IMG/VR virus record: IMGVR_UViG_3300028840_002037
Coordinates: 1-36,369 of that record
Strand: one strand, 5' to 3'
Length of the DNA stretch: 36,369 nucleotides
DNA from: a virus
The first letter of the stretch is position 1. The number at the start of each line of letters is the position of its first letter. Below the pieces are notes generated by a model. That model was given only the letters and a program-made list of their open reading frames with translations, did no database searches and had not been told where the DNA came from. A program made the position numbers and the translations under genes. Positions 1-36,369 of the stretch are shown one piece after another.

Positions 1-774
1 TCCGTAGTAAATATTGAATGCTGTGCGATCACCTTGAAAATAATTGAGATCTAGTCCATACGATTCTCCGATTGCTTTTCCATCGCCGCGATCCGTATAC
101 TGCCAGAGAACCCAATCATCCCAATCTAACGGGATATATTTCCCATCTGCCCAGGGGCCAGCAAGCCAATCAGCATAACGCGCAATCCACAATCCCGTAT
201 TCGCTTTGATGAGATTGTCTCGCGACACATTCGGGTTCCAGAACGATGAGCGATTATAAGTATCCTTTTTCTTTTTTGGTAATTCATAATCAAGTTCGTT
301 ATAGAAATCTTCATACCACAGGGTTAATTGAGCAGCAGTTTTACCTCCCGTTCTTTCAGCATCCATCACCATCGATAGATTACCCGCAACCAAATCTGCA
401 AAAAATTTACCCTGCGTTCCTCCGCTCGAATACTGAGGATCAGTAAACGCATATAACCCAAAATCAAAATTGCGCTTTGCAGCTTCATTAGTATTACGAT
501 CATATTGGGAATCTATCGTTCTATCCTGACACGCTTTGATGAAAGCAAAATCATACAGCTCAACTACTGCTCCCCAATCAACAACACCATTCCATTTTGA
601 CAGATCGATGCCCCGCAACCACGATTCTTTGGCTGCGGTTGCTTGAATGAGCATCGATATAACCCGATCAACGATACGTGGAGATTCGTAAGGAACCGGA
701 TCTCTGCCGTACTCATCGCGCATATTCACGCGCGGATAAGTAATTCCTGCAGGAGAAATCGCGAATTCTGTCAT
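1..774 (-). CDS. GH25-family lysozyme (endolysin), 3' end outside window
   Basis: This gene runs off the left edge, so only the first 258 residues are visible. They match the glycoside hydrolase 25 (Chalaropsis-type lysozyme) pattern: GIDLSKW around residues 55-61 (Asp57), MDAE around 137-140 supplying the Asp/Glu catalytic pair (Asp138, Glu140), and VLWQYTD near residue 225, typical of the last strands of the barrel. GH25 enzymes cleave the beta-1,4 bond between N-acetylmuramic acid and N-acetylglucosamine in peptidoglycan. There is no signal peptide; about 50 residues of unknown role precede the catalytic domain. The ATG overlaps the stop of the preceding gene as ATGA, so the two are probably translationally coupled. 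It closes a lysis cassette with the two genes upstream. The missing 3' end could hold a cell-wall-binding domain. The family call is firm; use as the phage endolysin is inferred from position. Confidence 0.9.
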   Translation of the reverse strand, partial: MTEFAISPAGITYPRVNMRDEYGRDPVPYESPRIVDRVISMLIQATAAKESWLRGIDLSKWNGVVDWGAVVELYDFAFIKACQDRTIDSQYDRNTNEAAKRNFDFGLYAFTDPQYSSGGTQGKFFADLVAGNLSMVMDAERTGGKTAAQLTLWYEDFYNELDYELPKKKKDTYNRSSFWNPNVSRDNLIKANTGLWIARYADWLAGPWADGKYIPLDWDDWVLWQYTDRGDGKAIGESYGLDLNYFQGDRTAFNIYYG

Positions 775-1409
775 TTCACACCATACAGAGCAACCACGGA
801 ATCGGAATTGAAAAATCCGGTTGGGTAGTTTATCCCTAGATCAATTTGTTCAATCGGTTTGATACTCTTGAATACACCGGATATCTGAAATACAACTATC
901 CTGGATGTGGAAGTTCCAGCGGTTCCCCGTACAGAATACCATTTATACATCTCTCCGATATTCTGCACTTCCATCTTGAATGAATACGGAAAATCATCAT
1001 CATCTGGTGGGATTACATTAGCTAACCAGACACGATCAAAACAATTGTCGTCGTTTGCTATTGCATCTATATCACCCCAGGTTAGGAATTGCCCTTGCTG
1101 ATAAACAGAATTCCGGTTATCGTTGAATCGAATCCAGGGCATCCAGCCCATTTCTGATTTCATGCGAGCGGTGCATTCCAAGATATATTTTGAGCATGAG
1201 GGAAAATCCACAAACGTAAATCCAGGGGATATGTGACCAAATGGAACCGCATATTCCACCAATTTTGCATAATCGCTCGAACCACAATTAGAAACGGCGG
1301 GAAGATAAACGGTGTGTTCGGTGGGTTCCGGTGGTTGATCGCCACCAAAAAAAGCAGAAAATCCAACAACCCCCATTGATTTGAGAAAATCAGATCGTGA
1401 TAACTTCAT
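771..1409 (-). CDS. Exported protein with Tat-like N-terminus and YLPAV segment
   Basis: This 212-residue protein is not recognised beyond its N-terminus. Residues 4-22 (SRSDFLKSMGVVGFSAFF) look like a Tat or Sec signal; the pattern resembles SRRxFLK but has only one of the twin arginines. A proline/glutamate-rich linker and HTVYLPAV (residues 32-39) follow, a segment I associate with exported Chloroflexota proteins. The mature part has several cysteines, is rich in aromatic residues and shows no recognisable catalytic motif. Translation starts after AAGGGAGC six bases upstream of the ATG, and the stop overlaps the lysozyme start. Sitting between a small membrane protein and the endolysin, it could act in lysis (a spanin-like or envelope-targeting role), but that is inference from position only. 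Confidence 0.7.
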   Translation of the reverse strand: MKLSRSDFLKSMGVVGFSAFFGGDQPPEPTEHTVYLPAVSNCGSSDYAKLVEYAVPFGHISPGFTFVDFPSCSKYILECTARMKSEMGWMPWIRFNDNRNSVYQQGQFLTWGDIDAIANDDNCFDRVWLANVIPPDDDDFPYSFKMEVQNIGEMYKWYSVRGTAGTSTSRIVVFQISGVFKSIKPIEQIDLGINYPTGFFNSDSVVALYGVK

Positions 1410-1435
1410 GACAACGCTCCCTTACTTCATTGACA

Positions 1436-1463
1436 TTTATACCACAAAATTATTTTTGACCAA
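1436..1463 (-). promoter_or_regulatory. Weak candidate promoter before the exported protein and lysozyme
   Basis: On the minus strand a TTGGTC hexamer (1458-1463) is separated by 16 bases from TATAAA (1436-1441). The -10 is good, the -35 poor (three of six), and the site overlaps the last codons of the XhlA-like gene. It could give late lysis genes extra transcription. The AT-rich context makes chance matches likely. Confidence 0.3.
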
Positions 1464-1755
1464 AATAAAAACCTAAGCTGGACGCTACGCCAGCAAGCAG
1501 GGTAATCAGGAAATCGAATCTGTTTGATTTCTTTTCGATATCATCCATTTGTTTTTGTTGCAGCTTAAGTGCTGTGTTAAGATTGTTTATATTGTCTCTC
1601 TGTTCCAGGAGCAAATCAGAAGTACAAACATTCGCTTGATAATTTGCTCTAATTGCAGCCAAAAGCAAAGTATTGCTTGTTCTCTCTGGGAGAGGTTCAT
1701 CACCCGTTAAAATCTTTTCGATGCTGTCTATTGTTGATCCGGTTCCGTTAGTCAT
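1450..1755 (-). CDS. XhlA-like small membrane protein, lysis accessory or holin
   Basis: The 101-residue product has a polar N-terminus, a heptad-like coiled-coil stretch at about residues 48-78 (LLLEQRDNINNLNTALKLQQ and onward), and one C-terminal hydrophobic segment (about 81-98) ending in GQK. This order, coiled coil then a single C-terminal membrane anchor in about 90-100 residues, is that of haemolysin XhlA-type proteins of phage lysis cassettes, which assist holins at the membrane. It lies directly upstream of an exported protein and a GH25 lysozyme, which fits that role. No second small membrane protein is visible, so this could be the holin itself. The family assignment rests on architecture, not on a specific motif. 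Confidence 0.6.
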   Translation of the reverse strand: MTNGTGSTIDSIEKILTGDEPLPERTSNTLLLAAIRANYQANVCTSDLLLEQRDNINNLNTALKLQQKQMDDIEKKSNRFDFLITLLAGVASSLGFYFGQK

Positions 1756-1758
1756 TTT

Positions 1759-2556
1759 TTATTTCCCGAATAATGCTCTGCTAATATGAAATAGAGAAAG
1801 AATATAACTTGTTGGGAGCGCAGCTGCAGTATAGAAACAAAGCGTCGCGCGCCCATTCAATGGGAATGTACCGCCAGAAGATGCGCCAATTGTAAATTGG
1901 GCGGTAGAGTTGAAAATAGCAGCAGGAACACCTGCAGCAAGATTTTCAATCGCATCATCTGTAAATAAATCCATCTCATTTGCAGTCGTATCAAATCTAC
2001 CCACGATGAAATACCAGTTCGTTGCAGCTACCGTGTTTGCTCCAACAGTAGCAGCCCCACCACCTCCACCAGCAGCATAGGTTGAAAAGCTAATCACATC
2101 AAGCACACTTTTTGACAATAAAAATGATTGTTGTGCGCCCAGATCGCTTTTCGCCATAAGAATATCAACTGAGCCCAAAACATCAAAATAGAACCACCCG
2201 CCAACGGTCATTCCCTGCAAAGCAGGAGCAATATATGTTTCTGTTCCTAGAATATCCAAATCTGCGCGATCGTTTCTAAACAGATAATCTCCGGTTCCAT
2301 CAAGATCAATATAAGGTGCAAGCCCCTGCAAATTATAGGTTGGATTTCCAGCGTAGGTCAACGTTTGACTTATTTCTGAAAAATCAAATGCGTTCCCCTG
2401 ATAATCGACCGTTGACATAGGCCAAAAACCGCGCAATCCTGGAATCATAGTGTAAGCGCCCATCACATCTGCCCAAGCATAATTGGGAGCATAGGTTCTC
2501 CGATACTGAGAATCTACTTGTTGCATCATAGAATCGTTCTTCTGATTGTTGGTCAT
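1759..2556 (-). CDS. LamG/concanavalin-like tail tip or receptor-binding protein
   Basis: This 265-residue protein has the look of a LamG or concanavalin A-like beta-sandwich: LRGFWPMS near residue 40, a strand with DLDGTGDYLFRND around 85-97, MTVGGWFYFD around 115-124, and WYFIVGRFDT around 182-191. These recur in laminin-G/pentraxin-type domains that bind carbohydrate. A glycine-rich loop (TYAAGGGGGAATVG) lies in the middle. It is the last gene of the tail module before lysis, the usual place for a host-recognition protein. The stop of the upstream gene is directly adjacent, so they are co-transcribed. Fold call moderately sure; receptor-binding role inferred. Confidence 0.7.
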   Translation of the reverse strand: MTNNQKNDSMMQQVDSQYRRTYAPNYAWADVMGAYTMIPGLRGFWPMSTVDYQGNAFDFSEISQTLTYAGNPTYNLQGLAPYIDLDGTGDYLFRNDRADLDILGTETYIAPALQGMTVGGWFYFDVLGSVDILMAKSDLGAQQSFLLSKSVLDVISFSTYAAGGGGGAATVGANTVAATNWYFIVGRFDTTANEMDLFTDDAIENLAAGVPAAIFNSTAQFTIGASSGGTFPLNGRATLCFYTAAALPTSYILSLFHISRALFGK

Positions 2557-3777
2557 TTACCCAACTCCAAGTTTTGCTAAATATTGGGATAATTCACTAA
2601 TCCCGATTCCGTTGAGCGATAATCCATACGGAGCAGAATAAGAAACGCTATCAAGGAACATAGCGCGCGGATCATCTTTTTTGTTGATTGTGCTTGTCAA
2701 TCTTCCAGGCAACCAATCACCCAGAAACAACCATTTACCCGCATCAACATTCCAGGGTTCAACAACAGCACCCGCATCTCCTGTTCCATAGCGCCGAATC
2801 TTTTGATCTCTGCTAGAAACCTTATACAGATAATCGAATTCATCCGGAATGGTTTTATATACTGCTCGCTGTCTGTCAAATATACCAAAAATTCTGCGCC
2901 TATCGTCCGTGTCATTTCCCCGCTCAACCATGCGTTCAATGATCGCTTGTGCGGTTCTATTATCGTTATCATAAGCCATCGTTAGCAGATTGTTGGTTTC
3001 AATCTCAGAATAGTTTGTGCTGAATATCCCGTTAGGGTCCGCACCCAAAACAGATTGCATTTTTGCAGAAATAGTTGTTGTTCCGGTAGCAATCGTTGAA
3101 TAAATATATAAATTAAGCCAAGCGTAATATCCCAAGATTTCAAGTTGAATAGTAGCATTTCCGGAATTTCCAAAACTAAGCGTTTTGTCTCCGGTTCCTG
3201 GTTCTCGATTTTCGTCTATATAACGATCTCGATAATCTTCTGCCTCATCGGTTGTGCCATCATCTAGCAGCTGCCCACCAGAAAGCACCTTTTCTATGAT
3301 TCCATATTTCTGTTGACTTGGATCATCGTCTACAATTACTGTGCTTTTCTCTGCTCCTGTCAATGGAGGCGAAACGGAAACATCCAGGATGGGTGTATAA
3401 ATCACGCTGCAGCGATTACACAAATCAATCAATGGGCCGCGACTTGCTGATATGGTTCCGCTTTCTAGTGTAATTCGATTTACAAATCCAGCAACAATCA
3501 CGCGCCCCGATTGATCATATGCCTCAACGTGAACTCCCAGACCTTCATCGTACCATTTGTCAAGATACCCTAATAATTCCCCCGTAATTGTAATGCTAAT
3601 CGATTTATATCCCCATACTGCATCCTTATCATGAGAATAACTCTGCAATCTATGCGTTAGAGATTTGTCAAACGGTTGATAAGTTGGGTTATATGTTCCT
3701 CCTGCAGGATCAATCGCAGGATCAAACGCAGAAATAGAAATACCCTTTTGTGAGAAAAAGCTACCTATTTGACTCAT
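2557..3777 (-). CDS. Tail tip or baseplate protein, unrecognised
   Basis: I do not recognise a named family in this 406-residue protein. The N-terminal third (residues 35-115) looks like a beta-rich fold with SISITITGELLGYLDKWYDEGLGVHVEAY, reminiscent of tail hub proteins that attach to the distal tail. The C-terminal part contains RRIFGIFDRQRAVYK, common in proteins that evaluate local coordinates at the tail tip. It follows the large tail protein with an ATGA overlap and precedes the LamG-like protein. By order (tape measure, large tail protein, this, lectin-like protein) it is probably the tail hub or a tail-associated adaptor. Evidence is mostly positional. Confidence 0.55.
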   Translation of the reverse strand: MSQIGSFFSQKGISISAFDPAIDPAGGTYNPTYQPFDKSLTHRLQSYSHDKDAVWGYKSISITITGELLGYLDKWYDEGLGVHVEAYDQSGRVIVAGFVNRITLESGTISASRGPLIDLCNRCSVIYTPILDVSVSPPLTGAEKSTVIVDDDPSQQKYGIIEKVLSGGQLLDDGTTDEAEDYRDRYIDENREPGTGDKTLSFGNSGNATIQLEILGYYAWLNLYIYSTIATGTTTISAKMQSVLGADPNGIFSTNYSEIETNNLLTMAYDNDNRTAQAIIERMVERGNDTDDRRRIFGIFDRQRAVYKTIPDEFDYLYKVSSRDQKIRRYGTGDAGAVVEPWNVDAGKWLFLGDWLPGRLTSTINKKDDPRAMFLDSVSYSAPYGLSLNGIGISELSQYLAKLGVG

Positions 3778-5807
3778 AATTCTCCGCGCAGCATTTTATA
3801 GCGTTGATTACGCCATGCTCTAACAGTAATCGCAGAGTGAAAGATGCCCGAATATTCAACCTCGCCACCAGTCAAATAATTATAATTGTATAGCAGAAGA
3901 ACCCATAAGCGTTGATCTTTTCCATGCTGCCAGAAGATCTCGCCAGGAGTTCTGGTTTGCCAATTTGCTTGATATGTTTTTGATGTTCCATCTAGCAATT
4001 CAGAAAGATTCGGAGTGGCAATATCCATCTTTGGCCATGTAATGCTATCCGGAACCAAAAGATTGTTTATATTGAATAAATCAAACAGTGGGGTAGCAGT
4101 TACTACCTGCGCATCAAAAGGGCATTCATCGATGGGGATGAGCACCAAATCATATATTTGAATATTACTAACGCCACCGTCATCTGTTCCCCAAACGGAA
4201 ATAAAAACATCATAAGCATAATTTGCAATCGCAGGATTAGGCGCAGGAATATCTACAATACCCATATCGAAAGTTTGAAAGAGCGCCACATTTGCGGTAG
4301 TGGAACACCGTTTCCATTCTGTGAAATAAGATGTTGAACCAAATCCACCCGCTCCAATCCCAAGACGCACCTCCATATCTCCCAAGGTTCCTTGTTGCGT
4401 CACTCTCAGGAATGCGCGATATTTTCCAGTATACGCTCTGGATGTTGGATCAGAGATTGTCCAGTATCCGATTGCTGTTCCAGGGCGAGCAACTACGCCA
4501 CCAGACGACCAACGCACAAAACGGTAAGTGGGAGCATATAAATTCGTCACAGTTGCACTTGCCCCGCCATTCGTCCAGGATACACCCGTAGGCGTAGCAT
4601 TATTATAGGTATTCAAGAATGCTTGAAATCCTGCTCCACGATCAAGAGAGCGCAATCCAGCCACAACCTGTGTTCCTTGCGTAATGAATGCAGCATTGAA
4701 ACTATTAGAATTATCCCTACGCCATAATTCTATTTTGGCTTGCGCAGGATATGTTCCTGAGATCTGGTCAGATGCTAATTCAAAGAATGAATTCTGGTTG
4801 GTATAAATCGCATCCGTTTGTTGCGTTGGGCATACAGGAGCGACTGCAATCTGTACCCAAAATCGAATCCACCATGCTGTGACACCATTTACAACTCTAC
4901 TTGACCAGGGATTTGCCCCGCCAACAGGATCAAATACAATAATATTTCTGCCGGTATTCGTAAATAAACTCGTATCATCCCTGAAACCATATCCAGCAAC
5001 TGGAAGAGCAGCCCATCCAGCAGCAGTAGAATATTCAGGAGTTAGCGTTAATCCGCTGGCTGCGGTTCCAATATTGAAAACAATATTGTCAAATGGAGAA
5101 TTGGTTCCATCATCCTGTACACCAATGTACAGAAAATCACCTGCAGCTGGAACCGCAGGCAATAAATTCACTCCACTTAATCCAGTGATATTTGTATAAG
5201 TTCCCCCAGAAGCATCATATACGAAAATATGTGTTAGCGGGGAATCATCGTAATAATTCGATAACCACACTGATTTGCGGTCTGTGCTTTCTGAAATCAA
5301 GCTATTACCACCACTCAATTCTATCGCTGTGGCGCTCGTAGGTTCATTCTCTGACCACAATCCGTGTTCTATGATTAGAGATATGCCTTCAAGCAAACCG
5401 GAACCAGAGAATGGCGGTGCAAAGATCTCGTCAATTTGCGGTAGAGAATACTCCATGATAATTGCATATTGGGATTCATCCTGGCATTCGGGGCGCATTT
5501 CCAGCCAAACAGGATCAGTTTGCTCGTCCGTTGTCCAATAGGAAACCGCTTTGTCAAGCAATTCGATGAGCAGGTTCACCAGAGCGATAGTATCAGATTG
5601 TTCTCCGGTAGAAATATCCAGCATGAAAGTATCGATAACGTTTTCAAATTGCTTGTCATAAAGTTGGCGACCCTGCGTGAAAGATGAACCAGACCAATAT
5701 CCGGATTCTTTTGCAGCTGCCAATGTTGGCAACCACTCTTTTAGTATTCGGAGCAAATCCACTGTTCCTGTTTTTGTTCCATCGGTGACAATCAGCTTTG
5801 ACCACAT
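3774..5807 (-). CDS. Large tail protein downstream of tape measure, distal tail-like
   Basis: The 677-residue product directly follows the tape measure gene, the normal position of the distal tail (Dit) protein of siphophages. Residues 1-135 (start MWSKLIVTDGTKTGTVDLL) and the last 75 residues look like a matched pair of segments around a long beta-rich insert (about 140-540). The insert is rich in Thr, Gly and Asn and resembles carbohydrate-binding jelly-roll modules (for example FVYDASGGTYTNITGLSG near residue 195). The ending (RTPGEIFWQHGKDQRLWVLL) is compatible with Dit-type C-terminal strands. Best reading: an evolved Dit-like protein with inserted sugar-binding domains. This is inference; no diagnostic motif is visible. 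Confidence 0.5.
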   Translation of the reverse strand: MWSKLIVTDGTKTGTVDLLRILKEWLPTLAAAKESGYWSGSSFTQGRQLYDKQFENVIDTFMLDISTGEQSDTIALVNLLIELLDKAVSYWTTDEQTDPVWLEMRPECQDESQYAIIMEYSLPQIDEIFAPPFSGSGLLEGISLIIEHGLWSENEPTSATAIELSGGNSLISESTDRKSVWLSNYYDDSPLTHIFVYDASGGTYTNITGLSGVNLLPAVPAAGDFLYIGVQDDGTNSPFDNIVFNIGTAASGLTLTPEYSTAAGWAALPVAGYGFRDDTSLFTNTGRNIIVFDPVGGANPWSSRVVNGVTAWWIRFWVQIAVAPVCPTQQTDAIYTNQNSFFELASDQISGTYPAQAKIELWRRDNSNSFNAAFITQGTQVVAGLRSLDRGAGFQAFLNTYNNATPTGVSWTNGGASATVTNLYAPTYRFVRWSSGGVVARPGTAIGYWTISDPTSRAYTGKYRAFLRVTQQGTLGDMEVRLGIGAGGFGSTSYFTEWKRCSTTANVALFQTFDMGIVDIPAPNPAIANYAYDVFISVWGTDDGGVSNIQIYDLVLIPIDECPFDAQVVTATPLFDLFNINNLLVPDSITWPKMDIATPNLSELLDGTSKTYQANWQTRTPGEIFWQHGKDQRLWVLLLYNYNYLTGGEVEYSGIFHSAITVRAWRNQRYKMLRGEL

Positions 5808-5810
5808 ACG

Positions 5811-8627
5811 CTAAACTCCCGCAAACTGTTCACGCACAACTTGATTAAACATCGCGCGGAATGTAGCTAAATCCATCGGCGATTGAATATTGTTTTGTTG
5901 CTGCAGATTCATCACATTGGTTCTGGATGGGCTAATCATGGACGTACCACCAACTTGCGGATTGATCATGCTGGATACATTCATTGCGTTCAATTCTCCA
6001 ACAGCAACCTTTGTTCCTACCAGATTTTTTCTGAATTCCCGCATCTGTGAATTGACAAGTGCTAATCCCTCTGCCATTGGAACCGGAGATTGTTTAGTAA
6101 CATCCTTGTAAGATGGCATATTCAGAATCAGATCTCTAATCTTTTCCAGGAAATCACGAAAGCGTTTCAGCTGCGCGTTCACCAAATACAATCCCGCATT
6201 GAGCGCCAGGATTGCAAGTTTCCAGAGATTTGTTAAATATTCCAGTCCATCGAACTTTTCTCCAACTTCTCCCAATTTTTTTAAGAAAAATGTCTTGATA
6301 AACAAATAGAGCAATCCCATCGTTTGATGAAACAAATCCCATGCAGGAGTTAGAGATAACGTCAAGATTTCCCACACATCACTGATTGCTCCCCAAAGTT
6401 CTTCCAATACTGGCACAAATAGAGTTTTCAAGAATGTCCAAACCGCTGCTAGATTTGCGGTAAATACTGCCCAAGCAGCAGGGAGCGTTTCCGTAACCCA
6501 TAAGCGAATCGCCTCAAATGTTGGAGCAAGTTTCTCGTCATAAAATTGTTTAGCAACGGAAATAAAATCTCCCCAGGCTGCTTTGACTTCTTCAATCGCA
6601 GGTCCAAATGCTTCGTTGAATTTTTCCTTGACAATCCGTTTCATCTCCTCCCATTTTTCAAGGAACGCCCGTTTCGCTGCCTCGACTGCTTCTTTCATCT
6701 TGTCAGATATCAAGCTTGTATCAATCTCAAATCCCGCGCCACCGCCACCGGGTGTTTCTGTTCCTACGCCACCGCCAGCACCGCCAGGAATCGTTTGCCC
6801 AGGGATAATTGCCATTTTAGCGAGATCTAGCAATTGTTTTACTAATTCGCTTTGCAGTTTTACCTGCTCCTGTAAAACAGACAGCATTTCCTGTTTGTCG
6901 GCAAGTTCCTGCTCCGCTGCAGATTTTTGATCAGCTGCAATGAGCGCCTGCTCCTCAGACGCGTTGATTTGTGCGAGTTGCGCTTGTAGCATTTCATCGG
7001 ATGCACCCGCTCGCAACATGCGATTATATTCGTTGGTCAAATCTCTAACAGATTGTTCTGCTCTCTGTTGATCTTCAAATGCTTCGTTTACGCGCTCCTG
7101 CGCAGCTGCAACCTCATTCGTAGCACCTGCCAGAGCGAATTGATCTCGTACCAAATCGGCGATCTCATTCCCGAATTGCCCCGCTTGTGATGCAATCTTA
7201 CTAAATAATCCCTCGCCAGCATCTCCGCCAGATAACGCCTCGGCGATATCTTCTGTCAAACCCAAGAATGCCTCGCTCGCTTGCTTGCGTGTTTTTTGTC
7301 CGGTGCTTACCATCAGATCAAAGGCGCTTTTTAGTGGGGATTGAATACTTTTTAGTATCCCGAAATCAGCGGATGTAAATCCCTTTAGGTATTCATTCAT
7401 TGCCCCAACTCCCCATTTGATAATATCGGGGGCAACTTTAGGAGGAGATCCAGGAGCAAGCCATCCAGCGAGGATACTACCCAAATAATTGATCGCTTGC
7501 ACCAATACGCTGGCAGCTGCATCGATGATACCTTGCGCAAAATTGACAACCAACTCGAATCCCCAATCAAACGCAGATTGAACAGAATCGCCAAAGGTGG
7601 ATGATAGATTTCCCAGAAATGCAATTACAGCCTTAGTTCCATTTGTGGCAAGATTCGCTAATGCCTCGGTGATAATGTCCGCAATCGCTCCCAATCTAAC
7701 CATCATGGGATACAGAGCGCCACCTTCTGAAATCGCCTCGGTGAAGGAACTTACTACCTCTCTCGCAGCTTTGGCAACATTCAGGAATGCACCCTGGAAT
7801 GGAGCGCCCATCGCATTTTTGAGAGTGGGAATTTCTCGTCCGGAAAGAGAACGCATTTGTTTTCCTGCGCTCTCCATTGCGATATCATAAGCGCCAGCAA
7901 CCTTTGCCCCCTCTTCCAGTACCGCATTATAGGCTGCTTGTTGTTTCTCCGCTTGCGTCAATTCTCGATTGACAATGCCTTGCGTAGCGGCGTAATCCTT
8001 GAACGAATTCTGCAGATCAACATTTACTCCTGCGGTACGCAGAATAAGGGGTGATAATCTCTGGATACCGAGCATCAAACGATCAAGTGTTTCAGATGAA
8101 TCCGCGCCATCTTTTGAAACCACCGCCAAATCCTGCGCGACCTTTCCAAGAGCAAGCGACAAATCGGGCGACATTTCCATACGCACGAATTGCGCAATCG
8201 CTTTGCTGGCTACATCTGCTCTAATTCCAGCGTCTTGCAATTCTTGGGTTAGCGCGTGGACTTCTTCTGTCGTCATTCCTACGCGCTGCCCCATGAGTTG
8301 CGCAACCATATCAAGTTCAACCCAACGGGATGCGAGATTAATAGATTCTCCAATAAAATCTTTTATCCCTCTGACCATCCCCATGAATGCCTCAATTACC
8401 TGTTTTCCAATCGCGACCACGCCAAGCAGAGCAGCGCCAGCAGCCACCGCGCCACCAGATACGCCGGTTCCCATGATACCGCCAAGTTCTTTTCCCGCGC
8501 TTGACATACCACCCGTAGATTCGGTGGTTATCTTTAACGCATCCTGCATACCCTTTTTGTAGATTTCCAGTCCTTGCTGGAATTCTTTAGTTTCAAAGAC
8601 TGCTTGTAATCCTGTTTTCTCTACCAT
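5811..8627 (-). CDS. Tail tape measure protein
   Basis: At 938 residues this is the longest gene in the window and lies immediately after the frameshifting chaperone pair, as expected for a tape measure protein. A glycine-rich hydrophobic stretch occurs near residues 48-80 (GTGVSGGAVAAGAALLGVVA). Long helices follow, including an Ala/Glu/Gln-rich coiled coil around 495-610. A SPPKVAPDIIKWG element near residue 400 is common in tape measure proteins, and a flexible linker (GGAGGGVGTETPGGGGAG) lies near 625. Large hydrophobic patches appear in the last third. The length predicts a tail of roughly 140 nm. The protein sets tail length inside the tube and is later ejected with the DNA. No lytic transglycosylase or peptidase motif was seen. 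Confidence 0.9.
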   Translation of the reverse strand: MVEKTGLQAVFETKEFQQGLEIYKKGMQDALKITTESTGGMSSAGKELGGIMGTGVSGGAVAAGAALLGVVAIGKQVIEAFMGMVRGIKDFIGESINLASRWVELDMVAQLMGQRVGMTTEEVHALTQELQDAGIRADVASKAIAQFVRMEMSPDLSLALGKVAQDLAVVSKDGADSSETLDRLMLGIQRLSPLILRTAGVNVDLQNSFKDYAATQGIVNRELTQAEKQQAAYNAVLEEGAKVAGAYDIAMESAGKQMRSLSGREIPTLKNAMGAPFQGAFLNVAKAAREVVSSFTEAISEGGALYPMMVRLGAIADIITEALANLATNGTKAVIAFLGNLSSTFGDSVQSAFDWGFELVVNFAQGIIDAAASVLVQAINYLGSILAGWLAPGSPPKVAPDIIKWGVGAMNEYLKGFTSADFGILKSIQSPLKSAFDLMVSTGQKTRKQASEAFLGLTEDIAEALSGGDAGEGLFSKIASQAGQFGNEIADLVRDQFALAGATNEVAAAQERVNEAFEDQQRAEQSVRDLTNEYNRMLRAGASDEMLQAQLAQINASEEQALIAADQKSAAEQELADKQEMLSVLQEQVKLQSELVKQLLDLAKMAIIPGQTIPGGAGGGVGTETPGGGGAGFEIDTSLISDKMKEAVEAAKRAFLEKWEEMKRIVKEKFNEAFGPAIEEVKAAWGDFISVAKQFYDEKLAPTFEAIRLWVTETLPAAWAVFTANLAAVWTFLKTLFVPVLEELWGAISDVWEILTLSLTPAWDLFHQTMGLLYLFIKTFFLKKLGEVGEKFDGLEYLTNLWKLAILALNAGLYLVNAQLKRFRDFLEKIRDLILNMPSYKDVTKQSPVPMAEGLALVNSQMREFRKNLVGTKVAVGELNAMNVSSMINPQVGGTSMISPSRTNVMNLQQQNNIQSPMDLATFRAMFNQVVREQFAGV

Positions 8628-8963
8628 CTATCGCCTTTTGAAATTTCTACCTGCATTGCTTGACGGTCTGTTTTTTCTGCGCATTTCATCTTCGTGAACC
8701 TGATTTTCATAAGCTGCGATTTCTGCGTTAGCTTGCAATTTCGCAATAGCGTATGCTTTGTCAACTTCATTCCACTGCGTCCAAAATTCAGTGGGGCGTA
8801 TCTGCCATTTTTCGCATACTTCCAGTTCCGTGAATCTCTGATTATGCGTCCATTTCCCTGGTTTCAGCTTCAATTGACTCAGGGGTTTCCCCTGATACTG
8901 CACTCCGAAATTTTTCTTTCGCGTTAGCGACAACCTCCTGAGATACTCCGCTGGCCTCAACAA
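8628..8963 (-). CDS. Tail assembly chaperone extension (GT-type), expressed by frameshift
   Basis: This frame overlaps the end of the upstream chaperone gene by about 120 bases and ends directly against the tape measure start. It has no plausible ATG; the only early start is a TTG inside the overlap. The unique part reads IRPTEFWTQWNEVDKAYAIA and then an Ala/Glu/Gln-rich helix, the usual look of the T half of lambda G/GT-type tail chaperones (EFW, a Lys/Arg-rich helix, an AEIAAYE stretch). It is therefore most likely made only as a C-terminal extension of the upstream protein. The frame lies +1 (equivalently -2) relative to the upstream gene, not the common -1. If the slip is at 8911-8915 the fusion would have about 272 residues. 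Confidence 0.8.
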   Translation of the reverse strand: MLRPAEYLRRLSLTRKKNFGVQYQGKPLSQLKLKPGKWTHNQRFTELEVCEKWQIRPTEFWTQWNEVDKAYAIAKLQANAEIAAYENQVHEDEMRRKNRPSSNAGRNFKRR

Positions 8964-9444
8964 TTTTTGTCATAATATCGGCGATATCCTGATTGTTGCC
9001 AAGTATTTCGGTTTCAATGTAATAAACCTTTAGCGCAGATTTATTTGTTGGGATTTCTAAACCCAGATATTCCTGCTCATCCTTCCAGTTCTCGAAAGCA
9101 TCACCAGACAATTTAACGTCAATTCCCTTTAACATCATGGTTCGCATCATGATATCGTTTTCCGCTTCGCTCGCTGCTGTTAGAGCGCTCTGGTAAGCTG
9201 CCCATGCTTTGCGATCCTCATCGGATTCGAGCGTAGTTTCATCGTGCGGGAAAATCTCAATTTCACCCGCTGCGGTTTTTGCTTCGTAGGTGGGGATTTC
9301 CGGATACTTTATACTTGCGTTGATTTTATCCATCAAAAACGGAGGGATAGGTAAAATCTCAATTGTATGACCCATTCTAGTTGTATGAAAAATGGGTTCC
9401 CGTTCTTCTTGCTCTTGCTCTTGCGCTTTCTCTTTCTTCGTCAT
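8842..9444 (-). CDS. Tail assembly chaperone, upstream frame (G-type)
   Basis: This 200-residue, acidic, mostly helical protein sits between the tail tube gene and the tape measure, the fixed place for tail assembly chaperones. The N-terminus is highly charged (KKEKAQEQEQEEREP), then a short beta segment (GHTIEILPIPPFLMDKI) common at the start of such chaperones, then helices; its last 40 residues overlap the downstream frame. The protein coats the tape measure before tube polymerisation. The unshifted product should be made in excess over the fused one. Translation begins after AAGGGAGC five bases upstream of the ATG. The call rests on position, the overlapping second frame and the composition. 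Confidence 0.8.
   Translation of the reverse strand: MTKKEKAQEQEQEEREPIFHTTRMGHTIEILPIPPFLMDKINASIKYPEIPTYEAKTAAGEIEIFPHDETTLESDEDRKAWAAYQSALTAASEAENDIMMRTMMLKGIDVKLSGDAFENWKDEQEYLGLEIPTNKSALKVYYIETEILGNNQDIADIMTKIVEASGVSQEVVANAKEKFRSAVSGETPESIEAETREMDA
8879..8923 (-). promoter_or_regulatory. Candidate programmed frameshift signal (A-rich slip site plus hairpin)
   Basis: Within the overlap of the two chaperone frames, the minus strand reads GCG AAA GAA AAA TTT CGG in the upstream frame. On the run of five A (8911-8915) a lysine tRNA on AAA could move two bases back and pair again with AAA, entering the downstream frame. About 16 bases further on is a perfect 7-bp stem TCAGGGG/CCCCTGA with a 3-base loop (8879-8895), a possible stimulator. 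The GGGG at the base of this hairpin is an alternative +1 slip point. The exact site cannot be fixed from sequence alone. Confidence 0.5.
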
Positions 9445-9465
9445 AATTTGCTCCCTTGCAAATGT

Positions 9466-9516
9466 GAGGCAGTCACCAAGTAGGTCAGGGAGCGAACCCT
9501 ACTCAGTGACTGTCTC
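9466..9516 (-). other. Strong intergenic stem-loop between tail tube and chaperone genes
   Basis: The 115-base gap before the chaperone gene holds a long hairpin: GAG (one mismatch) CAGTCAC, three wobble or A-U pairs, then GTAGG pairing with CCTAC, around a 13-base loop. Read as minus-strand RNA the central internal positions become U-G, G-U and A-U pairs; on the plus strand two of them would be mismatches, so the structure fits the transcribed strand better. There is no U-run behind it, so it is not a standard intrinsic terminator. It could protect or cleave the message to lower chaperone output relative to tail tube. A perfect palindrome AGTCCGGACT lies just upstream (9519-9528). Confidence 0.6.
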
Positions 9517-9559
9517 TCAGTCCGGACTATGCTGCTAAAAACTCCCTGCAGATAAAATC

Positions 9560-11014
9560 TTACAAATCTCCTGCTACATAGATATTGTTGCAATTTGTCA
9601 CGTGAATATCATACAGCGCTCCGGTTCCGGATGGGAGAGATTGGGTTATCCAACTCCACCCACCGTTGATCGTGCGGAATAAACTTCCAGTAGCACCACC
9701 GGTAGAGATATGCGAGATATAACCAACATATTCGTTGCAGAATTGAATCGACTGGATCTCGCCTGTTCCAGAACCAGGATAAGATCGCTCAAACCAAGAA
9801 TCACCTCCATCATTCGAGAAATAGAGATTCCCAGAATCGTATCCAATCCAGATGCGATTGCGATCAAACGCAAACACCGCTTGTGCAATGCTCAAATTCT
9901 CTGCAGCTGGACCCGTTAGGGCGCTCCAATTCTCACCATCGGTTGTGCGCAGGATCGCGTTATTATCGCCCACCGCAAAACCAACCTTATCATCCACGAA
10001 ATACACCGAATGCAAATTTTGAGTAGTGGTTGCTCCGCTTTCTTGTGCTGTCCAGGTAATACCTGCATCCTTCGAGAAATAGATATAACCACCGGTTGTA
10101 ACAAGCCAGATATTTGATCCATTCCATGCAAAGAGCGGTTGTCCGGTTCCAATTGCATATTGACCATTCACCGCTCCCACATTCACATTCGTAAACGTTG
10201 CTCCGCGATCATCTGAATACGCAATCTCGGCGGGATTCAATCCATCCAGAGTTCCACGCGTCACAATTACACGATACGAATTTTTCGCGATTTGAACATC
10301 AACCACGCCAGAAACATCCTCGTGAGATTGGAATGGATTTGTTGCAGTTGGGAACCAGACCAGACCCCCATCATCTGTGTAATACAGATTCGTGGGAGAT
10401 CCAATCAATCCGGTAACTCCAAGATACCCATCTTGGTTTGCAGAATGCACATTCCCGCATTGACCATAACATTTTCTTGAACCAGAGAATGCTACTGACA
10501 ATCCGGTTTGTCCAGCCACACTAATGATATTCTGAGATCCGGTTGAAAGCGGGAACAATCGGTGCATCAACTTAGCAGATACATCAAACGACTGCATTGA
10601 TCGATCTTGATCGTCCGCTGACATAATCACCATTCCGGACAAGGATTCGCTCGTCACGATTGCCTTATCCAGAATGAAAGCACGATCCCAATTATCGAAT
10701 ACATCCTGACGACCACATAGCACCTGATTGATATAAATCGGCATTGGGCAATTGACTGATTCCAGCCAATCAGCTGCAGATTTTATAACTGATTCAATCG
10801 TTGTTGAAACAGGGCCAGGGCCACCAGACGCATAGATATCTAGTGGAATGAAGTTGTTAGGATGCTCCACATCAGGAATGAATACCAAAGTAGCGTCCCC
10901 TCTGGGGCGCTCAATATCTCCCAATGCGTGACAACCCAGAAAATAAGGCTGCGAGTTGGGGCCATCTGGTTGAACCCAGATAGCACCCGCACCCGCCAAA
11001 AAGCTCTTAGCCAT
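9560..11014 (-). CDS. Tail tube-like protein with C-terminal Asp-box beta-propeller (second copy)
   Basis: This 484-residue protein is a paralogue of the next gene upstream. The ATG at 11014 is preferred because AGGAGG lies seven bases before it and it then aligns with the paralogue (AKSFLAGAGAIWVQPDG against SDNFLAGEGAIFVQPDG). Residues 1-165 are the conserved part, taken to be the tail tube domain. A short cysteine-containing joint (KCYGQCG) leads into about 290 residues of repeats with Asp-box motifs: YTDDGGLVW, YSDDRGATF, FSKDAGITW, RTTDGENW, FSNDGGDSW, RTINGGWSW. Such repeats form beta-propellers (BNR/sortilin/Ycf48-like), often sugar binding. Position before the chaperone genes supports the tail tube call. 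One copy could be the main tube and the other a minor form. Confidence 0.75.
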   Translation of the reverse strand: MAKSFLAGAGAIWVQPDGPNSQPYFLGCHALGDIERPRGDATLVFIPDVEHPNNFIPLDIYASGGPGPVSTTIESVIKSAADWLESVNCPMPIYINQVLCGRQDVFDNWDRAFILDKAIVTSESLSGMVIMSADDQDRSMQSFDVSAKLMHRLFPLSTGSQNIISVAGQTGLSVAFSGSRKCYGQCGNVHSANQDGYLGVTGLIGSPTNLYYTDDGGLVWFPTATNPFQSHEDVSGVVDVQIAKNSYRVIVTRGTLDGLNPAEIAYSDDRGATFTNVNVGAVNGQYAIGTGQPLFAWNGSNIWLVTTGGYIYFSKDAGITWTAQESGATTTQNLHSVYFVDDKVGFAVGDNNAILRTTDGENWSALTGPAAENLSIAQAVFAFDRNRIWIGYDSGNLYFSNDGGDSWFERSYPGSGTGEIQSIQFCNEYVGYISHISTGGATGSLFRTINGGWSWITQSLPSGTGALYDIHVTNCNNIYVAGDL

Positions 11015-11041
11015 TGTTATGCCTCCTAGTGGCACGAATGA

Positions 11042-12499
11042 CTAATTCGATGCCTTAATAATCATTCCGGTAGCAGCATCAACTTCGCCAACGCCAAACA
11101 GTTCATTCTCACCACACAATACAAGCTGATTCAATCCGCTGTTAGCGGTGATCGTGATTGTTTGCCATGTATAGCCACCGTCAATTGTGCGCAGGATTGC
11201 ATCACTTGAACTGGTGCCAATCAAGAAACCATAAAGTTCGTTGATGAATCTAACATCAAGAACACTACCCGCTGCTCCTGCAGGATATGTCCGCTGTGCC
11301 CAGGTTGTCCCTGCATCATTTGTGTAATACAGTTCTCCTGCATCGTCACCAACCCAAATACGATTGCGGTCAATCATCCAAACGGATACCAATCCGTTCC
11401 CGCCACCGGTAGCAGTAACCGTATCCCAGGTATCGCCACCATCGATGGTTCGAATGATCGTGTCCGTATCGCCAACTGCGAAACCATTATTTGCATCGAT
11501 GAAATGCACACCGTACAAATCGTTCGCAGTTACGGTTCCAGCATCCTGCAGCGTCCAGGTTGCGCCACCATCGGACGAATACCCAATGTTGCCACCTTCC
11601 AGAACAGCCCAAATATTGCTAGGATCGTAAGCGAATAGAGCGCGGAATCCCACAGCACCCACGTTGTTTGCAGTAGCAATGTCCGCGTTTGTCCAGGTTG
11701 CGCCGTTATCATCCGAATACGCCACCTCTGCATTATCGGCAACATCAGCATCCCGAATACATAGAATACGAGTTATATTCTTGTCAACAGGGAAACAAAC
11801 AATGCTCATAATGTTCTCGTCTGCAGCGAAAGGATCAGCAGCAGTAGCAGCAAAGTTTGCTCCATGATCTGTTGAGCGCAGAACATTCGCGGTCAACCCG
11901 CCAGCTGCCTCGCATCCAATCACCAGAACATCGCAGAAATCACTCGAATCTCCGCAATCGCCAGAACAAGCAGGATCAGAGCAACTCGCAATACAGTTGA
12001 GCGCTTGCGATTCGGTGGTTGCTTTTCGCTGCCCCACCATCTCAAACCCTTTAAACATCGCCTCAGATGCCATCGAGAAGGTACTGAGAACTTCATCCTG
12101 AGAATCAGGGGTACGCGCGGCCAGATTTGCAATTGATTCGCTCGTAATATATGTTGCGGGGAGCGAATAAGCGCGCTCGAAAACAAAGGTGTCTTTTCGT
12201 CCACATTTGTTCATGAGTACATGAACCGGAACTGGACACGATACCTTTTCAAGCCAATCCGCTGTGCGCCCAACTTTCATCTCGATATCGAAAGTTACGG
12301 GGCCAGGGGCAGCTTGTGAAGAGTTGTCTACCACAAATTTGTTTGGGGCAGATGGATCAGGGCAATAATAGAGCGTGACATCACCTTTGGGAACATCAAT
12401 CCCCAATAACTGATGACAGCCCAAATAGCGGGGCTGTGTATTCGCTCCATCCGGTTGAACAAAAATTGCGCCTTCACCTGCTAAGAAATTATCACTCAT
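11042..12499 (-). CDS. Tail tube-like protein with C-terminal Asp-box beta-propeller (first copy)
   Basis: The 485-residue product begins SDNFLAGEGAIFVQPDG and has the same two-part build as its neighbour. Residues 1-170 are the probable tube domain, a cysteine-rich joint (CIASCSDPACSGDCGDSSDFC, residues about 169-189) follows, then six Asp-box repeats: RSTDHGANF, YSDDNGATW, YSSDGGATW, RTIDGGDTW, YTNDAGTTW, RTIDGGYTW. Each is followed by a hydrophobic strand (for example LYGVHFIDANNGFAVGD), as in Ycf48- or sortilin-type propellers. The clustered cysteines may brace the link. It follows the gp10-like completion gene, the usual place of the major tail protein. Tail tube proteins with small C-terminal Ig-like domains are known; a full propeller is unusual. 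The domain split is read by eye. Confidence 0.75.
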   Translation of the reverse strand: MSDNFLAGEGAIFVQPDGANTQPRYLGCHQLLGIDVPKGDVTLYYCPDPSAPNKFVVDNSSQAAPGPVTFDIEMKVGRTADWLEKVSCPVPVHVLMNKCGRKDTFVFERAYSLPATYITSESIANLAARTPDSQDEVLSTFSMASEAMFKGFEMVGQRKATTESQALNCIASCSDPACSGDCGDSSDFCDVLVIGCEAAGGLTANVLRSTDHGANFAATAADPFAADENIMSIVCFPVDKNITRILCIRDADVADNAEVAYSDDNGATWTNADIATANNVGAVGFRALFAYDPSNIWAVLEGGNIGYSSDGGATWTLQDAGTVTANDLYGVHFIDANNGFAVGDTDTIIRTIDGGDTWDTVTATGGGNGLVSVWMIDRNRIWVGDDAGELYYTNDAGTTWAQRTYPAGAAGSVLDVRFINELYGFLIGTSSSDAILRTIDGGYTWQTITITANSGLNQLVLCGENELFGVGEVDAATGMIIKASN

Positions 12500-12514
12500 G
12501 AAGAACCTCCTACA

Positions 12515-13018
12515 CTAATTGTATGAATGGCCCGATTTTTTATTCGCACGAGAAATCGCTTGTTCCATCCTGCGCTTATAAATTGGAGTCCATTTTTTCT
12601 GAATTACCTTATCGAAATTTCTTGCTTTCGTTCCTGGATGTATCACCCAGGATGCAAACACAGTATTCCCAGAAGAACCACCGGAACGCGAGCCGATCAT
12701 GTTCGGGATGGTCTTGGGTTTATACTGAGATTTGAATGCTAATACTCCACCCGGTTTCTTGGGTTGAATAATATGCTCTTTTGTGCCGCGATCTACATAA
12801 CCGTATATCTCATCGTCTGTTCCCACATAAATATCAATGGAATTAGGACCTACCGCCACGATCATTTCAAATTTAGGTTTGCGCTCCCAGGTGCTGACCG
12901 TCTTTTGAAAATCATTGCGAATATCACGCGCCGTAGTTTTCGCAGTAATAAAGATCTCTTTGCGAAATACATCATCCTTGAATTTCTTGGGCGTGAGTGC
13001 TTTGACTATGAGCGCCAT
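12515..13018 (-). CDS. HK97 gp10-like tail completion protein
   Basis: The 167-residue protein carries the marks of the HK97-gp10 family of neck or tail completion proteins: YGYVDRGTKEHIIQPK (about residues 72-87), a strand with GGVLAF, and HPGTKARNF (127-135) before a C-terminal basic helix. These proteins close the head end of the tail and join it to the connector. The gene starts directly after the stop of the 180-residue gene and precedes the tail tube genes, the usual order. The N-terminal helix (DDVFRKEIFITAKTTARDIR) is longer than in many members, otherwise the length is typical. Confidence 0.85.
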   Translation of the reverse strand: MALIVKALTPKKFKDDVFRKEIFITAKTTARDIRNDFQKTVSTWERKPKFEMIVAVGPNSIDIYVGTDDEIYGYVDRGTKEHIIQPKKPGGVLAFKSQYKPKTIPNMIGSRSGGSSGNTVFASWVIHPGTKARNFDKVIQKKWTPIYKRRMEQAISRANKKSGHSYN

Positions 13019-13561
13019 TTAATCCTCGCTCGCTAAAATAGAAAAATCTTTAATGTCAAATTGCTCTCCTGCAAATAAGCCAATCAGAGCGCGCACAATT
13101 TGAGCGTATGTCCAGGTTCCTGGAAGCGTTGGGTATCCATGATTTTCTAACCACGTATTGATTCTGCTAACGTTTTGTGTGCTAATGCGCACCTTCCAGC
13201 GCAAATCACCGTCCTCGGTATTCTGGATTGTTACCAAAGGAATGAGATCATCGCCGGCCTGCTCTGCTATCGTTGCCAATCTCGCCGTAGAACTTGTCAT
13301 TAGCAAACAGAACCAATTTCCTAATCTTCCAATTTGAGCGTATCCACCAGAGCGCTTTTCTACTTCCAATTCGTAGACTTCTCCCCATCCGATAAAAACG
13401 GTCTGCGTTTCTCCGGTGGGTTCCCCGTTCTCGTCCAGGATGGGGCGCTCTTCGTAGATGGGGTCACGCATGGGAACCGTAACAATCTCTCCCGTATCGT
13501 AATCCAGCGCATCCACAGCTGCTTGTGCAATCGATTTGTTAATCAGTACATAAGCTAACAT
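13019..13561 (-). CDS. Unknown protein, possible head-tail joining component
   Basis: I do not recognise this 180-residue protein. It is acidic with alternating short strands and helices; an insertion (EERPILDENGEPTGETQTV) near residue 38 looks like a disordered loop. The C-terminal half ends in a predicted helix (TWTYAQIVRALIGLFAGEQF). It lies between the LamG-like pair and the gp10-like gene, and its ATG overlaps the preceding stop (TAATG) behind a GGAGAG ribosome site, so it is expressed with the neck genes. A neck or tail terminator role is possible from position but not shown by sequence. Confidence 0.55.
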   Translation of the reverse strand: MLAYVLINKSIAQAAVDALDYDTGEIVTVPMRDPIYEERPILDENGEPTGETQTVFIGWGEVYELEVEKRSGGYAQIGRLGNWFCLLMTSSTARLATIAEQAGDDLIPLVTIQNTEDGDLRWKVRISTQNVSRINTWLENHGYPTLPGTWTYAQIVRALIGLFAGEQFDIKDFSILASED

Positions 13562-15477
13562 TAAAAACTCTCCAAGATTTCGTATTCTCCATTTGTGCCT
13601 CGGGCGTAGATGGTGAGATTATCGACAGCAGTATTTATCCCCCCTCCATAAGCACCGTGTCTTGTGGAGCCAACCAAGGAACTATCTACCACGGCAGTTC
13701 CAATCAGTACATCATTGTAATAAAGACGCGCAGTAGCACCCTCCAGTATTGCCCTTAATTCTTGCCCCGCCCCAAATACAGCTGCAGCACTTATTAGATT
13801 AGTGGGTGCACCACCAATGTATTGTCGTAAAACAGCATTGCCCCCATCGTGGAATACTCTTATATAATTAGCATTATCCACATATCTTAAAGCCAACCCA
13901 CATAAAGCGATTTGAGGTTCACAGGTTACAATTACATCCGCAGTTTTGATATCATTAATTGTTATGGCAAGGAATGCTCCACTAAGCGGTTCTGATTCGA
14001 GAAATGAACAATGCAGCGCATTAGAGACAATGTCAAATGAACCAATAGGCTGCTCCCATTGCAGCCCTGCGCCACCGGAACCAATCCCTCCTGCTATCCC
14101 CTCAGCATGACCTAACCCATCGCTCTCGTAGCTTTCATTCAATTTCCACCATGACCATGTTCCAGGCCCAAAAGTGCTGTTGAGCCATGATTCTGTCATG
14201 GTTCCCGCGTCCAGATGAGTATGAATATCTGACATTTGAGCAGGGGTTGCCACTACGCCATAAAGAATAATTGCATCTGAGAGCCAGCCCAAATAAGGCG
14301 CAGAATGTGCAACAAATCTATCACCGATATAACACCTTTGATTTGATAGATTTCCTGCGAATACACCAAGTGCATTTTGAGTCAACCCTTCTTGTGCTCC
14401 ATTGTAAAATGCCTTAAACTCATCTGCCAATTCGGAAACAGTAAGCCCCAATGTCATAGTAGATGTTGTAATAACCGCAGCTTTTACCACTGATTCTGTA
14501 ACACCACCACCCCATCGATTGAATGTAATTGTGTTTGCTCCTGACTTTGAAATACCAATACCATCAGAGAATGCGCCAACACTCAAATTCAACATATAAT
14601 CTACGGACGCGTCTGCCCAATCATTTCTCGCTCTCACAATTGCGGAACATTCCGCACCATCAAATTTATTATTCAAATCTGCAGAGTAGATATCCACAAA
14701 AGAATTTGTGCCATCGAAAAATGCTTTGCGAGCATCTCCGCCGAACCCGACTCTGGTTGGCGTTCCATCATTCACACCACCGTAATCAATCACATCCGGA
14801 ACCGTCCCGAATCCATCGGAGAGCAGGGGAGCAGGGAGCCAGAGTTTTTTGGGAATTGAGATTTCGGAAATATCAGACAGTAAACCGTTAAACGATGCAC
14901 CAGGATATAATGTTACATTTACTCCTGATGATCCAATCCAAGCGAGTTTATAATTAGTGTCACCGTCTTTATAAAAAAACAAAGCACCAGTCGTTCGCAA
15001 AGCATAAACAATACCGTAAGATATATTAGTGGATGCAGTAAAAACTGCGCTTGACGCAGCACCTGCAGCTCCATCATTGATTCTAAAAACTCCACCAGAT
15101 AACCAAAAAGCACATTCATTGATAGCTCCGGCTTGATTTGTATCAAATCCGATCATCCAACTAGATAAAGCGTAAATGTGTTTTGTGATCGCTTTAAAAA
15201 TTACACCAGGGTTTCGAGATATCGAACCGTACCACAATCCAGGATCGCCAACTGCGTTCAATCCATGTACAGATAATCGACCACGCCCCATATCCAACAA
15301 ATTCAGAGTATCCACAACCGTACGCGTTCCAGGCCCAGGTTCTGCAGCGGTTCCGTTGATCGCTCCTGGAAGTCTGGGAGTAAGGAATTCATCACGCAAA
15401 GAATAAACGAGATCCGGTTTTCGATTTCGCATCTGTTGCAGATATTCAGGGGATTTTTTACTGGTCAGAATTCCCAT
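13561..15477 (-). CDS. LamG-like virion surface protein, second tandem copy
   Basis: This 638-residue protein is a paralogue of the next one upstream. Both begin with MG-L-S-KKSPEYLQQ, continue with PRLPGA-NGTAAEPGPGTRTV, share a central block (LWLPAPLLSDGFGTVPDVID), and end with DNLTIYARGTNGEYEILESF. Between these lie beta-sandwich regions of LamG/concanavalin type (AFFDGTNSFVDIYSADLNNK, then GWLSDAIILYGVVATPAQM). A C-terminal sandwich with RYVDNANYIRVFHDGG and GAYGGG follows. The product probably decorates head, neck or tail and binds glycans. Large lectin-like proteins in the neck region are unusual; they normally sit at the tail tip. Its stop shares bases with the next start (TAATG). Confidence 0.7.
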   Translation of the reverse strand: MGILTSKKSPEYLQQMRNRKPDLVYSLRDEFLTPRLPGAINGTAAEPGPGTRTVVDTLNLLDMGRGRLSVHGLNAVGDPGLWYGSISRNPGVIFKAITKHIYALSSWMIGFDTNQAGAINECAFWLSGGVFRINDGAAGAASSAVFTASTNISYGIVYALRTTGALFFYKDGDTNYKLAWIGSSGVNVTLYPGASFNGLLSDISEISIPKKLWLPAPLLSDGFGTVPDVIDYGGVNDGTPTRVGFGGDARKAFFDGTNSFVDIYSADLNNKFDGAECSAIVRARNDWADASVDYMLNLSVGAFSDGIGISKSGANTITFNRWGGGVTESVVKAAVITTSTMTLGLTVSELADEFKAFYNGAQEGLTQNALGVFAGNLSNQRCYIGDRFVAHSAPYLGWLSDAIILYGVVATPAQMSDIHTHLDAGTMTESWLNSTFGPGTWSWWKLNESYESDGLGHAEGIAGGIGSGGAGLQWEQPIGSFDIVSNALHCSFLESEPLSGAFLAITINDIKTADVIVTCEPQIALCGLALRYVDNANYIRVFHDGGNAVLRQYIGGAPTNLISAAAVFGAGQELRAILEGATARLYYNDVLIGTAVVDSSLVGSTRHGAYGGGINTAVDNLTIYARGTNGEYEILESF

Positions 15478-15480
15478 GCT

Positions 15481-17424
15481 TTAAAAACTCTCCAAGATTT
15501 CGTATTCGCCGTTTGTGCCTCGGGCGTAGATGGTGAGATTGTCACATCTAGTTGGAGTTGCAATTGCAGATACTCCATGCTTTGTGCTTTTCAATGTGCT
15601 ATTAATTACCGCTGTTCCAATAAGAACATCTTCGTAATATGCTCTAACGTTTTGTCCATCTACAATCAGACGCAAATTCCCACCAGGAACATAAACTGCA
15701 GCAACACTTAATAATACATTTATAGCACCGCCAACGATCTCGCGAAGAACCACCGTTCCAGCACCGTTGTTATATAACATTACAAGATTGTCTTCATCTA
15801 AATATCTTGCACATGGACCGCAAGCTGCCCATCCATCGCATGTAATTACAACATCCTGCGTTTTGCATTCCGCAACTGCTATCGAAATATTACCCCAACC
15901 AGGATTTTCTATAAGATCACATTCAAATTGATCAGATGAATTAATGTCAAATGCGCCAATAGGCTGCTCCCATTGCAGCCCTGCGCCACCGGAACCGATT
16001 CCTCCTGCTATCCCCTCGGCATGACCCAATCCATCGCTCTGGTAGCTTTCGTTCAATTTCCACCATGACCAATTATTTACGCCGAATTCAGCGTCCAGGA
16101 TTTGCTCGGTAAGAGTTCCCGCGTCCAAATGAGTGTGCATGGTTGCCATTTGTGCGGGGGTTGCTACCACGCCGTAGAGTAGAATCGCATCGGAGAGCCA
16201 GCCATCCCAAACATTGATTGGAGCAGTAGTTCCAGCACCAATAACTACGGCTGACGAAGTTAAATTTCCTGTCCATACACCTGCGTTTACCGCTGGCGAT
16301 GCTGCTATTTCAACGCCATTCTTGTATGCTCTAGCTTGATCGTTTGTATCTGATCCTGTAATGCCAGAAGTAAACCAACCAACTTCGCCAGCATACGAAG
16401 TTTCGTTCATTGTTGCCACAACCCCATTAGCCTCATAAATAAATTGAATACGATTGTTTGCAGCTACTCTGGATATATAGAAACTATTATTTGCATCTAC
16501 AAAAAACCGAATCAAATATCTAGTTGTTCCATCAGTCCAAACAGCCACATCAGAGACTTTGCTTCGCACAATGCACGAAAACTCTTTTCCGTTAAATTTA
16601 TTATTCAAATCTGCAGAGTAGATATCTACAAAAGAGTTCGTGCCATCAAAAAATGCTTTGCGAGCATCCCCGCCGAACCCGACTCTGGTTGGAGTTCCAT
16701 CATTTACACCGCCGTAATCAATCACATCCGGAACCGTTCCGAATCCGTCTGAGAGTAGGGGAGCAGGGAGCCAAAGTTTCTTGGGAATAGAGATTTCGCC
16801 AACATTATACAAAAATGAAGTTACATTTAATCGATTAGAAAGCCCAGGATAATAACTCGAAATATTGCTAGTATTAGAAACGAAACATAATTCCCACTTA
16901 TTATCGTTGTCTTTCACAAACCAAAAATATCCAGCTTGCCTTGATAGCATCGCTAAGTCATAAGACGAATTTATTGTGTATTCATAAAAGTCAGATGACA
17001 AGTTTGTTGCTCCTGCTTCGCCTGGATGAAATGCTCCGAAATAAGGAATGATACAATCATAGAAAACAGATACCGTATTATTGTCCCACCCAATATAACA
17101 AATACCGCCGTTTAGTGTTCGAATAATCACATCCCTGAAAATAAGAATATCACCAACTTCTCTACTCTTGCTGTTGTACCTAATTGCAGGATCACCCAAA
17201 AGAGCAGTTGCAGGTAAAACCGCATATCCATCTGTAATACTCAAAAGATTCCCAGTATCCACTACAGTACGAGTTCCAGGCCCAGGTTCTGCAGCGGTTC
17301 CATTCACCGCTCCTGGTAAGCGCGGGGTTAGAAAAGAATCCCGCAACGCATATGGCGTTTCCGGAACACGATTCCTGATTTGCTGCAGATATTCAGGAGA
17401 TTTTTTGCTACTTAGAACGCCCAT
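15481..17424 (-). CDS. LamG-like virion surface protein, first tandem copy
   Basis: The 647-residue paralogue starts 17 bases inside the preceding membrane-protein gene, after GGAG seven bases before the ATG. It has the same plan: conserved N-terminal 50 residues, a variable stretch (about 50-210), a shared block with SIPKKLWLPAPLLSD, a LamG-like domain with a divergent core (DGTTRYLIRFFVDANNSFYI), the shared GWLSDAILLYGVVATPAQM and SWWKLNESY blocks, and a C-terminal beta-sandwich. Identical or near-identical DNA blocks alternate with strongly diverged ones, suggesting recombination between the copies. A glycan-binding virion protein is the most likely role; the exact location on the particle is unknown. 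Confidence 0.7.
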   Translation of the reverse strand: MGVLSSKKSPEYLQQIRNRVPETPYALRDSFLTPRLPGAVNGTAAEPGPGTRTVVDTGNLLSITDGYAVLPATALLGDPAIRYNSKSREVGDILIFRDVIIRTLNGGICYIGWDNNTVSVFYDCIIPYFGAFHPGEAGATNLSSDFYEYTINSSYDLAMLSRQAGYFWFVKDNDNKWELCFVSNTSNISSYYPGLSNRLNVTSFLYNVGEISIPKKLWLPAPLLSDGFGTVPDVIDYGGVNDGTPTRVGFGGDARKAFFDGTNSFVDIYSADLNNKFNGKEFSCIVRSKVSDVAVWTDGTTRYLIRFFVDANNSFYISRVAANNRIQFIYEANGVVATMNETSYAGEVGWFTSGITGSDTNDQARAYKNGVEIAASPAVNAGVWTGNLTSSAVVIGAGTTAPINVWDGWLSDAILLYGVVATPAQMATMHTHLDAGTLTEQILDAEFGVNNWSWWKLNESYQSDGLGHAEGIAGGIGSGGAGLQWEQPIGAFDINSSDQFECDLIENPGWGNISIAVAECKTQDVVITCDGWAACGPCARYLDEDNLVMLYNNGAGTVVLREIVGGAINVLLSVAAVYVPGGNLRLIVDGQNVRAYYEDVLIGTAVINSTLKSTKHGVSAIATPTRCDNLTIYARGTNGEYEILESF

Positions 17425-17791
17425 TCATAACTCCAAGAAACACATATAACAAACCGCTCGCCACAAGCCAATTAAATATCAATCGATCATTGGCAAAAAT
17501 TGCCACAAAAATAAATACAATCCAGGGACCCAAGCACCAGGGGCAAGAGAAGATTTCTGCGATGCTTTTGTATATCTTGTTCTTGCGCAATTCCCATTTC
17601 ATACGATATTCAGGCAGCGCTCCATGAGTAATTAAGCCAGATATTCGATTTGATCGTTTTGCCGTCCAGCTACCCACGAGCATTCGCAACGCGGAAAAGA
17701 TCATCATCGGCCCATTCTGCAATGTAATGAGATTCGCCAAGAAGGCGCTGGCCAAAGAGATGCAAATAAGTTCCAATAATTGCTCGGTCAC
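17408..17791 (-). CDS. DUF1360-like small membrane protein
   Basis: The 127-residue protein has three likely membrane segments (about residues 5-25, 88-101 and 105-122) and a CPWCLGPW motif (Cys83, Cys86) before the second, which resembles the cysteine-containing signature of DUF1360 proteins found in phages and Firmicutes. The start is GTG overlapping the preceding TGA (GTGA). A basic, amphipathic cytosolic stretch (RMKWELRKNKIYKSIAEI) lies between the membrane segments. It sits among head and neck genes, an odd place for a membrane protein. Function is unknown; superinfection exclusion, membrane docking of assembly or an entry factor carried in the virion are guesses. Confidence 0.65.
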   Translation of the reverse strand: MTEQLLELICISLASAFLANLITLQNGPMMIFSALRMLVGSWTAKRSNRISGLITHGALPEYRMKWELRKNKIYKSIAEIFSCPWCLGPWIVFIFVAIFANDRLIFNWLVASGLLYVFLGVMNGRSK

Positions 17792-18024
17792 TGTTTTATC
17801 CTGAGATCCATTCCGTGTTGCTCGTCCGCTAATAATCCTGTCATATCCTGATAATCAACGAAGAACTCTAGTTTTCCAGTGCCGAATGAATATGCGGTTC
17901 CTGTCTTTGTTCCCAACACGGTCACAGCAGGAGCAGCACCGATATATTGCAAGATATACAGCCCCCCGTTTTTCCTGGAAGGCTGCAGCGATGAGATCCC
18001 GTTCCCACATCCAGTACAAGCCAT
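17788..18024 (-). CDS. Small CxxC protein in the head-neck region
   Basis: The 78-residue reading (MACTGCGNGISSLQPSRKNG) is preferred over a longer one that starts at 18135, because ATG 18024 follows AAGGA and overlaps the preceding stop as TAATG. An N-terminal CTGCG could bind metal or form a disulphide. The rest reads as short beta strands (GLYILQYIGAAPAVTVLGTKTGTAYSFG). I do not recognise a family. Position between the connector candidate and later neck genes suggests a small virion component. Confidence 0.6.
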   Translation of the reverse strand: MACTGCGNGISSLQPSRKNGGLYILQYIGAAPAVTVLGTKTGTAYSFGTGKLEFFVDYQDMTGLLADEQHGMDLRIKQ

Positions 18025-18680
18025 TATCCATCCTTCAAAAAAGAGTTGATAATAATATCTGCAGCTGCAAACGGAGTAGTGGCTTGCTCTGCCCATCCAG
18101 TGACAGGAAAATCTTTTCCCGTATGCCCCAAGCATGGGTCAAATTCCATCATGCGAATACGCTCCAATTGATCATCGGCCCATTGGAGCAGAATTTGCTG
18201 TTGCGCAGCGTCAATTTGTGGGGATGCGCAGGGGCATTTGTGCAAAACCGCTGCCTCGATAATGTTGATCTTTTTAGCCCAACCAGAAAAGTTCGGCCAC
18301 CAATTGCAGTCACAAGCTGCCACAGATTGCAGAGCGATCGTAATATCAACAGCGGTAATATCCAGATAGTGTTCGGCGGTAATCAATTCGCTGGCATTCA
18401 TGGTACTAATTCGATACTCATCGAGCGCATCCCAAGTCACACCTACCGCCGTAATCGTGGTATCCGTGACGGCAGTTACTAATCCATTGGTGGCTTGTGT
18501 AAGATTATAGAGAACTTGACCAATGAGCGGACGAATGCCGCGCGTGATGAAATCTCCGTCCGCATCTGACAAAGCTGCATCTGCAGGGCCAGCGCCCCCA
18601 TGTACGCCAGCAAGAAGATTCCCCACGCAAAAGAAAGCCCCATATTCCCACGCTTCTGCATATCGAGTTGTACAAGTCAT
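18024..18680 (-). CDS. Head-tail connector candidate with cysteine clusters
   Basis: This 218-residue protein is not assigned to a named family. The first half is beta-rich (VTAVTDTTITAVGVTWDA), the middle is helical with CDCNWW (about residues 122-127) and HKCPCASPQ (about 146-154), and a C-terminal helix ends in AADIIINSFLKDG. The helical part (INIIEAAVLHKC, QILLQWADDQLERIR) resembles connector or adaptor proteins of the gp6 type in shape and place, since it follows the capsid block and precedes the neck and tail genes. Cysteine clusters may bind zinc. AGGGAGC lies eight bases before the ATG. The call is positional and tentative. Confidence 0.5.
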   Translation of the reverse strand: MTCTTRYAEAWEYGAFFCVGNLLAGVHGGAGPADAALSDADGDFITRGIRPLIGQVLYNLTQATNGLVTAVTDTTITAVGVTWDALDEYRISTMNASELITAEHYLDITAVDITIALQSVAACDCNWWPNFSGWAKKINIIEAAVLHKCPCASPQIDAAQQQILLQWADDQLERIRMMEFDPCLGHTGKDFPVTGWAEQATTPFAAADIIINSFLKDG

Positions 18681-18698
18681 TCGGGTACGCTCCCTGCA

Positions 18699-18754
18699 GC
18701 GCCCAGATCAAATCTAAGGCGATTCTAAGTCGTATTTGATAGATAATATAGCAT
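18699..18754. promoter_or_regulatory. Shared regulatory-type element, second site
   Basis: The gap before the connector gene contains GCGCCCAGAT-N4-TCTAAGGCGATT (18699-18724), which also occurs with the same spacing at 25916-25941. On the minus strand the same site reads ATGCTATATT (18745-18754), TATCAA and then AGAATCGCCTTAGATT (18711-18726), a match to the right arm of the 25.95-kb element (16 bases identical). Being repeated only in two gaps, each in front of a block of structural genes, it looks like a binding site for a phage regulator, or a recombination or mobile-element relic. No clear -35 was found here. Confidence 0.55.
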
Positions 18755-18769
18755 TGCGCTTTTAGGCGC

Positions 18770-18949
18770 TTAAACAGCAAATTTATCTCTAAGATTTCTT
18801 GTTTTCGTGGCGCTCAATTCGGTAATATCTTTGAGGTTGGTAAGGGTACTCTCCCGAATAGCGCGTGGAGTAAGCAATCCGTTTTTTACCAACTTCTCGG
18901 CTACTTCTTGATCAACACCTTTGATCATCAATCTTTTGACAGCATTCAT
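18770..18949 (-). CDS. Small helix-hairpin-helix-like protein (59 residues)
   Basis: A 59-residue frame starts at ATG 18949, eight bases after AAAGGA, and ends at TAA 18770-18772. The sequence reads as helices joined by tight turns (IKGVDQEVAEKLVKNGLLTP, then NLKDITELSATKTRNLRDKF). The GVDQEVAEKLVKNGL and ITELSATKTRNL segments resemble helix-hairpin-helix or SAM-like folds that bind DNA non-specifically or act as adaptors (as in Rho-type N-terminal and topoisomerase VI modules). It lies between the beta-helix gene and the connector candidate, so it may be a small connector or portal-vertex factor. Function unproven; coding potential is supported by ribosome site and composition. Confidence 0.6.
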   Translation of the reverse strand: MNAVKRLMIKGVDQEVAEKLVKNGLLTPRAIRESTLTNLKDITELSATKTRNLRDKFAV

Positions 18950-18961
18950 ATTGCAGTTCCT

Positions 18962-19948
18962 TTAGGTGGGATTTGTAATTGCCAATCCATTCATGCAGTG
19001 ATTTCCAACCCAGGCATCGGTAGCAGCTGCGGTATTCAAATCGTCATAATCACCATTTGCGGGAACCGGAAGTAAGCAGGAGAAATAATTGTTAGCAACC
19101 ATGTTCCTGTCACCGCCAGTTGTGTTGATTCCTTCATTGGCAGCTGCAGCAGCACCCTGGGCGCTCGAATTGTAAATCTTGTTATTAGAAATCACGTTAT
19201 CATCGCATCCACCGAGCAACGAAATCGCAATTGCGCAATCATGGAATACGTTGTTTTCAATCAGGGAGAAAGCTACTCCGCTGCCAGCAACGGGCGAGGA
19301 TATCCCGTACACATCGCATTTCCAGAACAGATTGTCGTGAATATTGCAATACCAGGAGTAATCCAGTTCAATCGCAGTATCAACCGTATCATCAAAAATG
19401 CAATTGCGTACCGTGAGATTTTCGCCGAACAATGTAGTTCCATCCCATTCTGCAGCAATCGCATTACATCCGGCAAACGTAGGCCCTTCTGAGAAGAAAA
19501 AACCTTCAATGGTCACATCAATCGCTGCCACCGTAATACACGTTCCTGCATTGCTCGCAGGATACCAATATACACCTTGACCAGATTGGCAAACGCCCAC
19601 GATCTTTACGCCAGGAACCGTAATGGTTACTTCTTCTGAAATTGCAACCGTGTTCCCATCTGCAGAATTTCCATACTGCCAGGAATTGTTCGCCATCACC
19701 GCGATTACATCTCCGCGATAAGGTTGGCATTTCGTGAGAGCAGTAGCAACTGAAGTCAATGGAGCAGTTGGATCAGTTCCATCGCGCAGATTGTTATTGT
19801 CCACATGATTAGGATCAACATAGAACACCTGTCCCTGCGTGTTCTGCCGTAATCCATATTCCGCAACAGCACCAGGGACTCCAAATTGACCAGGATAACC
19901 TGAGTCTTGGATTTGTGGATTAGGCCAATTTACATTTGTGGCTGGCAT
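18962..19948 (-). CDS. Right-handed beta-helix virion protein, second tandem copy
   Basis: The 328-residue protein has the same length as its upstream paralogue when started at ATG 19948, which has AAGGA seven bases before it; a start at 19993 would lie inside a hairpin. The N-terminus (GYPGQFGVPGAVAEYGLRQN) matches the paralogue. The body shows parallel beta-helix repeats: NLTVRNCIFDDTVDTAIELD, NIHDNLFWKCDVYG, LIENNVFHDCAIAISLLG, NVISNNKIYNSSAQG, NMVANNYF. Such folds occur in pectate lyases and phage tailspikes that bind or cut polysaccharides. Placed right after the capsid genes it is more likely a head-surface protein than a tailspike. Enzyme activity cannot be judged by eye. Confidence 0.75.
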   Translation of the reverse strand: MPATNVNWPNPQIQDSGYPGQFGVPGAVAEYGLRQNTQGQVFYVDPNHVDNNNLRDGTDPTAPLTSVATALTKCQPYRGDVIAVMANNSWQYGNSADGNTVAISEEVTITVPGVKIVGVCQSGQGVYWYPASNAGTCITVAAIDVTIEGFFFSEGPTFAGCNAIAAEWDGTTLFGENLTVRNCIFDDTVDTAIELDYSWYCNIHDNLFWKCDVYGISSPVAGSGVAFSLIENNVFHDCAIAISLLGGCDDNVISNNKIYNSSAQGAAAAANEGINTTGGDRNMVANNYFSCLLPVPANGDYDDLNTAAATDAWVGNHCMNGLAITNPT

Positions 19949-19968
19949 AACATATTCCTTTTCGATTG

Positions 19969-20005
19969 TTCTGGGGTTGCGCAGAGCATCCACGCAACCC
20001 CAGAA
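19969..20005 (-). other. Perfect 13-bp hairpin between the two beta-helix genes
   Basis: TTCTGGGGTTGCG (19969-19981) and its exact complement CGCAACCCCAGAA (19993-20005) flank an 11-base loop. It occupies nearly all of the gap between the two paralogous genes. No U-run follows in the transcribed direction, so it is not a standard terminator. It may block exonucleases and stabilise the upstream message, or cause partial polymerase release, giving the two paralogues different dose. Confidence 0.7.
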
Positions 20006-20019
20006 TAATCATCGATCAA

Positions 20020-21006
20020 TTAAGCTGCAGGTTCGGCAACAGTGATTCCATTGTCGCCAACTTCTGCTTCGGCTACATCAGCTGCAAAGTTCCCGACCCA
20101 ATTGTCGTTCCCGTTTGTTTCAGCTGTATAGCCACCGGTATTCGAGTAATCACCATCAAAATAGTTCCCGACCACTTGATTGTATCCAAGAGATCCGGTT
20201 CCAAGATTGATATAGGTTGTGGTTGCTCCCAGATCGCCAGTAGCTTGCACAAAGTGATTCCCTGCGATGATACTGGCATTGAATCCACCCGCCTCAATCG
20301 TAATATACTCCACAGCCTCCTGGAATGTGTTCCTGAGAATGTGCGTTTGATAGGGGCTTGCAGTGGGAGTTGCGGTGATGGTAATACAAGGCTGCGCGGT
20401 ATCGAATTCAGCAAATCGGCAATCCTGGATTGTACAATTCGCAGGAGCACCCTCAAATTCAACACCATACAAACCTGTTCCCCATCTGCCATCAAAGAAG
20501 CAGTTTTGTATAATCGTATCTTCTGCTCCTGCACCGGCATTCCAGGTGAGTTTTACACCTGCGCCATCGGCTGCAGGCTGGAAGTGAATCCCATCGATCA
20601 ACCAACCGCTTTGATCAATCGAAAGAGCATCACCAGCAGCGGGAACCCAGACAACATCAAACTTGGAATTCCCGCATCCAATGATAGAACAATCAGGCGG
20701 GTAGCTTGTGCGATCAATCGCAATTGAGTCCGTATAGGTTCCAGGAGCAATCACAATCGTACTGCCCTCGGCTTGAACTTCTGACAGCGCATGAAAAGCA
20801 ACCAATTTCGCCATCGCAGCGGTAATTGTGGAGAGCGGGTTATTGGGATCAGTTCCATCGGCAGTTGTAGTTGCGTTAGGATGGTTTCCGTCAACGAATA
20901 GCACGATTCCGTTTGGCTGTGTACGCAATCCTCTGGAAACGTCCGACCCGGGTACACCCATTTGACCAGGATACCAGGGCTGTTGACGAATTAATGGAAA
21001 GTTCAT
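20020..21006 (-). CDS. Right-handed beta-helix virion protein, first tandem copy
   Basis: The 328-residue product begins PLIRQQPWYPGQMGVPGS and carries the set-up typical of pectate-lyase-like folds: VLFVDGNHPNA, PLSTITAAMAKL, then TIVIAPGTYTDSIAI. Successive coils follow, with DTIIQNCFFDGRWG, NCTIQDCRFAEFD, HILRNTFQEAVEYI and NQVVGNYFDGDYS. Asn/Cys ladders mark the stacked turns. The phrase VDGNHPNATTTADGTDPNNPLSTI is shared in form with the paralogue (VDPNHVDNNNLRDGTDPTAPLTSV). It is co-transcribed with the capsid and may form head fibres. Whether it cleaves a glycan is unknown. Confidence 0.75.
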   Translation of the reverse strand: MNFPLIRQQPWYPGQMGVPGSDVSRGLRTQPNGIVLFVDGNHPNATTTADGTDPNNPLSTITAAMAKLVAFHALSEVQAEGSTIVIAPGTYTDSIAIDRTSYPPDCSIIGCGNSKFDVVWVPAAGDALSIDQSGWLIDGIHFQPAADGAGVKLTWNAGAGAEDTIIQNCFFDGRWGTGLYGVEFEGAPANCTIQDCRFAEFDTAQPCITITATPTASPYQTHILRNTFQEAVEYITIEAGGFNASIIAGNHFVQATGDLGATTTYINLGTGSLGYNQVVGNYFDGDYSNTGGYTAETNGNDNWVGNFAADVAEAEVGDNGITVAEPAA

Positions 21007-21017
21007 AAGTCCTCCTC

Positions 21018-21428
21018 TTAGAAACCGCTTTGAGGCATGAGCAGGGTAGGCGCACCATCCGGAATTGTGGGCTTGCCACTTTCCAGAGATGATACTTTTT
21101 GTCTCAGATATAATGCAGCGATCTTATCGGGGTTAGGAAATGCCATGAAAGGCGAAATTTCATCCTCCAGTCGCCAAGTACGACCAGACACCGGCGATTC
21201 ATAGAGGATATAATCGTTGCGTTTTGCATCTTCCATATCAGCCTCTAAGACCTCAATCAATCCAAGAAATACAGCATGTTTATCGGAACCATGCTCTATG
21301 TAATCCGCTCGCTCTGTCTCGTTGACAGTTCCGGATTCGGGTGACAGCCCAAGCATCTGGGCCATCACCCTATTTTGTTCCTGCAGCTGCGCAATCTGCG
21401 CAGCAAGTTCTTTATTCGTTGTAGCCAT
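21018..21428 (-). CDS. Unknown protein directly after the major capsid gene
   Basis: The 136-residue protein starts with an Ala/Gln-rich coiled-coil segment (KELAAQIAQLQEQNRVMAQM), then ERADYIEHGSDKHAVFLGL and a compact middle part with WRLEDEISPFMAFPNPDKIA. I do not assign it to a family. Its place after the capsid gene suggests a head-completion or capsid-associated factor. Translation starts after AAGGGAGC seven bases upstream, one of the recurrent initiation sites in this genome. Confidence 0.55.
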   Translation of the reverse strand: MATTNKELAAQIAQLQEQNRVMAQMLGLSPESGTVNETERADYIEHGSDKHAVFLGLIEVLEADMEDAKRNDYILYESPVSGRTWRLEDEISPFMAFPNPDKIAALYLRQKVSSLESGKPTIPDGAPTLLMPQSGF

Positions 21429-21461
21429 TTGAAATGCTCCCTTACTTTTCTATGGTTTTAT

Positions 21462-22604
21462 TTACGGAGCTGTACCAGATGAATAGTACGCTCCACGATA
21501 ATCGAACAGGTTTCCTTCCGTTCCATCCACGTAAGTACCCCAAACATCGGATACTTTGAGCACGATATTTCCAGTCTCAAAATCGCCCATGATTGGATCA
21601 ACAGGAGAACCAGAACCGAGCATGGATGTAACACTCTCGATATCAGAGCGTCGGCGCAAGATCATAGGCCCAGGCATTCCCTGCCTGCGTCCCAAGATGA
21701 ACGGAATTACGTTGCTGCGCTTGTAATCTGCGAACATATACCAGGGTAAATTCGGGGCGGTTCCAGTCATGTACGGGTCTTTGATGGGAATGAAGTTGAC
21801 CACATTCTTGGCGTTGGTGGCAAGTTCTGCAACTTGTGTGCTTTGCAAAATCTGCATAACGGTATCATGCAATCCACGATGATAGACCAGATAAACGGCC
21901 TCAACTTCCATCGGATTTCCGCGATCATCCACGCGTTGACCAAAGGCCATGCGCGCTTCTGAAACACGCGCAGTCGTCAAGCGCCCATTCTGAGAATAGA
22001 GCGCACCCAGAGCAACTAATCGAGCGATGGAAACAGCGTTGGTGTAGAATCGAGAAACGTATTTCGCGAGGGTTCTGCGAGCAGAATCACCCATCAACAT
22101 TGCTTGATCTTTGAAATAACCAAGATCATCGTTTACGAGCAATTCATGAGAGAAGTCGTATTCCTTCTCCCATCGCCAAACCTGATTTGTGCGTTTGGTT
22201 TCTCCCTTGCTGCCAGCACGAGGGCGCTCTTTCTCGCCGACCAATTCGAGGTCATCCAGAGATCCACGATGTTGATAACGATACACCTGTAGATAATTCG
22301 GAACCGTATCCGGTTTCACTAATGGAGTCCAATCGAACTCCATCATCTTGTATCCTTCGAGCGCTAAACGCTGAACGAATTCTTGAATGGTATAGGTAAA
22401 ATCTGCCGATACCATAACTTCCTGGAGGGGAGCAGGATCAAACTGATGGCTTAATCCATCCATGCCCTCGTTGAGCATCCGGAACATATCATTGCCATCG
22501 CTTGCGCGTTTGGCGTAATGTTCCTTCATCTCTGGGTTTGCTAACGCCGCGGTCGTCATTCGTTCGCGGTGAATAGCGTTTAGTTTTTGTAATATTCTAC
22601 GCAT
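21462..22604 (-). CDS. Major capsid protein
   Basis: The start at ATG 22604 is chosen because AGGAGG lies nine bases before it; a longer reading to 22670 would overlap the preceding gene by 53 bases. The 380-residue product has an N-terminal helical part, RWEKEYDFSHELLVNDDLGYF (about residues 146-166), a long helix with ARRTLAKYVSRFYTNAVSI (E-loop/spine region of HK97-like shells), and a C-terminal A-domain-like segment with PGPMILRRRSDIESV and FETGNIVLKVSDVWGTYVD. The latter motif is typical of capsid proteins from protease-processed, Mu gpT-like lineages. Neighbours (protease-scaffold upstream, connector genes downstream) support this. It is the best capsid candidate and I am confident of the call. 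Confidence 0.88.
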   Translation of the reverse strand: MRRILQKLNAIHRERMTTAALANPEMKEHYAKRASDGNDMFRMLNEGMDGLSHQFDPAPLQEVMVSADFTYTIQEFVQRLALEGYKMMEFDWTPLVKPDTVPNYLQVYRYQHRGSLDDLELVGEKERPRAGSKGETKRTNQVWRWEKEYDFSHELLVNDDLGYFKDQAMLMGDSARRTLAKYVSRFYTNAVSIARLVALGALYSQNGRLTTARVSEARMAFGQRVDDRGNPMEVEAVYLVYHRGLHDTVMQILQSTQVAELATNAKNVVNFIPIKDPYMTGTAPNLPWYMFADYKRSNVIPFILGRRQGMPGPMILRRRSDIESVTSMLGSGSPVDPIMGDFETGNIVLKVSDVWGTYVDGTEGNLFDYRGAYYSSGTAP

Positions 22605-22617
22605 AGTTGCTATCCTC

Positions 22618-23238
22618 CTACGAAAGATCTCGTGAACCGTTGAACAGCAAGACACAGAATACTTGCTCAACTAATTCATTGGCCAATGAAGTGTCAAACG
22701 AATAGGTTGCATTCGGCCCACCTTGCGCAGAATCAGCCATTTCGTCTTGACAGTAGAACAATACCCCGGCTTGTGGGTTCTTGACATCAGCATCATTGAG
22801 CGGTGAAAGTGATAGCGTCACACCTTCTCCCAAATCATCTGAGTCATCCACGTAAACGGGTTGTCCAGGAACTGGGGCTTGCTCGAACGTGTTCGCATCC
22901 CCACCACTATAGGTGAGAACATTAGCAACATAATTTTTGATGATAAAACCATCAGCAATGTTGATAATCACGCGCCCAAGAGAAGTGGTAAGCCCAGGAA
23001 TGGCGCTCACTACAATCCCCGTAATATTCAGAGGGCGACCATCAGCAGCAGTTCGTCCTCCGATTGCAATGACAGGATGCACCCCATCGTAATCGCCGTT
23101 CGCGTCAAAGATACCATCTTTGGTTCCAGAACCGGAATTATCAGCCACAGGCCAAATATCCTGTTCATGTACTGGAACGGTGACATATGGACCGCTCGTA
23201 TCCTGCCAGTCTACATCACCATAAAACACATCAACCAT
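22618..23238 (-). CDS. Putative capsid decoration protein
   Basis: The 206-residue protein lies between the protease-scaffold gene and the capsid gene, where head decoration proteins are usually coded. It is beta-rich and acidic, with PVPGQPVYVDDSDDLGEGVT near residue 120 and NPQAGVLFYCQDEMAD near 155. The proline-glycine turn followed by valines recalls DUF2190-type cement proteins, but the match is by eye. AAGGAGG stands seven bases before the ATG. It probably binds the capsid lattice after expansion. Confidence 0.55.
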   Translation of the reverse strand: MVDVFYGDVDWQDTSGPYVTVPVHEQDIWPVADNSGSGTKDGIFDANGDYDGVHPVIAIGGRTAADGRPLNITGIVVSAIPGLTTSLGRVIINIADGFIIKNYVANVLTYSGGDANTFEQAPVPGQPVYVDDSDDLGEGVTLSLSPLNDADVKNPQAGVLFYCQDEMADSAQGGPNATYSFDTSLANELVEQVFCVLLFNGSRDLS

Positions 23239-23252
23239 AGCAACCTCCTTGC

Positions 23253-24728
23253 TTAGTCACTAAAAATAATCGCATCGATGCGCCGTTGATGATCTTCGGC
23301 GATTTCCTTGTCAGTAAGGGGCTTTTCTGCAGCTGCAGAAGTATTGCCCAAATCCTGCGGTTCGCCAGAACCCAACAGCGCTTTGATGTAATCTTTTTCG
23401 GCTGTAATTGCGGATTGCAACTCAGCCTCTGATAGGTAATTGCCAGTGGCAATTCGCTCGCGCGCTTGCTCTGGTAATTTTGATTTTTCCAGGATCTCAA
23501 AAACATCGGTTTCGGCTAAATGAGTCGGCTCGTCCTCATCACCCTCAGAAACTTCATCATCTCCGGTTTCATCCTCGATAACTTCGGTTTCATCTTCGGC
23601 AATTTCATCGTCCTGTTCTTCCAGGATCACATCATCTGATTCCTGGATTTCGTCCTCGGTGGTTTTTTCTTCGATCTCATCTACTTCAACGAGATCTTCG
23701 TCTTTTTCCATTTGAACCTCCTCATCATTTTCAACCAATCGCAGAGCGCGACCACCCGCACCCGCGTTTGTTACAAAATCGACATTCGTATATTTCGATG
23801 CAATGATCGCCTCGACAATATTTGCATCCTTGCCGTCAATCTGACCCTTTTTTGCCTTCCCTTTGGCGAGAATAGAACACTTTAGGGTTTCCAATTCTCC
23901 CAATTTCTCGCGGTTCCGAATATCTTCGGCAAAATCAGGGTTCCAAACCTTCACACGCCCAATGGGAGCGCCATCCTCAGAGAAACCAATAATGCGCTCC
24001 ACTTTAGCTACTTCGGTACGCACGTTCTTTTCTTCTGGGCGATGATCCGTAGCATACATTTTGGCACCCTCGAATATGTGCGCATCCCTGCGCAGCACCT
24101 CAGCGGGGTAATAATGGTTATCTTTGGGGTTTCCCCATCCTGGTTGAATTACCACGATATCCATCTTAAGCGGAGAGCGCGCATCTGAGTTCTGTTTATC
24201 GCTCTCAGAAATGCGCACGATGGACCCCATATCGCTCTCTGCGAAATCTTCCAGTTCTGCCATTGCGGATTCCTCGGTTGAAATCTCAGCGTCAAAGGCA
24301 GATGTAAAATCTGCCATCAGACTTTCCCAGGCAGGAACCTTTTCGCTCACCGGAATATCATCATTGTTCCAGATACGCCAAAATAGCGTGTAGAAAACGC
24401 TCGTGTGTCCCTCTAGGCGCTCCATAAGTTCAGATGCTTTTCGAGCAGCTGCTACATCATCAAAACTCATTGCACCCCAGGGAACATTCGCCCGATCAAT
24501 CACATCGTAGGATGGATACATTTCCTCAACTTCGGTTTCAATCTCATCAACGGCCTCATCAAGTTTTTTAGGTTTCATGATTTCCTTTACGTTTATATTC
24601 AGAGCAGCAATCTGTTTATTCGCTTTTTCTTCGGTTGGATGACAACCCAAAGTCGCACCGGTTTTTTTGCCGTCTTGCTCTTTGTAGATGCACCACTTGT
24701 TTCCCTGTTTTACTTTCAGATAAGGCAT
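23253..24728 (-). CDS. Prohead protease fused to acidic scaffold
   Basis: The ATG at 24728 lies four bases after the preceding stop and seven after AGGG, giving 491 residues. Residues 1-45 form a small module (KWCIYKEQDGKKTG, GCHPTEEKANKQIAAL) often seen at the start of such proteases. The protease part spans about 190-330: HYYPAEVLRRDAHIFEGAKM, then TDHRPEE (His229) and LKCSILAKGKA (Ser285), plausible catalytic His and Ser of the Mu-type or assemblin-like prohead protease. A very acidic stretch (about 335-415) and a helical, Ala/Glu-rich C-terminus act like a scaffold. Fusion of maturation protease and scaffold in one chain is known in Mu-like phages. Catalytic residues are inferred from pattern. 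Confidence 0.8.
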   Translation of the reverse strand: MPYLKVKQGNKWCIYKEQDGKKTGATLGCHPTEEKANKQIAALNINVKEIMKPKKLDEAVDEIETEVEEMYPSYDVIDRANVPWGAMSFDDVAAARKASELMERLEGHTSVFYTLFWRIWNNDDIPVSEKVPAWESLMADFTSAFDAEISTEESAMAELEDFAESDMGSIVRISESDKQNSDARSPLKMDIVVIQPGWGNPKDNHYYPAEVLRRDAHIFEGAKMYATDHRPEEKNVRTEVAKVERIIGFSEDGAPIGRVKVWNPDFAEDIRNREKLGELETLKCSILAKGKAKKGQIDGKDANIVEAIIASKYTNVDFVTNAGAGGRALRLVENDEEVQMEKDEDLVEVDEIEEKTTEDEIQESDDVILEEQDDEIAEDETEVIEDETGDDEVSEGDEDEPTHLAETDVFEILEKSKLPEQARERIATGNYLSEAELQSAITAEKDYIKALLGSGEPQDLGNTSAAAEKPLTDKEIAEDHQRRIDAIIFSD

Positions 24729-24732
24729 CGAT

Positions 24733-25308
24733 TTACCCTGCGTATCCATGAGCGCCCCAGAAGAACGACATGATTTCTCCGTTGGTATCATTCCAAACTT
24801 GCGCCCATAATTTTGACCCAACATCAATGCGTGGCATTTGAAAATCAAGTGGAGTACCACCTGCCCGATTTCCTGGAACAGCAGATGTTGTAATCATTTC
24901 CTCTGACCATTGCCCTGCAGCAATTGCATCTGCGCTCGTTCCGGTTCCGTAAATAAACCGGATTCGCCACGGTGATGTGTCGTCATCTAAATCTGTAATC
25001 AATAATCTATGAGCATCAAATTTAACTAATCCAGCCACAACCGGAACATCATCTGTGCCACAAATCGGAATCGCCGCGCCCCAGGTATTGTTTCCACTGG
25101 TAGCAGCAAATGGACGAGCCACATTCGCCTCGATTGCGTTCACTTCGCTTGGTATAGCTAACGCTCCCCAATAACGGCCGCGACTGTGAATGTGTTTTTC
25201 GATCTCATGCACACGATATGCCAGGGAATTGCTTGTTCCCAATAGCCCCTCAGTGGCAAGACTATCGATCTTTGATAATTCAAAGAATGTCCGGTTAGTA
25301 GGTTTCAT
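24733..25308 (-). CDS. Unknown virion-like protein (191 residues)
   Basis: The protein begins with a helical part (LSKIDSLATEGLLGTSNSLA, then RVHEIEKHIHSRGRYWGAL) and continues as a beta-rich domain ending in SKLWAQVWNDTNGEIMSFFWGAHGYAG. This layout resembles capsid-proximal or fibre-type proteins with a jelly-roll head domain. It stands four bases upstream of the protease-scaffold start, within the block driven by the 25.9-kb promoter. No family is recognised and no enzyme motif is seen. A head-surface role is plausible from context. Confidence 0.5.
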   Translation of the reverse strand: MKPTNRTFFELSKIDSLATEGLLGTSNSLAYRVHEIEKHIHSRGRYWGALAIPSEVNAIEANVARPFAATSGNNTWGAAIPICGTDDVPVVAGLVKFDAHRLLITDLDDDTSPWRIRFIYGTGTSADAIAAGQWSEEMITTSAVPGNRAGGTPLDFQMPRIDVGSKLWAQVWNDTNGEIMSFFWGAHGYAG

Positions 25309-25311
25309 ACG

Positions 25312-25788
25312 TTATTCTCCGTTTGCTACGCCAACCACATGGAATAATCCAGGATTATCCGTATCACCAGATTCACGCGCCACCAAACGAATACGCTCAA
25401 TTGTGCGCTCCAACTGCAATGGACCATAAACGAATGCTTCAATCGCAGCATCGGTAGCAGCATATGTGATGTATTCTCGCTGTATATTCGATTGAATATC
25501 AGAGCCAGCAGCCATCACGCCAGCTGCATAGAGCGTCATCTGGAACCAATTCTGTACACCAACTTGATCAATGGAATAGGGAGAATATTCGAGATACCAA
25601 TCAACCGCACCGTCCGTTGCATCTGCATCTTCATCGTATGAGAAATATAACGTTAGCCAATCGTAGGCGATAATCGGAATCTCAGTTGGAGACGCATCCC
25701 ACGCTCCCTGCGCAGCCAAAGCAGCTGCAGCACGAAATGTGATGGGATTCGCTTGTCCGGTTGGATGGGGGTAAGCAATTGGTAACAT
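25312..25788 (-). CDS. First gene of the late head operon, unknown virion-like protein
   Basis: The 158-residue protein starts MLPIAYPHPTGQANPITFRA and shows alternating strands and aromatic residues (DWLTLYFSYDED, VDWYLEYSPYSI, GVQNWFQMTLYAAGVM). The ATG follows GGGAG, with the terminator U-run just upstream, so all its transcripts from the 25.9-kb promoter must pass that terminator. I do not recognise the family. Being next to a similar-sized unknown gene and the protease, it is probably a minor or decorating head protein. Confidence 0.5.
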   Translation of the reverse strand: MLPIAYPHPTGQANPITFRAAAALAAQGAWDASPTEIPIIAYDWLTLYFSYDEDADATDGAVDWYLEYSPYSIDQVGVQNWFQMTLYAAGVMAAGSDIQSNIQREYITYAATDAAIEAFVYGPLQLERTIERIRLVARESGDTDNPGLFHVVGVANGE

Positions 25789-25806
25789 TTATTTTCTCCC
25801 AGAAAC

Positions 25807-25840
25807 AAAAAAAAGACCGCGAACAGAATTGTTCACGGCC
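25807..25840 (-). terminator. Intrinsic terminator directly after the late promoter
   Basis: In minus-strand RNA GGCCGUGAACA pairs with UGUUCGCGGUC (11 bp, two G-U) around a four-base loop (stem 25815-25825 and 25830-25840), followed by UCUUUUUUUUG (U-run 25807-25814). No U-run occurs in the opposite direction. It lies about 30 bases downstream of the expected start of transcription and upstream of the first head gene. It would stop most transcripts unless the polymerase is modified or the leader refolds. It would also cut read-through from the upstream genes. Confidence 0.85.
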
Positions 25841-25875
25841 TCCCATTGCGGTATGCCAAATATTCAACTAATCGG

Positions 25876-25905
25876 AGTGTACCAGATAACCGCAATCATT
25901 GTCAA
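25876..25905 (-). promoter_or_regulatory. Strong sigma70-like promoter for head genes
   Basis: A perfect -35 TTGACA (25900-25905) and a TACACT -10 (25876-25881) are 18 bases apart on the minus strand. Expected transcription start is near 25869. The promoter faces the head gene block. The shared DNA element with inverted arms lies immediately upstream (25916-25994), where an activator or repressor could act. Confidence 0.75.
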
Positions 25906-25915
25906 GCAACCAGAA

Positions 25916-25996
25916 GCGCCCAGATTGATTCTAAGGCGATTATACGCTATATGCTATATTCTGCTATATATCAATCACAGAATCGCCTTAGATTGA
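25916..25996. repeat. Inverted TCTAAGGCGATT arms with AT-rich centre
   Basis: Two copies of TCTAAGGCGATT face each other (25930-25941 direct, 25981-25992 inverted) around an AT-rich centre made of several TATAGC or GCTATAT words. The left arm carries GCGCCCAGAT four bases before the core. The whole layout recurs in part at 18.7 kb. Together with the promoter on its flank it looks like an operator or activator region; a small palindromic mobile element is an alternative. No gene is present between 25789 and 25997. Confidence 0.6.
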
Positions 25997-25997
25997 A

Positions 25998-27065
25998 TTA
26001 TGGTGCAAAATCAGCACATTCATTCATCTGATTATAATAGCATCCTACGGGTTTCAATCGATCCCTGCGCATCATGGACGAATAACGCCATCCAGAATCA
26101 TTCAACGTAAACCACAAGAATCCATCCAATCTATTATCCTGCTCCACGATCTTGTAATGCTCAACCTGCAGCTGCTCAACAGCAGGGGAGTTCTCATAGC
26201 AGATGGAGTTCTCATTCAAAGAAGTAATTACGGATGTTTCAGATAGCCAAACAGGTTTATCTTGCGTTAGCGATTTAATCGATTCGATCTTATTACTGAT
26301 ATCGAAATAGCTGTATTCAGAGCAATACGTATACCCATGAAATGAGATCCCATCAAATTCGTGAACCGTATCCAGGAAACCAAGAAAAAACGCTTGCGAT
26401 GGATCAGCCAATTCTCCTGCTAAAATCTGCAAATCAGGATACTCGCTCTTGATCGCAGAATACACAAAATTATAAAACTCTGCATATTCTACTCCGCTTG
26501 CATAATCAGAACCAATGCAACCAAAATAATATTCTGCTCCAATATAATAAACGTCCGGTTCCACCCAGACAGACATATAATCAAGATCGTATCTGCTAAC
26601 CGCTTCTTTTGCTATCGCTGCCCATAAATTCCAGAATTCAGGTAATGGCAGCTTGCAAGTAGGTTGATTCCCGTTCATCCAGGATGGTGAACCCTGAAAC
26701 CCGCCATAGCGCCGATCATCATTCTGGAATATTCCGTCCGGTTTTGTCCAATTTGGTTGGGTGAGTGGTTCCGGAATAATATCCGTAAAATGGATTGTGT
26801 ATTTTAGGATCAATCCATTGTAATTTTCGGCATACTCCGAGAATGGGCGAGAATAAACCTCAACACCTCGAATTGGCTTTTTTTCATAAGGCGACTGTTG
26901 ATCGCTTTTCAACAGTACGGGAATATATATTGTGTGCAATTCGGATACGCTAGGCAGCACAAATCGCACACCATCCTTGTTTATGATAATTGTAGTTATC
27001 GAAAACAATAAAATGAGAAACGAGAAAATTATAATCAAGAGCAAATAACGTCTACCCTTTTGCAT
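25998..27065 (-). CDS. Exported clan GH-A-like glycoside hydrolase
   Basis: This 355-residue protein has one N-terminal membrane segment (residues 7-29) and HTIYIPVLL (44-52), an export-type segment. The rest has the pattern of a (beta/alpha)8 glycosidase of clan GH-A: SVWVEPDV (166-172) with Glu169 as likely acid/base, SFHGYTYC (241-248), and VWLSETS (272-278) with Glu276 as likely nucleophile; DGFLWFTLNDSGW marks a late strand. Substrate cannot be told; GH39- or GH5-like cellulases and hemicellulases share these marks. The ATG lies within the end of the winged-helix gene. A glycosidase in the middle of head genes may strip host capsule or act in the lysogen. No signal cleavage site is obvious. 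Confidence 0.7.
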   Translation of the reverse strand: MQKGRRYLLLIIIFSFLILLFSITTIIINKDGVRFVLPSVSELHTIYIPVLLKSDQQSPYEKKPIRGVEVYSRPFSEYAENYNGLILKYTIHFTDIIPEPLTQPNWTKPDGIFQNDDRRYGGFQGSPSWMNGNQPTCKLPLPEFWNLWAAIAKEAVSRYDLDYMSVWVEPDVYYIGAEYYFGCIGSDYASGVEYAEFYNFVYSAIKSEYPDLQILAGELADPSQAFFLGFLDTVHEFDGISFHGYTYCSEYSYFDISNKIESIKSLTQDKPVWLSETSVITSLNENSICYENSPAVEQLQVEHYKIVEQDNRLDGFLWFTLNDSGWRYSSMMRRDRLKPVGCYYNQMNECADFAP

Positions 27066-27300
27066 CTTTGACCACCTTTCGATATACCCTTACTTGATTT
27101 CCGTTATGATCTCGGACAATCTCGCTCTCCCACGTTCCAGAATCAATCATTTTAGCCATAAGAGAATACACGGACGAGCGCCCAATTCCGATACTCTCCG
27201 CAATATCTCTTACCCTCAAATCTCCTGGTTGTATGGGCTGGACTATATCTTTTTTTAATTCATCTAACGCTGCTCTTGCAAGTGCATCAAGTTCGCTCAT
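27052..27300 (-). CDS. Small winged-helix DNA-binding protein
   Basis: The 82-residue protein fits a winged helix-turn-helix: LRVRDIAESIGIGRSSVYSLMAKM (about 28-51) as the HTH and SEIVRDHNGNQVRVYRKV as the wing. Such small proteins repress or activate nearby genes. It overlaps both neighbours (ATGA with the phosphoesterase stop, 14 bases with the glycosidase), so the three form one unit. It is the only plainly DNA-binding regulator in this part and could bind the elements at 25.9 and 18.7 kb, though nothing in the sequence proves this. Confidence 0.75.
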   Translation of the reverse strand: MSELDALARAALDELKKDIVQPIQPGDLRVRDIAESIGIGRSSVYSLMAKMIDSGTWESEIVRDHNGNQVRVYRKVVKDAKG

Positions 27301-28241
27301 GCTATTACCTCGTAATTTCTTAGATCAAGCGTTTTTGTCCAACGATGCACATCCAGGATTTTGTCCCCGTAAATCTCGAACGCCAGCGCTCCATTTGTGA
27401 TCTGCTCCACGCTTTTTGTAACCTGTCTGCCGTAGCAATTCAAGCCACACATGGAAGGCATCAAACAGATTTCAGATATATAATCTTTGTCATCGATGGA
27501 AATATTCCAGAATGCGCGCGCCCAAGTGTGAAAGTGCGCTCTCAGGAACAAATCTGCAGGATTACGACCGCGCAGCAAGTCTTTCATCATTCTATCCCGT
27601 ATATAATAGCTGGCAATATTCCCCTCTAACCACTTACGAGATCCAGGCCCGGGGCCATGATGAGCGCAATCAATCAACAGCCCATTATATTCAATCAATC
27701 CATGATGAATAGGTTTTACGTCAATCTCTGGGTATTCCGCTTTCAATTGAGCAGTAACCACGCCCCCACTCGTTCCATCTCCGAACACGTGAGAACTCGT
27801 CCCCTCTACATATCGCGCAGCTTTCAAATTTGGTAATTCCATGATAGGGCGATGATTGGCGAGTGCAATCAAGAATTGATCTCCAATCCTGGTTGTAACC
27901 CAATCAGAAACATATTTTTGCCCCTGCGTAATATCACCTAAATGAAGATACAATATCTCATCACCTGCAGATAAATCAACTAGCCATTCAAGATTTCTGT
28001 TCCTCAGTTTATTGAGATATAGCTGGAATGATCTAAGTTTTGGGGAATGATAGCAATAATCAAACTCCTTTGGATCGCTAATCACCATCAATTCCGCTTC
28101 CGTAAAACTCAAATCCTCATCATTTGCCAGTTCTAATATCAAGTTATCGTCAGGGAGTCGGGTATCTGGCGACATTAGCCCCCGAATATTGCCCCCATGA
28201 TCATCGCTTTCAACGTACAAAATCGTTCTCTTTTTCTGCAT
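27297..28241 (-). CDS. Calcineurin-like metallophosphoesterase
   Basis: The 314-residue protein has the metal-binding signature set: SDDHGG (12-17), HLGD with Asp103, GTSSH with His151 (in place of GNHE), DCAHHGPG (191-198) and AHFHTW (235-240) for the last His pair. Such enzymes hydrolyse phosphomono- or diesters, including nucleic acids and signalling nucleotides, using two metal ions. The substrate here is unknown. It may process DNA ends or alter host nucleotides. Initiation uses a GGGAGCGAAGGA leader before the ATG. The MuF-like head gene is about 1 kb upstream, and phage phosphoesterases sit in such modules. Family firm, role open. Confidence 0.88.
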   Translation of the reverse strand: MQKKRTILYVESDDHGGNIRGLMSPDTRLPDDNLILELANDEDLSFTEAELMVISDPKEFDYCYHSPKLRSFQLYLNKLRNRNLEWLVDLSAGDEILYLHLGDITQGQKYVSDWVTTRIGDQFLIALANHRPIMELPNLKAARYVEGTSSHVFGDGTSGGVVTAQLKAEYPEIDVKPIHHGLIEYNGLLIDCAHHGPGPGSRKWLEGNIASYYIRDRMMKDLLRGRNPADLFLRAHFHTWARAFWNISIDDKDYISEICLMPSMCGLNCYGRQVTKSVEQITNGALAFEIYGDKILDVHRWTKTLDLRNYEVIA

Positions 28242-28277
28242 TGTTGTTCGTCCTTCGCTCCCTGTTGATTAGCGCTC

Positions 28278-28493
28278 TCAGAACATCCGATTATATCGAG
28301 ATACGACCTCCTTGGCATATTCACAAGCTGCATGTGCAGTCCGGAACCACTTCTTACGCGTAATCCTGTCCGCTCCGTTTGCCTTGATTACAGGAATATA
28401 TGATTTGTCTCCCGTTCTCGTTTTGCGCCTATAATAATCATTATTGAAATGCAGCAGCATTTTTGGTTTATCCTGCTCAATTATATCAGTCAT
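28278..28493 (-). CDS. Small basic protein, unknown
   Basis: The 71-residue start at 28493 (ATG overlapping the preceding TGA) is preferred over a TTG one codon upstream. The sequence is rich in Lys, Arg and aromatics (HFNNDYYRRKTRTGDKSYIP, RKKWFRTAHAACEYAKEVVS), which fits a DNA- or RNA-binding helper, perhaps AP2-like. I recognise no domain with certainty. Confidence 0.5.
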   Translation of the reverse strand: MTDIIEQDKPKMLLHFNNDYYRRKTRTGDKSYIPVIKANGADRITRKKWFRTAHAACEYAKEVVSRYNRMF

Positions 28494-28771
28494 CAACTGC
28501 GCTCCCGTATCCAGGTTTCCCCATTATTCAAGCGCTTTTCGTTTTTATACCATCGCCGAATCTCCGCTGTCGTTGGAGAGATACCTAATCGTTTTTCGAT
28601 TGCGTCCACCTTCGCCAAATCAGCATCGCGTACTGCTAACAGCATCTTGTTTTGTATCCTGATAGATTCCGTATCAGATGAAGTCATGATACACGTAATC
28701 GCCTCAATATACGTTTGTGTTAGTGTTCCAGCGAGGGTCAACGCATCTTGCTCTTGCTGCTCTTTAGTCAT
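28493..28771 (-). CDS. Small helical protein, possible HTH at C-terminus
   Basis: The 92-residue protein is mostly helical, with a Ser/Thr-rich middle (CIMTSSDTESIRIQNKM). The C-terminus (AIEKRLGISPTTAEIRRWYK) could form a helix-turn-helix. Overlaps on both sides (eight bases upstream, one downstream) place it in the operon of small genes. No family is recognised. Confidence 0.5.
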   Translation of the reverse strand: MTKEQQEQDALTLAGTLTQTYIEAITCIMTSSDTESIRIQNKMLLAVRDADLAKVDAIEKRLGISPTTAEIRRWYKNEKRLNNGETWIRERS

Positions 28772-29120
28772 TTTTTAAATACTCATGAATTTGTTGCACA
28801 AAAAAATATACTGGCATTTCTAACTCTTGGGCGCACTCCACTTCTGCCCTTGCTCCTGCGCTCCGTTCCCATCCTTCAATGGCGTAAACCGCATCACAGC
28901 GCGAGAGTAATTCGAGATCCCCCTGCAACCATGTTTCATCCGGAATACCCACCGCACCATCAAAGAAAGCAGTATTCTTATGAGGGCAGAGCGCCACGCC
29001 CCCAAAATTCCAGACTTCCAACGCAGCCAATTCTGCTTTTCTGATATTCTCTTTTATATACCAAATACCGTCTTTGGAGCGATAAGGGCCAGCAATATAA
29101 ACAACTTTTTTTTCGCTCAT
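28764..29120 (-). CDS. DUF4406-type nucleoside deoxyribosyltransferase-like protein
   Basis: The ATG at 29120 overlaps the preceding TGA as ATGA; an upstream GTG at 29138 is less likely. The 118-residue product has VYIAGPYRSKDGI near the start, PHKNTAFFDGAVG, WLQGDLELLSRCDAVYAIEGWERSAGARAEVE and a final strand VYFFVQQ. This order matches the DUF4406 group of the nucleoside 2-deoxyribosyltransferase-like superfamily. Members may handle nucleotides, which fits a phage with modified DNA. The catalytic Glu would be in GARAEVE. Whether it is active is unknown. Confidence 0.8.
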   Translation of the reverse strand: MSEKKVVYIAGPYRSKDGIWYIKENIRKAELAALEVWNFGGVALCPHKNTAFFDGAVGIPDETWLQGDLELLSRCDAVYAIEGWERSAGARAEVECAQELEMPVYFFVQQIHEYLKND

Positions 29121-29272
29121 ACTTCCACCGAATCCCACTCATAATCCAGTCCAACATCATCACATAGTGCAATCAGAATAGTTGCAATCTTCCAGCTAAT
29201 CAGATTGAACTGATATTCTCCCGATTCGGTGTGAACCTTTACGTTATACGAAAATCCAGGAATAAATTCCAT
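29117..29272 (-). CDS. Small unknown protein (51 residues)
   Basis: ATG 29272 is chosen because AAGGAG stands six bases before it, within the stop region of the MuF-like gene; a start at 29308 would overlap that gene more. The protein (MEFIPGFSYNVKVHTESGEY) is a short beta-then-helix design with an acidic end. Its stop overlaps the DUF4406 start. No family recognised. Confidence 0.55.
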   Translation of the reverse strand: MEFIPGFSYNVKVHTESGEYQFNLISWKIATILIALCDDVGLDYEWDSVEV

Positions 29273-29282
29273 ATCTAACTCC

Positions 29283-29864
29283 TTACGGTACATTTGGCAT
29301 TCTACCACGGCTCATGGGTTCGTCTGTTTTTTCCAATCCGCAACCGCATTTCCATCCTTTGCATTCTAGGGCTGGATTGGGTGGTTGTTGTGGCATAACA
29401 TTATCCCGCCACCAAGACGCGCGCTTGACCTTTCCTGCTAATTTGCCACACGTATTGCAATGCGTTTTCGTGGGACCTAAAACCCAACGCAATTTTGGGT
29501 CTTTCTCTCCTTCAACTTTTGCTCTGTTTTCTAAATCTCGATAACGGTTTACCCAGAGAGATGCACGATTCAATACCGTTTGCAGCTTGCCCCCATCCTT
29601 ACGCATATTCTGTTCTATGAATGCAGCTAATCCAGGGATGCGCGCATATTCTGAAAAGATCGCAGCGGAGAGCAACGCTTGCTCTGCTCCTGAGATTTCA
29701 TCTTTTGCTATCCCTACCTTTGCTGCTCCGCTTGCCCATGCTCTTGATAAGCCCCGATCAATCGCAGCATACATCAAATCAAAGAACACATCGCGCGGCC
29801 AGAAACCGGACCAATAGCCGCGCATGATTTGATGTAAATCTGACTGATAGGATTTTACGCTCAT
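29283..29864 (-). CDS. MuF-like minor head protein with zinc-type cysteines
   Basis: The 193-residue protein has a helical N-terminal part (residues 1-110) and a C-terminal cysteine module: HCNTCGKLAGKV (Cys136, Cys139), LECKGWKCGCGLEKT (Cys168, 173, 175), with WVLGPTKTH before it. This matches minor head proteins of the Mu F/SPP1 gp7 type, where a short C-terminal domain follows a helical region. Such proteins ride on the portal and enter with DNA. The N-terminal half is shorter than in Mu F. It stands five small genes after the portal rather than next to it. Fold call moderately sure. Confidence 0.7.
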   Translation of the reverse strand: MSVKSYQSDLHQIMRGYWSGFWPRDVFFDLMYAAIDRGLSRAWASGAAKVGIAKDEISGAEQALLSAAIFSEYARIPGLAAFIEQNMRKDGGKLQTVLNRASLWVNRYRDLENRAKVEGEKDPKLRWVLGPTKTHCNTCGKLAGKVKRASWWRDNVMPQQPPNPALECKGWKCGCGLEKTDEPMSRGRMPNVP

Positions 29865-30064
29865 TTTTTATCCGAAAACCAAACAACATTCTCGAAATCT
29901 CGTACTTCCGTGGATTCCAATTCATCCAATACAACTGGACAATAAAATTCATTTTCCCTAGAAAGTGCAGTCTCCGCTTTTTCTTTACTAGAGAATATAC
30001 CCATGAATTCCCATTCCGGCCAATTTAAAACATATCCCATTAACCACAATGTTTTTCCGCTCAT
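29861..30064 (-). CDS. Small unknown phage protein (67 residues)
   Basis: The 67-residue product (MSGKTLWLMGYVLNWPEWEF) has the alternating strands and GIFSSKEKAETALS helix seen in small phage proteins of the DUF7336 type. That match is by shape only. The end overlaps the start of the MuF-like gene by four bases. Ribosome site before the ATG is weak, so translation probably depends on neighbours. Confidence 0.45.
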   Translation of the reverse strand: MSGKTLWLMGYVLNWPEWEFMGIFSSKEKAETALSRENEFYCPVVLDELESTEVRDFENVVWFSDKK

Positions 30065-30071
30065 TTTACAC

Positions 30072-30182
30072 TCATCGTAATTCTACGAAAATTTCTCTGC
30101 TCATATCATGCCTACGAAACAGCCAGGGGAATACAAAAACAATCAATCCATACGCTAAGAAAATCGCCAGGAATCTTTTCAT
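30072..30182 (-). CDS. Tiny membrane protein (36 residues)
   Basis: Between the 64- and 67-residue genes a 36-codon frame opens with ATG at 30182, overlapping the stop of the preceding gene as ATGA. It codes for KRFLAIFLAYGLIVFVFPWL followed by a basic tail (FRRHD), a single membrane span with positive charges on the inner side. Coupled start and clear membrane design make translation likely. Function unknown. Confidence 0.5.
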   Translation of the reverse strand: MKRFLAIFLAYGLIVFVFPWLFRRHDMSREIFVELR

Positions 30183-30373
30183 CCTTCGTCCCATGCTCCA
30201 TGCACCGGACAATCACGATCCACAGTAGGGCCAGCAAAACTCAGTTCACAAATGCAACCCCTCGCTCGCAAATCCCTGACAGCATTTCGATGCGTAATCG
30301 AGAGCAAATAAACGGTCAGTGCAATCACAAATAAAATTGACGAACCGCAGATAAACGCATATACCAATTCCAT
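30179..30373 (-). CDS. Small single-span membrane protein with cysteine tail
   Basis: The 64-residue protein has a membrane segment (about residues 5-26), an arginine-rich inner flank (HRNAVRDLRARG) and a C-terminal CIC...CPVHG motif that could bind metal. GGAG is six bases before the ATG. It is one of two adjacent tiny membrane proteins. Role unknown; superinfection control is possible. Confidence 0.5.
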   Translation of the reverse strand: MELVYAFICGSSILFVIALTVYLLSITHRNAVRDLRARGCICELSFAGPTVDRDCPVHGAWDEG

Positions 30374-30376
30374 GAT

Positions 30377-30649
30377 TTACTCCGATCTTTGTTTCTCGAA
30401 AATAATATTTTGACATTTCTCACTACAAGCATCGATAGAATACATTGTGTTTATATCAAGAACCTTTCCGCACGCCTGACAATCGAGGAATTTATTCTCG
30501 TCCATAAGTTTCTGTAAATCATTTATAAGTTCCCTAGCAGCATCGGTAGACAAAATAATATGGAATTCATTTGTCGGTGTAATAGAAAAATTTCTCCCAA
30601 TCATCTGTGTAATGATATCGCTCTGTTCTAATTTCAACATTCTTAACAT
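30377..30649 (-). CDS. Small protein with zinc-ribbon-like C-terminus
   Basis: The 90-residue product has an N-terminal alpha/beta part (FHIILSTDAARELINDLQKL) and a C-terminal cysteine set, CQACGKVLDINT...CSEKC, as in treble-clef or zinc-ribbon knuckles. GAGGAG lies six bases before the ATG. It follows the portal gene by three bases. Likely nucleic-acid or protein binding; family not recognised. Confidence 0.55.
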   Translation of the reverse strand: MLRMLKLEQSDIITQMIGRNFSITPTNEFHIILSTDAARELINDLQKLMDENKFLDCQACGKVLDINTMYSIDACSEKCQNIIFEKQRSE

Positions 30650-30652
30650 AAT

Positions 30653-32410
30653 TTACTCCTCTGAAAAATCGTCTGTCAGAAATTCCGCAATCTCCGTCAA
30701 ATCGCCTTCTTTGAATTTTTGTTGTGCCATTTTCAAGAATGTGCGGTGCAGCTTTGGCAGCATATCAAGTTCCTCTACATCAATGCCAAAGGCGCTCTCA
30801 CTAGCGATGTCTCGTGAGGTTTGTAAACCGAGCGCTTGCAACATGATCAACCAGAGTTCTCTCAGTAACGCTTTCGCGGTTTGCTCTGGGATAATTCCAT
30901 TGTCCAGATAGGGTTCGAGCATATCCTTTACCGCTTGTGAAAGCGATTTGACAACGTCCGGAAAATCAACCAGAGAAAGCGTATCGATATTCACGTTCGC
31001 GCCCAAATCCGGATTCCCATTCTCATCTATGAATTCCTGCTCCCCGTAAATTTCTGCAAATCTTAATACGATTTTTACCATTCGTTGAAAATTGCTTGAC
31101 CAGAAGGTGCGGTATCTCGCCCATTGCATCGACAACGTTTTATCCATCTGCAGAGCGGTTGCCCATCTGCTCGTATCCATGCCAGCGGTTGTAGGGAATA
31201 TCCCCAAACCCAGGAGCGCAATCCAGGAGAACATCTCGCCATCGCTCTTGGCATCGCTCGCACCAGTCATCATGGGTTTTTCGGTGGTTGTAATCGCTTC
31301 GTTATCGATCTCCACCGAACCGGCAGCTGCAGCGGGATTTGAATCCCTGAAATTCGTGGATGAGATCGCAGATTGAATCGTATTCCGTACCGTATCTATT
31401 GCACGAGATCCACCCTTCACCCGCTTATTCCGAACGTACATCGCTTTGCTGGCAGCTACAGTTAATCGATCTTCCAGGAATTTCTTGTGTGCTTTGACAT
31501 ACGGAGATGCGCTTGTCATGAGGGGCCAACCCCACAAATCATTGCGCTTTTTTCGATTATGTGCGATGTGCATCACGACCACATCTGTTCCTAGTGTTTC
31601 CTCGGCAGAATTCAAGATCTCGTTATCGTATTTCTTTTCATCTGCGCGCTCTGCTTTCTCTGGCAATACTTTGGCGATGGTCTTATCATCCAATCTACCG
31701 GAAAACTTCGCTTTCCAATCCGGATAATACACTTCTTTATTGCCATCTTTGGTTTCAAATGTGCGCTTATAGAATAGCTTTTCTGTTTTTCTCTGGGGAT
31801 GCGTAACAATCTCCGAAATTTCGTCTACGGGGATTTCCTCAACTGTTACCCTGCCATCTTCTTTGTCGGCAAAAAAAGCAAGGAATGTATTCCCATCCTG
31901 CAGCGTAAACTGAGAAAGATACTGCAACTTATCATCTGCTAACACATCTGCGTTTCGCTCTGCCGTCCAGAATTCGTTGAATATAATATCAGCATCCGGA
32001 TTGTTCGCGGTAATGCGCACAGAATCACCCATTCCATAATTCGTCCAAACAGAAAGCCCCCATTCTGCGAGCGGTGAATAAATTGCTAGAAAGCGAGAAT
32101 CAGCAACCGAGCGAGCGCGCGCAGCCTCGCCTTGATCATATGCCGATAACCCCAATCCACCGATTACATCCCACCTCTTTTGATCGATCAACTCGTTCAC
32201 AAGCTGGCTGTCAAATTCTCGCAGATTGGAAACCATGTTCTCCGGTGCTATGGGCATGGGCGCTTCGTATGCTGCGTCCTCGACAAGATACTGGACTGCT
32301 CCCTGCAAACGTTTGAGTTCTTCCACAAACGCAGAGCGCTCCTGTTCCAGCTGCGCTTGTAAATCGCTCTTTCCAGTTCTGTCATCCAGCCATTTATTTA
32401 TTCTACTCAT
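30653..32410 (-). CDS. Portal protein
   Basis: The 585-residue protein follows the terminase and has portal marks: a long acidic/helical N-terminus, WGLSVWTNYGMGDSV (about residue 135), YLSQFTLQDGNTFLAFF (about 186-202) in the wing, a helix with HKKFLEDRLTVAASKAMYVR, and WALQMDKTLSMQW-type helix near 455 followed by FQRMVKIVLRFAEIYG. It forms the twelve-fold ring through which DNA enters and leaves. A promoter lies directly upstream. Length matches SPP1/phi29-like or larger portals. The N-terminal 45 residues form a coiled coil (DLQAQLEQERSAFVEELKRL). Confidence 0.82.
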   Translation of the reverse strand: MSRINKWLDDRTGKSDLQAQLEQERSAFVEELKRLQGAVQYLVEDAAYEAPMPIAPENMVSNLREFDSQLVNELIDQKRWDVIGGLGLSAYDQGEAARARSVADSRFLAIYSPLAEWGLSVWTNYGMGDSVRITANNPDADIIFNEFWTAERNADVLADDKLQYLSQFTLQDGNTFLAFFADKEDGRVTVEEIPVDEISEIVTHPQRKTEKLFYKRTFETKDGNKEVYYPDWKAKFSGRLDDKTIAKVLPEKAERADEKKYDNEILNSAEETLGTDVVVMHIAHNRKKRNDLWGWPLMTSASPYVKAHKKFLEDRLTVAASKAMYVRNKRVKGGSRAIDTVRNTIQSAISSTNFRDSNPAAAAGSVEIDNEAITTTEKPMMTGASDAKSDGEMFSWIALLGLGIFPTTAGMDTSRWATALQMDKTLSMQWARYRTFWSSNFQRMVKIVLRFAEIYGEQEFIDENGNPDLGANVNIDTLSLVDFPDVVKSLSQAVKDMLEPYLDNGIIPEQTAKALLRELWLIMLQALGLQTSRDIASESAFGIDVEELDMLPKLHRTFLKMAQQKFKEGDLTEIAEFLTDDFSEE

Positions 32411-32470
32411 CCTGCTTTTTCTCCTCGCTCCCTAGCAAAAAGACCTCAAATTATTAGTGCTACCATTGAG

Positions 32471-32499
32471 AGTATATATCAAAATTCGATCAATGTCTA
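32471..32499 (-). promoter_or_regulatory. Sigma70-like promoter before the portal gene
   Basis: TAGACA (32494-32499, five of six) and TATACT (32471-32476, five of six) are 17 bases apart on the minus strand. The -35 overlaps the stop of the upstream small gene. Expected start of transcription is near 32464, leaving a short leader with GGGAGCGAGGAG before the portal ATG. Confidence 0.65.
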
Positions 32500-32739
32500 T
32501 TCAGTCGGTTCCGCATTGTATACATCCAGGGATTGAAAGTTAATCACAAAAACCAATCCCAGAGCATCGGCAAGATTCATCATATCTTTGATAGTGACAA
32601 ATCCATAGTTGTTTTGCATCATGGCAGCGAATACCGAATCGCCCAAGATTTCCTCCAACTGCTCATCCGTAAAATCGTAAATCTTTTTGATCGCTCCAAT
32701 GGAATACGCTAATCCTTTTGTTTCGTTTAGTTCTGGCAT
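32497..32739 (-). CDS. Small HTH-like protein between terminase and portal
   Basis: The ATG at 32739 lies six bases behind AGGAG; a TTG two codons earlier is less likely. The 80-residue product has DFTDEQLEEILGDSVFAAMM and VTIKDMMNLADALGLVFVIN, laid out like an XRE-type helix-turn-helix or antitoxin with a short beta end. The putative recognition helix is degenerate (MMQNNYG). It may regulate the terminase/portal operon or be a packaging accessory. Weak call. Confidence 0.5.
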   Translation of the reverse strand: MPELNETKGLAYSIGAIKKIYDFTDEQLEEILGDSVFAAMMQNNYGFVTIKDMMNLADALGLVFVINFQSLDVYNAEPTE

Positions 32740-32751
32740 GATCAACTCCTA

Positions 32752-34236
32752 TCACATAATGTTGACTCGATTATACACTACTTCTTCAACCTCATTTGAA
32801 AAACTCAACCACCCAATGATATACCGCAGCGCATCAAGCAAGTGCCAGGTATCCTTGTCCTCGATTTTATCCGTCAGGTTTCCATGCCGATCTTTCTCCC
32901 TGCGCATCACGCCGAGATCTGAAATTATGCGAGGACAAGAATCATGTACAAGCAAACTTCCCTCTTTGAACAGCGCGTAAACCTTGCGGATTTGAACCCA
33001 AACATCTGTCACCGGACAAGCGCCCATTGGCAATCCTGCTCCCGTCCAATCCACGCGCGATTGACGCTCAGATGGTCCACCACCGATAACGCGTAAAATC
33101 TCGCCATCCTCTGCAGCTGCTTTGAGAATTTCGGTTACATGCCCCTGCGTAGTTTTTCCGAAATCATCTTCATATTCTCGATATAAATGTAGCTGCCCCT
33201 TTTCAGGATCAAACGCCAACCACACCCCCGCATTCTTTACGCCAATAGGATCAATCCCAATAAACCCTTTTGGCCATGCTCTGGGAATCTTGAAAGCAGG
33301 AACCACGTGTTTCTCGCTGTCAAAACAATCGTAAACAATGGTACGTAATTTCGCAACCGCACCCTTGTAAAACATCTTGAATTCATCATCTGCCATGGTG
33401 GATTGCGCATCCTGGAATTCCTCAATAGAAAACTCAGGATTCAAGATGGAATCATATTGCACGAGCGTAATGCTTTTCTGCTCATTCTCGGTATGCGTCA
33501 ATTCTGCATCACCGATCTTATGGTATTGCTGTTTCCCACCCTTCAACGCAATGTCAATGATTTGAGATTTCACCCATCCCAAATTATAGAGGGTGGTGGT
33601 GAATAGCTGCCTGCCCCGAAACAAACTCAAACGGCGCTTGATCGCTTGGTACGCTCTCAGGGTGAACTCATCCTGCCCCGCCTCATCCAGCCACGCAGCG
33701 CGCGCAGTTGCACTTTCCAGCGCTCCCAGAGCATTCGCGGATCTCAGAATGATTCGCCCCCACATCTTATCTGACGCTTTGCTGGCCTCAAATAATCCTG
33801 TGTAAGGATTTCTCAGTTCAATTACTTTACTGACCGCCCAATAACGCCCGATATCCAGAATGTCCTCGAAAACCTCGCGCATTACCGGAAGCAGCTTAAG
33901 CGAGAACAATCCGTAAGATGAAGTAATTACAATATAATCGTTATTCCCTTTGGGTGAAGAAGTGCGCTCTATTTCATCTGCTAACCACCAGGGGCCAAAG
34001 GATGTTTTACCAGATTGTGTTCCTGCGATGAGCGCAACAATTTTGGATTGACTTGAAATCGCGATTTCCTGTGCCATATGAAAAGGAACAGGATCTCCCC
34101 ACAATCCCATCAAATGATTCTTAGGCCAATCTATCCCCTGCTTTTCGTCTAGCCCAAATCCATCATTGACTCTATCGTCCAACCGCTGCGTTGTAGTCGG
34201 ACTGGATCGCGGCTCTTGTATCGCGGTCTGGTACAT
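32752..34236 (-). CDS. Terminase large subunit
   Basis: The 494-residue motor shows Walker A AGTQSGKTS (71-79), Walker B AAWLDEAGQ (Asp184, Glu185), a TTTLYNLGW coupling motif (about 213-221), and a nuclease domain starting GFIGIDPIG (Asp329) with a late DALRYI acid. The enzyme pumps DNA into the prohead and cuts it. The start overlaps the upstream gene by 65 bases, and AAGGA is almost in contact with the ATG, with GGAGAG further upstream; a downstream start is possible but would trim only the N-terminal tail. The upstream gene is a likely small subunit. Confidence 0.92.
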   Translation of the reverse strand: MYQTAIQEPRSSPTTTQRLDDRVNDGFGLDEKQGIDWPKNHLMGLWGDPVPFHMAQEIAISSQSKIVALIAGTQSGKTSFGPWWLADEIERTSSPKGNNDYIVITSSYGLFSLKLLPVMREVFEDILDIGRYWAVSKVIELRNPYTGLFEASKASDKMWGRIILRSANALGALESATARAAWLDEAGQDEFTLRAYQAIKRRLSLFRGRQLFTTTLYNLGWVKSQIIDIALKGGKQQYHKIGDAELTHTENEQKSITLVQYDSILNPEFSIEEFQDAQSTMADDEFKMFYKGAVAKLRTIVYDCFDSEKHVVPAFKIPRAWPKGFIGIDPIGVKNAGVWLAFDPEKGQLHLYREYEDDFGKTTQGHVTEILKAAAEDGEILRVIGGGPSERQSRVDWTGAGLPMGACPVTDVWVQIRKVYALFKEGSLLVHDSCPRIISDLGVMRREKDRHGNLTDKIEDKDTWHLLDALRYIIGWLSFSNEVEEVVYNRVNIM

Positions 34237-34918
34237 TCCTTCTTATACTCTCCATGAGAATATCAAAGCGCACAAAAGTATCCTCAATTCTGATTAGGTT
34301 CTGCATATCCACTAATAACTTACGCTCTGTTTCTACCAAGCGCCTGCGCTTTTCAATCAAATCAGTAATGTCATGCCAGATATACCACTCTTTTGCTCCC
34401 CGCTTAATCAATCTTGAAAGTTCTGAAACGCTATCGATATAATCTGCGTTTGCTTTCGCTCTCATGCGCTCCCTGGTTTCTTTGTCTGTTATATTCTGAG
34501 ATCGCACCACAGCAGCTTGGGCCATCTCCATTTTCGATACTTCCGCACTTAGCTTATCGAATATCAATGAACTGCTTTTCTCGTCTATACTTCCCGTTAG
34601 TTCCATTAGGCGAGCATCCACAAGATGTATATCATCCTGCAACTTTAGATAATCCGGATTGTCTTGCGCAGCCCTGAAATTAGATAAATAGCGTTTGGGT
34701 AAATTAGAAACATATTTTCCATGCTTATAATTCGGAGCAGCAATACCAGATGCAGCGCTCCCATTATGCGAACGGCATTTCCCATTGGGGCGAGCAAGCC
34801 CTAAACATTGTCTGCCATAATTTGGGTTCCATGCTTGACAGCGAGGTTTGCCGTAATGCTTATGGTCTTTGGGAAAATCAGGTACGGGAGAAAAATTCTC
34901 AGGCTTTTTCTTACGCAT
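34172..34918 (-). CDS. Putative terminase small subunit, HxG zinc-like N-terminus
   Basis: The 248-residue protein begins with a cysteine/histidine part, KPRCQAWNPNYGRQCLGLARPNGKCRSHNGSAASG, then NYKHGKYVSNLP. This resembles a C...C...C..HGG module found in phage proteins coded just upstream of the large terminase. The rest is long helices (about residues 90-248) with coiled-coil character. Small terminase subunits bind DNA and form rings. The position and mixed DNA-binding plus helical build support that role; no wHTH is obvious. Confidence 0.65.
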   Translation of the reverse strand: MRKKKPENFSPVPDFPKDHKHYGKPRCQAWNPNYGRQCLGLARPNGKCRSHNGSAASGIAAPNYKHGKYVSNLPKRYLSNFRAAQDNPDYLKLQDDIHLVDARLMELTGSIDEKSSSLIFDKLSAEVSKMEMAQAAVVRSQNITDKETRERMRAKANADYIDSVSELSRLIKRGAKEWYIWHDITDLIEKRRRLVETERKLLVDMQNLIRIEDTFVRFDILMESIRRNVPDRDTRAAIQSDYNAAVGR

Positions 34919-34949
34919 TTTCCCTGCTCATGGTATTTTCGATGCTCAT
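34911..34949 (-). other. Twelve-codon leader frame overlapping small terminase start
   Basis: In the gap before the small terminase, ATG at 34949 opens a short frame MSIENTMSRENA, whose TAA overlaps the start region of the terminase gene. An 11-base direct repeat TGCTCATGGTA (34925-34935 and 34943-34953) with an 18-base period makes up most of it. It could be a coupling leader; it could also be chance. No strong ribosome site is seen. Confidence 0.25.
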
Positions 34950-34954
34950 GGTAA

Positions 34955-35845
34955 TTATTCGTCTTTTTCTTTGAGCAACTTCTTTAGGTAATCGCTGCGC
35001 ACTTCTGGGGCTACTTGCTTTAATTTCAATCCGTATTCGTTGCGCTCTTTGATTTTCTCAGGATCAAATTCATCTTTAAATTCTAGTTGCGTATCGAATT
35101 TTCGCCACGCATCATGCACCACGTGTTGCGGTCTCTGAAATCTGCGTCCAGTCTTTACGACCCCAGGCCACAATCTTTCCAATGATCGCGCCATTTCCAA
35201 TCGCCCATCACCCTTGTAAATCTCATCCGTATTCCCGCCCTTCATCTGCATGGTACGGATTTTTCGTATCAAAAAAACATTGATCAGCACCGTACACCAA
35301 CCATCAGCTAAAACCTGCAAACAGATATCAGTATCCTCATTGTATTTCCCTCTCCATTGATTAGGAATAGAGTTGAATATCAAGCTGCAGGAATATACCC
35401 TACAATTCAAAAAGAACGGAGGAACAACCGTTGACCCAGAATAAGCGAACATCGAGTAATTCATTCCAGAAATAGCAATATTTTTATATCGATCGGTAAA
35501 ATCTTCAACTGAGCAGAATCCAGCTGCAGAATTTGTTTTGATTTTCTTGCCCTTATACAGACGATCAATCTGTTTTATATTATCGTCCAGCTGCCAATGA
35601 CGCTCAAACCCCTGCTCCGTAGCATGTTCCTTGATCCAATTGCGCGCAGGGATTACAGAACCCTTATCTCTGAATGGTAGCACCAACAAGCGCTCATCAC
35701 CATAGATACGAGCATACGATTCGTGCTCCTGCTCCTCGATTACCAAGAAAAATGGAACATCGTCATCTATCAAAAATCGCGCTGTATAACACATCTTAGC
35801 GCGCCCCTTCGATGGAATATAAATCGGATATCTGGGTAGATTCAT
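34955..35845 (-). CDS. TET-associated-type glycosyltransferase (TAGT)
   Basis: The 296-residue protein starts PIYIPSKGRA (7-16), continues PFFLVIEEQEHESY, SVIPARNWI (63-71) and HWQLDDNI (83-90), then NEDTDICLQVLADGW, MQMKGGNTDEIYKGDGRLEM and FQRPQHVVHDAW. This is the pattern of the GT-A-like glycosyltransferases that occur next to TET/JBP hydroxylases in phages and add sugars to hydroxymethylated pyrimidines (TAGT group of Iyer and Aravind). DDN would hold the metal and nucleotide sugar. The ATG overlaps the stop of the ParB-like 3' frame. A hydroxylase or hydroxymethyltransferase would be expected outside the window. Family call firm; target base unknown. Confidence 0.85.
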   Translation of the reverse strand: MNLPRYPIYIPSKGRAKMCYTARFLIDDDVPFFLVIEEQEHESYARIYGDERLLVLPFRDKGSVIPARNWIKEHATEQGFERHWQLDDNIKQIDRLYKGKKIKTNSAAGFCSVEDFTDRYKNIAISGMNYSMFAYSGSTVVPPFFLNCRVYSCSLIFNSIPNQWRGKYNEDTDICLQVLADGWCTVLINVFLIRKIRTMQMKGGNTDEIYKGDGRLEMARSLERLWPGVVKTGRRFQRPQHVVHDAWRKFDTQLEFKDEFDPEKIKERNEYGLKLKQVAPEVRSDYLKKLLKEKDE

Positions 35846-36369
35846 GCGCTCTCGTCCAACTCAAAAGCGATGGACATTACATCATCGTTTTCCTTGTGGG
35901 GATACCAAATTGATTTCGTTTTAGGAGTTACAATAATTCCCAACTTACCGGTTCATATTCTGGCATGCCCACCCAATGCGCAGCTTCGTCAATGTCTTGG
36001 ATCTCGTTAGCAGGTCGCGTTATAAAAACCAAATTCGCCAGCATCTTCTCGTCATATCCGGTTCCCTGCAAATCAAGATCGACCCTATCGTATATTTCTT
36101 TGAGAATTTCAGAAAGCGCACGATCGTCAATTTCTCGCAGATGAGCGATTTCGTTATCACCTGCCAGCACCTTCAATGCGCGTGGATCGTCTGGGTCCAA
36201 ATCCAGGCGCACACAAGGAACCGATTCCTTACCCATAATCTTGGCAGCTTTATGTACCCCATGCCCTGCGAGAATGACGTTCCCTTGTGCAATCACAATA
36301 TTCTTGTAAAAACCGTTATCCTCTATACTCCGAATAATATGGTCAATTTCATCCTCTGGATGTTCAACG
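35842..36369 (-). pseudogene. ParB/Srx-domain protein, 5' end outside window, apparently frameshifted at 3' end
   Basis: Reading from the right edge, the frame has HPEDEIDHIIRSIEDNGFYK, VILAGHGVHKAAKIMG and VPCVRLDLDPDD, a ParB/sulfiredoxin fold often found in phages near DNA-modification genes. In this frame the protein stops at 35928 after WVGMPEYEPVSWELL. A different frame (-1 relative) is then open from 35952 to 35842 and reads KLGIIVTPKTKSIWYPHKEN, ending in a TGA that overlaps the glycosyltransferase ATG as ATGA. TKSIWYP is, to my knowledge, the normal end of such ParB-like proteins. So the gene probably lost its frame, and about 20-25 residues that I would expect between MPEYE and KLG seem absent. 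A sequencing error is an alternative. Confidence 0.65.

Follow-up and report, generated by a model that had tools for sequence, protein, structure and literature searches.

Phage tail tube-like proteins fused to Asp-box propellers in an uncultured virus and its relatives

By computational analysis we found that two adjacent genes of a virus record encode proteins which each very probably, to a high degree of confidence, join an N-terminal tail tube domain to a C-terminal beta-propeller (Table 1). The genes lie in IMGVR_UViG_3300028840_002037, a record which is probably a fragment and which was analysed over 36.4 kb (hereafter "the window"). We consider it likely that the best explanation is that these are the major tail tube proteins of a siphovirus, with outward-facing propellers which would provide multivalent, low-affinity binding to the host.

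The two proteins, P0001 and P0002, are paralogues (37% identity across the full length, E = 1e-111) and have the same layout: an N-terminal domain of ~165 residues, a short cysteine-containing linker and a C-terminal domain with six Asp boxes. Both carry the shared N-terminal FLAGxGAI.VQPDG reported in the initial annotation, and the start of P0002 is probably the ATG at position 11014 (MAKSFLAG...) and not the GTG at 11035. An assembly artefact was excluded, since both genes are present in two other IMG/VR records, at 100% identity in L001 and at 74% and 77% identity in L002. The full-length AlphaFold2 model of P0001 had a pLDDT of 90.8 and a pTM of 0.87.

Table 1 Features of the tail region and of other genes in the window
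Feature	Position	Strand	Basis
Tape measure protein, 938 aa	5811..8627	-	weak PHROG tape-measure match
gpT-like ORF overlapping the chaperone gene, presumed frameshift extension	8628..8963	-	+1 frame
Tail assembly chaperone, gpG-like, 200 aa	8842..9444	-	position, conserved overlapping +1-frame ORF
Tail tube-propeller protein copy 2 (P0002, 484 aa)	9560..11014	-	copy 1 paralogue, Pfam
Tail tube-propeller protein copy 1 (P0001, 485 aa)	11042..12499	-	AlphaFold2, Pfam, alignment of 34 sequences
Copy 1 seven-bladed Asp-box propeller, residues 191-485	11042..11929	-	Pfam, profile search, Foldseek
Copy 1 cysteine-containing linker, about residues 169-190	11930..11995	-	sequence, family conservation
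Copy 1 tube domain, residues 1-172	11984..12499	-	AlphaFold2, Foldseek
gp10-like head-tail completion gene, 167 aa, immediately upstream of the tube-propeller pair	12515..13018	-	synteny, inspection of the sequence
LamG-like lectin protein, downstream	1759-2556	-	Pfam (2e-7)
Second tandem pair, 638 aa	13561-15477	-	
Second tandem pair, 647 aa	15481-17424	-	
Right-handed beta-helix protein, tail-spike-like, lying between the capsid genes and the tail genes	18962-19993	-	

Fold comparison was needed to identify the N-terminal domain, because PHROGs gave no match to the 34 N-terminal domains of the family and Pfam gave no match to a tube family in the two proteins of the window. A PDB sequence search using the N-terminal domain profile also returned nothing significant. 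It should be noted that tube families are diverse in sequence, and that a missing sequence match lowers only the case for membership of a described sequence family. The domain folded alone was modelled with a pLDDT of 84.0, and its best Foldseek matches in the PDB had the tail tube/Hcp fold (E down to 6e-6, TM up to 0.71 on the target, 5-14% sequence identity); these included the PVC and AFP tubes, the Sf11 tail, 80alpha, the cyanophage A-1(L) tube, lambda V, SPP1 and T6SS Hcp. Amongst the best 50 PDB matches to residues 1-172, all were tail, tube, cap, neck, baseplate, Hcp or T6SS proteins, bar one uncharacterised structural-genomics entry. The earlier proposal that the first ~170 residues adopt a tube fold therefore agrees with Foldseek and the AlphaFold2 model.

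The absence of a PHROG or Pfam sequence match would also be expected if these were tail-attached fibre or decoration proteins which occupy the tube slot while the true tube is encoded by another gene, and only some of the neighbouring ORFs were folded. However, almost all of the fold matches are to tail tube-fold proteins, and gene order also argues against this reading, which we regard as extremely improbable. In most loci the order is the gp10-like gene, a small gene (c3), the tube-propeller gene, a chaperone gene of ~200 residues, the tape measure gene and the distal tail genes; c3 is absent from the window, and in most relatives no gene other than the tube-propeller gene separates the chaperone from the head-tail completion genes. 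This synteny bears out the slot between gp10-like and chaperone genes to which the pair had been assigned. We found no separate tube gene in the stretch from the head genes to the tape measure in any phage examined. Dit, the other tail protein with a tube fold, is recognised by PHROGs and Pfam as a separate gene in one relative (L013), where the orthologous slot has a tape-measure match at 6e-54 together with Pfam TMP_3. Gene order and the L013 annotations thus place the propeller protein in the tube position with Dit accounted for.

The neighbouring genes are consistent in arrangement across the family. The gp10-like family (c2) was present in 32 of the examined loci; its name comes from inspection of the sequence and from synteny, as it had no Pfam or PHROG match, and PDB profile searches with the gp10-like and c3 neighbours gave nothing significant. 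A +1-frame ORF overlapping the chaperone gene was found in 15 of the 16 loci tested, with a conserved C-terminal extension sequence. The gpG and gpGT proteins of lambda have the same arrangement of a chaperone and an overlapping ORF; the +1-frame overlap in these 15 loci implies a +1 or -2 frameshift, unlike the -1 shift of lambda.

Several other genes of the window are also worthy of note. A second tandem pair, whose members are 52% identical and are also in tandem in L002, had no Pfam, PHROG or PDB match; from its sequence, its two repeats look like ConA/LamG-type lectin domains. This pair was considered as a rival for the tube or sheath and was rejected. The LamG-like protein and the beta-helix protein are potential further host-surface proteins.

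The C-terminal domain was recognised by sequence as well as by fold. Using the strict Asp box pattern [ST]xDxGxx[WF], we found six boxes in P0001 (at residues 209, 262, 308, 351, 393 and 438), compared to a mean of 0.04 and a maximum of 3 in 1000 residue shuffles, and in P0002 four strict and two degenerate boxes, so that the six repeats per protein originally described were recovered in both. Pfam PSII_BNR (PF14870) matched P0001 at 1.1e-17 (64.7 bits) and P0002 at 4.8e-13 (49.5 bits), with a cut-off of 27; Sortilin-Vps10 was above its curated cut-off in both proteins and BNR in P0001. Ycf48 propellers were the best sequence-profile match of the domain (2.5e-23) and the best Foldseek match of the full P0001 model (E = 1.8e-12, TM 0.69-0.75 on the target), and the likeness of residues ~190-485 to Ycf48 which had been put forward for checking thus holds in both profile and fold. 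The number of seven blades is taken from the Ycf48 fold match, not from coordinates.

Sialidases and GH74 xyloglucanases also have the Asp-box propeller fold and were matched in the profile search, which raises the reading that the propeller is a glycoside hydrolase of one of these types, degrading host glycans along the tail. We consider this very improbable. Its closest matches, the Ycf48 propellers, are non-enzymatic, and GH74 enzymes have two propellers whereas the proteins of the window have one. Moreover, the Asp residues conserved in at least 85% of the family lie only in or next to the Asp boxes, bar D17 of the tube domain, and no Glu is so conserved; the lack of conserved acidic propeller residues beyond the boxes and their neighbours makes an enzyme unlikely.

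The segment joining the two domains had been described as cysteine-rich. This fits P0001, which has five cysteines in its linker (169, 173, 178, 182 and 189), and is a poorer fit to P0002, which has two. Within the family, linker C178 (33 of 34 members) and C182 (30 of 34) are near-invariant. It should also be noted that these two cysteines and C28, C46, C88 and C99 of the tube domain are retained by 85-97% of the family; conserved cysteines are unusual in tail tubes, and C46 is missing in copy 2.

Profile-based scans of IMG/VR yielded 34 full-length sequences from 32 contigs, the window included. The same fusion was found in 30 other IMG/VR contigs, and additionally in Anaerolineae/Chloroflexota MAG contigs and in one likely prophage. 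The propeller was present in every complete ORF bearing the N-terminal domain, and no complete tube domain was found without it. In GTDB only two MAG contigs matched, one titled Anaerolineae bacterium and the other Chloroflexota bacterium, and a draw of 396 genomes from the class Anaerolineae yielded G374 and G226 as two further cases with both domains. The version in G326 is more divergent, yet hhalign aligned it to the family profile from end to end (probability 99.8%, E = 2e-28). At its locus (L110-L111, G326:C6:160000-199000) the gene has portal and HK97-type capsid genes as neighbours, on a 526 kb Anaerolineae contig which also carries galactokinase and FAD-oxidoreductase genes, and the locus is probably a prophage. 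These matches point to Chloroflexota as the hosts of the family, bearing in mind that the genome draw was of one class and that the binning of phage contigs into MAGs is not always reliable. Using five members as tblastn queries, we found no phage encoding the family in a cultured-phage collection of 50,697 records: the matches were either partial, to the propellers of unrelated tail-fibre or baseplate proteins, or absent. The best match in BFVD, A0A1P8DJ39, aligned over both domains (TM 0.75/0.73), and the modelled structures suggest that it is another viral protein with the tube-propeller architecture; we found no mention of it in the literature searched.

A separate observation concerns a 101.6 kb Anaerolineae MAG contig (G001:C7; L079, L087-L091), which is likely circular, having a 127-base terminal overlap. 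It carries propeller-tube tail genes, a ParB-like protein, a terminase, a SMODS and SAVED pair (CBASS-like) and Eco57I-like and Mrr-type methylase/restriction genes, and is possibly a phage-plasmid with defence systems.

The two tandem copies in the initial annotation are real in the window, but are an exception, as its relatives generally have one copy. Two copies were found in the window and L001 and in L002; among the remaining members whose flanking genes could be seen, all had one copy except L032, which has a second, separate pair. In the propeller tree the L032 pair falls together and far from the window pair. Tandem duplication is therefore rare in this family. Between the window and L002, pN was 0.07-0.21 in both domains of both copies with synonymous change near saturation, though dS was saturated in most pairs and dN/dS is a rough guide only; since dN is low against near-saturated synonymous change, neither copy is decaying, and both are functional and maintained by purifying selection. 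In the same comparison copy 1 had 90% identity in the tube domain and 67% in the propeller, and copy 2 had 73% in the tube domain and 80-81% in the propeller, a difference which suggests that the two subunits are under different constraints. The propeller diverged faster than the tube domain in four of six close pairs; for L028/L038 and for copy 2 the tube domain was the faster-evolving part.

We propose that the N-terminal ~165 residues would form the core of the tube, presumably as hexameric rings stacked to a length set by the tape measure. By the rule of 1.5 Å of tail per tape-measure residue and ~4 nm per ring, the 938-residue tape measure would give a tail of about 140 nm, made of about 35 rings and bearing about 200 propellers. 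The C-terminal ~295 residues would form a Ycf48-like propeller, attached by a short linker whose cysteines are conserved. As in lambda gpV, SPP1 gp17.1* and the TpeX of 936 phages, the propellers would face outwards along the whole tail, as the C-terminal domains of known tube proteins project outwards (PMC9022992). Multivalent weak binding, to glycan or protein, may then hold the virion close to the cell before the tail tip meets its receptor, and in the duplicated lineage the tail would probably be built from two tube subunits.

The faster divergence of the propeller in most close pairs is as expected for an exposed module in contact with the host. A binding role is also favoured by precedent, namely the host-binding modules on the tube proteins of 936 phages (PMC6669499) and the propellers known in other phage tail proteins (PMC6115969). 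However, this signature is not uniform, given copy 2 and L028/L038, and the nearest structural relative, Ycf48, binds protein and not sugar. That the propeller is kept in lock-step although the family is so diverged would be compatible with a structural role too, in which the propellers pack within and between rings, giving the tail stiffness or protection and making little contact with the host. Such a sleeve could explain why the propeller is never lost in complete members despite deep divergence, and why the non-repeat propeller residues P223, F224 and R244 and the linker cysteines are conserved, which suggests fixed contacts. The faster divergence of the propeller in most close pairs counts against it, as does the fact that known Ig-like tube domains are dispensable for tube formation, those of lambda and YSD1 being flexible (PMC9022992); we consider the sleeve unlikely. 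Outward-facing propellers on major tube proteins remain our preferred explanation, with adhesion as their function held at only slightly better than even confidence. The fullest version of this proposal, in which an uncultured phage clade, probably of Anaerolineae/Chloroflexota hosts, bears a propeller adhesin on every subunit and the lineage of the window has a mixed tail with two specificities, is tentative and on balance doubtful.

Tail tube proteins with a C-terminal surface domain are already known, and extra domains on tail tubes are common, with a role which is still unclear (PMC9022992). Lambda gpV, T5 pb6 and SPP1 gp17.1* resemble the proteins of the window in joining a tube fold to a C-terminal domain on the tail surface, but theirs is one Ig-like/FN3 domain of ~90 residues and not a propeller of ~295 residues (PMC9022992). 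The 936-group lactococcal phages contradict the earlier statement that small Ig-like domains are the most that known tube proteins carry, as in these phages TpeX extensions give tube proteins of 470-530 residues with a BppA-type carbohydrate-binding module which has been shown to bind host cells (PMC6669499). These MTP-TpeX proteins are close in plan, sharing a length of ~470-530 residues, a tube core of ~165 residues and a large C-terminal domain, host-binding in TpeX and putatively so here, along the tail. However, TpeX is added to a fraction of subunits by a programmed frameshift, whereas each gene of the window is a single uninterrupted ORF with the propeller in frame and thus on every subunit; and TpeX has a BppA-type module after an adhesin domain, a different fold from the Ycf48-type propeller.

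Propellers themselves are known in receptor-binding or peripheral tail proteins, namely phi11 RBP (gp45), PRD1 P2 and phiKZ gp131 (PMC6115969), but these are separate proteins with other blade numbers or of other families, and not part of the tube subunit. Ycf48/HCF136 (PSII_BNR) has the same seven-bladed Asp-box propeller but is a photosystem II assembly factor, a role which would be implausible in a phage tail, whereas here the propeller is fused to a tail tube domain. A literature search, with most subscription papers outside its reach, found no description of a tube protein with a propeller. The propeller provides a sequence handle for tube genes which Pfam and PHROGs do not recognise, in phages probably of Chloroflexota, and its obligate presence makes host binding by the tail shaft testable with one purified domain. 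While the Ig-like and carbohydrate-binding extensions described to date are small or on some subunits, the propeller is obligate across a diverse family; what is new is that the extra domain is a propeller and that it is encoded in frame on every subunit family-wide, along with the tandem duplication.

Follow-up and report, generated by a model that had tools for sequence, protein, structure and literature searches.

Control of late phage genes by antitermination is best described for Q at lambda pR'/tR' (PMC6606751), an arrangement also found in phages 21 and 82. In Pseudomonas aeruginosa, AlpA acts at PalpB/tB, where an intrinsic terminator lies between the promoter and the operon's first ORF, close to the latter (PMC7969949). 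The head-tail gene cluster of the Caulobacter gene transfer agent (GTA) is likewise under antitermination, by GafYZ/IHF (PMC11150451). Two further systems are the P7 protein of phage Xp10, which needs no known loading site, and the put elements of phage HK022.

The window analyzed here, i.e., the whole 36.4-kb stretch of an uncultured virus record, has nearly all of its genes on the minus strand (Table 1). Ahead of its head genes lies a predicted sigma70-type promoter that is followed directly by a predicted intrinsic terminator, the two together being referred to as the gate. Such a gate is probably a default-off master switch of the virion operon, opened by antitermination, in a clade of uncultured tailed phages. 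With lambda pR'-tR' it shares a strong late promoter, a short leader and an intrinsic terminator of equal strength in front of late genes, but it is located before the head block, between packaging/portal and scaffold/capsid genes, whereas the lambda element precedes the lysis genes. In contrast to lambda, neither a Q homologue nor a shared -10-like pause was found here, and in the shortest leaders the stem follows about 20-35 nt past the start site, with the U-tract running into the ribosome site. The promoter-then-terminator order ahead of a first ORF is that of PalpB-tB; AlpA, however, requires a -35/-10 binding element, whereas the spacer here is unconserved even between the window and its relative L080, and AlpA controls bacterial lysis genes whereas the gate controls the virion operon. 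Regarding the Caulobacter GTA, the likeness is in the head-tail cluster and in a putative antitermination, whereas in the GTA the terminator, made up of 150-bp repeats, is placed behind the first gene, and the GTA promoter needs GafY and IHF. Xp10 differs in also having its own RNA polymerase, and a P7 homologue was not identified here. As in HK022 put, the long leaders of L009, L010 and L011 hold two hairpins before the terminator, but the window and other short leaders are too short for put elements; a conserved two-hairpin put-type RNA between promoter and terminator was not found, put-sized hairpins being confined to some long leaders.

Table 1. Coordinates of the gate and its surroundings in the window, and of two small protein families in related contigs (contig:positions)
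Feature	Position	Strand	Remarks
Terminase	34236-32752	minus	
Portal	32410-30653	minus	small genes come after
Helix-turn-helix protein	27300-27052	minus	
Upstream gene	27065-25998	minus	function unassigned; glycosyl-hydrolase-like from reading of the sequence
Inverted repeat, 18 nt	25924..25998		39-nt gap; at end of upstream gene; no T-run
Promoter TTGACA-18-TACACT	25905..25876	minus	extended -10, TGG before TACACT
-35 TTGACA	25905-25900	minus	
-10 TACACT	25881-25876	minus	
8-bp exact inverted repeat ATTGCGGT/ACCGCAAT	25845-25852 / 25889-25896		flanks -10 and start site
Predicted transcription start A	25869	minus	putative; 7 nt after -10
Leader before hairpin	25845..25869	minus	short; an upstream ORF would not fit
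Intrinsic terminator	25844..25807	minus	stem-loop 25844-25811 plus U8 (25814-25807; A-run 25807-25814 on the plus strand)
Shine-Dalgarno GGGAG of marker gene	25800-25796	minus	from sequence
Marker gene, first of gated block	25312..25788	minus	158 aa; virion-module protein
Head/tail block downstream of gate	1759..25788	minus	scaffold/protease-like, capsid and tail genes
Major capsid protein	22670-21462	minus	
Family U1	L007:968-1210, L010:5546-5761, L011:5528-5752, L012:5430-5714, L020:5356-5586, L125:1387-1632, L008:4929-5162, L009		
Family U2	L117:2732-2953, L113, L140, L143, L145, L013, L018, L141		

An earlier note on this DNA had reported a TTGACA-N18-TACACT promoter and then a hairpin with eight U before the head genes, which is exact on the minus strand. 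Its predicted start near 25869 fits the promoter consensus of 28 relatives, TTGACA-17-(TRTGn)TAYAMT with a G following the -10 and an A at +1 (the A in 18 of the 28 aligned relatives). Judged by its letters, the gate promoter is a strong host-type sigma70 promoter near consensus. Loose matches (9/12) were as frequent in the window as in shuffles (34 found versus 34.3 expected), so that such a match carries little weight by itself. With strict thresholds, 1 and 2 promoters were called on the two strands (0.42 expected per strand) and one terminator in the window (expectation, 0.13 per strand); strict promoter and terminator together occurred in 0 of 60 shuffled windows. The distance from the -10 to the stem is 31 nt in the window, with a leader of about 25 nt ahead of the stem (folding z = -2.7), and the promoter-to-stem distance is 27-42 nt in several relatives. 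The terminator stem has 15 pairs, some of them A-U pairs that involve the U-tract (core about 11 bp, loop of 4), and the marker-gene ORF begins 22 nt past it. An Rfam search gave no match.

The earlier note also held that the leader ACCGC (25849-25853, plus strand) could pair with the 3' arm of the hairpin in a competing structure. The ACCGC is present in the window, where it coincides with one arm of the 8-bp inverted repeat (ATTGCGGT), a repeat absent from that note, but the pairing is rejected as a general switch because L080, the closest informative relative (capsid protein 76% identical to that of the window), keeps promoter and terminator with ACCAAAACGC in place of ACCGC. The 5' arm of the L080 hairpin is unchanged and pairs with a slightly altered 3' arm, and the leader arm is absent from short leaders elsewhere. 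The 8-bp repeat is possibly an operator; it is not kept in L080, in which promoter spacer and leader differ from those of the window. In L015, the -10 is flanked by an 8-bp inverted repeat of another sequence (ATGCTCTC/GAGAGCAT).

Regarding the neighborhood of the gate, the 18-nt inverted repeat is a possible 3' end of the upstream gene. Half of this repeat is the first copy of an element of about 35 bp that occurs twice in the window (25910-25944 and 18693-18727, ATCGCCTTAGA..ATCTGGGCGCT, minus strand; copies 83% identical), each time directly after an insertion-looking gene (27065-25998 and 18949-18770); the element is possibly a gene-associated hairpin or an insertion scar. Large genes also occur in the window as two pairs of tandem duplicates (13561-15477 and 15481-17424, in part 87% identical DNA; 9560-11035 and 11042-12499), which perhaps encode receptor-binding proteins.

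The marker gene, for which no Pfam or PHROG family was matched, served to define the main comparison set of 31 distinct metaviral loci with a relative of its product (about 34-52% amino-acid identity). Two scans of viral contigs with this gene yielded a near-identical twin and 17 distant relatives; the twin, a 54-kb contig, is 99.99% identical and thus uninformative for conservation. A second sample was obtained via the capsid gene, independently of the marker gene. Several contigs are fragments. The 874 other genes on the same contigs and 1860 dinucleotide shuffles were used as controls. Promoters and terminators were called by consensus scans, which give predicted elements and not proof of function; as a control, the scanner recovers lambda pR'-tR'. 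Close DNA relatives were not found among cultured phages, and 50,697 phage records contained no protein relatives of the marker gene and only distant ones of the capsid. Since two scans of GTDB genomes gave no match, neither a prophage nor a host was assigned; a tyrosine integrase was present in only one of 16 contigs. As seen by eye, L140:2915-4933 encodes a MuF-like head protein that apparently carries an intein-like insertion and, at its C-terminus, a region resembling ADP-ribosyltransferases.

Under fixed criteria, the order promoter, terminator, start codon was present at 20 of the 31 marker loci, compared with 2 of the 874 other genes (Fisher test, 4e-31) and 0 of the 1860 shuffles, a strongly positive outcome for the comparison of related phages that the earlier note had proposed. 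Nine more loci show the arrangement by eye with one element weaker: genes are inserted between gate and marker gene in L006 and L114 (the latter also with a weak -35), the -35 is weak in L008, L013 and L014, the terminator is weak in L020 and L113, and the promoter is off consensus in L091 and L115. Beside the marker gene of L016 and L021 the arrangement is absent. The relatives found first nearly all have a TTGACA-type promoter, a GC-rich hairpin with a T-run, a Shine-Dalgarno sequence and a start codon. In the sample fetched by capsid, the scanner detected promoter and terminator at 11 of 15 marker-gene loci (nine without two near-duplicates), and three further distinct loci that lack the marker gene have the arrangement between portal and capsid. 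Other promoter-terminator pairs in these genomes are, by estimate, about as frequent as expected from chance spacing. The attribution to 'this phage group' was correct, as the arrangement extends to loci with a capsid identity of only about 30%; in terms of predicted elements it is much more general than one window could show. Most hairpins have no sequence similarity between loci, so that the order is conserved and not the letters, and the gate itself appears to be under selection.

Every head-gene transcript that starts at the promoter must pass the promoter's own terminator, as had been claimed and as the order of the elements confirms. Within the 24-kb operon of the window no other terminator scored at least 30, and within its first 23 kb no other promoter scored at least 11.5; other long contigs are similar, with few strong promoter or terminator matches, nearly all of them within genes. 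In L082 the gate comprises the sole promoter and the sole terminator detected within 9 kb. The gate is therefore the only recognizable strong entry to the operon, and readthrough from the packaging genes would hit its terminator too.

In the proposed mechanism, a sigma70-type promoter with an extended -10 would lie directly ahead of an intrinsic terminator, with about 15-25 nt left between the end of the terminator and the start codon. By default, polymerase would stop after a short RNA, of about 60 nt in the window and of greater length in some relatives. Late in infection, a phage-encoded factor or a phage-modified host factor would carry polymerase past the terminator, after which 20-plus kb of head and tail genes would be transcribed from the single promoter. 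Something must open the gate, since a promoter so near consensus would be active from the beginning and the terminator makes the default state off; a processive factor is not strictly needed, given the few internal terminators in the operon. From sequence features we infer that transcription starts at the promoter, that the host polymerase responds to the terminator, that readthrough occurs and that an antitermination factor exists.

The earlier analogy to Q at lambda pR'/tR' is plausible and holds for the order of the elements. Members of the Q (PF06530), Antiterm (PF03589) and NusG (PF02357) families were absent from 16 related contigs, in a search (E<=1, 54-kb twin included, several contigs being fragments) that would miss diverged or unrelated antiterminators, and a PHROG scan of the other genes of twin and window gave no antiterminator among the 25 families listed. 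A sigma-dependent pause (-10-like) element in the first transcribed bases reached P of about 0.03 in the first 16 loci, but was unsupported as a shared element in the independent set (P = 0.88; all loci, P = 0.10-0.26); AATATT at +6 to +11 of the window is not significant as such an element. As for a Q binding element between -35 and -10, nothing is conserved past TRTGn across the spacers of the 28 promoters, and phage-specific sites may exist. As no pause or spacer motif is shared, a general polymerase-acting factor (like P7) or phage-specific loading sites are slightly favored over a single loading site of the lambda type common to all. Three options are left: a factor that binds polymerase in general, loading sites that differ from phage to phage, or a terminator that leaks with no factor involved. 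That one constitutive promoter-terminator gate runs the whole virion operon of the lineage, opened by a factor that has no relation to Q, N, put or NusG paralogs and requires no fixed loading or pause site, can be put forward only tentatively.

Regarding candidates, a GCGTA/ACCG motif just before the hairpins was chosen post hoc and is only mildly enriched, and no claim is made for it. A small polymerase-binding protein of the P7/gp39 type would be another kind of candidate; two unrelated protein families of about 73-75 aa, U1 and U2, are encoded near the late promoter in eight contigs each. U1 genes lie just upstream of this promoter, their stop codon sometimes inside or beside the -35 box, and U2 genes occupy the same place in other contigs. 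Neither family had a PHROG or PDB match, and structure models (pLDDT 77-79) were without fold matches. Both are absent from the window, and with eight contigs each they were not accepted as antiterminators and are kept as a lead only.

The terminator might also be simply leaky, a passive attenuator that needs no dedicated factor, with a strong promoter and a fixed readthrough of a few per cent, so that virion expression would be low early and rise with genome copy number. This is consistent with the missing antiterminator families, with most downstream operons having no other strong terminator, and with the weak U-tracts of some GC-rich relatives (L008, L011, L020). However, a weak promoter would serve the same end more cheaply, whereas the promoters observed come close to consensus; in L006 and L014 the promoter is followed by tandem terminators, two in each; and the terminators of the relatives (median dG -26.7 kcal/mol, U-score 4.2) match tR' in strength (-26.3 and 4.74; window -20.2 and 5.86 by the same measure). 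We consider this explanation unlikely.

The leader of T7 gene 10 is a precedent for an element serving translation and stability, and the hairpin might likewise shield the 5' end of the mRNA while the U-rich stretch aids ribosome binding, with no termination intended. The succession of hairpin, U-rich stretch, Shine-Dalgarno sequence and ATG fits this, as does the nearly fixed distance from stem to start codon (15-26 nt in most loci). However, the stem directly adjoins the T-run, which is the build of true terminators, and has the strength of tR', and a terminator-like element precedes the start in only 18 of the 874 other genes. The first of the tandem terminators of L006 and L014 is far from any start codon, so that a single translation leader gives no explanation for them. 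A pure leader function is somewhat less likely again.

It is improbable that the pair is a small-RNA gene, which would make an abundant short RNA acting in trans while the head genes are read through from the upstream packaging operon. The unit would yield a discrete RNA of about 60 nt, and L012 (5850, minus strand), L015 (=G004:9198, minus strand) and L019 (=G007:11055, plus strand) each have a divergent strong promoter back-to-back with the late promoter, with its own terminator and no gene behind it; these opposite-strand units possibly encode antisense or small RNA. Against this, leader and hairpin sequences are unconserved between most phages, the start codon of the head gene follows the terminator at a tight spacing, and upstream transcripts would have to pass the terminator too. 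Coincidence, with promoter and terminator serving different transcripts (e.g., the terminator ending the upstream gene), could appeal to the promoter match at the loose level being no commoner than in shuffles, but is highly improbable given the counts at the marker loci and in the controls and given L080, which has a separate terminator behind the upstream gene, then the promoter, then the terminator.

An antitermination-controlled gate is thus the preferred reading, and it suggests that a diverse group of uncultured phages controls the virion operon, as a rule, by a strong start, an immediate stop and a later override. A design like that of lambda would then occur far from lambda, and without lambda's known parts. 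The gate offers a concrete place to seek new antitermination factors among the proteins common to these phages, and metagenomes may be searched for the promoter-then-terminator order as a signature by which such systems are recognized.
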